Part shown: piece after piece, positions 1-64,000 of the stretch
Layout of the letters: each line of letters begins with the position of its first letter
Numbering within the stretch: the stretch's first letter is position 1
Source of the DNA: Astropecten irregularis
Taxonomy: Eukaryota > Echinodermata > Asteroidea > Paxillosida > Astropectinidae
Assembly (NCBI GenBank): GCA_963971285.1
Contig: OZ020249.1
Location: 9,598,256-9,662,255, forward strand
DNA length: 64,000 nt
Reading direction: 5' to 3'
Notes under the pieces: generated by a model
What the model was told of the DNA's origin: nothing
Seen by the model: only the letters and a program-made list of their open reading frames with translations
Database searches by the model: none
Program-made: the position numbers and the translations under genes

Positions 1-225
1 TAGTAAAACAACGACCAACAATCTTTTTATCTTTTAAAAGATCAAAAATAAAAGAGAAAAGACTTAAGAAATACTGTGGCTGTTTTTCACTGTTTTCTCA
101 AAAAGTGGGCAACGTATGGGACTGAAATTTTCACAGATGACAGACTGTTACTGTATCTGTCTTGGTATTTTTGCCCATGAATCTGTATTTCTTTGATAAA
201 AACCAAAGTATGATACTACCTTTAA
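1..225 (-). mobile_element. TTAA-type MITE (family T1), truncated by window edge
   Basis: This is the right half of the commonest small element in the window. It ends with the terminal repeat complementary to TTAAAGGTAGTATCATACTT, followed by TTAA. The internal AAAGATC/GATCTTTT palindrome and the stretch beginning CTGTTTTCTCAAAAAGTGGGC are shared with the other T1 copies. The left end lies outside the window. No coding capacity. Confidence 0.85.
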
Positions 226-462
226 GCAAATTTTGGTGATTAAGCGGCTCTATGAAATTGGCCTTTGATATTAGATAAGAAGGGTTTTCATGCTTAAACA
301 TTAGCACTGCATTCCATGGGTCTTCTATACACTTCTTGGTAATTTTGTCCACCTCAAAACTACAGCTTAATCAAATTGCCATGATATTCTACCATTGGAT
401 GAAGATTAAAATTGAAGTAGACACAAATATCTAAATGGCAACTCTTCTTCCAAATTAGTGAA

Positions 463-705
463 TAGACCGCGACTGATCCGACAGCACGATATACTGTCCG
501 CCATAACTGGAGTGTCCCCGCCTGCCTTTTGTCCGGCAACAAAATAATGTACGCTCCGCCGCACTCTATACAATTTTTGCCGGGTGTACGTTCCATGATT
601 AGGGGACGTACACCCTGCATTTTGCCGGACAAAATACGGGCAAGGACACTGCAGTAATGGCGGGTGTTTCCTACCTCCATGGTCGCATCGACGAAAGGTG
701 TATAC
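463..705. mobile_element. Foldback MITE (family FB1), copy 1
   Basis: The element is nearly palindromic. Its left arm carries GATCCGACAG, GTGTCCCCGCC and TTTTGTCCGGCAACAAAATAA. Its right arm repeats these in inverse order, with GGACGTACACCCTGCA near the centre. Four copies occur in the window (463, 3708, 25162, 28741), and their consensus terminus resembles ACCGATCCGACGGC. No open frame is conserved between copies, so this is non-coding. Confidence 0.75.
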
Positions 706-1113
706 TGATTTTGTGATTTAGGATAATCAGTCATATTTTCATAAATTTATGTCAAAATTCTTGTAACAATTTCTTTTCCCATTTTTCGGTCTTCAACTCC
801 TTTGCATTTTATTCTATTTTCATTCTTTGTGTCTTTAGAAAACAATCGTCCTTATAAAATTGTTAAATTGAGGTTCTTTTTTTTTTCTTCTTCATTGTGT
901 TTTGGTGTTATTGGAAAACTGGAGAATATTAAAAAAGATGATAACACATAATTGGTAAAGGTCACAGAACAGCTTTCATACTTTGTTAGAACCAAAATGA
1001 ACATGAAATAAAACATCTTTGGTTGTCTGAGCTCACTCAACTAGTTGAATTGCGATAATTCTTAGTTTTTTCCGCTAAAACCTAAAAATAGGCCTGATCT
1101 CGCAGAGACATGG
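706..1113. other. Intergenic, no gene recognised
   Basis: AT-rich spacer. A ~40-bp stretch (about 930-968) beginning ACACATAATTGGTAAAGGTC recurs in direct orientation at about 1557-1595, on the far side of the 1114-1545 element. This suggests a duplicated or interrupted older repeat. I see no splice-bounded coding sequence. Confidence 0.5.
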
Positions 1114-1545
1114 TTAAAGGTTTACTGTAATCAAAACTCATTTGAAGTTAAATGCATCTGTATTGTTATAAAACTCACCCTGTCTGTCATTGTTTGTGCT
1201 AAAAAAATATTGTATTATAGAAAAAGGTGGTATTTTAGACCCATAATTTAGCACCCCACTTTTCGCGACGAAAAACCTTGCTTACGTCACATGCAGAACG
1301 TCACACAGTATACTGTGGTACAAGCCTATACTACATGTAGTTCTATATGAGGTCACACGCTACTTTTGTGTGGATTGGTTCCAAGGGGGACTTTTTTGGG
1401 GGCGGGTCATATATGTACTGATTTTGTAACTTTTTGGTTAAAATTAAGCACTTATATAAATTTATGTAGTCATTGATTATGTATTAAGCAATAATTTTAA
1501 AACACTTTCACCCCTTTCCCAAATTTGATTACAGTAAACCTTTAA
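1114..1545. mobile_element. TTAA-flanked inverted-repeat element (family T4)
   Basis: It starts TTAAAGGTTTACTGTAATCA and ends with the inverse complement followed by TTAA. This matches the TTAA target choice of the T1-T3 families, but the inner sequence differs. It is about 430 bp long, with no coding frame. TTAA targets are used by piggyBac and Kolobok transposases; which one applies is not decidable here. Confidence 0.65.
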
Positions 1546-1769
1546 AAAACATGATGACACATAATTGGTAAAGGTCACAGAACAGCTTTTGTGCTTTGCG
1601 ATAATTTTGTGAACTACTGAATTTTTTTCCATTAAAACCCTAAATAAGCCTGGGTAAATTTCACCAAACTCATCGTAACTTACTATCAATCGTAAGACTT
1701 ATGAGGCATTGCAGATTTGCAGCCCTACAGATATGATGGGTTATTCTTTGTAACTCCAGTGACGATCGA

Positions 1770-2664
1770 CAGCGGCATAGCTAGGATTTTTTCAGCAGGG
1801 GGGCACTGGGGGGGCCTTGGAATTTTGTGGGGGGGCACCCGGAATTTTAAAAAAACTGGATATTTGCAAAATATGAGAAATGCGGGGGGGGGGGGGGGGC
1901 GGATCCAGCGGGCGTGGGGCAACCTTTTCTTCAAGCAAAAAAAAAAAAAAAACAGAAAAAAAATCCAGAAAAAAAATAAAAATAAAAGGGAAACAGAAAG
2001 ACTCCAAAAGAGCTGAAAAAGAGGGGGAAGACAAAATTAGCTAGCTTTGATCGCCCCGAAACGCATCAATCGCTATTGAATTGCCGTATTTTATTTCCAC
2101 GCTCCCTGGAAAATCATGGATAAGCGCGAAGGCCTTGCGGCCGGGGTCCAGGGCCCGCTTAAGGGTCCTGGAAGCTCAGGGGTTCTAGATATTCTTTGGT
2201 GCAATCTGAGCCTTATTATGGAAGCAATTGTTCCGATAAATTTATTCCTTTATTTATATTATTACTTCATTATTTCTTTTTAATCCAACACTCTTGAGCG
2301 GGAGAAATTCAATCTGGGACCAGACTAACTAGCCAAACCAGACACAATGGCAGACGGGCTGTTTTGAAGTTCGCAACCGTAAGCGCGTAAGAAAATTGCA
2401 TTTTTACACTGAAATGTTGCACAGATTTCTTCACTGTAGGGTTTTAAAGACTCAGGAACATTTGCTGAAAGTAAAAAATATCATTTTGGAACAGTAAAAG
2501 CTGTTAAGTTGTTTTTATTTCCTTTATAGCTATCATACCCTACAGATAACGCTTATTTTTTTTTTCTATACCCACGATTTTTTGTGGGGGGGCACCTGGG
2601 GGGGCACGCCGAATTTGTGGGGGGGGCACGTGCCCCCCCAGGCCCCCCCGTAGCTACGCCCCTG
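1770..2664. mobile_element. hAT-like non-autonomous element with 8-bp target duplication
   Basis: The ends CAGCGGCATAGCTAGG and (inverse) CAGGGGCGTAGCTACGG are imperfect terminal inverted repeats beginning CAG, as in hAT elements. ACGATCGA flanks both sides (1762-1769 and 2665-2672), an 8-bp target duplication as expected for hAT. Just inside both ends are long G or C runs, including a GGGGGGGCAC / GTGCCCCCCC palindrome. The interior is non-coding. The host sequence is an older repeat also present near 48066 and 58509. Confidence 0.8.
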
Positions 2665-2672
2665 ACGATCGA

Positions 2673-3037
2673 CCACAGGACTTCATGAAATCAACCCTAG
2701 TTCTCGCAGTATTTTACCATCTTTTAGAAATATGTGAAATGTTTTGCCTTTCGGGCAAAAGTATTTTAACTGTGTGCTTTAACCATTGCCGTCTTTACAC
2801 AGCATAATGTGATATGTTATTTTATGGACTAAATGTCTGAATTTGTTTCGAAACTTGGAAGATTTGGTCGAGATTAAAGTGATGGGGCACCACATACCAC
2901 TTCCAAATACCCTTCAATGAATAATTGGTAAAGTGAGGAATCAGACATTTTCATTTTTCAAATGAACCAATTAATTTGACTATTTGACACACCACCAATA
3001 TAGGGCTGGAATAGCTTAATAGTTAGTAGAGTGCCTG
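2673..3037. other. Intergenic, no gene recognised
   Basis: Nothing coding or RNA-like was seen. It contains AATAATTGGTAAAGTGAGGA, a degenerate relative of the ATTGGTAAAGGTCACAG text found at 942 and 1567, probably the edge of an old MITE. Confidence 0.4.
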
Positions 3038-3596
3038 GAGCCAATTTCATAGAGATGCTTAGCACACAAAATTGCTTAGTACAAAAATGGCTTGCCCAAT
3101 AAAACAAACCACCATTGAAAATTCGATTTAATATTCATGGTCAGTGAACAGCCAAAGAACAATTGCACAATAGACCTTTCTTTTGCAACGTCACAGACCG
3201 AGTTTTTGCCAACCAGCATGGCGGAAACTATGGGGAGCCATCAAAGCCAGGCATAAAAAATTACGACATATTTTACCGAATTTGTTTATACACAACGTTT
3301 CATAAACATTAAATATATTGCCGAATGTAATGAAAACAACACAAGCAATGATGGTATGTATTTTGTACAGCTATGGAAAGTTTTCAAAAATGTTGAATGT
3401 GGTCACGCCGTCTTTCGAGAAGACGAAATGATTTGCAACATTTGGCCGCCCATGCCAACCAGCAGCCAATGTTTATAAACAAAAGAAAGGTCTATTGCAA
3501 GTGACCAAATTTGGTAGTTAATCTTGTTTTTATTAAGACAGAAATGTCATGCTTAGCGATTTTTTGTGCTAATCAGCTCTATATGAAATTGGCCCC
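3038..3596. mobile_element. Inverted-repeat element, interrupted by a nested MITE
   Basis: The outer ends are inverted: GAGCCAATTTCATAGAGATG at the left matches CTCTATATGAAATTGGCCCC at the right. Both continue into inverted 'gcttagcac' text. A related element lies at 44751-45486. A 324-bp MITE (3171-3494) is inserted in the middle. Non-coding. Confidence 0.65.
3171..3494. mobile_element. MITE with TAGACCTTTCTTTTG ends, nested copy
   Basis: The terminal inverted repeat TAGACCTTTCTTTTG is found at the left and its complement at the right. The flanking TA dinucleotides are compatible with a TA target duplication. A second copy in opposite orientation lies at 41871-42192, sharing the inner sequence with CAGACCGAGTTTTTGCCAAC. 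No coding frame. Confidence 0.75.
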
Positions 3597-3707
3597 TGTA
3601 TGGTATTCCGGAGGTTGCAATTTCAAATCCTGCTCCAGTCAATTTTTCTTTGTTTACTTTTCAGTGACATTATTAATTTGGTAGCGTGGTATTATTCATT
3701 TCAACAC

Positions 3708-3931
3708 TAGACCGATCCGACAGAGTGTCATACCATCCGCCATTACTGCGGTGTCCCTGTCTGCCTTTTGTGCCCATTGAGTGGCAACAAAAGAAGTTCC
3801 GCTCCGCCACACTCTGTCCTGCAGGGTGTATGTCCTCTGATACACTGCAGGGCCAAGTATTACACAAAAAATGGCGGCGAGGACACCGCAGTAATGGCGG
3901 ATGGTATTTTGTGCCGTCGGATCGGTGTATT
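3708..3931. mobile_element. Foldback MITE (family FB1), copy 2
   Basis: Same inverted architecture as the copy at 463-705: left terminus ACCGATCCGACAG, right terminus CGTCGGATCGGTGTAT. The GTGTCC and CAACAAAAGAA blocks are mirrored around a CTGCAGGGTGTA centre. Non-coding. Confidence 0.75.
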
Positions 3932-4292
3932 CTGTCGAGTTTAGCAGCTTATTCTTAACCTGCAAATTATAAAAAGAAGTTAGCTAGGAATTCTGCTGTA
4001 ATTCTAATTATTCTATACAGAAAATTTTTAAAATGTATCATTCGTAAAAAAAAAAATACAAAATTGAAAGACAATTTCAGCTTCCATAGTTGTAAATGAC
4101 AGTTAATTTGTTGTCTCGTTTATATCAGAAAGGGAAATAAACAAGGAAATAAATTATGTAAATAAAATAAAATCACTTGTGTTCCTGTTTGATTTCTGTA
4201 CTTCAAAAGGATGCACTTTTTGCTTTTCATGAAATGTCAGTTTTACTCCAGACAAAATTGCGCTAGTGTTCTTATTTTGTTCTTAAATATTA
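3932..4292. other. Intergenic, no gene recognised
   Basis: AT-rich spacer between the FB1 copy and the SINE palindrome. No exon, RNA gene or repeat family was recognised. Confidence 0.4.
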
Positions 4293-4512
4293 AATATTAA
4301 ATGATTTTGGTCGGGAAATAGATAATATGCAAATTAGGCTTGCCCTTCACCGACGTGGATGAGCACTGTACATGTATACTCAGTGCTTGTGAGAGCACGT
4401 GAGAAAAAATCACATGCTTGTTCAGGTGGGATTCGAACCCACGACCTCCTGCTTACTAGTGGCAAGCCTAATTTGCATATTATCTATTTCCCGACCAAAA
4501 TCATTTAATATT
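4293..4512 (-). mobile_element. tRNA-derived SINE copy (inverted partner) with 52-bp perfect flanking arms
   Basis: A minus-strand SINE head (B box GGTTCGAATCC read on the minus strand near 4428-4440) lies between two 52-bp arms, at 4293-4344 and 4461-4512. The arms are exact inverse complements of each other by eye. The head and body then recur in opposite orientation at 4574-4735, making a large hairpin. The exact identity of the arms suggests a recent event. Confidence 0.7.
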
Positions 4513-4573
4513 CATGATTTACTGTGGTACCTGCTGCGATATTGGATTCGATTCACCCTGCAGACCCCAGCTA

Positions 4574-4644
4574 GCTCGGTGGCCTAGCAGGTAAGGCATC
4601 TGCACTAGTAAGCAGGAGGTCGTGGGTTCGAATCCCACCTGAGC
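4574..4644 (+). repeat. tRNA-like head of a SINE
   Basis: A 71-nt cloverleaf can be drawn. GCTCGG pairs with CTGAGC as acceptor stem, the D arm is GGCC/GGC, a 5-bp stem sits in the anticodon position (loop ACTAGTA), and the T arm is a perfect GTGGG-TTCGAAT-CCCAC. A-box-like (TGGCCTAGCAGGTAAGGC) and B-box (GGTTCGAATCC) promoters are present. The anticodon loop lacks U33, and the sequence is followed by a shared SINE body to about 4735. I therefore call it tRNA-derived, not a functional tRNA. Confidence 0.7.
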
Positions 4645-4740
4645 AAGCATGTGATTTTTTCTCACGTGCTCTCACAAGCACTGAGTATACAGTGCTCATC
4701 CACGTCGGTGAAGGGCAAGCCTAATTTGCATATTTTCTTA
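4645..4740 (+). mobile_element. SINE body following the tRNA-like head
   Basis: The body runs from AAGCATGTGATTTTTTCTCA to the end GGGCAAGCCTAATTTGCATA. It matches, in inverse orientation, 4331-4440, with one small gap (an extra 'catgta' in the other copy). A third, interrupted copy lies at 58658-58988. Confidence 0.7.
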
Positions 4741-5156
4741 TAGAAACTTTTAAACTATCATAAACTTTCCGGACACCTATGTCCTTTTAGGCCCTCCGTA
4801 GTACGTGAATACACATTCTCTTTTAAGAAAAGAACGGTAGTTATTTTCGGACACACAAGATGGAAATATTTAAGACAATTAACACGACTTTTTAACTTTT
4901 TGGCACTTAGTCTTAAACAGGGACACTATGATATACATATTTCGGATGTCACACCAGTTTGGGATGAAATAAAGGAATCGATTAGTTCGAACAATAATTG
5001 TTATTCGTTGAAAAATGTACCGCGTCTTGTATACCGACTTGAAACCAAGTCTAGTGGCCAACTGAAACCCGGAAGTAAATACACGTACACGTGCTTGATT
5101 TGTTGTTTTTCTGCCTGCCAAGTACAACTTAATTTGAGTGAAACCGGAAAAAGAAG
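4741..5156 (+). promoter_or_regulatory. Upstream region of NSUN4, no defined promoter motif
   Basis: This stretch separates the SINE palindrome from the NSUN4 start codon. It is less repetitive than its surroundings and must hold the promoter and 5' UTR if exon 1 is right. I see no convincing TATA box, and the transcription start cannot be placed from sequence alone. Confidence 0.35.
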
Positions 5157-5276
5157 ATGTCGTTTTGGCGATGCTGTGAATCAGTTAATGCAATATGTCA
5201 TCGGGTATTAGAGAGAAACAGCTGGATTCGTCACGCCCCGCGGAGATGGAAGAAAGTCAAGAGAAAGTGGCAAGCA
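5157..5276 (+). CDS. NSUN4: NSUN4 exon 1 (mitochondrial leader)
   Basis: Forty codons from ATG to a GTAAGT donor at 5277, ending in phase 0. The peptide is rich in Arg and Lys (for example HAPRRWKKVKRKWQA) with few acidic residues, as in a mitochondrial targeting sequence. The basic PRR..KK..KW run followed by TEPSF in exon 2 matches the layout of vertebrate NSUN4 N-termini. Two other ATG frames overlap here. This frame is preferred because it joins exon 2 in frame and fits the family. Confidence 0.7.
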
Positions 5277-8200
5277 GTAAGTTCCTTTAGTTGCAGAGTG
5301 CATTGTAGATCGACTCGACTGTATGTATGTAAACATATGTAATCTGTGTTAATACAATACTGTAGTAGAACAGTACCAGTACAGAGTACATATGTATAGG
5401 GATCAGAGTACTGAATATGGACAGTCGTAGACCCAGTAAGAATTGGGTAATGGTGTACATTAAACAGGTACGATACCTATAATTATAACTTAGGGAATAA
5501 AAACAACTTTTTGTAAAGAGACTTACGACACTACGAGTTACATACTTAAATTTCGTGATGTTCTCTTCAATATTAATTATTACTATAAATACTAGCAAGG
5601 TTAAATTTGTGGAAAGAGGGCAGGGCTTTGATTTTTGAGGGAAATTATGGGGTAAAAACGGTAACAAACACCTGACAAAGATGCGACTTTTCACGAACGC
5701 ACGGAGCGATAATATGGTCTAGTGTCTGCTCTCATTGTGTGGACTTTTGATACGCTGGTTGTAGGTACCAGACTAAACTACACTAGCCAGACCAGACAAA
5801 ATGGCCTATGGGCTGTTTTTAAGTTCGCAACAAGCGCGTATTAAAGAAAAATGTATTTTTACTCTGAAATGTGAGCAGTCGCCTCCATGCGTCAACACGG
5901 TTTCAGGTCAACTCGGTCCGTAACCAACTCGGTCCGAGTCATCTCGGTCCGTGACCAACTCGGTCCGTAACCAACTCGGTCCATGACCAACTCGGTCCGT
6001 AACCAACTCGGTCCGAGGCCAACTCGGTCCGTAACCAACTCGGTCCGTGACCAACTCGGTCCCTATGGGAAAATGCACGCAAAAATGTCTGGTAATTTTG
6101 TTGCAGCAAAACGAGTTACGTAGTCTCGCAAATTGCGTGAATTTAACTATTTATTGAGGCCTATTTATTTATTTATTCATTTATTATCTTAAAAACATTA
6201 AAAGAACGAAAAATACATTGGCAGGTGCTGCCCAGGGCCTGAAAAAAAGTAAAAAACAAAAAACAAACAAAAAAACCTGTCATCAAAAGACGTGCCTTCC
6301 CAACCTGCCAATTATAAATCTTATATTAAATTATGTTATGTATATACACAGATTAATTAAAACAAAGCTAAAAAACAAAAACACAAAACAATCATCATTA
6401 TTATTCATTAATTGATTTATTAATTTTAAACATAAAAAGCATGGCATTTGACTTCGTGTATAATTTAATTGATATTTTAATTAAAATTGTATTGTGCCAT
6501 TTTATCAAATAATTATGGTATCAACATAATAAGACATAATTTGTTTCCTCACGGTTTCAGCCACAAGCAAAACATATTATGTTATGATGACATTAAAAAA
6601 CATTAATGCAAGTAGCCTACATGTTGTACACTGCTGCTGCAAACTGCAGTGCATGGATTCTTGTTTGTGTACGTTTTCCCATAGGGACCGAGTTGGTCAC
6701 GGACCGAGTTGGATACGGACCGAGTTGGTCACGGACCGAGTTGGCCTCGGACCGAGTTGGCCACGGACCGAGTTAGTGACGGACCGAGTTGGCTTCGGAC
6801 CGAGTTGGTCTCGGACCGAGTTGGTCACGGACCGAGTTGACTCGGACCGAGTTGGTTACGGACCGAGTTGACTGGCACCCGTCAACACCTCTGATAGCCG
6901 CTCCCTATGTGCGCTTCCTCTTAGGCGGTCGCCTCGTGCATCAACGCCACTTATGCTGCAGCTCCTAGCGCTCGTTCTATGTGGGTGGTCGCTTGTATGC
7001 ATCAATGCCTCTTATGCTGCTCCTAGCGTTCTTGCTATGTGGGCGGTTGCCTCCGTGCGTCAACGCCTCTTACAGCTGCTCCCAAGCGCTTCCTCTGTGG
7101 CCGGTCGCCTCTTGTGTCAACGCCACTTATGCTGCAGCTCCTAGCGCTCGTGCTATGTACATGTAGGTGGTCGCCTGTATGCATCAACGCCTCTTATGCT
7201 GCTCCTAGCGTTCGTGCTATGTGGGCAGCTGCCTCCGTGCGTCAACGCCTCTTATAGCTGCTCCCAAGCGCTTCCTCCTTGGCCGGTCGCCTCTTGCGTC
7301 AACGCCACTTATGATGCAGCTCCAAGGGCTCGTGCTATGTTGGCGGTCGTCTCCATGCGTCAACGCCTCTGATAGCCGCTCCCTATGTGAGCTTCCTTTG
7401 TGGGTGGTTGCGGCTGGAGACGGGGGTCTGTTTGGCTGAAATATACCACCTACAAAAATGCCCGACACACTGCCGGACAGGCTCCATGACCAGGGTACTG
7501 GACGAATGAACTGTACAATTAATGACACAGGAATTAATGTAAAGGGGGTCCAGTGAAATGTACCGGTAATTCTTGCATCAACGCCCCTTATGCTGCAGCT
7601 CCTAGCGCTCGTGCTATGTGGGCAGTCGCCTCTTGCGTCAACGCCACTTACATTTGTATACTGCTCCTAGAGCTCGTGCTATGTTAGCGGTCGCCTTCAT
7701 GTGTCAACGCCACTTATACTGCTCCTAGCGCTTGTGCTATGTGAGCGGTTGCCTCTATGCGTCTACGCTTCTTATAGCCACTCCCAAGCGTTTCCTCGGT
7801 GCATGGGCGGTCGCCTCTTGCGTCAACGCCTCTTATGCATCTCCTAGCACTCGCGCTATGTGGGCGGTCACCTCTATGCGTCAACGCCTCAAATAGCCGC
7901 TCCCGAGCGCTTCCCTGGTGGGCAGACATCTCTGTGCGTCAACGCCCCATGCTGCTCCTTAAGTGCTGGCTCCTAAGGCGATGATCACCCCTCGTGGTCT
8001 TCTTATAGCCACTCCCAAGCGTTTCCTTGGTGCATGGGCGGTCGCCTCTTGCGTCAACGCCTCTTATGCATCTCCTAGCACTCGCGCTATGTGGGCGGTC
8101 ACCTCTATGCGTCAACGCCTCAAATAGCCGCTCCCGAGCGCTTCCCTGGTGGGCAGACATCTCTGTGCGTCAACGCCCCATGCTGCTCCTTAAGTGCTGG

Positions 8201-11200
8201 CTCCTAAGGCGATGATCGCCCCTCGTGGTCACCCCCACTTTCGTCTGAATATGTGCCAGAGGGGATACAGCGGCTTGTCCAAACGAACACACACTGGTCC
8301 AAGGAGCGCAGCCCAAAAAGAGAGGCCGCGCGCCCCCAAAACTGGGCTTATAAAGCTTTGCCTGCATCCAAGCGCACCATTCACAGCTTGTGTGCCGCGC
8401 ATCGTGTGCGCATTTTTCCACGCACATGTACACGGATGCAGGATAAATAACACTTTCACTTCTAGTGCTAGAACTATAAACTTAATTATAGAGGGCGCCC
8501 ATCCAAGCGCAATTTGGTTACACAGCCTCCTTCTTTGCTTGACCGTCCCGGTAAAATTCAGCATACAAATCAATGAACAATAGATAAATAAAAGAAATGA
8601 GCCGAAAACTGAGGCGTTTCTTAACACGCACCTTTAAAAGGAGACTTTTGACTAACCATTGTTAAATTCAAGAGGGCGCTCTTCACTGTTTTCGTGAAAC
8701 ATGTGTTGTGTTACTTTTGTGCGTTAATATACGTCATAAACACAACCGGCGTAAAATAAGCATATATGTAAATGCCGTGTACATACTGCGCAGTGTCCGG
8801 TTGTGGTTTCCAAAGAAGAACAGGTAGAAGCTCCACATCGTAAACCCGTTCTTCTTCGGAAACACACAGTATGGTTCCCTGCTCGTTAGTGGTTGTCTTC
8901 TTGCGTTCCGTCACCCGGACAACTCGGTCGCGGAAGAAGTGGGGCAAGCTCCAGGGGGCCAGAAGGGGTTTGGGTTGCCTTTCTACTTGTCCTTGTCGCC
9001 TTGGAATTCGCCTCTCCTTGGACGGTTTAGGATCCATCGTCTGCCTGGGAGGGTCGGAGACGCCCAGTTCCGCCTCCAGGCCCATGCGGCAGTGGTTTTT
9101 CCGCACCTTGGGCTGCTGCTCCGGTTACCTCTTTGGGCTTCCATTTTCTCGAAGTTTTCCGTGGCCAATACATCACGGATTGCCTCGCCCAGGGTGGTCG
9201 GCTTCGCCCGGAAGATCGCCTCTCGCATCAGCGAAATGTCCCCTTGCGAGGCGGTCTTTACCCGCCAAGAGGGATGTCAGCTCCCGGATCTCCTGACTCA
9301 ACTCCTGAATCGTCTCCTGCGGTCCCTGACGCCGATTCCTCAGCTCCAGTAGGAAATTCTCAGCCATCTGCCCCGGGTCGAAACTGGCATTCAGCAACCG
9401 AATCAGTTCCAAGTACTCATATGGCTTTCCCTTGCTCCTGCAGCTGGCCAGCACCTTGAGTGCAGGCCCCTTCAAGCTTGCGGCTAAAAACATAGCCGCC
9501 TTGTCCTCGTCCCAGTCGTTGGCCTTTTTGCACGACTCAAAGTGTCCCTTGTAGTCTATCCATGGCTGTTTTCCGTCGAAACGGTCCGGGACGATCCTGG
9601 GTCGATTCGGGTGCTCACCGTTCCTCTCATCCCCCTCTTTCTGACCTCAAACCCTCTGGTCCCGTTTCAGTGGCCATGGGGTCTCTGTAGTCGTGCACAC
9701 ATTTTCCCTCTCGAACCATGTATCCTCGTGAGGGAAGTATCTCCTCCTGTCTCCAGCCGCCGCATTGGCATCCCTGATGACTTCGCCTCCAGCTTGTGTT
9801 GTTTATCGACCTCTCCACTCTACTGGTGGGAACTAGCGTGACACGTACAGCACTTCTCTGGCCTATCCTTTGTCGATTGAGGGGTCCTCTCCTGTCCCCC
9901 ATTTGCACTCTGCTCAATATCCAATAGTAAATAGCAATTTCGCCTCCCTTGGCATCGCCCACGCAGGAGGCGACGAATTCGCTCCCGCAGCCTCCAGGTT
10001 TGTCCTGGTCTCCTCAGGGATATCCGGCCATGATACCCAGGGTTTGATGGAGTTTCCGAATGGGAAATCCGTCCCCGCCATGGTCGCCTCTTCCCTGCGT
10101 TGAGCCCCCCAGGTCAAATCTTTCACCGGCATGGCCAGATTTCCGGGAGTAGCCTCCGACGTAAGACAAGGGGCGCGCCGCACGAGACCAAAACCCCGGT
10201 GCAACCCACGCAAGGATGAGGCCGGAGACGGGGGTCCATTTGGCTGAAACATACCGCCTACATAAATGCCCGACACACCGCCGGACAGGCTCCACGACCA
10301 GGGTACTGGACGAACAAACTGTACAATTAATGACACAGGAATTAATATAAAGGGGGTCTAGTGAAATGTAATTCTGCTGGTTTAATAACCCACCACCGAA
10401 AAGCGGGGTGGGTGGAACTCTGTATGTATAGCTCTGATGACAATTATAACCTCTCACTTGTAATTACACTACCCGGCTCCAATAGCCTCCCGTTATAATG
10501 CCTTAATTGGCGCTTCCTTAAGCGCCTCTATAATTAGCGATATTCCCTCTAGCGCCAGCTATGCGAGCAATCGCCTCCTATCACTGGTTCAGTGCTTGCG
10601 CTATGTGGGCGGTCGCCTCTATGCATCTACGCCTCTGATAGCTGCGCTTCCTTTGTGGGCTGTCGCCTCTTGCGTCAACGCCACTTATGCTGCAGCTCCT
10701 AGCGCTCGTGCTATGTGGGCGGTCGCCTATGCATCAACGCCTCTTATGCTGCTCCAAGCGTTCGTGCTTTGTGGGCCGTTGCCTTCGTGCGTCAACGCCT
10801 CTTATGGCTGCTCCCAAGCGCTTCCTTTGTGGGCGGTCGCCTCTTGCGTCAACGCCACTTATGCTGCAGCTTCTAGCGCTCGTGCTATGTGGGCGGTCGC
10901 CTGTATGCATCAACTCCTCTTATGCTGCTCCTAGTGTTTGTGCTATGTGGGCGATTGCCTCCGTGCGTCAACGCCTCTTATAGCTGCTCCCAAGCGCTTC
11001 CTCTGTGGCCGGTCGCCTCTTGCGTCAACACCACTTATGCTGCAGCTACTAGCGCTCGTGCTATGTGGGCGGTCGCCTCTTGCGTCAACGCCACTTATAC
11101 TGCTCCTAGCGCTCGTGCTATGTGGGCGGTTGCCTCTGTGCGTCAATGCCTCTTATAGCTGCTCCCAAGCACTTCATCTGTGGCTGGTCGCCTCTTGCGT

Positions 11201-14200
11201 CAACGCCACTTATAGTGCTCCTAGCGCTCGTGCTATGAGAGCGGTCGCCTTCGTTCGTCAACACCACTTATACTGCTCCTAGCGCTTGCGCTACGTGAGC
11301 GGTTGCCTATATGCGTCTACCCTTCATATAGCCACTTTCAAGCGTTTCCTGTCCCCTGTTTCCTGTCGAAGGGTGCACCGTATTAGACCGAAACCCCGGT
11401 GCAACCCACGCAAGGATGCGACCGGAGACGGGGGTCCGTTTGGCTGAAATATACCGCCTACAAAAATGCCTGACACACCGCCGGACAGGCTCCACGACCA
11501 GGGTACTGGACGAACAAACTGTACAATTAATGACACAGGAATTAATGTAAAGGGGGTCTTGGGAAATGTAATTCTGCTGGTTTAATAACCCGCCACCGAA
11601 CAGCGTGGTGGGTGGAACCCTGTATCTATCACTCTGATGACAATTAGCAATTTATAATAGCCTCTCACTTGTAATTAAACTTACCGTCTCCAATAGTCTC
11701 CCATTATAATGCCTTAATTGTTGCTTCCTCTTGCGTCAACGCCACTTATGCTGCAACTAAAGTGCTCTGTGGGTGGTCGCCTGTATGCATCAATGCCTCT
11801 TATGCTGCTCCTAGCGCTCGTGCTATGTGGGCGGTTGCCTGTATGCATCAATGCCTCTTATGCTGCTCCTAGCGCTTGTGCTATGTGGGCGGTTGCCTCC
11901 GTGCGTCAATGCCTCTTATAGCTTCTCCCAAGCGCTTCCTCTGTGGCCGGTCGCCTCTTGCGTCAACGCCACTTATGCTGCAGTTCCTAGCATTCGTGCT
12001 ATGTGGGCGGTTGCCTGTATGCATCAACGCCTCTTATGCTTCTCCTAGGGTTCGTGCTATGTGGGTGGTTGCCTCTGTGCGTCAATGCCTCTTATAGCTG
12101 CTCCCAAGCGCATATCTGTGGCTGGTCGCCTCTTGCGTCAACGCCACTTATGCTGCAGCTTCTTGGAATTGTGCTATGTTGGCGGTCGCCTCTTGCGTCA
12201 ACGCCACTTATGCTGCAGCTCCTAGCGCTCTTGCTATGTGGGCGGTCACCTCTTGCGTCAATGCCACTTATACTGCTCCTAGCGCTCGTGCTATGTGAGC
12301 ATTCGCCTTCGTGCGTCAACGCCGCTTATACTGCTCCTAGTGCTTGCGCTATGTGAGCGGTTGCCTCTGCGTCTACGCTTCTTATAGGCACTCCCAAGCG
12401 TTTCTTGTCCCCTATTTCCTGTCGAGGGGTGCGCCGCACTAGACCGAAACCCCGGTGCAACCCACGCAAGGTTGCGGCCGGAGACGGGGGTCCGTTTGGC
12501 TGAAATATACCGCCTACAAAAATGCCCAACACACTGCCGGACAGGCTCCATGACCAGGGTACTGGACGAACGAACTGTACAATTAATGACACAGGAATTA
12601 ATGTAAAGGGGGTCCAGTGAAATGTAATTCTGCTGGTTTAAAAAACCCGCCACCGAACAGCGTGGTGGGTGGATCTCTGTATCTATCACTCTGATGACAA
12701 TTAGCAATTTATAATAGCCTCTCACTTGTAATTAAACTGCCCGGCTCCAATAGTCTCCCATTATAATGCCTTAATTGGTGCTTCCTTAAGCGCTTAATTA
12801 GCGATATTCCCTCTAACGCCAGCTACGCGAGCAGTCGCCTCCTATCGCTGGTCCAGCGCTCGTGCTATGTGAGCGGTCGCCTCCATGCGTCAATACCTCT
12901 GATAGCTGCTCCCTATGTGCGCTTCCTTTGTGGGCGGTTGCCTCTTGCGTCAACGCCACTAATGCTGCAACTCAGTGCTATGTGGGTGGTCGCCTGTATG
13001 CATCAATGCCTCTTATGCTGCTCCTAGCGCTCGTGCTATGTGAGCTGTCGCCTCCATGCGTCAATACCTCTGATAGCAGCTCCCTATGTGCGATTCCTTT
13101 GTGGGCGGTCGCCTCTTGCGTCAACGCCACTTATGCTGCAGTTCCTAGAGCTCGTGCTATGTGTGTGGTCACCTGTCTATATCAACGCCTCTTATGCTGC
13201 TCCTAGCGTTCGTGCTATGTGGGCGGTTGCCTCCGTGCGTCTACGCCTCTTATAGCTGCTCCCAAGCACTTCCTCTGTGGCCAGTCGCCTCTTCCGTCAA
13301 CGCCACTTATACTGCTCCTAGCGCTCGTGCTATGTGAGCATTCGCCTTTGTAGTCAACGCAGCTTATACTGCTCTTAGCGCTTGCGCTATGTGAGCGGTT
13401 GCCTCTGCGTCTACGCTTCTTATAGCCATTCCCAAGCGTTTCCTGTCCCCTGTTTCCTGTCAAGGGGTTCGCCGCACTAGACCGAAACCCCGGTGCAACC
13501 CACGCAAGGTTGCGGCCGGAGACAGGGGTCCGTTTGGCTGAAATATACCGCCTACAAAAATGCCCAACACACCGCCGGACAGGCTCCATGACCAGGGTAC
13601 TGGACGAACGAACTGTACAATTAATGACACAGGAATTAATGTAAAGGGGGTCCAGTGAAATGTAATTCTGCTGGTTTAATAACCTGCCACCGAACAGCGT
13701 GGTGGGTGGAACTCTGTATCTATCACTCTGATGACAATTAGCAATTTATAATAGCCTCTCACTTGTAATTAAACTGCCCGGCTCCAATAGTTTCCCGTTA
13801 TAATGCCTTAATTGGTGCTTCCTTTTATAAGCGCCTCTATAATTAGCGATATTCCCTCTAGCGCCAGCTACGCAAGCAATTGCCTCGTATCGCTGGTCCA
13901 GCACTCGTGCTATGTGAGCGGTCGCCTCCATGCGTCAATACCTCTGATAGCTGCTTCCTATGTGCGCTTCCTTTGTGGGCGGTCGCCTCTTGCGTCAACG
14001 CCACTTATGCTGCAGTTCCTAGAGCTCGTGCTATGTGGGTGGTCGCCTGTATGCATCAACGCCTCTTATGCTGCTCCTAGGGTTCATGCTATGTGGGTGG
14101 TTGCCTCCGTGCGTCAATGCCTCTTATAGCTGCTCCCAAGCGCATATCTGTGGCTGGTCGCCTTTTGCATCAACGCCCCTCATGCTGCAGCTCCCAGCGC

Positions 14201-17200
14201 TCGTGCTTTATGGGCGGTTGCCTCTTGTTTAACGCCACTTATAGTGCTCCTAGCGCTCGTGCTATGTGAGCGGTCGCCTTCGTTCTTCAACACCACTTAA
14301 ACTGCTCCTAGCGCTTGCGCTATGTGAGCGGTTGCCTATATGCGTCTACGCTTCGTATAGCAACTTTCAAGCGTTTCCTGTCCCCTGTTTCCTGTCGAGG
14401 GGTGCACCGTACGAGACCGAAACCCCGGTGCAACCCACACAAGGATGCGACCGGAGACGGGGGTCCGTTTGGCTGAAATATACCGCCTACAAAAATGCCT
14501 GACACACCGCCGGACAGGCTCCACGACCAGGGTACTCGATGAACGAACTGTACAATTAATGACACAGGAATTAATAACCCGAGACCGAACAGCGTGGTGG
14601 GTGGAACTCTGTATCTATCACTCTGATGACAATTAGCAATTTATAATAGCCTCAATTGTAATTAAACTGCCCGGCTCCAATAATCTCCGTTATAATGCCT
14701 TAATTGGTGCTTCCTTAAGCGCCTCTATGATTAGCGATATTCCCTCTAGCGCCAGCTACGGGAGCAATCGCCTCCTATCGCTGTCCAGTGCTCGTGCTAT
14801 GTGAACGCGGCGGTCGCCTCCATGCGTCAATACCTCTGATAGCTGCTCCCTATGTGCGCTTCCTTTGTGGCGGTCGCCTCTTGCGACAACGCCACTTAAA
14901 AAAGTCCAGTGTTCCGCCAGTGGGGACAAGGAAGTCCATCCCCAGAATCCCTTGAAGTTTATCTTGGCGAATACAGCTTTGACCTGGCTTTTGTTTCCGC
15001 CAAGGTCTCCATGGCCGTACCGTCTGCCTGCAGGACTCTCTCATGGCTTGGCAACAGTATGGGTCTCATCGCATTGGGCATCCGATGGTTCATATCGTCC
15101 GAATTTTATGGTATCAGTCGTGCCAGTGTCGACCAAGAATGTAATCGGCGTGTCCCGGGTTTTAGAACTCAAGGGTCGGCAGAATCCTTGGCGTCATGAT
15201 ATCCCGAGTAGCCTCACGGGAAGACTTATCCTCTGCCTGCCGTGGTTCTTCTTTCTGTTCGGATTGCGACGTCAGTGGGTGCTGACTTCGCACTGCCTCT
15301 TGCCGCTCCATTTCTGGGCAGTCATACCAGAAGTGTCCCTTTTCCGCACAGGAAAAGCAGATGTCTTCAGGTGCCGCTCGCCTAGTGCGCCGATGTGTCC
15401 ACCGTTTGGGTTGCCTTTCTACTTGTTCTTGTCGCCTCCGAATTCGCCTCTCCTTGGATGGTTTAGGATCCATTGTCTGCCCGGGAGGGTCGGATACGCC
15501 AGTTCCGCCTCTAGGCCCATTGCAGCAGTGGTTTTTCCGCACCTCGGGCTGTTGCCTCCGGTTACCTCTTTGGGCTTCCATTTTCTCGAAATTTTCCGTG
15601 GCCAATGCAGCATGGTGGTCGGTTTCGCCCGGAAGATCGCCTCTCGTATCGACTGGCTGGACACTGCATCTGCGAAATGTCCCCTTGCGAGGCGGTCTCT
15701 ACCCGCTCTGTAAACTCCGGGATACGAGAGGGATGTCAGCTCCCAAATCTCCTGACCCAACTCCTGATTCGTCTCCTGTGGTCCCTGGTGCCGATTCCTC
15801 AGCTCCAGTCATGTGCCAGTAGGAAATTCTCTGCCATCTGCCCCGGGTCGAAACAGGCATTCAGTAACCGAATCAGTTCCGAGTACTCATATGGCTTTCC
15901 CTTGCTCCTGCAGCTGGCCAGCACCTTTCAAGCTTGCGGCTAAAAACATACCCACCATGTCCTTGTCCCAGTCGTTGGCCTTTTTGCACGACTCAAAGTG
16001 TCCCTTGTAGTCTATCTGGCTGTTTTCCGTCGAAACGGTCTGGGACGATCCTGGGTCGCTTCGGGTGCTCACTCATCCCCCTCTATCTGTCCTCAAACCC
16101 TCTGGTCCCGTTTCAGTGGCCATGGGGTCTCTGTAGGTCGTGCACACATTTTCCTCTCGAACCATGTATCCTCGAGCAGGGAAGTATCGCTTCCAGTCTC
16201 CAGCCGCCGCATTGGCATCCCTGATGACTTCGCCTCCGGCTTGTTTTGTTTATCGGCCTCTCCACTCGACTGGTGGGAACTAGCGTGACACGTACAGCAC
16301 TCCTCTGGCCTATCCTTTGTCGATTGAGGGGTCCTCTCCTGTCCCCCATTTGCTCTCTGCTCAATATCCACTAGTGATTTCGCCTCCCTTGGCATCGCCC
16401 ACACAGGAGGCGACGATTTCGCTCCTGCAGCTCCAGGTTTGTCCTGGTCTCCTCAGGGATATCCGTGGTAGGTGGAACTCTGTATCTTTCACTCTGATGA
16501 CAATTAGCAATTTATAATAGCCTCTCACTTGTAATTAAACTGCCCGTCTCCAATAGTCTCCCATTATAATGCCTTAATTGGTGCTTCCTTATGCGCCTTA
16601 TTAGCGATATTCCCTCTAACGCCAGCTACGCGAGCAGTCGCCTCCTATCGCTGGTCCAGCGCTCGTGCTATGTGAGCGGTCGCCTCCATGCGTCAATACC
16701 TCTGATAGCTGCTCCCTATGTGCGCTTCCTTTGTGGGCGGTTGCCTCTTGCGTCAACGCCACTTATGCTGCAGCTCCTAGCGCTCGTGCTATGTGGGCGG
16801 TCGCCTCTTGCGTCAACACCCTTATGGTGCAGCTCCTAGCGCTCGTGCTATGTGGGCGGTTGCCTCTTGCGTCAACGCCACTAATGCTGCAACTCAGTGC
16901 TCTGTGGGTGGTCCCCTGTATGCATCAATGCCTCTTATGCTGCTCCTAGCGCTCGTGCTATGTGGACGGTTGCCTCCGTGCGTCAACGCCTCTTATAGCT
17001 TCTCCCAAGCGCTTCCTCTGTGGCCGGTCGCCTCTTGCTTCAACGCCACTTATGCTGCAGCTCCTAGCGCTGGTGCTATGTGAGCGGTCGCCTCCATGCG
17101 TCAATACCTCTGATAGCTGCTCCCTATGTGCACTTCCTTTGTGGGCGGTTGCCTCTTGCGTCAACGCCACTTATGCTGCAACTCAGTGCTATGTGGGTGG

Positions 17201-20200
17201 TCGCCTGTATGCATCAATGCCTCTTATGCTGCTCCTAGCACTCGTGCTATGTGAGCGGTCGCCTCCATGCGTCAATACCTCTGATAGCTTCTCCCTATGT
17301 GCGATTCCTTTGTGGGCGGTCACCTCTTGCGTCAACGCCACTTATGCTGCAGCTCCTAGCGCTCGTGCTATGTGGGCGGTCGCCTCTTGCGTCAACGCCA
17401 CTTATACTGCTCCCAGCGCTCGTGCTATGTGAGCGGTTGCCTCTATGCGTCTACGCTTCTTATAGCCACTCCCAAGCGTTTCCTGTCCGCTGTTGCCTGT
17501 CGAGGGGTGCGCCGCACGAGACTGAAACCCTGGTGCAACCCAAGCAAGGATGCGGCCGGAGACGGGGGTCCGTTTGGCTGAAATATAACGCCTACAAAAA
17601 TGCCTGACACACCGCCGGACAGGCTCCACGACCAGGGTACTGGACGAACAAACTGTACAATTAATGACACAGGAATTAATGTAAAGGGGGTCTTGGGAAA
17701 TGTAATTCTGCTGGTTTAATAACCCGCCACCGAACAGCGTGGTGGGTGGAACTCTGTATCTATCACTCTGATGACAATTAGCAATTTATAATAGCCTCTC
17801 ACTTGTAATTAAACTTCCCGTCTCCAATAGTCTCCCATTATAATGCCTTAATTGGTGCTTCCTTAAGCGCATCTATAATTAGCAATGTGAGCGGTCGCCT
17901 CCATGCTTCAATACGTCTGATAGCTGCTCCCTATGTGCGCTTCCTTTGTCGGCGGTTGCCTCTTGTGTCAACGTCACTTATGCTGCAACTCAGTGCTCTG
18001 TGGGTGGTCGCCTGTATGCATCAATGCCTCTTATGCTGCTCCTAGCGCTCGTGCTATGTGGGCGGTTGCCTCCGTGCGTCAACGCCTCTTATAGCTTCTC
18101 CCAAGCGCTTCCTCTGTGGCCGGTCGCCTCTTGCGTCAACGCCACTTATGCTGCTCCTAGCGCTCGTGCTATGTGAGCATTTGCCTTCGTGCGTCAACGC
18201 CGCTTATACTGCTCCTAGCGCTTGCGCTATGTGAGAGGTTGCCTCTGCGTCTACGCTTCTTATAGCCACTCCCAAGCGTTTCCTGTCCCCTGTTTCCTGT
18301 CGAGGGGTGCGCTGCACTAGACCGAAACCCCGGTGCAACCCACGCAAGGTTGTGGCCGGAGACGAGGTTCCGTTTGGCTGAAATATACCGCCTACAAAAA
18401 TGCCCAACACACTGCCGGACAGGCTCCATGACCAGGGTACTGGACGAACGAACTGTACAATTAATGACACAGGAATGAATGTAAAGGGGGTCCAGTGAAA
18501 TGTAATTCTGCTGGTTTAATAACCCGCCACCGAACAGCGTGGTGGGTGGAACTCTGTATCTATCACTCTGATGACAATTAGCAATTTATAATAGCCTCTC
18601 ACTTGTAATTAAACTGCCAGGCTCCAATAGTTTCCCGTTATAATGCCTTAATTGATTCTTCCTTAAGCGCCTCTATAATTAGCGATATTCCCTCTAGCGT
18701 CAGCTACGCAAGCAATTGCCTCGTATCGCTGGTCCAGCGCTCGTGCTATGTGAGCGGTCGCCTCCATGCGTCAATACCTCTGATAACTGCTCCCTATGTG
18801 CGCTTCCTTTGTTTGCGGTCGCCTTTTGCGTCAACGTCACTTGTCCTGCAGCTCCTAGTGCTCATGCTATGTGGGTGGTCGCCAGTATGCATGAACGCCT
18901 CTTATGCTGCTCGTAGCATTTGTGCTATGTGGGCAGTTGCCTCCGTGCGTCAACGCCTCTTATAGCTGCTCCCAAGCGCTTCCTCTGTGGCTGGTCGCCT
19001 CTTGCGTCAACGCCACTTATGCTGCAGCTTCTAGCGATCGTGCTATGTGGGCGGTCGCCTCTTGCATCAGCGCCCCTCATGCTGCAGCTCCCAGCGCTCG
19101 TGCTTTATGGGCAGTCGCCTCTTGCGTCAACGCCACTTATAGTGCTCCTAGCGCTCGTTCTATGTGAGCTTTCGCCTTCGTGCGTCAACACCACTTATAC
19201 TGCTCCTAGCGCTTGCGCTATGTGAGTGGTTGCCTCTATGCGTCTCGCTTGGTATAGCCACTTTCAAGCGTTTCCTGTCCCCTGTTTCCTGCGGGGGGTG
19301 CACCGTACGAGACCGAAACCCCGGTGCAATCCACGCAAGGATGCGACCGGAGACGGGGGTCCGTTTGGCTGAAATATACCGCCTACAAAAATGCCTGACA
19401 CAACGCCGGACAGGCTCCACGACCAGGGTACTGGACGAACAAACTGTACAATTAATGACACAGGAATTAATGTAGAGGGGGTCTTGGGAAATGTTATTCT
19501 ACAGGTTTAATAACCCGCCACTGAACAGCGTGGTGGGTGGAACTCTGTATCTATCACTCTGATGACAATTAGCAATTTATAATAGCCTCTCACTTGTAAT
19601 TAAGCTGCCCGTCTCCAATAGTTTCCCGTTATAATGCCTTAATTGGTGCTCCCTTAAGCGCCTAATAAGCGATATTCCCTCTAACGCCAGCTACGGGAGC
19701 AGTCGCCTCCTATCGCTGGTCCAGTGCTCGTGCTATGTGAGCAGTCGCCTCCATGCGTCAATACCTCTGATAGCTGCTCCCTATGTGCGCTTCCTTTGTG
19801 GGCGGTCGCCTCTTGCGTCAACGCCACTTATGCTGCAACTCAGTGCTATGTGGGTGGTCGCCTGTATGCATCAATGCCTCTTATGCTGCTCCTAGCGCTC
19901 GTGCTTTGTGGGCGGTCGCCTCTTGCGTCAACGCCACTTATGCTGCAGTTCTTAGAGCTCGTGCTATGTGTGTGGTCACCTGTATACATCAACGCCTCTT
20001 ATGCTGCTCCTAGCGGTCGTGCTATGTGGGCGGTTGCCTCCGGCGTCAACGCCTCTTATAGCTGCTCCCAAGCGCTTCCTCTGTGGCCGGTCGCCTCTTG
20101 CGTCAACGCCACTTATGCTGCAGCTAGAGGGTATATCGCTAATTATAGAGGCGCTTAAGTAAGCACCAATTAAGGCATTATAACGGGAGACTATTGGAGC

Positions 20201-23200
20201 CGGGCAGTTTTAATTACAAGTGAGAGGCTATTATAAATTGCTAATTGTCATCAGAGTGATAGATACAGAGTTCCACCCACCACGCTGTTCGGTGGCAGGT
20301 TATTAAACCAGCAGAATTACCGGTACATTTCACTGGACCCCCTTTACATTAATTCCTGTGTCATTAATTGTACAGTTCATTCGTCCAGTACCCTGGTCAT
20401 GGAGCCTGTCCGGCAGTGTGTCGGGCATTTTTGTAGGTGGTATATTTCAGCCAAACAGACCCCCGTCTCCGGCCGCAACCTTGCGTGGGTTGCACCGGGG
20501 TTTTGGTCTAGTGCAACGCACCCCTCGACAGAAAACAGGGGACAGGAAACGCTTGAGAGTGGCTATAAGAAGCGTAGACGCAATAGGAGGCGATTGCTGC
20601 TCCTAGCGTTCGTGCTATGTGGACGGTTGCCTCTGTGCGTCAACGCCTCTTATAGTTGCTCCCATGCGCTTCCTCTGTGGCCGGTCGCCTCTTGCGCCAA
20701 CGCCCCTTATGCTGCAGCTCCTAGCGCTCGTGCTATGTGGGCGGTCGCCTCTTGCGTCAACGCCACTTAATACTGCTCCTAGCGCTTGCGCTATGTGAGC
20801 GGTTGCCTCTATGCGTCTACGCTTCTTATAGCCACTCCCAACCTTTTTCTTTCCCCTGTTTCCTGTCGAGGGGTGCGCCGCACGAGACCGAATACCCGGT
20901 GCAACCCACGCAAGGATGTGGCCGGAGACGGGGGTCCGTTTGGTTGAAATATACCGCCTACGAAAATGCCTGACACACCGCCGGACAGGATCCACGACCA
21001 GGGTACTGGACGAAAGAACTGTACAATTAATGTAAATGGGGTCCAGTGAAATGTAATTCTGCTGGTTTAATAACCCGCCACCGAACAACGTGGCGGGTGG
21101 AACTCTGTATCTGTCACTCTGATGACAATTAGCAATTTATAATAGCCTCTCACTTGTAATTAAACTGCCCGTCTCCAATAGTCTCCCGTTATAATGCCTT
21201 AATTGGTGCTTCCTTATTGCGCCTCTATAATTAGCGATATTCCCTCTAGCGCCAGCTACGCGAGCAATCGCCTCCTATCGCTTGTCCAGCGCTCGTGCTA
21301 TGTGGGCGGTTGCCTCCGTGCATCAACGCCTCTTATAGCTGTTTCCAAGCACTTCCTCTGTGGCCGGTCGCCTCTTGCGTCAACGCCACTTATGCTGCAG
21401 CTCCTAGCGCTCGTGCTATGTGGGCGGTCGCCTCTTGTGTCAACGCCCCTTATACTGCTCCTAGCGCTCGTGCTATGTGAGCGGTAGCCTTCGTGCGTCA
21501 ACGCCACTTATACTGCTTCTAGCGCTTGTGCTATGTGAGCAGTTGCCTCTATGCGTCTACGCTTCTTATAGCCACTCCCAAGCGTTTCCTGTCCCCTGTT
21601 TCCTGTCGAGGAGTGCGCCGCATGAGACCGAAACCCCGGTGCAACCCACGCAAGGTTGCGGCCGGAGACGGGGGTCCGTTTGGCTGAAATATACCGCCTA
21701 CAAAAATGCCCGACACACTGCCGGACAGGCTCCACGACCAGGGTACTGGACGAACGAACTGTACAATAAATGACACAAGAATTAATGTAAAGGGGGTCCA
21801 GTGAAATGTAATTCTGCTGGTTTAATAACTCGCCACCGAACAACGTGGCGGTTGGAACTCTGTATGTATCACTCTGATGACAATTAGCAATAATAGCCTC
21901 TCACTTGTAATTATTAAAACTGCCTGTCTCCAATAGTCTCCCGTTATAATGCCTTTATTGGTGCTTCCTTAAGCGCCTCTATAATTAGCGATATTCCCTC
22001 CAGTGCCAGCTACGCGAGCAATCGCCTCCGTGCGGTCGCCTCCGTGCGTTAACGCATCTGATAGCCGCTCCAGAGGTGCGCTTCCTCTAAGGTGGTCGCC
22101 TCTTGTATCAACGCCACTTATGCTGCTCCTAGTGCTCGTGCTATGTGGGCGGTCGCCTCTATGCGTCTACACCTCTTAAAGTCACTGCCAAGCGCTTCCC
22201 CGGTGCATGGGTGGTCGGCTCTTGCGTCAACGCCTCTTAATCTTATGCAGCTCCTAGCGCTCGCGCTATTTGGGCGGTCGCCTCCGAGCGTCAACGCCTC
22301 TGAAAGCCGCTCCCTAGATGTACGCTTCCTTTGTGGGCAGCCGCCTCTTGCGCCAACACCTCTTATGCTGCAGCTCCTAGCGCTCGCGCTATGTGGGCGG
22401 TCGCCTCTATGCGTCTACGCCTCTTAAAGCCACTCCCAAGCGCTTCCCCGGTGCATGTGCGGTTGCCTCTTGCGCCAACGTCTCTTATGCACCTCCTAGC
22501 GCTCGTGCTATGTGAGCAGTCGCCTCCGTGCGTCAACACCTCTGATAGCCGCTCCCTATGTGCTCCCTTAGGCGGTCGCTTCGTGCGTCAACGCCACTTA
22601 TGCTACAGCTCCTGGCGCTCGTGCTATGTGGGTGTTCGCTTGTATGCATCAATGCCTCTTATGCTGCTCCTAGCATTCGTGCTATGTGGGCGGTTGCCTC
22701 CGTGCGTCAACGCCTCTTACAGCTGCTCCCAAGCGCTTCCTCTGGGCAGTCGCCTCTTGCGTCAATGCCACTTATGCTGCAGCTCCTAGCGCTCGTGCTA
22801 TGTGGGTGGTCACCCAATATGCATCAACACCACTTATGCTGCTCCTAGCGCTCGTGCTATATGGGCAGTCGCCTCCGTGGGTCAACGCCTCTGATAGCCG
22901 CTCCCTATGTGCGCTTCCTTTGTGGGTGGTAGCCTCTTGCGTCAACGCCACTTATGCTGCAGCTCCTAGCGCTCGTGCTATGTGGGCGGTCGTCTCCATG
23001 CGTCAACGCCTCTGATAGCCGCTCCCTATGTGCGCTTCCTTTGTGGGTGGTCGCCTCTTACGTCAACGCCACTTGTGCTGCAGCTCCTAGCGCTCGTGCT
23101 ATGTGGGTGGTCGCCTCTTGCTTCAACACCACTTATGCTGCTCCTTGTGCTCGTGGTATGTGAGCGGTCGCCTCCATGCGACAACGCCTCTGATAGCCGC

Positions 23201-26200
23201 TCCCTATGTGCGTTTCCTTTGTGGGCGGTTGCCTCTTACGTCAACGCCACTTGTGCTGCAGCTCCTAGCGCTCGTGCTATGTGGGCGGTCGCCTCTTGTG
23301 TCAACGCCTCTCATGCAGCTCCTAGCGCTCGCGCTATGTGGACGGTCACCTCTATGTGTCAACGCCTCAAATAGCTGCTCCCAAGCGCTTCCCTGGTGGG
23401 CAGACACCTCTGTGCGTCAATGCCCCCCCCTGCTGCTCCTTAAGTGCTGGCTCCTAAGGCGATGATCGCCCCTAGGTCACACCCACCTTCGGCTGAAAAT
23501 GTGGCAGAGGCGATATGGCGGCATGTCCAAACGAACACACACTCGTCGCAAGGAGCGCATCCCAAAAAGAGAGGCCGCGCGCCCCAAAAACTGGGCTTAT
23601 AAAGCTTTGCCCGGATCCAAGTGCACCAATCACAGCTTGTGTGCCGTGCATCTTGCGTGCAAATTCTGCGCAAATGTACATGGACGCAGGATAAATAACA
23701 CTTTCACTTCTAGTGCTAGAACTATAAACTTAATTATAGAGGGCCCACGTCCGAGCGCAATTTTGTTACAGAACAGCACTCCTGATCCAGCATATACATA
23801 AAATGATAAACCTGTGGAAATTGGAGGAAATGGCAAAAAAAAAACGACTCAATTTTAAGGATCTTGCCCCGAGATCAAAACTGTTTTTGGTCTTTGTTTG
23901 AGTAATTTTTGGATAAATCCAGAAATATTTTAACGATATGTTTGTACCAGCACCATCCTCATACCCTGAAAGTAAATCTGTGAACATTTCTGTTTGGCAA
24001 TGTTAATACCAATCCTGTACTGTACCTTTAATTTTGAGGCTGATTTCTCTTTTCATAGCTCTAAGTAAATAAATTATTGAAACCTTGTATATATAAATTT
24101 TTAATAAGATTCTCTCTGTCTTCATTCATTTTTCAAGCCACAGACCCAACGGAAAACCGAGCCGTCCTTTCATGCACTGCGCCACTTTGATGACCACTAC
24201 CAGCAGCAGTTTGGCACCGCATGGCCCTCCATCCGACTGGGACTGCTCTCCCCGCAGAAGTACGGCGCCCTCGTCAACAACTACGAAATCGTTGAGGAAA
24301 CAGAGGCGACTCTGCGGGACCTCGGGGCGGAGGACTTTGTTCAACCGGTTGCCTTGGAGCTGGCGAGGATTATCAGTGATCAAAACGAGATTGAGGACAC
24401 TTTGACCTCCGACTCAGATGAAGAAAGTGGATTCAGTTCAGATCTGTCAGATGCAGATACGCAGGATTTTCGTACGGATTTCCCCAAACTGCCTGTTGAG
24501 GACGGGCATGGAGATTCTCTTGGTCATATGACTGCCATCCATGATTCGCCTCAGCCGAACCCGCCCAGTTTGGCTGCTGATAAACAAGCTCCGTGGGAAG
24601 ACAAATATATCGTGACTCCGGGATACGAAGCCCGCATGGAGTACCTGACCAGCCTGGGGGCTTTGGAGAGTCACCAGTCGCCCGATTTCAACCAGGGTAT
24701 CCTCGAGCTAGACGTCCAGAAAGTTCAGAGGCCACTGAGCATCAGCCCCCATCTCAGGTGCTTCGTCTTTGAGGGCGGAAGCTTGGCCCGCTTCCCTCCC
24801 TCCAAGCTGGACTCGAGGGGATTCTTCCTGCAGTATTACGCCCTGGATGCGGCGTCCGTTCTTCCCGTGATCGCGCTGGATGTACGGTCTGTGGACGTGG
24901 TGCTTGATATGTGTGCTGCTCCAGGAGGCAAAACACTTGCTATAATGCAGACCGTGCCAGCAGGTTGGTTCACTAGGAGCAAACACCCAGCATGACCTCA
25001 CTTGTTGCTTTTTCATCACAACTCGACAGTGTCCCTTTAAGTTTCCTTGTTTTCCACACAACAAAGATTAAGAGAATTGTGCAGAAGAAGTTAAAAGGCA
25101 ATGCCATTTTGCAACTAGGACAATCACATAATTAGTGTTTTTAGGTCTAGTCAATAACCTTTACACCGTTCCGACGGCGCGACCATGGAGGTAGGAAACA
25201 TCTGTCATTACTGGTGTGTCCCGCCTGTATTTTGTCCGGCAACAAAAGAATTTGCATCCGCCGCACTCTATACTGCAGGGAGTACATCCCCATAATCATG
25301 GGACGTACACCCTGCAATTATATAGAGTGCAGTGGAGCATAAATTATTTTGCTGCTGGACAAAATACGGGCGGGACACACAGTGGCGTCACCAGACTTTT
25401 GAGTCTGGGGGGGCACAAGGGGGGCACTAGCAATTGTTGGGGGGGCACTAGCAATTGTTGGGGGGGCACTACAATATATATTATATATTTTTTTCACCAA
25501 CCCAAATCTCAAATGGGGGGCACGCGGGGGGGCACGAGGTTTTCCAGGGGGGGCACGTGCCCCCCCTGGCCCCCCCTTGGCGACGCCACTGGGGACACAC
25601 CAGTAATGACGGGTGTTTCCTACACCTATGGTTGTGCCGTCGGATCGGTGTTTAACTACCTGTAAATCTAATTTAAATCGAAGATAGCCTAAACCTGGCA
25701 AAAACAGGGTATATGCACAAAGCATTCTGGGTAAAATCGTTGCTAGGGCTGGCACTGAATGATTTACATTTGCTGCAAGATGTCCTTTACGTGTGCATGA
25801 GCCTGAGCCTAAGCCTCCGTTTCGTATTCGGCCTTAGTGCCAAAGAAAGGCTATCTTCAGTACGGTCCATTGTCTTTTGATTGTCTCCGTCTGGCGCCCT
25901 CTTTTGGTGGCACATATACACAAATGCAAGACACCCCTTTTTTAGATATCACACTCAAACCAAAGATTATATAGCGCTGCGCGCAAGATGGGGAACTCTC
26001 CCTGAAACGCGTAATTCCCATGGACGCCATTCTGGTGTGAGGGCGGGCGCTCCACGTACGGAGTTTCCATAGCATGATATAAGCGATGTGTGCAGTACTT
26101 GCAAAGGTTGGTCCAGAAAACCACAAAAAAATCACCTTTTTCATATTCAGCTGCTTCACATCAATGTCAAATATTTCTATTTACAATTAACAATAAGTTT

Positions 26201-29200
26201 CAATCGAATTTGGGCCAAAATCTTACCTAACACTCCCCTTTTCTTTGATAAATCTCCCAGCTCCCATATGTCCCATGTACAAACTAGGCCTACTCGCTAT
26301 TTGCACACCAGAATGGCGGATCATGTATATTTTGTATGGAGGTTGGCGACCTCCGTACCGATTACCACGTCCCCTTTGGTCAGGTACCCAAGCGCGGTTC
26401 TAGAGCCAACATTTTTGGGGGGCTAGAAGAGCCATTATTTTTTTGGGGGGGGGGGGGGGCTAGAAGACCCAATATTTTGGGTTCTTCTAACCCTCGCTTC
26501 TGCTAAGTCTTAATAGGGGTCGAAAAACATGCACATTATAGCCCACACACCGCGTTTTTAATGTAATTGGCGCTTAATAACAGAAAAAATCCAGTATCTT
26601 CAAGAATTTTGTTTTTCACTTGCATTTTTTTTTGGGGGGGGGGGGGGGGCTAGACAAAATTTGGGGGGCTACAGCCCCACCTAGCCCTCCCGTAGAACCG
26701 CGCCTGAGTTATCCATCTTGCGCGTAGTGCTATATAATCTTTGACTCAAACTCCTTTAAAAAAGGATCCTCTCTTATAAGACTAATTTGTTTGGTTGGTT
26801 GTGTGTTTGTTTTTCACGTGGTGAATCGTACACTGATTCTAATTTTCCTTCTAACCAATCTTTCATTTTATTAAATCTCCTCTGTTCTCCAGGCGGCTTG
26901 GTTGCCAACGAGCCGGTGTCCCCTCGTAGACGTCGACTGCAGAACGTCCTCACATCGTACCTCGGTTTTGACAAAAGTGACGGCTTGGACATCCTGAGAG
27001 TGACGTCAGAGGATGGACGGATGTGGGGCGAGATGGAACCGGAGACATACGATAAGGTACAAAGGCTGTCCTCATTAGGCCTTTCGAAGTATGGAGGACA
27101 CAATAGGAGGGCGCTGTTTGAAGTGGGTACTATGCATAGACATAGATAACCTATAGACCGACAGCAGAGGGCGTGAGCGCGTAATTTTGGAAACGAACGC
27201 CATCTTAAAAAACTATGGGCAAAGTGCGCGTCACTCAGTGCATGAGGCGCGCGCGCCGCACGTAAACAATGATTTTATTTCAAAATCTCACAAAGATTCT
27301 AAAAGAGGCCAGTTGCGCACGTAATCTCGCGCTAGTTCCCTCTCATAAAATCAAGATGAAATTTCAAACACGAAAGTTTTTATTCAATCTTTCCGTTATT
27401 TGAGAAACATATATTATTGTGTTATGGTATATGTGAGGTAAACCTAATGCTCCAATGGGTTTAAAGTGGATATCATTGCGTTTTCATCTAGAATTTCCAA
27501 TTTGAATCACAACTCTCTATTCAATCGTGCGTAAAAGTAACTTTTTTTTGCCATAGTTTGGCAATAGTCGGGTGCCGTCACAATTACGGTACCCCNNNNN
27601 NNNNNNNNNNNNNNNNNNNNNNNNNNNNNNNNNNNNNNNNNNNNNNNNNNNNNNNNNNNNNNNNNNNNNNNNNNNNNNNNNNNNNNNNNNNNNNNNNNNN
27701 NNNNNNNNNNNNNNNNNNNNNNNNNNNNNNNNNNNNNNNNNNNNNNNNNNNNNNNNNNNNNNNNNNNNNNNNNNNNNNNNNNNNNNNNNNNNNNNCGATA
27801 AATAACTTTCAGAAAGCAATAAGAAAACCACATACCGACAAGGCATTAAGAACTGTTGCAAGATATGTATAAAAAGAAATATAAAGTTCAAAAATTATCA
27901 TAACACCCCAGACTAAAAGAGAAAGCACGAGCACAATTAATCTGAGCAGAACCAGCAAATATAATAAATAAAAATATAAAAATATATATAAAAAAAATAT
28001 ACAGAATATTACTGACGATAAAAGGCTTTCATAAGGAGTGGAAACCACATAAAATGCATATTACGATAAAATTAAAACAAAAGAATAGCAATTAGACGAT
28101 AAGATAAGACTGGAGCGACGACTTTAAAATACTTAGGGTGGGACTCTCAATGATCTGTTGAGGCAGGTCATTCCAGTCCCTAGCTGTCTGAACAAAATAA
28201 GAACATTTGAAACTATCAGTTTTTAATAGCAAAGGGTACCATAAATTTCAAGCTATGATAATTTCGGCAGATTCGTGGAGCTGGAACGAGCTTATTATTA
28301 ATATTGATGTCAGTAATATTGTTCAGAATTTTATAAAAAAGCACAAGGCGAAAGAATTTTCTCCTGGTTTGAAGACTCATCCATCCAAGCCGAGAGATTA
28401 ATGAATCATAGCTTGAGTCCCAGTCTCTGCATATAAATCTAACATACTGATTCTGGATACGCTCGATTATTTCTGAATGGCTACGTCTATATGGATCCCA
28501 AGCTGTGCAGCAATAATCTACCCGGGGCCTAATTAAGGAACTATACAGTCTTTTAAAAAGACTGTATAGACTGTAACATCTCCCGGATTTCCCCACCGGT
28601 CTTTTGCTCATGATTAACTTTCCGGCTTCCCATATTTCAATAAAAGATGATTGGCGGTGTACAAAATAATATACTGACACCACCGCAGTTTCCTTTTAAT
28701 CAAGAGAGGGCGCCGCTCAAAAACTTCCATACAGATAACCGTATACACAGATCTGACGGCGCGACCAAGGAGGTAGGAACAACTCGCCATTACTGGTGTG
28801 TCCCCGCCCGTACTTTATCCGGCAACAAAATAATTTATGCTCCGCCGCACTCTATACTGCAGGGTAAACGTCCCCTAATCATGGGACGTACACCCTGCAA
28901 TTAAAGAGTGTGGCGGAGCATACATTCTTTTGTTGCCGGACAAAATACGAGTGGGGACACACCAGTAATGGTGGGTGTTTTTTAGCTCCATGGTCGTGCC
29001 GTCTGATCGGTGTATACCTGTGAAAATTGCTTCATGTGTATAGAAAATGGCCTTATAGACTTTTGTTGGTTTTCATTTTCCGTTTTTCATTTTTGTTGGA
29101 TTTTTACAGCGCTGGTCTTCGGGCTGTGAAACCTGGCGGAGATGTTGTCTACTCCACCTGCAGCCTGTCGCAGCAACAGAACGACGCTGTCATAGAGAGC

Positions 29201-29386
29201 GCCCTCTATCTCTGCCAAACAGAGCACGACATGGAAGTCGCGGTGGTCGACCTGTCACCTCTGACCCAGTGCCTGGGCCACGTCTTCAAGTTCTGGGACG
29301 GGGCAAAGCATGGCCAGCTGGTGTTGCCAAACTTGCACAGCAATTTCGGGCCGACGTATTTCTGTAAACTGCATCGAGTCAGGTAG
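5157..29386 (+). CDS. NSUN4: NSUN4, mitochondrial rRNA cytosine-C5 methyltransferase (split gene, one exon missing)
   Basis: NSUN4 methylates a cytosine of the mitochondrial small-subunit rRNA and, with MTERF4, takes part in mitoribosome assembly. Exons read here: 5157-5276, 24138-24963, 26893-27056 and 29110-29386. The phases are consistent: 0 after exon 1, 1 after exon 2, 0 after exon 3. Visible family marks are YGALVNN, the LRCF...RFPP segment, the SAM-binding motif DMCAAPGGKT, the motif VI cysteine in VYSTCSLSQQQN, and the terminal NFGPTYFCK. The exon with motif IV (Asp-Val-Pro-Cys) is not found between 27057 and 29109; a 200-N gap lies there. The expected length is near 500 residues against about 384 in human, because exon 2 holds an extra acidic segment of roughly 100 residues. 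Exon 1 is an inference from its basic leader, phase and fit to the family; the other exons are firm. Confidence 0.88.
5868..5899 (+). repeat. Left edge of the 60-bp minisatellite array
   Basis: GAGCAGTCGCCTCCATGCGT followed by CAACAC is the start of a standard 60-bp unit. The rest of that unit resumes at 6880 after the foldback element, so the array begins here. Confidence 0.7.
5900..6879. mobile_element. Foldback element with 16-bp tandem repeats as terminal inverted repeats; 9-bp target duplication
   Basis: The element is 980 bp. Its left end begins GGTTTCAGGTCAACTCGGTC; the right end, inverted, begins GGTGCCAGTCAACTCGGTCC. Each end then consists of a 16-bp tandem repeat (core CAACTCGGTCCGTRAC): about 10 units at 5910-6062 and about 12 units at 6684-6870. 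Both arrays close on the same inner palindromic text CCCTATGGGAAAA. The ~620-bp spacer is AT-rich and non-coding. CGTCAACAC flanks both sides (5891-5899 and 6880-6888) and lies within a 60-bp minisatellite unit, so the insertion site is unambiguous. A 9-bp duplication suits Mutator-like transposases, but the transposase is not here. Confidence 0.88.
7410..7572 (-). repeat. LTR-like block, partial
   Basis: This short copy of the block contains GGCTGAAATATACC, CCGGACAGGCTCCATGACCA and AATTAATGACACAGGAATTA. It is cut after GTGAAATGTACCGG, where 60-bp units resume. Orientation is given as minus because the linked gag fragments read on that strand. Confidence 0.65.
7768..8229 (+). repeat. 231-bp tandem duplication of a four-unit minisatellite segment
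   Basis: 7768-7998 and 7999-8229 are almost identical head-to-tail copies. Both run from CTTCTTATAGCCACTCCCAA to CCTCGTGGT, differing at only a few bases. It marks a recent local duplication inside the array. Confidence 0.8.
8175..8525 (-). promoter_or_regulatory. TATA-containing block, copy 1 (candidate minus-strand promoter or terminal block)
   Basis: A ~350-bp block joins the minisatellite end (TTAAGTGCTGGCTCCTAAGG) to unique-looking sequence. It contains TTATAAA at 8349-8355, with GC-rich text on one side. It recurs at 23435-23772 at roughly 80-90 percent identity by eye. Read on the minus strand, a TATA box lies a few tens of bases after an ATTGG-type CCAAT box (intact in the other copy, GAATGG here), and the minisatellite would be downstream. 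Promoter function is inferred from motif layout only. Confidence 0.4.
8526..8860. other. Spacer between the TATA-containing block and gag fragment A
   Basis: No repeat or exon was recognised. Minus-strand translation gives a reading continuous with the gag-side fragment (residues ...LPVLLWKPQPDTAQ) and may be a remnant of retroelement coding sequence. I cannot assign it. Confidence 0.35.
8861..10145 (-). pseudogene. Decayed Ty3-type gag fragment A
   Basis: Read on the minus strand from a probable start near 10125, with several frame changes. The segments are an N-terminal part with WPDIPEETRTNLEA, a capsid-like core DWDEDKAAMFLAASLKG...LLNASFDPGQMAENF...RELTSL (about 9520-9230), and the helix AIFRAKPTTLGEAIRDVLAT. 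This is the usual order of a Ty3-type gag in marine invertebrates. The zinc knuckle and protease seen in fragment B are lacking; other sequence (FRDRVVRVTERKKTTTNEQG) follows instead. The LTR-like block at 10170-10590 lies directly upstream on the same strand. Frameshifts and stops mean no intact protein. Confidence 0.75.
10170..10590 (-). repeat. LTR-like block adjoining gag fragment A
   Basis: This is the fullest block next to retroelement coding sequence. It holds GCGCCGCACGAGACC, GGGGGTCCATTTGGCTGAAA, CCGGACAGGCTCCACGACCA, ATTAATGACACAGGAATTAA, the CCACC...GGTGGGTGGAACTC hairpin, ATGCCTTAATTGG and GATATTCCCTCTAGC. On the minus strand it precedes the gag leader, as a 5' LTR would. I could not find clean TG...CA ends or a primer-binding site, so LTR identity is an inference. 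Confidence 0.55.
14890..16462 (-). pseudogene. Decayed Ty3-type gag-protease fragment B
   Basis: Read on the minus strand, the segments are: the capsid core near 16030-15760 (FLAASLKG..., ELTSL), AIFRAKPTT near 15640, a CCHC zinc knuckle CFSCAEKGHFWYDC (spacing CX2CX4HX4C) near 15365-15320, and a retropepsin-like FLVDTGTT near 15140-15110. Several frameshifts and an in-frame stop break it. The 3' end runs directly into 60-bp units at about 14890. The 5' end joins the middle of an LTR-like block at 16463, a different junction from fragment A. Zinc knuckle followed by aspartic protease is the gag-pol order of LTR retrotransposons. Confidence 0.8.
16463..16650 (-). repeat. LTR-like block, truncated by junction with gag fragment B
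   Basis: Only the distal part of the block remains, from GGTGGAACTCTGTATC onward through ATGCCTTAATTGG. The proximal half present in other blocks is missing, so gag B lost its leader together with part of the block. Confidence 0.65.
20112..20590 (+). repeat. Inverted LTR-like block
   Basis: This is the only block in opposite orientation. It starts GAGGGTATATCGCTAATTAT and passes through CCAATTAAGGCATTATAACG, GGAGCCTGTCCGGCAGTGTG and TATATTTCAGCC. It ends with the minisatellite junction text GAAACGCTTGAGAGTGGC. A direct block begins about 280 bp away at 20870, so the pair could form a stem of about 400 bp. Confidence 0.8.
23435..23772 (-). promoter_or_regulatory. TATA-containing block, copy 2 at the right end of the array
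   Basis: Same block as 8175-8525, sharing GGGCTTATAAAGCTTTGCC (TATA at 23598-23604) and CTTCTAGTGCTAGAACTATA. Here the minus strand also has an intact ATTGG box (CCAATCACAG on the plus strand, about 23625) some 20-25 bp upstream of the TATA box. If used, transcription would run leftwards into the minisatellite and the gag fragments, which also read on the minus strand. Function is inferred only. Confidence 0.4.
23784..24031 (-). mobile_element. TTAA-type MITE (family T2), partial
   Basis: The right end is complementary to TTAAAGGTACAGTACAGGAT. The inner GATCAAAACTGTTTTTGGTC and ACCATCCTCATACCCTG stretches match the T2 copies at 31638 and 54110. The left terminus is lost at the junction with the TATA-containing block. 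It lies just before NSUN4 exon 2. Confidence 0.7.
24138..24963 (+). CDS. NSUN4: NSUN4 exon 2
   Basis: 826 nt, phase 0 in and phase 1 out (GTTGGT donor at 24964). It encodes the conserved TEPSFHALRHFDDHYQQQ start, WPSIRLGLL..KYGALVNNYE, a Ser/Asp/Glu-rich segment around 24390-24470 (TSDSDEESGFSSDLSDAD) not present in vertebrate NSUN4 as I know it, then LRCFVFEGG, RFPPSK, and the SAM-binding DMCAAPGGKT near 24905. The alternative start at 24144 would drop two codons. Confidence 0.9.
25162..25653. mobile_element. Foldback MITE (family FB1), copy 3, with nested hAT-like insertion
   Basis: The left terminus is ACACCGTTCCGACGGCGCGA and the right terminus is CCGTCGGATCGGTG. The arms mirror TTTTGTCCGGCAACAAAA and its complement around CATGGGACGTACACC. 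A 212-bp hAT-like element interrupts the right arm at 25380-25591. It lies in NSUN4 intron 2. Confidence 0.75.
25380..25591. mobile_element. hAT-like MITE with 8-bp target duplication (GGGACACA)
   Basis: The ends are CAGTGGCGTCACCAG and, inverted, CAGTGGCGTCGCCAAG. GGGACACA is duplicated at 25372-25379 and 25592-25599. The interior has G runs and the GGGGGGGCACGTGCCCCCCC palindrome also found in the element at 1770-2664, so the two are related. Non-coding. Confidence 0.85.
25936..26766. mobile_element. Inverted-repeat element in NSUN4 intron 2
   Basis: The ends are inverted: CCTTTTTTAGATATC...AAAGATTATATAGCGCTGCG on the left, and the complement of CAAAGATTATATAGCACTAC...CCTTTTTTA on the right (about 26705-26766). 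A G-rich insertion-like segment (26391-26704) lies inside, starting AGCGCGGTTCTAGAGCC and ending GTAGAACCGCGCCTG, which look like its own inverted ends. Non-coding. Confidence 0.6.
26893..27056 (+). CDS. NSUN4: NSUN4 exon 3
   Basis: 164 nt after a CAG acceptor and before a GTACAA donor. Together with the single base from exon 2 it gives 55 codons (ANEPVSPRRRRLQNVL...RVTSEDGRMWGEMEPETYDK). This matches the NSUN4 stretch that binds SAM and leads into motif IV. The next residues of the family (V-L-V-D-V-P-C) are not in the following sequence. Confidence 0.92.
27596..27795. other. Assembly gap (200 N)
   Basis: Exactly 200 N, a round figure typical of a gap of unknown true size. It sits within the NSUN4 intron where the motif IV exon should be. 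Confidence 0.97.
28087..28566 (-). pseudogene. LINE reverse-transcriptase C-terminal fragment
   Basis: Minus-strand translation LYSSLIRPRVDYCCTAWDPY...LGWMSLQTRRKFFRLVLFYKI is the typical C-terminus of jockey/CR1-group non-LTR elements (thumb and tail region after the RT domain). A single-base frameshift at about 28227 separates it from the expected end TARDWNDLPQQII...LKSSLQSYLIV, which stops near 28087. The 5' side breaks off at a small palindrome at about 28540-28570. It is a dead, 5'-truncated copy in an NSUN4 intron. Confidence 0.8.
28741..29018. mobile_element. Foldback MITE (family FB1), copy 4
   Basis: The best preserved copy. It starts GTATACACAGATCTGACGGC and ends GCCGTCTGATCGGTGTATAC, with mirrored GTGTGTCCCC, CCGGCAACAAAATAA and GCTCCGCCGCACTCT blocks. 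It is placed 91 bp before NSUN4 exon 5. Confidence 0.8.
29110..29386 (+). CDS. NSUN4: NSUN4 last exon
   Basis: The acceptor is TTTTTACAG at 29109. The first base completes a codon from the missing exon, then AGLRAVKPGGDVVYSTCSLS (motif VI, whose Cys is the methyltransferase nucleophile), ending NLHSNFGPTYFCKLHRVR and TAG at 29384-29386. All residues expected at the end of NSUN4 are present. Confidence 0.92.
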
Positions 29387-29493
29387 TTCGGACAGCATTT
29401 TGGGGTCTGCACAGGAGAACTTGTGTAATTGTGACAAGGCGAGGTTACTTTGCCAGTTGCCAGGTGTCAACATGGTCAATGGCCTTTTTTGCT

Positions 29494-29846
29494 TAATAAT
29501 AATAATAATTTGGGAGGCTAATCATCCTTACTCGCAGCTGGGGTGCTGAATTGCGAAGGATGCGACTTCAATGTGATTGAATAGCAGGCTTTCATGGGCG
29601 CCCTTGGCTGCCAGCCACATCAACCCACATTTGATCACGGATCGAGTACAGCCTGAGATCGAACGTGTTTGATTTTTGTGGAGGGAGGAAAACCGGAAAA
29701 CTCGGAGAAAAACCCTCAGAGCATAGGACATGTAGGAGAGAACCAATGCACAACTCTACTCACATATGACCCAGGCCGGATTCGAACCCGGGCCACATTG
29801 GTGAGAGGCGAGTGCCTTACGCACTTGCCACTATATATGCCCCCAA
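29494..29846 (-). mobile_element. tRNA-derived SINE with (ATT)n tail, downstream of NSUN4
   Basis: On the minus strand, the tRNA-like head (B box GGTTCGAATCC; A-box region with GTGGCAAGTGCGTAAGGC) lies at about 29765-29846. The body contains GGTTTTTCTCCGAGTTTTCC, and the tail is (ATT)n at 29494-29509. It shares its body style with the SINE at 56500-56782. It sits about 110 bp after the NSUN4 stop and may lie in its 3' UTR. Confidence 0.7.
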
Positions 29847-29880
29847 AATGAGGGCACTCTTTCAACGCATGGCAACATGG

Positions 29881-30090
29881 TGTTTACGAAACGGAGGCTC
29901 AGGTTCTAGCTCAAGCTCCGGCTCCATTTTGCGGATATCAAAATAGATGCTTTTGGCAACGGTTCTGAAGTAGATTCTCTGGTTTGAAAAGGAAAACAGA
30001 GCTTCAACTTCTATGAAAAACCCCAACCTATAATATTTTCAGCATATGGACGACAGAGCCGGAGCTCAAGCCGCCGTTTCGTAAACCCCC
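29881..30090. mobile_element. MITE with TTTACGAAACGG ends, copy A
   Basis: The ends are TGTTTACGAAACGGAGGCTC and, inverted, GTTTACGAAACGGCGGCTTG. The middle contains TTGAAAAGGAAAACAGAGCT, shared with copies at 30163 and 36123. Non-coding. Confidence 0.7.
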
Positions 30091-30162
30091 TATTTTAGTT
30101 GCCAGGTGTCATTGGCCTTTTTGAGGGTGTTCTTTCGACACTACCTAGTTTTATTAATATCA

Positions 30163-30411
30163 GGGGCCTTTCTTAAAGCTCGGCTCTTGCTCAGACTCCG
30201 GCTCCGTCTCCATTTCGTGAATCTATTTAAAAACTACGGGTATCGAAATGGAGACTTTTGGCTTCAGTTCGGAAGTAGATTCCATGGTTTGAAAAAGAAA
30301 ACAGAGCTCTAGATTTTAGCTTCACCAGAAAAGCCACAACCTATATTTTCAGCATATAAATTACAGAGACGAAGCCGGCCGGAGCCTGAGCCGAGCTTTG
30401 AGAAAGGCCCC
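30163..30411. mobile_element. MITE with GGGGCCTTTCT ends, copy B of the same group
   Basis: The left end GGGGCCTTTCTTAAAGCTCG and the right end CGAGCTTTGAGAAAGGCCCC are inverted repeats. The centre matches the 29881 copy (TGGTTTGAAAAAGAAAACAG). Non-coding. Confidence 0.7.
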
Positions 30412-30611
30412 AGGATCGATAAAAACAGGACAACTTCATTGTTCTGTCTCAGCATAAAAGCTATTATACGTCTCATAAAATTCATACTAGAACTTTTCTT
30501 GTGAAAACTTCCCTCTGAAATGCTGCCATCCGGAAGTGCATAATTTTGAGACCCGTAAAATTGCACCAGCTTATTTTTCGTTGCAGCAATCAAATATAGT
30601 AAAGGCATAAG

Positions 30612-30939
30612 GGGGCCGTCCATAAAGTACGTACGCACGAAGGTTGTTACCGCTGCGTACGCCATGCGTACAGGGGGTAGGGGGGGATTTAGGCCACTGC
30701 GTACCATATGCAAACGAAAAATTTGCATAGCCATATCGCACAAAAAGAGAGGTAAAAAACAAAAAAAAAGCACAAGGATTGTTTTGTTTTTTCTGTAAAT
30801 GTATAAAAATCTGTTATACTTTAATCATTCATTTCAGAATCTGAAAGTGACGTCCCAATAACGGTATCGGCCCGGATTACTGTGACATATCTAAATGATG
30901 CTAAAGCAAGGTACCACGAAAAGTACTTTATGGACGGCC
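30612..30939. mobile_element. MITE with GGGCCGTCCATAAAGTA ends, copy 1
   Basis: The left end GGGGCCGTCCATAAAGTACG is answered by AAAGTACTTTATGGACGGCC at the right. The internal TGACGTCCCAATAACGGTAT is found inverted in the copy at 48533-48975. Non-coding. Confidence 0.75.
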
Positions 30940-31299
30940 TCTTATATAGGAACTCGCATACAGAGTTCCATATAAAAGCACACACCTTCTTTTCTTGTAT
31001 TTAAAATGAGAACACAAGTTTCGATATCATTTTTTCGAGGTCCAATTAGAAAAGTAGATGATTGAAATAAATTGGCACAATAATTGTGGAACTATGAACC
31101 TTAATTCACTGTGATTAAAAAATCAGATTCAAAAGAAACTACATTTGTGTATCCATTCTCACTTTTGAGCTCAAGACTTGTTCCAAATTTTTCCAATTTC
31201 TCCTTCAACTGAATTTATTGCCAAATGCATCCTGCATAATTAATTTTTCTTTTAAATATGTACATTTATAGGCCCTGTATACAAATGGCATTACAATCT

Positions 31300-31634
31300 T
31301 TAAAGGTGGTATCATACTTTGGTAAGAAACCGAAACAGACATTTTCACAGATTTACGTATAACGTACAGACGTACAATTTTTCTGCATGAAATGCTGTAT
31401 TTATCCAGAAATTAGTAAAACAACGACCGGAAATCTTTTTGATCTTTTAAAAGATCAAAAATAAAAGAGAAAATACTTAACAAATACTGTGGCAGGTTTT
31501 CACTGTTTTCTCAAAAGGTGGGTACCGCATGGGACTGAAATTTTCACAGATGACTGTTACTGTATCTGTCTTGATATTTTTGCCCATGAATTTGCATTTC
31601 TTTGACAAAAAGCAAGGTATGATATTACCTTTAA
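31300..31634. mobile_element. TTAA-type MITE (family T1)
   Basis: The left end is TTAAAGGTGGTATCATACTT. The right end has the inverse repeat followed by TTAA. The inner TTTTAAAAGATCAAAAATAA block is present. The adjacent T2 element begins four bases further on. Confidence 0.85.
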
Positions 31635-31637
31635 AAG

Positions 31638-31989
31638 TTAAGGTACAGTACAGGATTGGTAACAAACCAACACAGAAATGTTCACTGATTTATCTATAAC
31701 TTACACGGTATAAAGATGGACATAATAGAAACCCCCTGCTGCCTGAAATGTTATGTTTGTTTAGAAAAATGTACAAACATGTAATTTATGCCCCGGCGAC
31801 ATCAAAAACATTCTCGTTATGTTTTATAAACATTATGTTTTTATATGATGTTTTTTCGCTGTTTTCTTGGGACTCGGATGTCCGATTAAGCTCAAATTTC
31901 CACATGTTTATTATTCCATGTACATGTTGGATCAGACAAAGTGCGGGTGATGTTCTATGACCATTACCAATCATGTACTATACCTATAA
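31638..31989. mobile_element. TTAA-type MITE (family T2)
   Basis: TTAAGGTACAGTACAGGATT opens the element. ACCAATCATGTACTATACCT closes it. The inner CTCAAATTTCCACATGTTTA corresponds to the T2 copy at 54110. It is packed between two T1 copies. Confidence 0.75.
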
Positions 31990-32311
31990 AGGTAGTATCA
32001 TTATTTGGTAGCATACCGAAACAGAAATCTTCACAGATTTCAGGGTATAAAGATGGTGATGGTAGAAACATACCCCGTGAAAATTGTTCTGCCTGAAATG
32101 CTGTATTTATCCAGAAAAAGAGTCAAACCAGTGACCAAAATTATTTTTGAGCTTTTAAAGATCAAAAATAAAAGAGAAGGGACTTTGAAAATACTGTGGC
32201 CTTTTTTCACTATTTTCTCAAAAAGTGGGCATCGTATGGGACTGAAATTGTCATAGATGACTAATACTGTATCTTCCTTGGTATTTTTACCCATGAATCT
32301 GTATTTCAAGA
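31987..32311. mobile_element. TTAA-type MITE (family T1), right end lost
   Basis: It begins TAAAGGTAGTATCATTATTT and runs to CCCATGAATCTGTATTTC, where it is cut by the repeat starting at 32312. The missing right terminus indicates truncation by that insertion. Confidence 0.7.
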
Positions 32312-32480
32312 AAGATTTGAGGCTTTGCATGGTGACAATTGGTATGTGGATCGGTTTGCGGAAACACCATGTAATAATCGTTCGTACTTTCATACTTCTA
32401 TATCGTTCGCACTTCTCACAGTTAGGTCTCAACGTTTCGACTAGTCTGCTCTAGTCATCATCAGTCCTCAGTCCTCATAC
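32312..32480 (-). repeat. Dispersed repeat with hammerhead-like core (copy 1)
   Basis: It shares about 150 bp with 62547-62705, from AAGAAAGATTTGAGGCTTTG through CAACGTTTCGACTAG. The minus strand reads CTGATGA, then a stem GACTAG/CTAGTC with a 6-nt loop, then GAAAC. This is the order of the hammerhead ribozyme core, although one extra T lies before the stem. Similar motifs are known in Penelope-like retroelements. Confidence 0.5.
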
Positions 32481-32617
32481 AGTGAAATTATTCGAGATTG
32501 GAGTGTCGGGTGTCTAGTTTAAGCAGCCAGGGAAAGACATATTAATTTTCAATCATGACGATTGTAAATTGGTCTTTTCATACCTGAAAATCATTTATCG
32601 TATTAAATCGCGTACAC

Positions 32618-33029
32618 TTAAAGGTAGTATCATTCTTTGGTTTAAGACACCGAAACAGAAATGTTCACAGCGGATTTACGTATAACTCACAGGGTATGAA
32701 GAATTGAAGATGGTGGTGGTAGAAACATACCGTTAACATTTTTCCGCCTGAAATCAGTGAAATGGTGTATTTATTCTGACATTAGTAAAACAACGACCGA
32801 AAATCTTTTTGATCTTTTAAAAGATCAAAAATAAAAGAGAAAAGAAATACTGTGGCTGTTTTTCACTGTTTTCTCAAAAAGTGGGCACCGTATGGCAGTA
32901 TGGTACTGAAATTTCCACAGATAACTGCTACTGTACTTATCTGTCTTGATATTTTTGCCACGAACATGTATTTCTTTGATAAAAACCAATATATATGATA
33001 TAAAAACCAAAATGTGATATTACCTTTAA
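32618..33029. mobile_element. TTAA-type MITE (family T1)
   Basis: TTAAAGGTAGTATCATTCTT opens it and ATGTGATATTACCTTTAA closes it. There is a small internal duplication of the ATAAAAACCAA text near 32980-33010. Confidence 0.85.
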
Positions 33030-33350
33030 TTAGGCCTTCACAATACAGTTCAAATTTGTATTCAGCTACGGCGATGATCATTGGCGTTAAAAAAGCAAGA
33101 AAGGTCACAATACAATTTGAGAAATTAATTTTTTGGGCAATATGTTGCAATTTTGTCAATTTTTGGCCCACCAGAACTTCAAATTTCAAACTGTTTAGAC
33201 AATGCCATGTTTACAACCAAAATTATCCTTGTCCCCGCCAATTTATCAATAGGAAAGTACAAAAAAAAAACTCTGATTATCAAAAATTATCAATCGTCAC
33301 AGACCTATGGCACAATTTTGTTTAAATAAGTGAGCAAAAAAATGTATTAT
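33030..33350. other. Intergenic, no gene recognised
   Basis: AT-rich spacer with a plus-strand frame lacking any recognisable domain. No repeat family identified. Confidence 0.4.
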
Positions 33351-33359
33351 ATTTAGCAA

Positions 33360-33430
33360 AACCACCGGGTGTTGAACCCGGGATCTCCTGCATTGTAGTC
33401 CCGCGCATCTCCATTATGCCAATGGTACTT
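33360..33430 (-). repeat. tRNA-like sequence, left boundary of the dimeric array
   Basis: On the minus strand it reads TACCATTGGCATAATGGAGA, then GGAGATCCCGGGTTCAACAC. A-box-like and B-box elements are present and the T arm is plausible, but the acceptor stem does not close. tRNA-derived, not a functional tRNA. Confidence 0.5.
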
Positions 33431-34904
33431 CATGAAAACATAAGTGAATTTTTATATTTTTAAGTACTTTGTGACCTAATTGCGCTATGGTAAAATGCCG
33501 CCGTTACCTTTTAAAACGTGTTTTACGCTGATATTTAACATGAAATGTAATCAGTTCCCTTACTGAGTCTCATTTATTGTGTAATCTCCTTCAGAAAGGA
33601 ACTACAGGAGGAAAAAAACAGCATTTTTGTTGCTTGACGCTATTTAGTAGGGGTCACATGACTGACCACGAAAAAACGCAGATTTCTCCTTTTTTAACGC
33701 GATTTAGACGGAGTTTGCACATGAAACGTGATTAGTTACTCTACTGGGTCATATTTATTGTCTTATCTCCTCGAAAAATGCACTACAGAAGGAAAAAATG
33801 AGCATTTTTGGTACCAAACGACCAAAAATGGAATAGCGTGATTTATACTAGACAGCGTCAACTCTATGGCTCTTCGTACGCGGTCAGCTCAGATACGGCC
33901 CTCCGTCTACCGTAACGAACACGGTCAGACCATGAAAAATGCCGATTTTTCCTTTTTAAACGCGTTTTACAGGGTTATAGTATAAGAAACGCAATCTGTT
34001 TCCTTACTGGATCTAATTTATTGTGTTATCCCCTCCTAAAAAGCATTACAGGAGGAAAAAACAGCATTTTGGCGCATTTTTGGTGCTTGACGCTATTTAG
34101 TAGGGGTCACGTGATTGTCACATGACTGAACATGAAAAATCGCCGATTTCTCCTGTTTAAAAGCGTTTTAGACGGAGTTTGCACATTAAACGTGATTAGT
34201 TCCTCTACGGGGACTTATTTATTGTCTTATCTCCTCGAAAAATGCACTACAGACGGAAAAAATGAGCATTTTCGGTACCAAACGGCCAAAAATGAAATAG
34301 CGTGATTTATACTAAACAGCGTCAACTCTATGGCTCATATGGCCTGATTTACGGACCAGCCACACGGTGGTCATGAGTAGACCGGCCCCACGGCCAACCC
34401 TACGTACGCGGTCAGTCCATGAATAACTGCGAAGCCCAGTTTTCCTTTTTAAACGCGTTTTACACGGTTATAGTATAAGAAACGCAATCTGTACCCTTAA
34501 TGGATCTAATTTAATGTGTCATCCCCTTCTGAAAGGCATTACAGGAGGAAAAAACAGCGTATTTCGTTGTATGACGCCGTCTAGTAGGGGTCACGTGATT
34601 GTCACATGACTGACCATGGAAAAACGCAGATTTCTCCTTTTTAAACGCGTTTTAGACGGAGTTTGCACATTAAACGTGATTAGTTCCTGTGCGGGGTCTT
34701 ATTTATTGTCTTATCTCCTTGAAAAATGCACTACAGACGGAAAAAATTAGCATTTTCGGTACCAAACGACCAAAAATGAAATAGCGTGATTTATACTAAA
34801 CAGCGTCAACTCCATGGTTCACACGTCCCGCCAAACACTTCGTACGCGGTCGGACTAAAGCAATACATTATAAATATATGAATTCGTCTTTTAAATACGT
34901 AGTA

Positions 34905-34970
34905 CCATTGGCGTAGTGGTAATGGGCGGAACTATAGTGCGGGAGATCCCAGGTTCAATTCCGGTTTGAA
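34905..34970 (+). repeat. tRNA-like sequence, right boundary of the dimeric array
   Basis: The A-box-like TTGGCGTAGTGGTAATGGG and B box GGTTCAATTCC are spaced as in a tRNA. About 70 percent matches the inverted copy at 33360 by eye. No closing acceptor stem. Confidence 0.5.
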
Positions 34971-34975
34971 GGAAA

Positions 34976-35739
34976 CATTTTTTTTCTTTCTTTTTTTTTT
35001 TTTAGACCAATTTATAAGTCCAAACCGATATTTTAAATACATAATAATTTGCCAAAAATTGTTCAATTGGTACCATGGCGAAGTGGAAATGTGCTGGACT
35101 ATGTTTGGGTTTTTTAGACCAAGTTCAAACCAATACTTTGAATATTATGGACGAGAAAACTGAAAGTAAGAGAAATACAGGCGTCTCATTAGGTATCACT
35201 TTTTTACTTCAGTTTTCAGCTTAATATCACATTACTACTGCTCTTTTTAATTTATTCAAAGATACATGAGCATTGATAATCATTCAAAAAAATCACGTTT
35301 AAAAGATCTGCCATTCAAGGAATTTTGAGAGCATTTTTCAAGACCACAATGCCCAAACGAATCTTCGCAAAATTGTAAGCCCATAAATATTTACACACTA
35401 TGTACACTAATACTCGTGGGATGCATACGGTAAATCATTTCAAATTTAGCATTGCACATACTCCAAGGGTACAATAGTTTCACCCGTTTGTTTCTGCAAC
35501 TGTGGATTGACATACAGTATTTGATAATTGAGAGAAAAATGGACACTAAAAGAATTGATCTTTTTGATTTGTTTTCTTCCGAAAAATTCACAAAATTGCT
35601 GTTGAAATTCTGCACCGATATTGGTGCCGTTCATGTTTAGAAGAAAAATAAGTCCACAAACATGTACTCTTGCTATCGTACCCTTTTTTAGAACATTAAA
35701 GTTCAAGTGTGCCAATGTCCATGATGTAAACAGCATCTT
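34976..35739. other. Intergenic, no gene recognised
   Basis: AT-rich with an oligo-T run near 34978-35003. Open frames on both strands around 35390-35740 show no family resemblance and lack splice context. Confidence 0.4.
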
Positions 35740-36083
35740 TTAAAGGTAGTATCATACTTTGGTAGCATACCGAAACAGAAATCTCGACAGATTTACCTAT
35801 AACTTACAGGGTATCAAGATGGCGATTGTAAAAGAATACCGCTAAAATATTTCTGCCTCAAATGCTGTATTTATCCAAAAAAGAGTTCAACCCAATGACC
35901 AAAACCAGTTTTAATTTTTGGAAGATCAAATAATAACGGTGAAAAGATTAGCGTTGGCGTTTTTTCACTGTTTTCTCAAAAGGTGGGCACCGTATTGGAC
36001 TGGGAATTTCACAGATGACTGTTACTGTATCTTCCTTGACATTTTTGCCCATGAGTCTGCATTTCTTTGACAAAGACCAAATT
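35740..36083. mobile_element. TTAA-type MITE (family T1), right end lost
   Basis: It begins TTAAAGGTAGTATCATACTT and runs to TTTCTTTGACAAAGACCAAA without the terminal repeat. The middle is diverged, with AATAACGGTGAAAAG instead of the GATC palindrome. Confidence 0.8.
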
Positions 36084-36122
36084 TCCATTCACAAATGAGG
36101 ATTACAAATTTGTTGAAACATA

Positions 36123-36356
36123 GGGCATTTACGAAACGGAGGCTTAGGCTCCAGCTCTGACATCCGAACGCTGAAAATATAGGTTGTGGTTTGTCATTGA
36201 AGCCGAAACTCTGTTTTCCTTTTCAAACTAGAGAATCTACTTCAGAACCGCAGCCAAAAGCCTCTATTTTGTTACCAGTTCTTTCAGAATGGATTCACGA
36301 AATGGAGCCGGAGCCTGAGACGGAGTCTGATGAGCGTCCGTTTCGTCAACGCCCCC
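36123..36356. mobile_element. MITE with TTTACGAAACGG ends, copy C
   Basis: GGGCATTTACGAAACGGAGG opens it. GTCCGTTTCGTCAACGCCCC closes it. It shares CTGTTTTCCTTTTCAAAC and CTGAAAATATAGGTTGTGG (inverse) with the copies at 29881 and 30163. Confidence 0.7.
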
Positions 36357-36842
36357 AGAACCAAAATCTGACCTGTGACTTAAAAAAAAAAAAGTAGTTT
36401 CATCGTGATAGGATAAAAGCAGAATCGTAATAAATTTAGGGTATAGTCTAAAAGGAAACGTAACTTAATAACACAACTTAAATACACCGATACGATACAA
36501 TATGATACTAACTGATTTTGAGAAAGATCCTGTTAGGATCGAAACACGTCAGGCCCTCCTATCTTTAAGCATCTGATTTTAAGGCACATTCTTAGAACCC
36601 ATGGAAATAACTTATTGCGAGACAAGTTCGTCAGAAAATCTGGGAAGTTCTGGGCAACAATTAGCCGCAATCAAGAAGAAGTAAAAAACCTCACAAAAGG
36701 CAACTTCAGTTACAACTTGTTATTTTAAATATCTACCGGTGAAAAACTTGTTGAATATACACCACAAGTGGCCGTCAAAGTCAGCAAAATCGGTGACAAG
36801 ACAGAAAAGGTGTCCATGAGTGGGTTTCGTCGTGTGATCAAT
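36357..36842. repeat. Intergenic with a PLE-like short repeat near 36520-36570
   Basis: Mostly unrecognised sequence. AAGATCCTGTTAGGATCGAA followed by ACACGTCAGGCCCTCC is also present as two opposed copies near 62350-62450. It has a GATCCT/AGGATC stem followed by GAAAC. The rest shows no gene. Confidence 0.45.
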
Positions 36843-37218
36843 TTAAAGGGATGGTACCGAATTGGTAAGACAACATACACGTCATGATCACAGATTCACA
36901 TAAAACTTACACAGTATAATGGTGATGATAGGAGAAAACTTCCCATGAAATGTTTTTGTCTGAAATGCCACATTCGTTGAGAAATAAATGAAACTATTTT
37001 CCGATTGGAATAAATCGCTTCGAAGCGTTTTAATCATTCGTTGAAATGTGTACAGTCTTCTGTGCACGGGTTTTCACTATTTTCTTGTGACCCAGATGGC
37101 TGATTGACCTCAAACTTCTACAGGTTTGTCAGTTAAGGTATATGATGGATTACATAATGTGCTTTCACTGTCAGCAACGGTTTTGTCGGAAAACACCAGT
37201 TCTGTACCATCCCTTTAA
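36843..37218. mobile_element. TTAA-type MITE (family T3)
   Basis: The ends are TTAAAGGGATGGTACCGAAT and, inverted, TTAAAGGGATGGTACAGAAC. The inner text (TTTTCACTATTTTCTTGTGACCC) is a diverged relative of T2. Non-coding. Confidence 0.8.
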
Positions 37219-37693
37219 CATTTATGAAACAAATCCCAAACAACAAATAATTACAGATCTTCGGTACTTTTCTATCCTTTTTGTGTCATATTTCTATCAG
37301 AGGATTTATTTCACTTAAAAAAAAAATCTAAAAAATAAAACCCAGGCTAAATTGAATCGTTGAATGGATTATGAAACAGCTGGGGAGGTTTTAATAAAAA
37401 AAATAATAAGATTTCACCAATCAATCTAATAACTTAACAAGATTACCCAAATTATGAGCTTTCATGGGTCCTCCACTTATGAAAAAACCAAAACAATTTA
37501 GCAATTAAATCGTTAAATGTATCACCCAAAACTATTTTCGACTCAAAATCGGACAAAACTGAGGACTGTACATTTTCAAAACCTAAATAAAATAACGTAC
37601 GAGTAGATTTCTGATGCAAATAAAGGCGTAAAGGCCCCAGGTCATTGAAAAGTTGGAGGTTATGATGACAAAAATTGCTCTAAATCACACGGT
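37219..37693. other. Intergenic, no gene recognised
   Basis: AT-rich, no repeat family identified. It lies downstream of the YccV-like gene's stop on the minus strand, beyond the next MITE. Confidence 0.4.
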
Positions 37694-38060
37694 TTAAAGG
37701 TAGTATCATACTTTGGTATTAGAAACCAAACCAGAAATCTTCACAGATTTACAAATAACTTACAGGGTATGGGGATGGTGGTGATAGAAACATACTGTTA
37801 ACATTTTTCCACCTGAAATTGTGTATGTTTCCAGAAATTAGTAAAACAACGGTCGGAAATCTTTTCTATCTTTTAAAAGATAAAAAATAAAAGAGAAAAG
37901 ACTGAAGAAATATTGTGGGCGTTTTTCACTGTTTTCTCAAAAAGTGGGCACCGTATGGGACTACAATTTTCACAGATGACTATTACTGTATCTGTCTTGA
38001 TATTTTTGCCCACGAATCTGTATTTCTTTCATAAAAACCAAAGTATGATACTACCTTTAA
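37694..38060. mobile_element. TTAA-type MITE (family T1)
   Basis: Intact ends: TTAAAGGTAGTATCATACTT at the left, its complement plus TTAA at the right. It lies 136 bp beyond the stop codon of the minus-strand YccV-like gene, so it may fall in that gene's 3' UTR. Confidence 0.88.
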
Positions 38061-38196
38061 TAGCAGATGAGTATTTAGTCAGGGGACGTGGAGTTGCCAC
38101 TGTGGCTGTGCAATGAGATCAAGGCAGCGTATCAGACCTTCATCATATTCCGTGAGCCCATTTCATTGGTGAGTAGTAGAGACACTCGCTAGTACA

Positions 38197-38295
38197 TCAT
38201 TGGTCGTGAGGGTAAATCTTCTTCAACCACGGTCTGGCAAGATACCGCGTTCCGTCAAACTTCTCAAAATACTGATTCACGGCTGTGTGAATAAT
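38197..38295 (-). CDS. YccV-like gene, exon 6
   Basis: 33 codons including stop TGA, after a TATGCAG acceptor. Encodes IIHTAVNQYFEKFDGTRYLA then RPWLKKIYPHDQ. The aromatic and basic pattern matches the tail of this family. Confidence 0.85.
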   Translation of the reverse strand: MIHTAVNQYFEKFDGTRYLARPWLKKIYPHDQ

Positions 38296-41200
38296 CTGCA
38301 TAAAACAAATAAATAAATATACAAACAAATAATACAATAAAAGTAACAATATAATTCAAACAAAAGGCTGCAATGTAGCTGCTACAAAAAGAAGACAAAA
38401 ACAAGAATAACATGACAATGAATAAGTAAATGAGTTTTTTCACTATCATTGGACAACTGAACAATGAAATGAGACAAACTATGCCACTTCTGTCCATGAG
38501 CGAAGCATTTTACCATGATTTCTGTATGAGCCAGACTTAATTAGCTGTTCCGACATTATTCTTCTTCTGATCAGCTTAGATGAGGTATCATATGAAAGTT
38601 TATCAGCTAAGGATCATTCTGGCACTGAGTTGTAAACATTCTTAATTAATTAAGCAAGTTACAGCTCATTTGAATATTTAATTAGTCAATTTTGTGGCTA
38701 GCATATCTCTAAAAAGACAAATGATTCTTTTTGCAAAAGCTTAGTTAATACATCATGCAGATGTACTTGTGCATGCTGCCATTAAATTGGTCATGACATC
38801 ATCATGACATCATCAAAAGGCTGTTTTCTGTTTAAGGGAGCATATATTTCAAGAACCACAAGTGCCACGATAATGATTCTTGTTGTAAAAGCTTTGTTAG
38901 ATCCTGTAGATGTGCATGCTGCTGTGAAAGTGAATGTGATGTCATCATGACGTCATCAAAAAGGCTGAATTTTAATTCTATATAGTAAACAGTGTCTAAT
39001 CGTCATGAAACATGATAGGTGTGATTGCTGTGCTACTCCAAGAATGTTTCTGTGATGACTTCATTATGACTGAGAATCAAGAGCCTATAAAGCTGATTAA
39101 ATAAGGTCGGAACAGCTCCGCGTTCATCCACAAACACTGAAATGTCTAGTTGAATATTAGTGTGGTAACTGTAGTAGTTACTGTATTTGTAAAAATGATT
39201 ACATAATGCTGATGGCGAAGATACGGCGTTATCCATCACCAGAAGACGTACTGACCAAAAAGATATGAAATTTTTCTCATGAAAAATGCATGGATTTGCA
39301 ATGAGTATGAGAACTTCGCGAAATGAGGAGCAATATGGCGATATTGATCATGCAAATGAGACACAGATACACAGAATGGTTAAATAATTGTCATTTGACA
39401 AATTCCATTTCTTTACCATGTTTACCCTGGACATTGGGTGTGATGTGTTATCGTCTAATACATCTTTAATGGAATGCACTGTTTTCACTGGCTTTTGGGG
39501 TTTTGGTTTTAAAAGGAACTTTCTGAGACACTAGGGACACTATGAGACACTGTGGGCACCAAGGCAATGACCAGGGGCACCAAGACAATGACCAAGGGCT
39601 TCAAGGCAATGACCAGAGGCACCAAGGCAATGACCAGGGGCATCAAGGCAATGACCAGAGGCATCAAGACAATAACCAGGGGCATAAAGACAATGATCAG
39701 GGGCTCCAAGGCAATGACCAGGGGCATCAAGGCATTGACCAGGGGCACCAAGGCAATGATCAGGGGCTCCAAGGCAATGGGCATCAAGACAATGACAAGG
39801 GGCTCCAAGGCAATGACCAGGGGCATCAAGGCATTGACCAGGGGCACAAAGGCAATGACCAGGGGCAACAAGGCAATGACCAGAAGCTACAAGGCAATGA
39901 CCTGTGGCACAAAGGCAATGGCCAGGGGCACCAAGGCAATGACCAGAGGCACTGAGGCAATGACCATGACCAGGAGCACCAAGGCAATGACCAGGGCACC
40001 AAGGCATTGACCAGGGGCACCAAGGCAATGAGCAGGGGCACCAAGGCAATGACCATGCACTGTTTTCACTGGCTTTTTGGATTTTCACTAAGGAACTTTC
40101 TGAGACACCTGGACACTATGAGACACTGTGGGCACCAAGGCAATGACCCGGGGGATCCAAGCAAATGACCAGGGGCTCTAAGGAAATGACCAGTGGCATC
40201 AGGGCAATGACCATGCACTGTTTTCACTGGCTTTTTGGATTTTCACTAAGGAACTTTCTGAGACACCTGGACACTATGAGACACTGTGGGCACCAAGGCA
40301 ATGACCCGGGGGATCCAAGCAAATGACCAGGGGCTCTTAGGAAATGACCAGTGGCATCAGGGCAATGACCATGCACTGTTTTCACTGGCTTTTTGGATTT
40401 TCACTAAGGAACTTTCTGAGACACCTGGACACTATGAGACACTGTGGGCACCAAGGCAATGACCCGGGGGATCCAAGCAAATGACCAGGGGCTCTAAGGA
40501 AATGACCAGTGGCATCAAGGCAATGACCATGCACTGTTTTCACTGGCTTTTGGGGTTTTCACTAAGGAACTTTCTGAGACACTAGGGACACTATGAGACA
40601 CTGGGGGCACCAAGGCAATGACCAGGGGCTCCAAGCAAATGACCAGGGGCTCTAAGGAAATGACCAGGGGCATCAAGGCAATGACCAGGGACATCAAGGC
40701 AATGACCAGAAGCTACAAGGCAATGACAAGAGGCACCAAGGCAAATGTTTAGGTAGGGGCATATCCTCAAAACTATAATATGCCAATAATAATCATATTG
40801 TGTACTTTTTTACCTTTGTATTCCTGATAATTTCAATATTCTCTTGCGGTACGTAGGTCGTCTGAGGGTCCATCCGATCTCTCGTATCCACAAGTATAGA
40901 GTAGTTAGGCATATCCTTCCAATGCTGTAATGATGTGAACACAGACAGACAAACAAGACAAACCAACAAACATGAAACCAAATGAACAGCAATCATGCAG
41001 GTGCGGCATTCCAAAGTGGGCGGAGTCAATGGGAGAGGTGGGAGGGGAGGGCATGATAAGAGCCAGAAGATGGCGAGAATCGTGACAGCCATGTTGATGC
41101 CAAATTTAGGTCTCTCCACGTCACAGCTTTCTCTGCCTTGAAAAGTCGCATGATTTAGACAGTTTTAGGGAATGAAAGTCAACGAAAAGTCACCCAACAT

Positions 41201-44200
41201 AGCGTTATTAGACTGCTGTTAGAAGAAACAAACACTCAAAGACAAAAAGCGGTGTGTGCGCGTGGTTTCATGGCTTCTGACTGCCAAACGAACAAAGATA
41301 ATTGAATATTGGAAACACCACCGATGTAGGGCTAGATGGCTCAGTTGGTAAGAGTGTTTTTTAATTACTTAAAATTCATCCAGTCAGTTTCCCTTTTGAT
41401 TATTTGATGATAACAAAAAAGAAAGTTCATAGAGTTTTATTTCATCCATGTTCATCCTTAAAATTCCCAGAGCTTTTGCCAGATTAAAGGGTGAGAATAT
41501 ACATGTATATCAGTTATCTATACCAAAAATAAAAAAATTGGTAAAAAGGTTGCTGTGGGTTTTAGGTTTCATGAGTTTTCGAGACAATGCAATGATGCTG
41601 ATAGAAAATGAGGATGATGACTAAAAATGAATGCCGACCACAACCAAATCCCATTTAAATTCATGCCAAAAAATAAAGAAGGCATTTAGTACCTCAGTTG
41701 GAAGGAGGGGTATTTCGCAATCAACCTGAGGAAGGTAGGTGACTGACTCCATAAAGTCTCTACCGTCCATGAGCACAGTATAGAATGGCTCATTGAGCTA
41801 TCATGGGTCGGGTCAGGGGTTGAAGGTCAGCAAATGAGGGGTCAAAGGTCAATAGGTAAGGGTTAGAGTATAGACCTTTCTTTTGTTTACAAACATTGGC
41901 TGCTGGTTGGCATGGGCGGCCAAATTGTTGCAAAACATTTACGTCTTCTCGAAAGACGGCGTGACCAAATTCAACATTTTGACAAACTGTCCATACCTGT
42001 ACAAAATACATACCAGCATTGCTTGTGTTGTTTCCATTACATTCAGCAATATCTTTTAATGTTTATGAAATGTTGTGTACAAATTGGGTAGAATATGTGG
42101 TAATTTTTTATGCCTGGCTTTGATGGCTCGCCATAGTTTCCGCCATGCTGGTTGGCAAAAACTCGGTCTGTGACATTGAAAAAAAAGGTCTATAGAACGG
42201 CTCATGAAGCTATGGGGCGGGTCAAGGGTTGAAGGTCAGGAAGGTCAGAGGTCAATAGGTAGGACAAGTATGGGGTCATGCAGCTGGGAAGACCCCTAAC
42301 CTATGCACAGATGTAACGGCAAAGTAATCAAACAGCAATGTTTGGCATAAAGAAAATGTCAAACAGTAGCCAAATAAAAACCTGATCATAATCATGCAGA
42401 CTACTTTTAACTGGCTCTAGATCTTGGCAAAGAAATGCTGAGCCAATGAATCGTTATTCCATTCTGCTTTGTGATGTGGAATTTTTTACCTACAAATAGA
42501 ACTTGGCATTCATCGTTCAATACACTTCATGATAGGAAGATGCTTGATTATTAAGGAGAGAAACTTAGATACTGGTCGGGTCCAGTCACTGAAAAGCCCG
42601 GCCAGGCCTGGGCCTTTTTCAGGCCTGGAATCCTTCTCTTGCTAGCTCTGAACTTCACAACAATAGAGCTGCTTAACATCAATCAAGCCGGGCTTCTAAA
42701 TACTGCCCATGATCAATGTAGATTCAATCTGTCAATCTGATATAAAATGCAAACTATGATCCAGGACACAGCAGGGGCTTGAAGTTGATAGTTCAAGGCT
42801 AGGGATTATAGAAGCCCAAGAGCCCAGGCAAAGCCCAGGCCTGGTCAGGCTTTTCAACTATGATCCAGAACACAACAGGGGCTTGAAGTTGATAGTTCAA
42901 GGCTAGGGACTATAGAAGCCCAAGAGCTCAGGCAAAGCCCAGGCCTGGCCAGGTTTTTCAACTATAATCCAGAACACAACAGGGGCTTGAAGTTGATAGT
43001 TCAAGGCTGGGGATTATAAAAGCCCAAGAGCCCAGGCAAAGCCCTGGCCTGGCTAGGTTTTTCAACTATAATCCAGGACACAACAGGGACCTGAAGTTGA
43101 TAGTTCAAGGATAGGGATTATAGAAGCCCAAGACCCCAGGCAAAGCCAAGGCCTGGCCAGGCTTTTCAACTATGATCCAGGACACAACAGTGACCTGGAG
43201 ATGATAGATGATAGTTCAAGGCTAGGGATTATAGAAGCCCAAGAGTCGGGGCAATGCCCAGGCCTGGCCAGGCTTTTCAACTATAATCCAGGACACAACA
43301 GGGGCTTGAAGGTGATAGTTCAAGGCTGGGGATTATAGAAGCCCAAGAGTCCGGGCAAAGCCCTGGCCTGGTCAGGCTTTTCAACTATGATCCAGGACAC
43401 AAAGATGATAGTTCAAGGCTAGGGATTAAAGAAGCCCAAGAGCCCAGGCAAAGCCCAGGCCTGGTCAGGCTATTCAACTATGATCCAGAACACAATAGGG
43501 GCTTGAAGTTAACAGTTCAAGGCTTAGAAGCCCAAGCGCCCGGCGCGGGCAAAGCCTGGCCTGTACCTCATCTCTGAATCTATATCTGACTGGTGGGATA
43601 TTGATGGATATTCATGTACACTTGAGCAAGTTCCCTGGATTTTCAGAGAATTATGCAGCTTGAGCTTTTCCAATGGCCAATTACTGACCAGTCGACTTTG
43701 AAACAGTGAAGAATAAAACTGAAGATTAAGGATATGATAAGATTAAACCAATAAGCCAGGGGCATTTGGGATTAAGGGATCAATGAGAGCTCATCAACTT
43801 ACCTGGTTGTCACGGTGCATTTCTTTAATCCATGATTCAGGAGCCTGTATTGAGGGAAATAACAAAAATGAATAAATGTGTCAAATATAAAGAGAAAAAT
43901 AATGCAGGTCGAAGAGAAAATGGTCGGCCAAGTCCATGAAAAACGTATCTTCAGCCAGGGTTTTGCATATGCTGCGGAAAAGAAAAGCGATTTTACAGAA
44001 ATAACTCCATCCGCAACGCAGCAGTGAAAATAAGAAGTCAAATTTGTTTTAAAGGTAATATCATACTTTGGTTTTTGTCACAGAAATACAGATTTATGGG
44101 CAAAAATATCAAGGAAGATACAGTAAAAGTCATCTGTGAAAATTTCAGTTCCATACGGTGCCCACTTTATGAGAAAACAGTGAAAAACGGCCACAGTATT

Positions 44201-47200
44201 TCTTAAGTCTTTTCTCTTTTATTTTTGATCTTTTAAAAGATCAAAAAGATTTTCGGTTGTTGTTTTACTAATTTCTGGATAAATGCACCATTTCAGGCGG
44301 AAATATTTTAACGGTATGTTTCTACCAGCACCATCTTCATACCCTGTAAGTTATACATAAATCTGTGAACATTTCTGTTTTGGTTTCTTAATACCAAAGT
44401 ATGATACTACCTTTAAAAAATGCTGAGTGAAATGATCTTTTCCGGTAGATAAAAAAACCCTTAATACTCCAGCTGTGCCGGCACGTCTTTTTCCGCGTTT
44501 CGTCCGCTGGCATTATGAGCAATGTAGCTGTTGATGTTTATTCATCACACCTTTTGTCGACATAACAAAGGATTACAGGGAGTCCATGCTCATTAACTGG
44601 GCAATGCTTGAGTGCACTGTCCAGGAAGTCTGCAGATTCCCACTGTCCTTGGCAACGGCAGACCGAACAGGAATACTGCAGACTAGCCGTGACAGAACGC
44701 GTAGTCAATTTGGGGACAGCGCCTTAGTTTAACCAGACCAGGGGCAGTTTCATAGAGCTGCTTTAAAGCACAACATTTTCTTTAGCATGACAAGCCTTCC
44801 TAGATTAAACAGGCTTACCAACCAAATGTTCTTTGATGTTTATACGGCTTTTGACTTGTATTTGGAAATTGTTTGAAGAGCAAAACATTCACAGCGTGTT
44901 AAATTCGCTAAAACAACTGTTTTAACCCGATCGGTTTTAGCAATATGTGTCTGGACGCTCTTAAACAGTTATTTATCTAAAACAGATCGGTTTTATCCGC
45001 CGCTAAAACACCAAAGTTAAAACTGCTCGGGAGGAGGGTTTAGCGCTTAAAACCGATCAAGTTTACTGCTAAAACGCTGTTGGGACAGAATAACTTTCCG
45101 ACATCCTGTTTCAGTGCAGAGAAGCCTGGCAGCTGGTTACGTAACACATGATGTGGCGCGCTTGTTTATATTCAACACACAGATAAATCCGCGCGCTTTT
45201 TTTTATAATTGGAAGCCCGTACGGGGTCAAGGAAAGTGCATGACCCATTAAAACCAAAAATAAAACTGTAAACTGTAAACAGTAAAACGCTGTATGGACG
45301 CAACAGAATTTTAACTAATACGACTTACCCCTCGCGGTTGCTGAGCGGTTTAACTCAATTCGTTTTAAATACAGGGCTGTCTGAACGTACCCAAGGAGTT
45401 TTGGCTGGCATACTGATTTAAATTTACAAATGTTTTTGGTGCTTAAGCAAATTTTGGTGCTTAAGCAGCTCTATGAAATTGGACCCAGATAAAACCTCCC
45501 TTACCTTAGCCTTTTCGTCCCAGCCTATAATGACGCCCCTGTAGCCCCAGATCTTGTGCCGTATAACTTGACCGATCCGATACTTGACGTTTGCGGGTCT
45601 GGGAGTTCGAGGCTCAGTGGATTCTAAAAGTGAAAACCAAAGAAATAATACACAAATCTTAATAAAATGAAGAGAAAAAAAATATGTGACTTGCTCTGTG
45701 AAAATGAGGCACAAGTTTGAATAACGTTTAACTACATGGCGTATTTATGAACTTGATTTTTTAGGAAAGTGAGAGTGATCACTCTCCTCCGCTCTCCTTA
45801 ATGTTTTCCAAGGAGAACGGGAAAAAATGAGCTCCTTAACAATTTAAGGAGAGCTGCGCTTTTTCAAAACATTACATAATTTTTCCAGCTAACATAAGCC
45901 CTGTATGGAAATACACAAATAGTAATATATATTTTTTATAATCTTTTTCAACAGGACAAGCAAAAGTTTTCCGATGTACATGTACCAGACAAATGCGAAT
46001 AAAACTTGGTTTAGCAAGAGCAAACTGCTCTCTTAATTCACTAGTAATGAGTAGGTCCTATATGTTGATTTAAAGGTAGTATCATACTTTGGTTTTTATC
46101 AAAGAAATACAGATTCATGGGCAAAAATACCAAGACAGATACAATAACAGTCATCTGTGAAAATTTCAGTCCCAAACGTTGCCCACTTTTTGAAAAAAAA
46201 CAGTGAAAAACAGCCACAGTATTTCTTAAGTCTTTTCTCTTTTGTTGTTTTACTATTTTCTGGATAAATACACAATTTCAGGCAAAAACTTTTAACAGTA
46301 TGTTTCTATCACCACCATCTTCATACCCTGAAAGTTATACGTAAATCTGTGAGAATGTCTGTTTTGGTTTCTTACCAAAGTATGATACTACCTTTAAGAA
46401 GTTGGATTTGCAGAGCAAACTTTTTGTTAGTGAGAGCAAATCACTCTCCTTAATTCTCTAGATGTTGATTTAAGGAGAACGATTTGCAGCTCTCCTTACT
46501 TTTATTTAAATGAAGGCCTGGACTATTTACAAATAGCCTGGGCTTCTGTTTCGTAAATGCCCATAGTAGGATCTTAAAGGGTTTCATGCAGTGCTTTTTT
46601 TTCAGTCCTGTTATTTTATTGCCTTCAGACAGAGAATATACTGACAGATAATGAATGGCAAGTCTTATTTTGGTTCCAAACCAGCAGTTGGTTTTCATTT
46701 TAATGGCTTTGCAAAATGGGAGAGTTTCATGAATACTCATGTGGAGAACCAACAGCCAAAATATAATGAAAAAACATAAACAAATGAATTAGGCAAACTT
46801 TCCCCACAGAAATGGTTTGGCAAAAATATTACACCTTCTGTTGAGTGAAAGGAACAGATTCAGCACACAAAACCTATTGAGGAGGAAAAGGTCTGTCAGA
46901 AAACCTATAAAACAACCCCAACTTTTTGTGCACAAATAAATTGGTTACTGCTCTCAAATACCCAGATGACATCACAGTTTTGCTCATGATTATGGAAATT
47001 CTAATTAGCATACAAACCAAAAAACCTGTTGTTAACCCTGAAACAGTGTGAGGAAGTGTGTAAAATCACAGGCCCTATATACCAATTTCTAATTGGCACA
47101 TGTTAAAGCCATAATATTCCTATTGCACAGACCCTCTAATGTGACTTCCCTATGGTAATGTAAATTTGGAGTGTACGTACTTGCAAAATGGCCGCTATTG

Positions 47201-48466
47201 TCTTCGTACTGAAGCACTTCTACTGCTGGTGACTCGCCAAGTCCTGTTTCGTCCTCAGCGGTATTCGGGTAAACGTACTTCTCAAAGCTCAGCCTTCCCT
47301 TGAAATACTCGAGGGCGTTGTCATAGCAATCCCTCCAAGCTTTAACGGAGAGGAACTCATTCTTCCATCTCGTCAGTTTTACCATCAAACTTGAAAGGAC
47401 GAAGACATAAAAAAGGACGAAATTTAATAAAGAAAAGTTGCATTTTTTAAAGATACTATCATACACCTACAGGTACATTGCTAACATACCGCAACAGAAA
47501 TCTCCACAGATTTACGTATAACTTACAGGGTATAAAGGTGGTGATGGTAAAAACAAACCGTTAAAATTTGTCTGCCTGAAATGCTGTATTTATCCAGAAA
47601 ACTTAAAGTAAAACTAATGACCAAAAACAATTTTGATCTTGGAAAATGAAAAATAACGGTGAAATGATTTATAAAAACTATGGCCGTTTTTCACTGGAAA
47701 TTTCACAGATGACTGTTACTGTATCTTTCTTGATGTTTGCCAATGAATCTGTATTTTTTGACAAAACCATAAATTAAACAATGAATGGGACAATTATATT
47801 ATTTGGTATTTAAGCGCCATGGCCTAGTAGTCTGGTTTGTTGTACTCAAGGTCTTGTGATTAATCTACAGGATTCAAATCCAGCCATGGGTTGTTGGGGC
47901 TTGTGTCCTTGGGCAAGACACTTTGTCACATATTGCTCCTCTTCACTCAGGAGTAAATGGGTACCTGTGAGGGTAGTGATGGCTTTGTGCATGATTAACC
48001 TACGTGCGCCATACAGCAGCCAGGGCTGTATACTTCCCTAGGAGTTGAGATGGTTTCAATGGTTTCAGGAAACAATTTCACCAAACTCATCGTAACTTAC
48101 TATCAATCTTAGGACAATTGCAGGATTGCATTGCAGGATGGGCTATCCTTTGTAACTCAAGTTACGATCCGTTAAAGATGTTTCCCTTTAATCGACCCCA
48201 TGAGTGCTAATTTGTACAAGTATTTAACCAGGAACAATTACAAAAAATATCTTTTGAACACCCTTTAAGTGGATAATTAGCCTATCATTATCATAAAATG
48301 AAAGAAATTTTTCCAGCCATTTAGGAAAGTGCAGTATATAATACCTTTGTAAATTGTGTGTCCTTTCCGTGTTGCTAACTGGCTTCCATTGCGTGATGAT
48401 AAACTGCAGGGGTACAATCAGTAACAACAGGCTAAGCTGGAGTAATGCGGCGTGGTTTACTGGCAT
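38197..48466 (-). CDS. Secretory-type YccV/HspQ-like domain protein (six exons, 233 residues)
   Basis: Exons on the minus strand: 48345-48466, 47181-47389, 45505-45623, 43803-43844, 40814-40924, 38197-38295. They sum to 702 nt with every phase matching and GT-AG at each junction. The N-terminus (ALLQLSLLLLIVPLQFII) is a signal peptide or membrane anchor. Residues ~110-205 form a YccV-like (hemimethylated-DNA-binding, HspQ) domain: YRIGQVIRHKIWGYRGVIIGWD, then HWKDMPNYSILVDTRDR and TYVPQENIEII. The C-terminus NQYFEKFDGTRYLARPWLKKIYP is a tail seen in animal members. Bacterial HspQ binds hemimethylated DNA and modulates Lon/ClpXP proteolysis; FBXO21 carries the same fold. The animal secretory form has no established function that I know. 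It is convergent with NSUN4. Confidence 0.85.
38296..39540 (-). other. YccV-like gene intron 5, non-repetitive part
   Basis: AT-rich intronic sequence. Two related stretches around 38690-38960 (both with CATGATGTCATC-type text and AATGATTCTT) suggest an old internal duplication. No exon seen. Confidence 0.45.
39541..40745. repeat. Intronic minisatellite, 21-bp unit with ~170-bp higher-order repeats
   Basis: The unit is CAAGGCAATGACCAGGGGCA plus one base. Runs of it fill 39550-40050 and 40600-40745. Between about 40055 and 40600, a higher-order unit of ~170 bp (GCACTGTTTTCACTGGCTTT ... CCCGGGGGATCCAAGC) repeats about three to four times. Unit length divisible by three keeps frames open on both strands. 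It lies inside the last intron of the YccV-like gene, so coding is very unlikely. Confidence 0.85.
40814..40924 (-). CDS. YccV-like gene, exon 5
   Basis: 37 codons between a TTACAG acceptor and a GTAAAA donor, phase 0 on both sides. HWKDMPNYSILVDTRDRMDP then QTTYVPQENIEIIRNTK is the second half of the YccV-like beta barrel; the P-x-Y-x-V/I-L-V-D and YV-x-QENL patterns are family hallmarks. Confidence 0.9.
40925..41870 (-). other. YccV-like gene intron 4, unremarkable part
   Basis: No exon or repeat family recognised between exon 5 and the MITE at 41871. A short tRNA-like start (GGCTAGATGGCTCAGTTGGTAAGAG near 41332-41352) is not followed by a B box and may be a truncated SINE. Confidence 0.4.
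41871..42192. mobile_element. MITE with TAGACCTTTCTTTTG ends (second copy)
   Basis: The ends are TAGACCTTTCTTTTG and, inverted, TAGACCTTTTTTTTC. The inner part matches 3171-3494 in opposite orientation, including GACGGCGTGACCAAATTC. It is flanked by partly duplicated host text (GGGTCAAGGGTTGAAGGTCA) on each side. Confidence 0.75.
42193..42755. other. YccV-like gene intron 4, no gene recognised
   Basis: The stretch leads into the tandem repeats at 42756. Fragments such as GGCCAGGCCTGGGCC near 42600 appear to be an outlying degenerate unit. Confidence 0.4.
42756..43565. repeat. Intronic tandem repeat, ~90-120-bp units
   Basis: About eight degenerate head-to-tail units. Each contains CTATGATCCAGGACACAACA, TTGATAGTTCAAGGCTAGGG and GCCCAAGAGCCCAGGCAAAG, ending in GGCCTGGCCAGGCTTTTCAA. 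One late unit is shortened. It lies in intron 4 of the YccV-like gene, close to exon 4. Confidence 0.85.
43803..43844 (-). CDS. YccV-like gene, exon 4 (42-nt micro-exon)
   Basis: Fourteen codons (APESWIKEMHRDNQ) between AATACAG and GTAAGT, phase 0 on both sides. The peptide bridges GWDEKAK of exon 3 and HWKDMPNY of exon 5, as required by the YccV-like fold (W.kem....Q...PfY). Confidence 0.85.
44049..44416. mobile_element. TTAA-type MITE (family T1)
   Basis: TTAAAGGTAATATCATACTT to the complementary end plus TTAA, in the orientation opposite to the copy at 37694. The inner GATCTTTTAAAAGATC palindrome is intact. It lies in intron 3 of the YccV-like gene. Confidence 0.88.
44417..44750. other. 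YccV-like gene intron 3, no gene recognised
   Basis: Nothing recognisable beyond mixed-composition sequence. No exon-like frame with splice sites. Confidence 0.4.
44751..45486. mobile_element. Inverted-repeat element related to the one at 3038-3596
   Basis: The left end GGGGCAGTTTCATAGAGCTG and the right end CAGCTCTATGAAATTGGACC are inverted, with TTAAGCAAATTTTGGTGCTT inside the right arm. A second inverted-repeat segment rich in AAAACCGATC / GATCGGTTTT lies inside (about 44895-45395). It abuts exon 3 of the YccV-like gene. Confidence 0.65.
45505..45623 (-). CDS. YccV-like gene, exon 3
   Basis: 119 nt from a TTTTAG acceptor to a GTAAGG donor. After a linker (STEPRTPRPANV) it encodes KYRIGQVIRHKIWGYRGVII then GWDEKAK, the first strands of the YccV/HspQ barrel with the G-Q-V-x-x-H and Y-x-G-V-I-x-G-W-D motifs. 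Confidence 0.9.
46070..46397. mobile_element. TTAA-type MITE (family T1)
   Basis: Intact TTAAAGG...CCTTTAA ends. The central GATC palindrome is deleted, so this copy is shorter (328 bp). It lies in intron 2 of the YccV-like gene, between two stretches (near 45780 and 46440) sharing GAGAGCAAATCACTCTCC-type text. Confidence 0.85.
47181..47389 (-). CDS. YccV-like gene, exon 2
   Basis: 209 nt, acceptor TTTCAAG, donor GTACGT. Encodes a Trp- and aromatic-rich segment (LTRWKNEFLSVKAWRDCYDN, FEKYVYPNTAEDETG) preceding the YccV-like domain. Phase 2 in and phase 1 out agree with the neighbouring exons. Confidence 0.8.
47447..47775. mobile_element. Decayed TTAA-type MITE (family T1)
   Basis: Diverged copy with TAAAGATACTATCATACACC at the left and a recognisable interior (GATGACTGTTACTGTATCTTTC). 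The right terminus has decayed to ACCATAAATTAAAC. It lies in intron 1 of the YccV-like gene. Confidence 0.7.
47815..48060 (+). mobile_element. tRNA-related SINE with conserved central domain
   Basis: The head GCGCCATGGCCTAGTAGTCT and a degenerate B box GGATTCAAATCC are followed by the central GTGTCCTTGGGCAAGACACTTT...GGAGTAAATGGGTACCTGTG. I know this sequence from SINEs of several marine invertebrates. No poly-A tail is visible. It is followed by a piece of the CATCGTAACTTACTATCAAT repeat (48066-48170). Confidence 0.7.
48345..48466 (-). CDS. YccV-like gene, exon 1 (signal peptide)
   Basis: It starts at the ATG at 48466 and reaches a GTATTA donor at 48344, phase 2. Encodes a 20-residue hydrophobic stretch (LLQLSLLLLIVPLQFII) soon after Met with a His-Ala before it, then the polar WKPVSNTERTHNLQ. 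It is either a cleaved signal peptide or a type II anchor. No upstream in-frame ATG was noted before the MITE at 48533. Confidence 0.75.
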
Positions 48467-48532
48467 TGTAGCGTCGTCAGTCTATAAAATCACAAACAGA
48501 AAGTCAAATTGTAAAATAGTCATCCCACCAAG

Positions 48533-48975
48533 GGGCCGTCCATAAAGTATGTACGCACGAAATGCCGACTTTTTTTACCCCCCCCTCCCCCTCTGTACGC
48601 AAGGCGTACGCAATGGTCCCAACCCCCCTCCCCCCCTGTACGCATACGCATTTCACATTAGGTTTTTCACTTCTCGTGGTACCTTGCTTTAGCATCATTA
48701 ATATAATATGTCACAATAATCCGGGCCGGTACCGTTATTGGGACGTCACTTTCAAATTTTGAAATGAATGACTAAAGTGAAACAGGTTCTTATACATTTA
48801 CAGACGTATTTTAATATTTTTTATCACATTAAATAGGAAAAAAACAAATAAATCCTGGTGCTTTTTCTTGTTTGTTTCCCTCTCTTTTCGCGCGAAATGA
48901 TTACGCAAATTTTTCGTTTGCGATAACAACCCCCCCCCCCCCTCCCTCCGTGCGTACGTACTTTATGGACGGCCC
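48533..48975. mobile_element. MITE with GGGCCGTCCATAAAGTA ends, copy 2
   Basis: The ends are GGGCCGTCCATAAAGTATGT and, inverted, GGGCCGTCCATAAAGTACGT. CCAAG occurs on both sides (48528-48532 and 48976-48980), a possible 5-bp target duplication. The inner ATAATCCGGGCCGGTACCGT is the inverse of text in the 30612 copy. It lies 67 bp upstream of the YccV-like start codon, so it may affect that promoter. Confidence 0.75.
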
Positions 48976-49107
48976 CCAAGTTGAGGCATGACTTATGACA
49001 GTATCCCTGTTACTACATCAGTGAACTCACACCATTCATTATCACTTACTTGATATGCTGCACATTTGCCGAACATTCTTCAAATGAGAATGAAGTTAAT
49101 CTGCTCC

Positions 49108-49477
49108 TTAAAAGTAGTATCATACTTTGGTACGAAACCAGAACAGAAATGTTCACAGATTTACGTATTATAACTTTTACAGGGTATGAATTTGGTGGTG
49201 GTAGAAACATACCGTTAAAATTTGTCTGCCTGAAATGGTGTATTTATCCAGAAATTAGTAAAACAACATCCAAAAATCTTTTTGATCTTTTAAAAGATGA
49301 AAAATAAAAGAGAAAAGACTTAAGAAATACTGTGGCTGCTTTTCACTGTTTTCTCAAAAAGTGGCCACCGTATGGGACTGAAATTTTCACAGATTAATTT
49401 TACTGTATCTTCCTTGATATTTTTGTCCACGAATCTGTATTTCTTTGACAAAAACCAAAGTATGATATTACCTTTAA
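49108..49477. mobile_element. TTAA-type MITE (family T1)
   Basis: TTAAAAGTAGTATCATACTT to the complementary end and TTAA. Interior typical of the family. Confidence 0.87.
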
Positions 49478-49812
49478 ACAGGGAAATACGAATGGCAATT
49501 TGAAAAGTCATAGATTTGACTTGCAACCCCCCCCCCCCAAAAAAAAATATTAACAAATAAATAAATAAATATAACATAAATAAAATAAATACATATAAAT
49601 AAATAAAACTGAAAATAAAAAACAAAACAAATAAATCTATCAAATTAATTCATTAATTCAATAACAATAATACATAAATACATAGAGATATAAAATGTTA
49701 GGGCAGTATAGAAAAATGTTTACAATATGTTGCAATTTATGCAATAACGTTCAATATGATTTATGCATAAATCTCATTCAGGCCTAAAATTTCAAAAATT
49801 ATTTCTAAAATT

Positions 49813-50165
49813 TTAAAGGTTATATCATACTTTTTTTCAAAGAAATACAGATTCGTGGGCAAGAATATCAGTGAAGATAAGTAACAGTCATCTGTGAAAA
49901 TTTCAGTCCCACACGTTGCCCACTTTTTGAGAAAACAGTGAAAAACAGCCACAGTATTTCTTAAGTCTTTTCTCTTTTATTTTTGATCTTTTAAAAGATC
50001 AAAAAGATTTTCGGTTGTTGTTTTACTAATTTCTGGATAAATACACCATTTCAGACGGAAACATTTTAACGGTATGTTTCTAACACCACCATCTTCATAC
50101 CCTGTAAGCATGGTAAGTTATACATAAATCTGTGAAGATTTCTGTTTCGGTTTCTTACCAAAGTA
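49813..50165. mobile_element. TTAA-type MITE (family T1), right end truncated
   Basis: Starts TTAAAGGTTATATCATACTT. The interior with GATCTTTTAAAAGATC is intact. It ends at TTCTTACCAAAGTAG without the terminal repeat. Confidence 0.8.
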
Positions 50166-50307
50166 GATACGCAATATTTAATATAAACAAAGCTAGACAA
50201 AGCACAACTGGTAAAGTTTTGCACAATACCAGTATAGTGGCCAGTGAGTGAGTGACATGATGTCATCATGGAGCCAGGAAGCCTAGCTCCATGATGACAG
50301 TGACTGA

Positions 50308-52313
50308 TAGTTGCGATGATCGTAACCCTAGGTCTGACCAGGGACTGGGACCTTAGGGTTACGACAAAACTGGTTTAAAAAAATGGGTACGACCTTTTTG
50401 GCCAACTCCTGAAGTACGTTTCCACTTAGTTTTCCACTTTCCAAAATCCAAACACAAAATCTGACTACATGGATCTGATCGGTACTTATCAATGAGTCAT
50501 ATAAAACCACTTTGAATATCGAAAGATCATTTTCTGCAGAAAAAATGACCAAAAACTTACCGAAGGTGTCGTGATTCCCTCCGTTTGCCGTCAGTCGGCC
50601 ATTTTGAATAGTGCGCAGTGCCATCTCGACCAAATTACGTCATGCGCAATGCCGTTTTGGCTGTTCCACCTTTCAAACTCAAACTCGCAGCCCTATGGAG
50701 GGCTCGTATCACGTGCGTTGTACAGTGCTATACACGGCATATCGCATATAGTGTGTGAGCGTGTCCGTCAAATAAATCACAGGTTATTGAATCAGTGACC
50801 AGACCCGTGCGCCGAAACTGCCGAATTAAGTTTTCCGCCGCTCTTCTGATATGACAGGTGAAGAAAAACGTATACGGCGTGATTTGTTTCCGACAACCAA
50901 CACAGGCCGACATCGAACACATGCGAAATCTAAATAAAAATAAAAATATTCTGATCGACCGTCCTTCCAAAGTACCGTAAATCGTCGGCTGATCAGCTTA
51001 TAAATCTTACTTGAATTTCAATTTCAGTATTCAATATTTTGTTCAATTGGCCAAGTAGAAACACTCTTTTCATAATTATACCGAATCTAAAAAAATTATC
51101 GTGAAATCCTTCCGAAACCGACCGACGATCGCATTAAAAAATTAAGACGTACAAACATTGCCCACACCGCAGAGAAAGACAGCCTGGTATCCGCGTGCGT
51201 AATAGCCACAGTTTCAAAGCAAACGTGCACCAGCGAAAGTCTCAATCAGTACGTTACACACGTGCCGTGTGCTTGAAATGAAGTGTATATTGCGCTCGGT
51301 CGGAAGGCCTACCTTTTTGGATCGCGGCCGGCGTCGCTCCACCGTTACGGTCGGTGGCTCACGGCCGGCCGGCTCGGTACAGATTTCGCCGTGGGCTTGA
51401 AATGTTGCGCCTCGGTTGGCACCTTTTTGGATTGCGGCCGGGTTCGTTACCGTATACGGCTCGGTACAGAACTACAGATTTGCAGTAAGAAATTGTGGTT
51501 TTTCCGCAGTGGAATGTTCCGGTGATATTTTTAGGAATATATCCTCATACTGTCCTACCGGGTATGATCATTTTTGGTGTAATTGATGACCGGATATTTT
51601 TTTCAGTCCAGCGTTAATTCCAACCACTGCGCGATCTGTGATGAGGTGGATGACCTTTTTATTCTGTTTGATCATGGATTGGGTCGGCGCCGAGTTTGTG
51701 ACTTGCTAACATTTGTCTGTTTGTGGGACCATTCATAAAGGAAATCATTTGATAATCTTAGCAATTTCCTTTAGTTCATGATGAAAGATTTGAATTGTCA
51801 GCGGCAGCTTGACATGGGCAAACAATGCGGACTTAAAAAAAAAAACCTCCTCCATACTGTATACGATATGCGTGTACACGGCATATCATGCAAAGCGCAC
51901 GTGTTATTCTGGGAACACCCTCCATAGGGCTGCGAGTTTGAGTTTGAAAGGTGGAACAGCCAAACGGCATTGCGCATGACGTAATTTGGTCGAGATGGCA
52001 CACTGCGCACTATTCAAAATGGCCGACTGACGGCAAACGGAGGGAATCTCGACACCTTCGGTAAGTTTTGGGTCATTTTGTCTGCAGAAAATTATCTTTC
52101 GATATTCAAAGTGGTTTTATATGACTCATTGATAAGTACCGATCGGATCCATGTAGTCAGATTTTGTGTTTGGATTTTGGAAAGTGGAAAACTAAGTGGA
52201 AACGTACTTCAGGAGTTGGCCAAAAAGGTCGTACCCATTTTTTTAAACCAGTTTTGTCGTAACCCTAAGGTCCCAGTCCCTGGTCAGACCTAGGGTTACG
52301 ATCATCGCAACTA
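50308..52313. mobile_element. 2.0-kb element with ~450-bp terminal inverted repeats and 9-bp target duplication (Mutator-like signature)
   Basis: TAGTTGCGATGATCGTAACC begins both ends. The arms run 50308 to about 50755 and about 51855 to 52313, and match almost base for base by eye. AGTGACTGA flanks both sides (50299-50307 and 52314-52322), a 9-bp target duplication. The spacer (50760-51850) includes a GC-rich pair of related stretches with CCTTTTTGGATCGCGGCCGG (51312-51331) and CACCTTTTTGGATTGCGGCC (51421 onward). No transposase domain is recognisable, so it looks non-autonomous. Long arms plus a 9-bp duplication are typical of Mutator-like elements. Confidence 0.88.
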
Positions 52314-52322
52314 AGTGACTGA

Positions 52323-53164
52323 TTGCATAAACATGAAAAAAACAGTTACACAATTTGACAATCCTGCAATCCATATTTTAAAGGAACAATCTAAAAAAAG
52401 AAGAGTTAATTCCCAAATGGAATAGAAATTACTAATTAGAATGCCCAATCCTACCCCCACATCTATTTCATCATATTAACTCAAATGCAATGACTGCCAG
52501 CCTGTGCACATTGTTATAATAACACAATTAATGTAAACACGAAATTGATAAACATGCCAATTTGGGAAAACCCCCATTGGCCTACTCCATAGACTTTGTA
52601 CACAACCACTACAGTGCACTACCCACTAGTTTCAAAATAAAGTTAATTAGGCCTACTCCCTGCAACAACTACGTCAAATTACCTCATTTCTCAAAAAAAC
52701 GTCTCTTTTCTTTGCTATGTGCAATCCTGCTGACAGGCAGACACCATCTTGCAGTAACCAAAGTGAAAGTTAATTGCTTTTTTATCACGAAACCAGCTCT
52801 ATTTCTGACGTGTTACTTGCACTGTTTACGGCGTGTGTACACAAATGAAATTGTGCCACGATATATTGACCTTGCTCATTTACATATGACCTCTGTGTCA
52901 ATCGGCAGCACTGTTTTCCTTGTACCAATAGAGGGCGCACTATTGTCGCCATATTTGGGGCATGTTATTGATCTTCCACACCATGAAATTATGCCTAAAT
53001 TATCAAACTATTAGAGAATTAGACATATTATGCATTTTGATAGATTTACTTTAATTTCTTTCCAATTAATAATATCGTTTTTTTCTGACTTGTACCTAGG
53101 GCGCCCTCACTTGATGAAAAATCAATAGGATCATTCTGTACCAATTTTTATTCACTTTTTATCA
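52323..53164. other. Intergenic, no gene recognised
   Basis: A 150-residue plus-strand frame (52562-53014) has no recognisable domain, no splice context and AT-biased composition. I treat it as chance. Confidence 0.4.
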
Positions 53165-53502
53165 TTAAAGGTAGTATCATACTTTGGTAAGAAACCAATA
53201 CAGAAATGTTCACAGATTTACGTATAACTTACAGGGTATGAAGATGGTGGTGGTAGAAACATACCATTAAAATTGTTCCACCTGAAATGGTGTATTTATC
53301 CAGATATTTGTAAAACAATGACCGAAAATCTTAGAGAAAAGACTTAAGAAATACTGTGGCAGTTTTGCCACTGTTATCTCAAAAAGTGGGCACCGTATGG
53401 GACTCAAATGTTCACAGATGACTGTTATTGTATCTGTCTTGGTATTTTTGCCCATCAATCTGTATTTCTTTGATAAAAACCAAAGTATGATATTACATTT
53501 AA
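53165..53502. mobile_element. TTAA-type MITE (family T1)
   Basis: TTAAAGGTAGTATCATACTT to a slightly decayed right end (TATTACATTTAA). The GATC palindrome region is deleted. Confidence 0.85.
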
Positions 53503-54109
53503 TGGAATTAAACACTGAAACTGATAAAATCACGAACATTAATACAACTTATCATTTACATTTCCTGGTTTATTTATATTATCTTACAACTTTCCAAAGT
53601 ATAACCCTGTTTTCATCTGGATAATACAGAAATAATTTCTTTGATAAATCAATACTTTAATAAAATTAATAATTATTACATCAAATAAACAAAAGGGTAC
53701 ATTTCTAACATAAATCTTGGGTAAAATGAACTAAACAAGATTTCAATGGTATAAAAAGAACTTGGAGGGTTTTCTTTTAATGAAATCTATCAATTAAGTC
53801 ATTGATAATAATAATTTCATGCTAAGTAATATAATGATGCTGAAAATAACCCCCATGATGTACACAAAAACAATGACACATAAAACAGCTGAATTAACAC
53901 TTTGTAAATATTAAATACTCTTTTTCACCTCTTTTTGTTATCTTTCAGTATTAAAATACATGTACCATACACTCACAAACATGGTAACATTCACATAATT
54001 ATTACAAGTTTGCTTTAGGGGAAGAAATAAAACAGATTTCAATATATTCCACAGCTGCAACGAAACATTTGTCTTGATTCAAAATTTTACAAGGTAACAA
54101 AAACAAAGC
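53503..54109. other. Intergenic, AT-rich, no gene recognised
   Basis: Very AT-rich unique-looking sequence between two MITEs. No exon or RNA seen. Confidence 0.45.
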
Positions 54110-54482
54110 TTAAAGATACAGTACAGGATTGGTGACATACCCAAACAGAAATGTTTACAGATTTACGTATAACTTAATACAGGGTATGAAGATGGTGGTG
54201 GTAGAACCATACTGTTAAAAATTTCCACCGGAAATGGTGTATTTTTCCAGAAATTAGTCAAACAATTAAAGACCGAAAACAGTTTTGATCTTGGGGTAAG
54301 ATCAAAACCATTCTTTGTTTATGAGAAAAATTGAGTCAGGTTTTCGCTATTTTCACATGACCCAGATATCCGATTGAGCTCAAATTTTCACAGGTTTACC
54401 GGTATACATTTTGCACATGGTTGATTAGACAAAGTGTCAGTGTTGTTCTGTGACCTTTACCAATCATGTATTATACCTTTAA
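54110..54482. mobile_element. TTAA-type MITE (family T2)
   Basis: TTAAAGATACAGTACAGGAT opens it. ACCAATCATGTATTATACCT plus TTAA closes it. The centre carries CCGATTGAGCTCAAATTTTC, text I know from widespread echinoderm repeats. Confidence 0.8.
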
Positions 54483-55595
54483 CAGAACTACATGTGGGTA
54501 GGGAGATAATAACTTTGGGTAATTTTCCCTTTCAACAGTTCAACATGAGGCCAACTTAGACAAACATTATGTTTATGGTAGCTCACTAAAACTAAATGAA
54601 TTTCTATGTGAACATGATATTTTAAACTACTACATGTACAATGACAAGGAAATTATTTTCCATTTCAACTTCTTTTAATAATACAGTGGTTTATACATCC
54701 ATGTTCTGACCATGTTTCAAATCTGTTGCGAAATATTCTACCTTACTACTTATAATACTGTTGTGATCAGGCAACAAGAAACATAACATTTATTTTAGCT
54801 GGCCCTCATGTCTTCACCCAATCAATGAATCGTTCAAAAGAATTGATCATCACCAAATGGATTGTAGTCGCCATAGCAACCATGAATTTTCATGAACCAT
54901 CCAGCTTTCTGATAAGAAAGTGTGAAAGTATGCAAACAAAAAACAACAAACATATTCCATAACGTATTCCTGAGAATCTGCTGTTCCAAAATATACAAAA
55001 GCAAATATTACAATTGACATGGACCGACCATACAAAACTGTGATATGCTGTTAACCATCTCATACACAATACTATGCCATTAAATTCTTATTTACTGTTT
55101 TCTGAAATTCTGAATAGGTCGGAACATCTAAGTAATAACTGGTGGTTTTTAACACTAGACTCGCTACAATTAAACTAAGGGGGGGGGGGGGGGGGCGACA
55201 TTCATGATTGTGTGAAGATGAAAGGTCACAGAAATTCAAAACAGAGATAATATTATCACTGAAGAAAGCTGAAAAGAAGCTTATTAAAGTGATATGATGA
55301 CGCTTGCAAATGTCACATTTTTGTCTGCTGAAAACCAACAAAATTCAGGAGATTTTTTAGTCAACTTTGCCTTTGAATTAGTTGTGATGCAAAATGTAAC
55401 TTCAGTATGCAAAACCTATGCTGAGTACCATCAAGCTATGCAGTAGCTTCTCTTGCTGCAAAGTGTCTTGCTAAAGGACAACAGTAGTGTGATAACCTGG
55501 CTTGCAATGAACCACTAAAGACACTCTGTTATATCATTATTAAACCACATGCTTAGGATGTCTTCTTTTTCATTCAACAACTCGATATACATCCT
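54483..55595. other. Intergenic, no gene recognised
   Basis: AT-rich. Includes a run of 18 or so G at about 55180-55196 that could be a sequencing-difficult tract. No coding or RNA feature supported. Confidence 0.4.
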
Positions 55596-55860
55596 ATGAG
55601 CTGTAATATGGCTCAGTGCAACAACGTAGTTGTAATGACCTCTAATATGGCTGCTGTTACCCCCAATATGGCCGCCATGACATGCATTATGACATCCACA
55701 ACCTTTAATATGGCTTGTATGACCTGTTATTTGACAGATATGAAGTTCATTGTAGCTAGATGCTGTGACCATAAACATTGACTGCCATGACCTCAAATAT
55801 GGCCACTGTGACCTCGAATATGGCCGCCGTGACTTTGAATATGGCTGTTCAAAGAAAATT
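55596..55860. repeat. Degenerate ~18-24-bp tandem repeat
   Basis: Repeated text of the type ATGACCTCTAATATGGCTGC / GTGACCTCGAATATGGCCGC, with irregular spacing and one 60-bp interruption. It keeps frames open on both strands but shows no protein family. Confidence 0.6.
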
Positions 55861-56495
55861 GACACTTCTTCATTTACAAATGTTAGGACCTAGGACCTAG
55901 GTAAACAAGGGACAAGGGGAGTGGGTAAAACACCGACCAACTCTAAACTAAACATGTACAACTAAACACACTGCCTAAAACTCACTTAGGGTAAAGTGTC
56001 TCGCTCAAGAACACAAATTCCCAAACTGGATGAGAACTCACATTGACAAAGGACAAACGACTGGTCAACAGCCCCTACATATTGTAACCTCACACTCACA
56101 TGCATGCACAAGTACACTCTATTTATACACACATCTCAATAATAGTCCGTTAATAGAAGAAAACAGAAATCTATGTATTACATGTACGTACAATAAATAT
56201 AACTGCTATACCTACCACATTGGGCAAGGTTTTCTGATTCAGCCATCCGTAACAACACTAAAAGGCTGAATAATAAGGAACATTATTTGACAAGTTCATC
56301 ATGACCAGCCTGGCAGGATTTTAAGTATCTAAATAATTGGCATGGTTATCATTTAGTCGGTGACTATCGATGGGAATAAGCCTTTCGTGAGTTAAAATTT
56401 AACAATATCTGGTACAATTAATTCTTTCACAGTACGTAAACATCAAAACCTGAATTATCCAGACTAGTAAAATACACTGTTGCTATATCAGGGAG
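55861..56495. other. Intergenic, no gene recognised
   Basis: No repeat family or exon identified. Confidence 0.4.
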
Positions 56496-56782
56496 TCAGG
56501 TTGGCGTAGCGGTTTTTTCCTCGCCTTTCACCTCTGTGGACCGGGTTCAAGTCCGGCGCGGTTCACAAGTGGATTGGGTTTTCAGTCCCTGCCTGATTCC
56601 GTGGGTTTTACCTAGAATATTACTCTGGGGTTTTCCTCCCACCTCTAAAACTGTATCTTCTTCTCATCATCTTTCCATGACAGGTTTCATTGGGCTTGCG
56701 AGCTACAGTGCCTTGAGCACTTTTGAGGAATCCTTGGTGTCATTACCAGAAATAAATAATAATAATAATAATAATAATAATC
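56496..56782 (+). mobile_element. tRNA-derived SINE with (AAT)n tail
   Basis: The A-box region GTTGGCGTAGCGG and B box GGTTCAAGTCC lie in the first 60 bases. The body has CTCTGGGGTTTTCCTCCCAC, and the tail is (AAT)n at 56756-56782. It is the same group as the minus-strand SINE at 29494-29846. Confidence 0.8.
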
Positions 56783-57050
56783 ACATGAGTCGGGGCAAGC
56801 TTTTGCTTGGTTACATAACAGACATCTTGCACCAATGCACTGTTCATAATGGATAAGAATGGCACAAAGGAACCAGTCCGTTCCAGAGATGGGTATCGCT
56901 ATGCGAAAGCTTGCCCCGAATCATGTGATACAGCAACAGTGTCTTTAGTCTGGGAAATTGAAACTGGGGTGTCCATGTGCAACGAAAGAAGTCTGTGTAC
57001 CAGATACTATGCAGATTGAATTTATTTGCAAATGGCTTATTGACTAGAGG
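56783..57050. other. Small inverted repeat next to the SINE
   Basis: CACATGAGTCGGGGCAAGCTTTTG (56783 onward) is mirrored by GAAAGCTTGCCCCGAATCATGTGA near 56905-56930, a ~24-bp inverted repeat around a 100-bp centre. No coding sequence. Confidence 0.5.
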
Positions 57051-57416
57051 TTAAAGGTAGTATCATACTTCAGTAAGAGACCAAAACAGAAATGTTCACA
57101 GATTTACGTATAACTTACAGGGCATGAAGATCATGCTGGTAGAAACCTACCGTTAAAATTGTTCCCCCTGAAATGGTGTATTTTTCCAGAAATTAGTCAA
57201 ACAACGACCGAAAATCTTTTTGATCTTTTAAAAGATCAAAAATAAAAGAGAAAAGACTTATTGAAATACTGTTATCGTTTTTCACTATTTTCTCAAAAAG
57301 TGGGCAACGTATGGGACTGACATTTTCACAGATGACTGTGACTGTATATTGCTTGATACTTTTGCCAATGAATCTGTATTTCTTTGACAAAAACCAAAGT
57401 ATGATACTACCTTTAA
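57051..57416. mobile_element. TTAA-type MITE (family T1)
   Basis: TTAAAGGTAGTATCATACTT to the complement plus TTAA, full length, with the interior AAAAGATCAAAAATAAAAGA. Confidence 0.88.
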
Positions 57417-58508
57417 GCTACAGGGATAAAATAAGTGTAAGACTTGGGAATACCCAAGTAGGTATTGCTGAATCAAATGGATTATTAAAAAAGACTGGCA
57501 GTCTAAATTTTTAACTACCTAAAAGATGAACAGTTTCAAGTTGGTAGAGGCGGCCATTTTGTCAGCCAATAATGACATAAGAATCAAAGATGTGTTGGTA
57601 ACAAATCAGAAATGTTGGGATTTTTTTAACCAACTTCTGATTTTTCCAGATTAGATATTGAATGAAAGCTGACAGAATTTAGGGGTGTCTTACCTATTTT
57701 CAATTTAATCTCAAAATTACAAAAATGTAGATTTTTTTTTATATTTCAAAGGTTGGCCAAAACAACATGTTTCTTTTTAGAATGGCCTAAGTACACGTAT
57801 ATTACCAGAAATTACTTCTTGAAAAAATGCAATTCAATCTTACAGAAAAATTGAATAATTTGCTAAATTGTACTCCCAAACTCTACACAGATCTTCAAAA
57901 ATATTGAACAAGTCGAATAGATATCGAACAATCCATCAAATTTAAAAAAAAATCCATTATACATTTGGATTTTAGCAGCATTGTTATAAAAGTAGTTTCG
58001 TTTTGTTATTTGTGGGCCAAAAAAAAGAGAGAGATTTTTGGGAAAATTTATATTATTTTATATGTATACATGTACATACAAGATGAGGATGGTCACATTA
58101 TTATATTTATCTTTATACTAATAGGCTAGGAATTCTGAAGTAAAAACGTCTGAATTTCATACCTGAGGTCTAATACAAAAATTCTCTGTCATAAAAAGTA
58201 AAGTCTACCGGTATTTCAATTGATAACTTTCACAGAGTCAGAATTTCATAGGTGCAGACCACTCGGGTTACCAGCTAAGATATTATACAGTGATACACTG
58301 GTTGTCAAGGTTGTGACTGGTTCCCTGACAAGTATGCTTATAAGTAATGCTATTTTTTTGGTTTTAGAATTTTTTTGGCTAAGAATTTAGCTAAATTTTC
58401 TTTTTTCTGCTTTCGAAAAGGGGTTGTAGTACAAAGAATGAAGTCTACTTATAGGTTTTCTATACAAACATTTTCTGCGAAGAGATAATCTTGAATGAGA
58501 GATAAAAA
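57417..58508. other. Intergenic, AT-rich, no gene recognised
   Basis: Over 1 kb of AT-rich sequence with no repeat family, exon or RNA that I can support. Confidence 0.45.
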
Positions 58509-59010
58509 AATCAGGGGTCGATTTCACGAAGCCCTACGATCGATCACAGCTCGAGTTACGAAGGATAACCCATCGTATCCTATCATAGTAGGGCTGCAAT
58601 GCATCATAAGTCCTACGATTGGTAGTATTACAGTGTAGCTACGATGAGTTTGGTGAATATTAGGCTTGCCCTTCACCAACATAGGTGAGGCATGTAACTT
58701 TGACTTAACAAAAAACGAGGAAATTCCAATCTTAACCATATTTTGTACAATGTTTTTCACTTTTCAATGGCATTTAAGAGTAAAGTGAAAAAAGAGGAAA
58801 TCAGCTGATCCGAGGAAAAGTTGCATGCCTGATACTGTAGATGAACACTGTATACTCAGTGCTTTTGAATGCACATGAAAAACTCATGCGCTGGCACAGG
58901 TGGGATTTGAACCCATGACCTCCTGCTTACTAGTGCAGACGTCATACCACTAGACTACTGAAGGTCAGCGGGGTGAAGCGAATCCAATAGTTTGGTGAAA
59001 TCGACCCTGG
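58509..59010. mobile_element. GGTCGATTTCAC-ended element interrupted by a SINE
   Basis: The outer ends GGGGTCGATTTCACGAAGCC and (inverse) CAGGGTCGATTTCACCAAAC are inverted repeats. The interior resembles 1650-1769 and 48066-48170. A SINE-containing segment (58658-58988) is inserted between AGTTTGGTGAA copies at 58647-58657 and 58989-58999. Confidence 0.7.
58658..58988 (-). mobile_element. SINE (same family as 4293-4740) with 11-bp target duplication
   Basis: The minus-strand tRNA-like head (A-box-like TAGTCTAGTGGTATGACG, B box GGTTCAAATCC) lies at about 58905-58970. The body runs to the end TATTAGGCTTGCCCTTCACC. About 150 bp of other sequence interrupts the body (58690-58840). AGTTTGGTGAA flanks the whole insertion. 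Confidence 0.75.
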
Positions 59011-59277
59011 TTGGAAATTTTAAAATAAACATACTTTGTCCTGCTTTTGTGGCAATGCGAAAAATTGTTCAGCTTTTCTACCGAATTTGAGTTGGGGTCA
59101 ATTTGCTTGGCACAAAATCATTTGGCTTTCAGAATACATAAAGGTTACCAGTTAAAATAACAATGTTATGCTAATAGGTTGTAATTGGTTCTCTACAATT
59201 TTTGACGTTTTCTTGTTTGTTTCTGGTTTTGTTTTGTTTTTATTGTTTCTTTTGTTTTTTTATGAGGTTTTTTTTGG

Positions 59278-59637
59278 TTAAAGGTAGTATCATACTTTGG
59301 TAAGAGACCGAAACAGAAATGTTCACAGATTTACGTATAACTTATATGGTATGAAGATGGTGGTGGTAGAAACATACTGTTAAAATTATATCGTCTGAAA
59401 TGCTGTATTTATCCAGAAATTAGTAAAACAACGACCGAAAATCTTTTAAAAGATACAAAAAATAAAAGAGAAAACAATTCAGAAATACTGTGGCCGTTTT
59501 TCGCTGTTTTCTCAAAAAGTGGGCACCGTATGGGACTGAAATTTTTACAGATGACTGGTACTGTATCTGTCTTGATATTTTTGTGCCTGAATCTGTATTT
59601 CTTTGACAAAAACCAAAGTACATGATACTACCTTTAA
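59278..59637. mobile_element. TTAA-type MITE (family T1)
   Basis: TTAAAGGTAGTATCATACTT to TACATGATACTACCTTTAA; one extra 'catg' at the right arm. Full-length copy. Confidence 0.87.
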
Positions 59638-60355
59638 ACATAAAAATGGCCAAGATACCAATATTGACTTCCTTATTAGCTATTCCATAGGTCAACATTT
59701 TGGTTTACATCACACAGCATTGAATGCCATCCGAATCAGTGCCTGATTTCAAAGGTTAAGTGTACACAGTTACACATGACTCTGGGTACAAGACGGCACC
59801 ATGCCGAATTCACTCACCAAATGATGGACATGATCACGCCACAAGAGGGCCTGGTCGTGCACCGAGCGGATGCCAACGTGCTGGAGACATCACATGCTCG
59901 GTCAATTATCTGCTCAAACAAGAACACTTTCAGGTTGATATCTTTGACGGTTTGATGGTAGAATGGTTCAGCCTCGGAACAAGTTTTGAGGTTGGGGTAC
60001 GGGCTCCATTCTTTACAGGATTAGTGCGCTAGACTGCAGAAAGACAAACATCAGGAAGTGGAATCCGCTGAAGCTACAAGGAGGCTCCTTCCTCTCCGAG
60101 TTGCAAAGGGTCCCTCCCAAACTACAAACTAAGTATGCAAGAGTCTGCTTCAAGAGATAGGAGTTGTTCAAATTGATGCCGAGTGTCTAAAGAAGGAAGA
60201 TATAGGTGGAAGGAGCAAACAAGTTGAATGCTGCTTGCTCTAAGTAACTCGACATACCAAACATGATGCTCTGTTGGCCTCCAGGATGATGCACGCTGAT
60301 TTTAATACCAGACTACAAGACTTGAGACCAGGATATCATGAAGAAGTCAAGGGTG
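59638..60355. other. Intergenic, no gene recognised (beyond the USP 3' end)
   Basis: Non-repetitive by eye. It may include 3' UTR of the minus-strand USP gene, whose stop is at 61122, but no polyadenylation site can be assigned with confidence. Confidence 0.4.
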
Positions 60356-60700
60356 CTATAGTTGGGATATGACACTCAAAATCAAGACCAAGACCAAGAC
60401 TGGGACTGAGACCAGAAAGGTCCGAAACCAAGACCCGAATGGTCTGACGCAATGCCTGAAGGTCAGACAGTGGGACCTGAAGATCCAAGGTCTTAAGGTC
60501 TGAGTTTGAGGCCTGGAGGTCCACAGCCATTGAGGCCTAATATTTGTGACCTGAGTATCCAAACATCTGAGACCAAGACCTGAAGGTATAGGATGCAGAT
60601 CTCATAGCCCAAGACTGATACTTAAAGGTTTGAGACCTAGAACTAAAGATCTACGGACAACACCTGAAGGTCACAGACTGAGAACAAGCATAGACAAGTT
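60356..60700. repeat. Degenerate GAGACC/CTGAAGGTC repeat
   Basis: Irregular short repetition of ACCAAGACC, TGAGACC and CTGAAGGTC with purine-rich bias. Probably an old simple repeat. No coding evidence. Confidence 0.5.
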
Positions 60701-61121
60701 TTTCTTGTCTTGGTGGACATCAGTCTCAGGACTAACACCACCTTGAGATGTTCATAACCAGAAGTCAAGGACTGAAGGACAACATGGCTCTCTCCTTCCT
60801 CTTCTGATTCTAAAGTCTGCTATCAAGAATGCATTCCTGTCCTGGCCATCAAAAGACGGAGCAGAATTGGCAGGGAAAGCAGGCCTTCTGATGAGGACAT
60901 ATGATGAGCTCGATCAACAAACTTTCCGGAAAGAAGAACACGACGCCACCCGTTCCACACAGGTGCCGTGAACAGGACGACGTCCCTTTTCTGTTATTGC
61001 TAAATCAAGACGACCACCATAGATAAGGTGTCTTGCTAAGAATGCTGACGACTGTACGTAGAAATGCTATAACAATACTTTGAGTAGATGCCGTCATGGT
61101 CCGTGCTGTGTGCAGAATACA

Positions 61122-61523
61122 TTATAGTATTCTCTCGTAGAAGAGTATATACGCTTGGGCAGTAAGTACTTTGGATTCTTGCACCTCGCTGATGTGGGAA
61201 TCGCTGATGTAGTACCATTTCCCCTCTGGGGGCGAGATTTGCTTCCGTTTCACCGTGGAGGCGGCGGAGTGGTTCTCATTTGAGTTTGAGGGGACACTGC
61301 CAGTAGGTTCTTCATCGTTGCCGTTCATCAGCTGAGCAGTTTTGTTCTGCTGCTCGTTGATGGAGTTCAGGTTGCGAGGGATGCTGTGGACGTACTGTCG
61401 CAGGGCGTCGCTGGGCTGCCGGACTTTGACGTAGGCCGTGTAGTGGCCGAAGTGCAGACGGCCGCTGTGCTCGACGATCCCGTAGAGAGCGTAAAGGACC
61501 TGCTGGTTAGCATCGCTGTAGGG
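61122..61523 (-). CDS. USP16/USP45: USP16/45 last exon
   Basis: 134 codons including TAA, after a TTTCAG acceptor. It carries the catalytic histidine ([13 protein letters not shown]), a polar ~50-residue loop, the Asp motif WYYISDSH and the conserved tail YILFYERIL. Confidence 0.93.
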   Translation of the reverse strand, partial: PYSDANQQVLYALYGIVEHSGRLHFGHYTAYVKVRQPSDALRQYVHSIPRNLNSINEQQNKTAQLMNGNDEEPTGSVPSNSNENHSAASTVKRKQISPPEGKWYYISDSHISEVQESKVLTAQAYILFYERIL

Positions 61524-64000
61524 CTGAAACAAAATACAAGAACCAGTGAGAGTCCAACTAAGTTAAGTCGTCCTCTCTCTTGAGGACGGCCAGAGCACAC
61601 TGGTTGAAACGTCGAGAACTTACTCTCATCGGTCCTTCTTAGGACCATACACCTTCCAAAAAGAGTGTTATACATGGTGTCTCTGCAAGTCTTACTCAAT
61701 TCAAGTACGTATTCTTGACTTGACAACAAACTGCCATACTAATTCCTGACAATTGACAGAGAACACACTGCCAGAAACATCAATTTAGACGCATCTTCTC
61801 TGACACACACACTCAAAAGTGTCTTTATATACAGGGTGTCCCAGAACAAACGCAACACTGTGTCGGGACCCATTATGTTAAAAATAAACTGTTTATCACT
61901 TCAAGATTCAGATATGTGATACAGCCATGTCTTGGCTATGACCATGTAGAATTTAAGCATATTGGGGCTGAAATTGGCGAAAATATGACCAATTGAAAGA
62001 GTACTCCTTAAAAACAAATTTGCAAGGATAACACGCATAGTGGTCAATACACACATATTGTGTATGAGGTTTTGAGGTTGGGTAATTCAGTCTTGGTTTT
62101 TTCACTAAATTTTAAGACAAATTTTGCTCAAATTCTACATGGTGATAGCCAAGACATAGCTGTATCACATATCTCAATCTTGAAGTGATAAACAGTTTAA
62201 TTTTCATATAATCGTTCTCGACACAAGTGTTGCGTTTTTTTGGAACACCCTATACAATGATGTCCAAGTAAACATCCTACATCGCGAATCCGTCATGCAA
62301 ATGTCATCTCATTTTACAAATTGACAGTTTAAAATAAACATACTTGGAGTTTAGGAGGGCCTGACGCGTTTTGATCCTAGCAGGATCTTTATTGAAGGCT
62401 AAAGGACGCCTGCTAGGATCGAAACGCATCAGGCCCTCCTAACTCAAATCATTTTATAAATTCCAGGTCATTATTTTGGTTGATGAGCAGTTTGCAGCAG
62501 TTTATTACTTACAAATTAAAGAAAAAGTTTACGCTTTTAATACTTTGAAGAAAGATTTGAGGCTTTGCATGGTGACAATTGGTATGTGGATCGGTTTGCG
62601 GAAACACCATGTAATAATCGTTCGTACTTTCGCACTTCTGTATCGTTCATACTTCTCGCAATTAAGGTCTCAACGTTTCGACTAGCCTGCTCTAGTCCTC
62701 ATGAGGAGACCATACTTTGGTCAAATTTATCACGCTCTGAGTTGGAATGCCTACTTACTTTGCACGACATGCTGCAGAACGGAGCCAGATCCAGGACCAA
62801 CGGGAAGTTGATGTGACGAGTGATTTTACGCAGAGAATAACCGACCTACACAAACAGACCAAAAACCAGTTAATGATGTCATCCACAAAGAAATATTACA
62901 GTGGAACACCATAATAACAAACACTGCTATACCGAACATTTGGCTATACCGAACATCATCCTTGGCTCCCAATTTTTGTGTACAATACACACCCAATATG
63001 GTTCTTTAAATCACTATAATGAAGGACCACTATAACAGACAATATCTGTGCATCCTGCCATGTTTGTTATAGTGCCGTTCTATTGTATAACTTAAGTCGT
63101 AGAATAAAAAGAAGCTCATAGGATTGCCCATGCTGTATGTTTGAAAAGAAAACTCATTTCGATAACCAAATAACTGACACGTACATGTAGGCATTATCAT
63201 TCAATTTGGCAAAACAGCATTAACAGCTTCCGAAATTGTTCATTGGTTTTGTTTAGTAATAAATTCATATTTCTTAAAAACTCATGGTTTTTAAACTTTA
63301 TACAAAATGTATAAAATCATACATTAGATGGTATAGTGTCCACAAAAAAAAAAGATCCAAAGTTTATACAGAATGAATTCTTTACAGCCATTTGTGAGTT
63401 AAATCTGAGTAGTATCTGGTACACAGACTTCTTTCATTACATACAAACACCCCACAAGCCTAATGAAAAAAGTTCAGTTCTAGTAAAACGCTTCAATTGC
63501 TAGACCTGCTGTCTAGTGCTTTTTTCACGAAATTCGAGCCCTGAAGGCGCATCTGAATTCTACTGAATCCAGTTCGAAAACACAGTTGAGAGGCTTGAAT
63601 TTAACAAAGGCCATGGAGGCCATGGCCTTCGTTGCCCCTGGTTCTTGGCCTTCGTGCCCCCTTCATTATTTCCATAGACATTATGATTTTCAAATGGAAG
63701 TGCCCCTTGCAATGGAAAAGTGGCCTTCCCCCTTTCAGAACCAAATTCAATGCCTGCAGTTGCAGCCACAACTGTAGTCCGCGGCCACTGCCAGACAATT
63801 GGGAAACGGCCTAAATTTATAGAGAATAAATTGTATGAGGTCAAATGTCATGACCTCAGGGCAAGGGTTAAAGGTGAATGACCTTACAGGGGAGGAGGTT
63901 TACCTGCTGGAATCTCTTGAGATGAAGGGTAAGAATGGAAGGTGGCTGGTGGATTAGGAGCTGCTTGCTAGCATCGGTGTACACGATCTTCTTGCATTTG
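61122..64000 (-). CDS. USP16/USP45: USP16/USP45-type ubiquitin C-terminal hydrolase, 3' exons (5' part outside window)
   Basis: Deubiquitinating cysteine protease; in vertebrates USP16 acts on histone H2A and ribosomal substrates, USP45 on ERCC1. Three minus-strand exons: 63904-64000 (open at the window edge), 62759-62845 and 61122-61523, all junctions phase 0 with GT-AG. Visible family marks: [43 protein letters not shown], the catalytic His in [11 protein letters not shown], the acid residue in YYISDSHI, and the shared terminus [12 protein letters not shown]. The Cys box and zinc-finger UBP domain must lie beyond 64000. Residues such as [12 protein letters not shown] and GIVEHSG look a little closer to USP45, but the two vertebrate genes may be co-orthologues. 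An inserted low-complexity loop ([20 protein letters not shown] and following) lies between His and Asp. Confidence 0.92.
61829..62252. mobile_element. Tc1/mariner-like MITE
   Basis: The ends TACAGGGTGTCCCAGAACAA and (inverse) ATAGGGTGTTCCAAAAAAAC with TA at the borders fit a TA-targeting element. Long inverted internal arms share TATGTGATACAGCCATGTCT and its complement. It lies in the last USP intron. Non-coding. Confidence 0.75.
62340..62460. repeat. Opposed copies of a GATCCT...GAAACGCGTCAGGCCC repeat
   Basis: GGAGGGCCTGACGCGTTTTG on the left mirrors CGAAACGCATCAGGCCCTCC on the right around a ~50-bp centre. Each has a GATCCT/AGGATC-type stem. The same text is at 36520-36570. It resembles the short ribozyme-like repeats of Penelope-like elements, but no intact hammerhead core is present. 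Confidence 0.5.
62547..62705 (-). repeat. Dispersed repeat with mutated hammerhead-like core (copy 2)
   Basis: Matches 32312-32480 closely from GAAGAAAGATTTGAGGCTTT to CTCTAGTC. The minus strand has the GACTAG/CTAGTC stem and GAAAC, but the preceding CTGATGA is CTCATGA with shortened spacing. The core would be inactive. It ends 54 bp before a USP exon. Confidence 0.55.
62759..62845 (-). CDS. USP16/USP45: USP16/45 penultimate exon
   Basis: 29 codons ([20 protein letters not shown] then APFCSMSCK), acceptor TGTGTAG, donor GTAAGT, phase 0 both sides. It is the highly conserved USP stretch after the LHLKRF box. Confidence 0.93.
62899..63085. mobile_element. pogo/Tigger-like MITE
   Basis: The left end CAGTGGAACACCATAATAAC and the right end GTTATAGTGCCGTTCTATTG are inverted repeats resembling the CAGTGGAACCCC termini of Tigger elements. 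TA is present on both sides (62897-62898 and 63086-63087). 187 bp, non-coding, in a USP intron. Confidence 0.75.
63088..63903 (-). other. USP16/45 intron, no further feature
   Basis: Intronic sequence up to the GTAAAC donor next to 63904. A GGCCTTC-rich patch at 63610-63780 keeps frames open on both strands but shows no protein family. Confidence 0.5.
63904..64000 (-). CDS. USP16/USP45: USP16/45 exon, partial at window edge
   Basis: 32 full codons visible ([20 protein letters not shown] then [12 protein letters not shown]). The LTLHLKRF box is diagnostic of USP catalytic domains. Confidence 0.9.

Follow-up and report, generated by a model that had tools for sequence, protein, structure and literature searches.

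An LTR-internal 60-bp repeat as the probable origin of a composite array in NSUN4 intron 1 of Astropecten irregularis

How does a single intron come to consist almost entirely of a minisatellite alternating with longer blocks and with fragments of a retrotransposon gene? The question is raised by a window of 64,000 nucleotides from the sea star Astropecten irregularis, which carries what appears to be the first intron of NSUN4 (5277-24143, plus strand, 18,867 bp, with frame-compatible donor and acceptor). In the first 600 bases of a mitochondrial COX1, AAA and ATA occupy positions of conserved Asn and Ile, as would suit an echinoderm; a GFP-family search gave no match, a result of little weight. 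Exon 2 matched NSUN4 structures (E 2.4e-38), and the Pfam family RsmB-F was reached below cut-off only. Exon 1 ends at 5276, directly followed by GTAAGT, and is frame-compatible with exon 2; its probable assignment to NSUN4 rests on this frame continuity and on a likeness of its product to the N-terminus of human NSUN4. The feature at 5868-23772 fills 17,905 of the 18,867 bp, about 95% of the intron. The first-pass annotation had described it as about 18 kb of three interleaved parts (60-bp units, about a dozen blocks of about 0.4 kb and two decayed gag fragments reading on one strand), and all three were recovered. The stretch gave 2827 self-alignments, and each of three local shuffles gave one, the self match; no N bases were found in it. 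Very probably, the feature is what is left of a Ty3-type LTR retrotransposon, now dead and amplified, with a 60-bp variable-number tandem repeat (VNTR) in its LTR.

The 60-bp unit was confirmed by a profile search (E up to 0.01), which matched 134 monomers between 5869 and 23425, and by TRF, which reported arrays with a period of 57-60 at 6880-23424 together with longer periods of 115-121, 171-182, 231 and 289-299. Thirteen blocks of about 0.4 kb were counted, two of them partial (7406-7562 and 16464-16627) and one inverted (20117-20525), so that 12 of the 13 share one orientation. Their start-to-start spacing was 0.74-1.20 kb in seven of the nine successive pairs listed; the remaining two (1.57 and 3.1 kb) are interrupted by the inverted block or by gag relic 2. 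Both gag relics, at 8968-10140 and 14901-16465, are on the minus strand and are about 86% identical to each other. They are probably gag by their place ahead of the protease and by a zinc knuckle in the second relic (PF00098, E 0.0049, under the curated cut-off); no Pfam family was found in the piece of the first relic that was searched. The extent given earlier holds for the most part, except that 5899-6879 is a separate, unrelated foldback or MITE-like element of 981 bp with 16-bp tandem repeats in its inverted arms (no strand assigned). It sits in a 60-mer, is accompanied by a 9-bp duplication, CGTCAACAC, and has 40 long matches in the genome, its own copy counted.

The layout is accounted for by relatives in the same genome. 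Five two-LTR copies were found, one each on C1, C11 and C17 and two on C20. Their LTRs are direct, 1053-1237 bp long, end in TG...CA and are 99.8-100% identical within each copy. All five are flanked by 4-bp target duplications of the pattern RTAY (GTAC on C1, ATAT on C11 and C17, GTAT and ATAC on C20), and one solo LTR has the target duplication ATAT. On the window's plus strand the LTR consists of block, 60-mers and an end module of about 0.34 kb; in the direction of the element, the window's minus strand, it runs TGTAAC, end module with TATA box, 60-mer array, block, TCACA. The block is present in both LTRs of all five copies, and the 13 blocks of the window match it. A single LTR thus contains both the minisatellite and the block. 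The earlier view that the 60-mers belong to the element was therefore correct, since in these copies the LTR itself has them, with the block on one side and the end module on the other; the equation of the blocks with LTRs was right as to sequence, but a block covers no more than the LTR's inner part, and the end modules had been overlooked. Within each element the LTRs are of nearly equal length (differences of 0, 0, 0, 5 and 8 bp). Between elements a step of 57-62 or 117-121 bp was seen in seven of ten pairs, shorter indels only in the other three, and the further indels measured 37-45, 13, 8 and 4-5 bp. Nearly equal lengths within elements and unit-sized steps between them identify the 60-mers as an LTR-internal VNTR; the indels of other sizes weigh against this account.

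The fullest relative, C20:6536-6545, has stop-free frames for gag-PR-RT and RT-RH-INT. Its domain order is gag, then PR-RT-RH-INT, with gag assigned from position only (no Pfam family matched the N-terminal gag piece) and followed in order by PF13975, PF00078, PF17919/PF17917, PF17921 and PF00665. The best solved relative of the RT piece was 7q5b, the Ty3 polyprotein (E 9e-63), followed by 4ol8 (E 3.3e-57), which we take to be the Ty3 RT, and then by a match with E 2.3e-37. Judged by these structure matches, the RT of the parent element appears closest to the Ty3 group. Two bases past the LTR, the intact copies carry TGGTGGCAGCGGTGGGA, a candidate primer-binding site, the start of which resembles a tRNA complement.

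With these copies as a guide, we interpret the locus as a tandem element, now dead, of the order LTR-gag-LTR-gag-LTR; it lies on the minus strand, antisense to NSUN4, and two of its LTRs were expanded. The left LTR (5868-8522; the 3' LTR in the sense of the element) lacks its outer end and comprises 60-mers at 5868-5898 and 6880-7382, the partial block 7406-7562, 60-mers at 7571-8189 and the end module at 8190-8522, which holds the putative start of U3 and the TATA box and has GTTACA at its plus-strand end. Internal region 1 (8523-10140) contains LTR-adjacent sequence and an extra open reading frame tail (8827-8967) fused to gag; pol is absent. The expanded middle LTR (10141-14899) has blocks starting at 10169, 11371, 12425, 13461 and 14398, with 60-mers after each; an end module was not found in it. 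Internal region 2, the gag-protease relic with the zinc knuckle, lies at 14900-16465. In the expanded right LTR (16464-23431) the partial block 16464-16627 is followed by six blocks (17503, 18303, 19295, the inverted 20117-20525, 20869 and 21609), 60-mers with each and a final 60-mer run at 22031-23425. The end module of this LTR (23432-23770), at the outer end of the element, terminates in GTTACA; it is 90.0% identical to the left one over 331 aligned bases. In total, 13 blocks, two of them partial, stand in the window together with a pair of end modules and a pair of internal regions. Of the coding region this copy retains gag, with disrupted reading frames, and just a short piece of PR; pol and the primer-binding-site region are lacking. 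It should therefore be immobile. Several details weigh against the explanation as a whole: the right end is followed by GAAC and not by the RTAY of the relatives, the end of the left LTR is missing, and one block is inverted. The tandem reading also needs two deletions, as no end module adjoins internal region 2.

The first-pass annotation had taken the direct contact of gag with a block as a sign of LTR identity. The contact is real, but at the first block it arose by a deletion that took out the leader together with the region of the primer-binding site and some 19 bp of LTR, so that gag adjoins the block. This minus-strand junction, GTAGCCTCC|GACGTAAGAC at 10140-10170, joins gag leader to LTR and also occurs in C12 near 9473253. 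A different junction unites the later blocks. First present at 11339-11373 (plus strand), it recurs at 12395, 13433, 14368, 17473, 18273, 19265, 20521 (inverted), 20839 and 21579, and is thus shared by all ten later, left-complete blocks; its LTR side begins about 30 bp in from the LTR end, and the terminal TG is therefore missing. In the whole genome, the 24-base junction core was found with up to three mismatches at 11 sites, the ten of the window and C12:9475166, about 130 kb upstream. The 60-mer runs between blocks carry their variants in a common order: over ten runs the mean LCS fraction of monomer types was 0.724, against 0.578 (sd 0.018) after shuffling, and none of 2000 shuffles was as high. 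The 60-mers were thus amplified together with the blocks, as had been supposed, and [60-mers + block] is tandemly duplicated in the window. Neither observation that would have refuted the first-pass annotation was made: at other places in the genome, too, blocks are accompanied by 60-mers, and the blocks of the array did not arrive as independent insertions.

A single illegitimate join probably first doubled [60-mers + block] within an LTR; the relative about 130 kb upstream still has an LTR with two blocks. Exchange between units of about 1 kb, whether by unequal crossing-over or by gene conversion, would then have enlarged the array until one LTR of the tandem element held about five units and another six or seven. 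Full blocks of the window are 90-97% identical among themselves, each with its own indels. A deletion of about 19 bp within the block is present in the window blocks spanning it and in C12_9475191, and absent from C12_9473260 and six other aligned relatives. Supports in the tree of window blocks range from 0.40 to 0.95, so the tree does not order the duplications. Against this scheme, block 1 carries the deletion yet falls outside the other window blocks, which requires exchange or a separate history.

The multiple blocks might instead stem from reverse transcription, by template switching among co-packaged RNAs, with a compound LTR inserted whole and modified later; we regard this as unlikely. 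It is favoured by the second place with a two-block LTR (C12:9473260-9476562, a locus that has two full blocks and a further two in part) and by the suggestion of the rice study's authors that tandem LTR elements stem from a single insertion (PMC11899658). However, both compound loci share the deletion of the primer-binding-site region, so retrotransposition of such a form should not have given rise to one from the other, and the spread of identities among the window's blocks suggests stepwise growth. That the two C12 loci are a segmental duplication reaching into their flanks was rejected, as comparison of the relative's 0.9 and 1.3 kb of flanking sequence gave only a single 31-bp match. The stretch 9469170-9471822 of the C12 relative, of which all but 157 bases were compared, had no match to the C20 copy. 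That the alternation was made by collapse or mis-joining in the assembly is very improbable: although long, similar units are hard to assemble, the full blocks differ by 3-10%, two distinct gag relics and the foldback insertion mark the gap-free stretch, and a related arrangement was assembled about 130 kb away. Even less credit is due to repeated insertion of LTR elements into a pre-existing intronic minisatellite; blocks do alternate with 60-mers, and the foldback element is one real insertion into a 60-mer, but the common left junction without terminal TG, the common order of monomer types and the intact elements with 60-mers inside their LTRs contradict it. Selection that keeps the array for a regulatory or structural role, be it in NSUN4 or in chromatin, can likewise be nearly dismissed, for although the array fills most of the intron and is old by the divergence of its end modules, it carries deletions, one inversion and one foreign insertion, and folding of one to three minus-strand monomers (real sequence alone) looked unremarkable.

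Amplified LTR remains being the preferred reading, the mobile copies suggest how such arrays may begin. Their 60-mers are preceded by the TATA box and followed by a poly(A)-signal-like motif and lie hence, with the limits of R and U5 placed from motifs, probably in R of the RNA, with the number changing between insertions. The first strand transfer would then anneal one tandem array to another, and out-of-register annealing would change the repeat number, the new number being copied into both LTRs; the element would mutate its own leader in unit steps while jumping. Occasional double joins would seed LTR-derived arrays like that of the window. We offer this only tentatively, as somewhat less probable than its negation, but the motif order, the nearly equal lengths within the five elements (differences of 0-8 bp) and the unit steps in seven of ten pairs are consistent with it. 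With the recent copies, nature supplies a series in which one can ask if the number of tandem repeats is altered during reverse transcription.

Events of this kind are already known, mostly from plants; here the event can be traced from intact copies to the array. One animal genome presents recent elements with a short LTR minisatellite, a two-block LTR and a higher-order array of about 1-kb units, so that the route from retrotransposon to satellite becomes testable stepwise outside plants. The array is an LTR-derived tandem repeat, with units from the parent LTR and one common unit-to-unit junction; with about 12 units at one locus and full blocks 90-97% identical, it is not a long, homogenised true satellite. 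No title found in searches of the open-access literature named this family. The layout itself, for which the first-pass annotation knew of no named family, has precedents. In maize, the tandem repeats CRM1TR and CRM4TR likewise came from sequence on the LTR side of a single Ty3-type retrotransposon. A CRM1TR unit is on average 696 or 819 nt long and contains 1-4 short repeats, two loci on one chromosome hold 97 and 90 full-length units, illegitimate recombination was proposed for the first join, and local homogenisation and gene conversion were discussed (PMC3648361). CRM1TR, however, is a plant repeat of the centromere or pericentromere with a unit of LTR plus UTR, whereas the present one lies in an animal intron and its unit is wholly within the LTR. 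LTR sequence also became tandem units in Sobo (potato, from the Sore1 LTR), RPCS (Ctenomys) and MALREP (Monopterus), which are listed as satellite DNAs (PMC9659126), in contrast to the one expanded locus and one two-block LTR found here. The mouse minisatellites Ms6-hm and Hm-2 also arose inside LTRs, those of MaLR elements, a different family (Kelly 1994, via PMC9659126 and PMC6947457). Ogre elements of Lathyrus are Ty3-type and carry short tandem arrays that occasionally expand, and FabTR-58 is interlaced with Ogre sequence at fixed intervals (PMC7004042); Ogre arrays lie in the 3' UTR, whereas our 60-mers are within both LTRs of the two-LTR copies and none lies between pol and the 3' LTR, the position that marks Tat/Ogre elements. 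Rice tandem LTR retrotransposons share internal LTRs, as the present element probably does, but the abstract's description does not include internally amplified LTRs (PMC11899658), which the window has.

The feature at 5868-23772 of the window (G000:C12:9598256-9662255; source genome 475.7 Mb in 168 contigs) spans 17,905 bases within intron 1 of NSUN4 (5277-24143) and runs antisense to that gene. Of its length, 60-bp minisatellite monomers (60-mers) with their spacers account for about 8.4 kb, blocks of about 0.4 kb each for 4.6 kb, internal (gag) sequence for 3.2 kb, end modules for 0.7 kb and a foreign insertion for 1.0 kb; these totals were computed with limits a few bases off the final ones. 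TRF and a profile search agreed on the 60-mers, and self-alignment gave 2827 alignments in the real stretch versus the self match alone in each of three local shuffles. TRF also reported two minisatellites elsewhere in the window, at 39554-40744 (21-bp units, longer period 158 bp) and 42752-43524 (104-bp units). A foldback/MITE-like element at 5899-6879 had two inverted arms, each with about 10-12 copies of a 16-bp repeat, and an AT-rich centre. Forty long genome matches were obtained including this copy, the others being 89-95% identical to the 533-base probe. Among eight copies inspected, target duplications of 8-9 bp were present in five, imperfect in one, absent in one and unreadable in one.

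Own-genome searches returned at least 32 matches for the end module, 40 for the block and 19 for the gag relic, lower bounds that include several matches of the window to itself; many occurred in pairs. Five two-LTR elements were identified (C1:28745043-28749581, C11:26611645-26616066, C17:20439988-20444288, C20:17809622-17813952 and C20:6535587-6545585). All five had LTR ends TGTGACGG...GTTACA in window plus orientation and were flanked by 4-bp target duplications, identical on the two sides and fitting RTAY, and each of their LTRs was ordered block, 60-mers, end module. A solo LTR (C1:14106105-14107302) was flanked by ATAT on either side. Because the LTRs of one element were 99.8-100% identical, the two-LTR copies are recent. 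A genome search with 353 bases of 60-mers gave 128 matches in about 24 places (grouped by eye), the query being drawn from this Ty3-type family, so that more diverged arrays would escape it. An end-module, block or gag match lay within about 5 kb of all but two of these places, namely C9:15213634 (one weak match) and C27:2397.9-2400.3 kb. Related gag, 73-74% identical, was present at C27 positions 2380636, 2407716, 2414569 and 2422107 with 60-mer arrays close by (region 2373-2424 kb); the last three are separated by about 6.9 and 7.5 kb, which suggests that elements lie in tandem here as well. The 60-mers at C22:12462.5-12464.0 kb cluster around a single type: of 23 monomers, 12 differed from it by 2 edits and most of the rest by 3-5. 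Another LTR of the same family may have undergone a younger expansion here.

The fullest relative, at 6.54 Mb on C20, had frames uninterrupted by stops in two loci that were not joined; they encoded an aspartic protease (PF13975), a reverse transcriptase (PF00078), RNase H (PF17919, PF17917) and both the zinc and the core domain of integrase (PF17921, PF00665). The putative gag was assigned from its position and a zinc knuckle; its N-terminal part matched no Pfam family. Among solved structures, the RT piece was closest to the Ty3 polyprotein (E 9e-63), followed by 4ol8 (3.3e-57), a Ty3 RT, and the next at 2.3e-37. Past the integrase, in the env position, was an extra open frame of 311 aa, stop to stop (L027:2259-3194, minus strand; C20:6537.2-6538.2 kb), that matched C2H2 zinc fingers weakly (PF00096, E 0.0012, below the cut-off). 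The remaining four two-LTR copies were short, with the gag match confined to its start; in a direct comparison the C1 copy lacked about 4.9 kb holding most of gag and pol. The window copy, with the tail of an extra ORF joined to gag at 8967/8968, is a different deletion derivative.

A TATA-like motif occurred 187-190 bases from the element 5' end in five of six LTRs examined and was not found in the sixth, the solo LTR; in both window end modules it was at 174-175. Of 25 end-module loci, 19 contained GGGCTTATAA, and an AWTAAA motif lay within the block, past the 60-mers, in all six LTRs. LTR length differed by 0-8 bp inside one element. Between elements, seven of ten pairs had length steps of 57-62 or 117-121 bp, corresponding to roughly one or two units, and the remaining three had indels of 4-39 bp alone; LTR indels of 37-45 bp were found in further pairs too. 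These lengths suggest that repeat number varies between insertions and is set at insertion.

In the window, a truncated left LTR closes in an end module ending at 8522 and is followed by internal region 1 (8523-10140), a middle LTR of five blocks without end module (to 14899), internal region 2 (14900-16465) and a right LTR with a partial block, six more blocks (one inverted) and an end module ending at 23770. We infer an LTR-gag-LTR-gag-LTR structure with two deletions. Block 1 (10169) now directly adjoins the gag leader, a deletion having removed 19 bp of LTR along with the primer-binding-site region. Block 1 apart, all ten further blocks whose left edge is intact opened with one junction, CAAGCGTTTCCTGTCCCCTGTTTCCTGTCGAGGGG with few changes, which contains the 10-base repeat GTTTCCTGTC. 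A 24-base core of this junction, searched with up to 3 mismatches allowed, had 11 sites genome-wide, ten in the feature and one at C12:9475166. As a control, the reversed core pattern matched at 148 scattered sites, 125 on one strand and 23 on the other; a pattern of such make-up is therefore not rare in itself. The core is confined to two loci, the window and its C12 relative. The 60-mer runs between blocks comprised the same variant types in a common order, with a mean longest-common-subsequence fraction of 0.724 versus 0.578 (sd 0.018) after shuffling (none of 2000 shuffles as high). This test took 10 of 14 runs, omitting the one-letter run u5, two left-LTR runs and the run beside the right end module, as well as monomers beyond length limits or unclassified.

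Full window blocks were 90-97% identical among themselves and 86-94% to relatives. Two block types in partial alternation (11371/12425, 17503/18303, 19295/20525) hint at a superunit of about 2 kb. The relative about 130 kb upstream (C12:9467969-9477531) had the window's deletion, the shared junction once, two blocks in its middle LTR and a partial block at each end of the locus, and is likely an earlier stage of the window array. The window end modules were 90.0% identical to each other (K2P 0.107), and the window copy therefore far predates the five two-LTR copies. A 231-bp tandem duplication of 60-mers adjoining the left end module (7768-8230, 99% matches by TRF) is a recent change within an array that is otherwise old. 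The partial block 7406-7562 and the inverted block 20117-20525 were 99% identical in their overlap, above other pairs, and had CCGGTA in common at the overlap edge; these similarities suggest a recent exchange.

The family and locus were not found named in the open literature searched. LTR-born tandem repeats are already known: in maize, CRM1TR occupies two loci of a single chromosome and its units vary in their number of internal repeats (PMC3648361), in rice, tandem elements with shared LTRs are described as frequent (PMC11899658), and LTR-derived minisatellites have been tabulated in mouse (PMC9659126, PMC6947457). The present case is a further family and locus of this known LTR-derived kind of tandem repeat.
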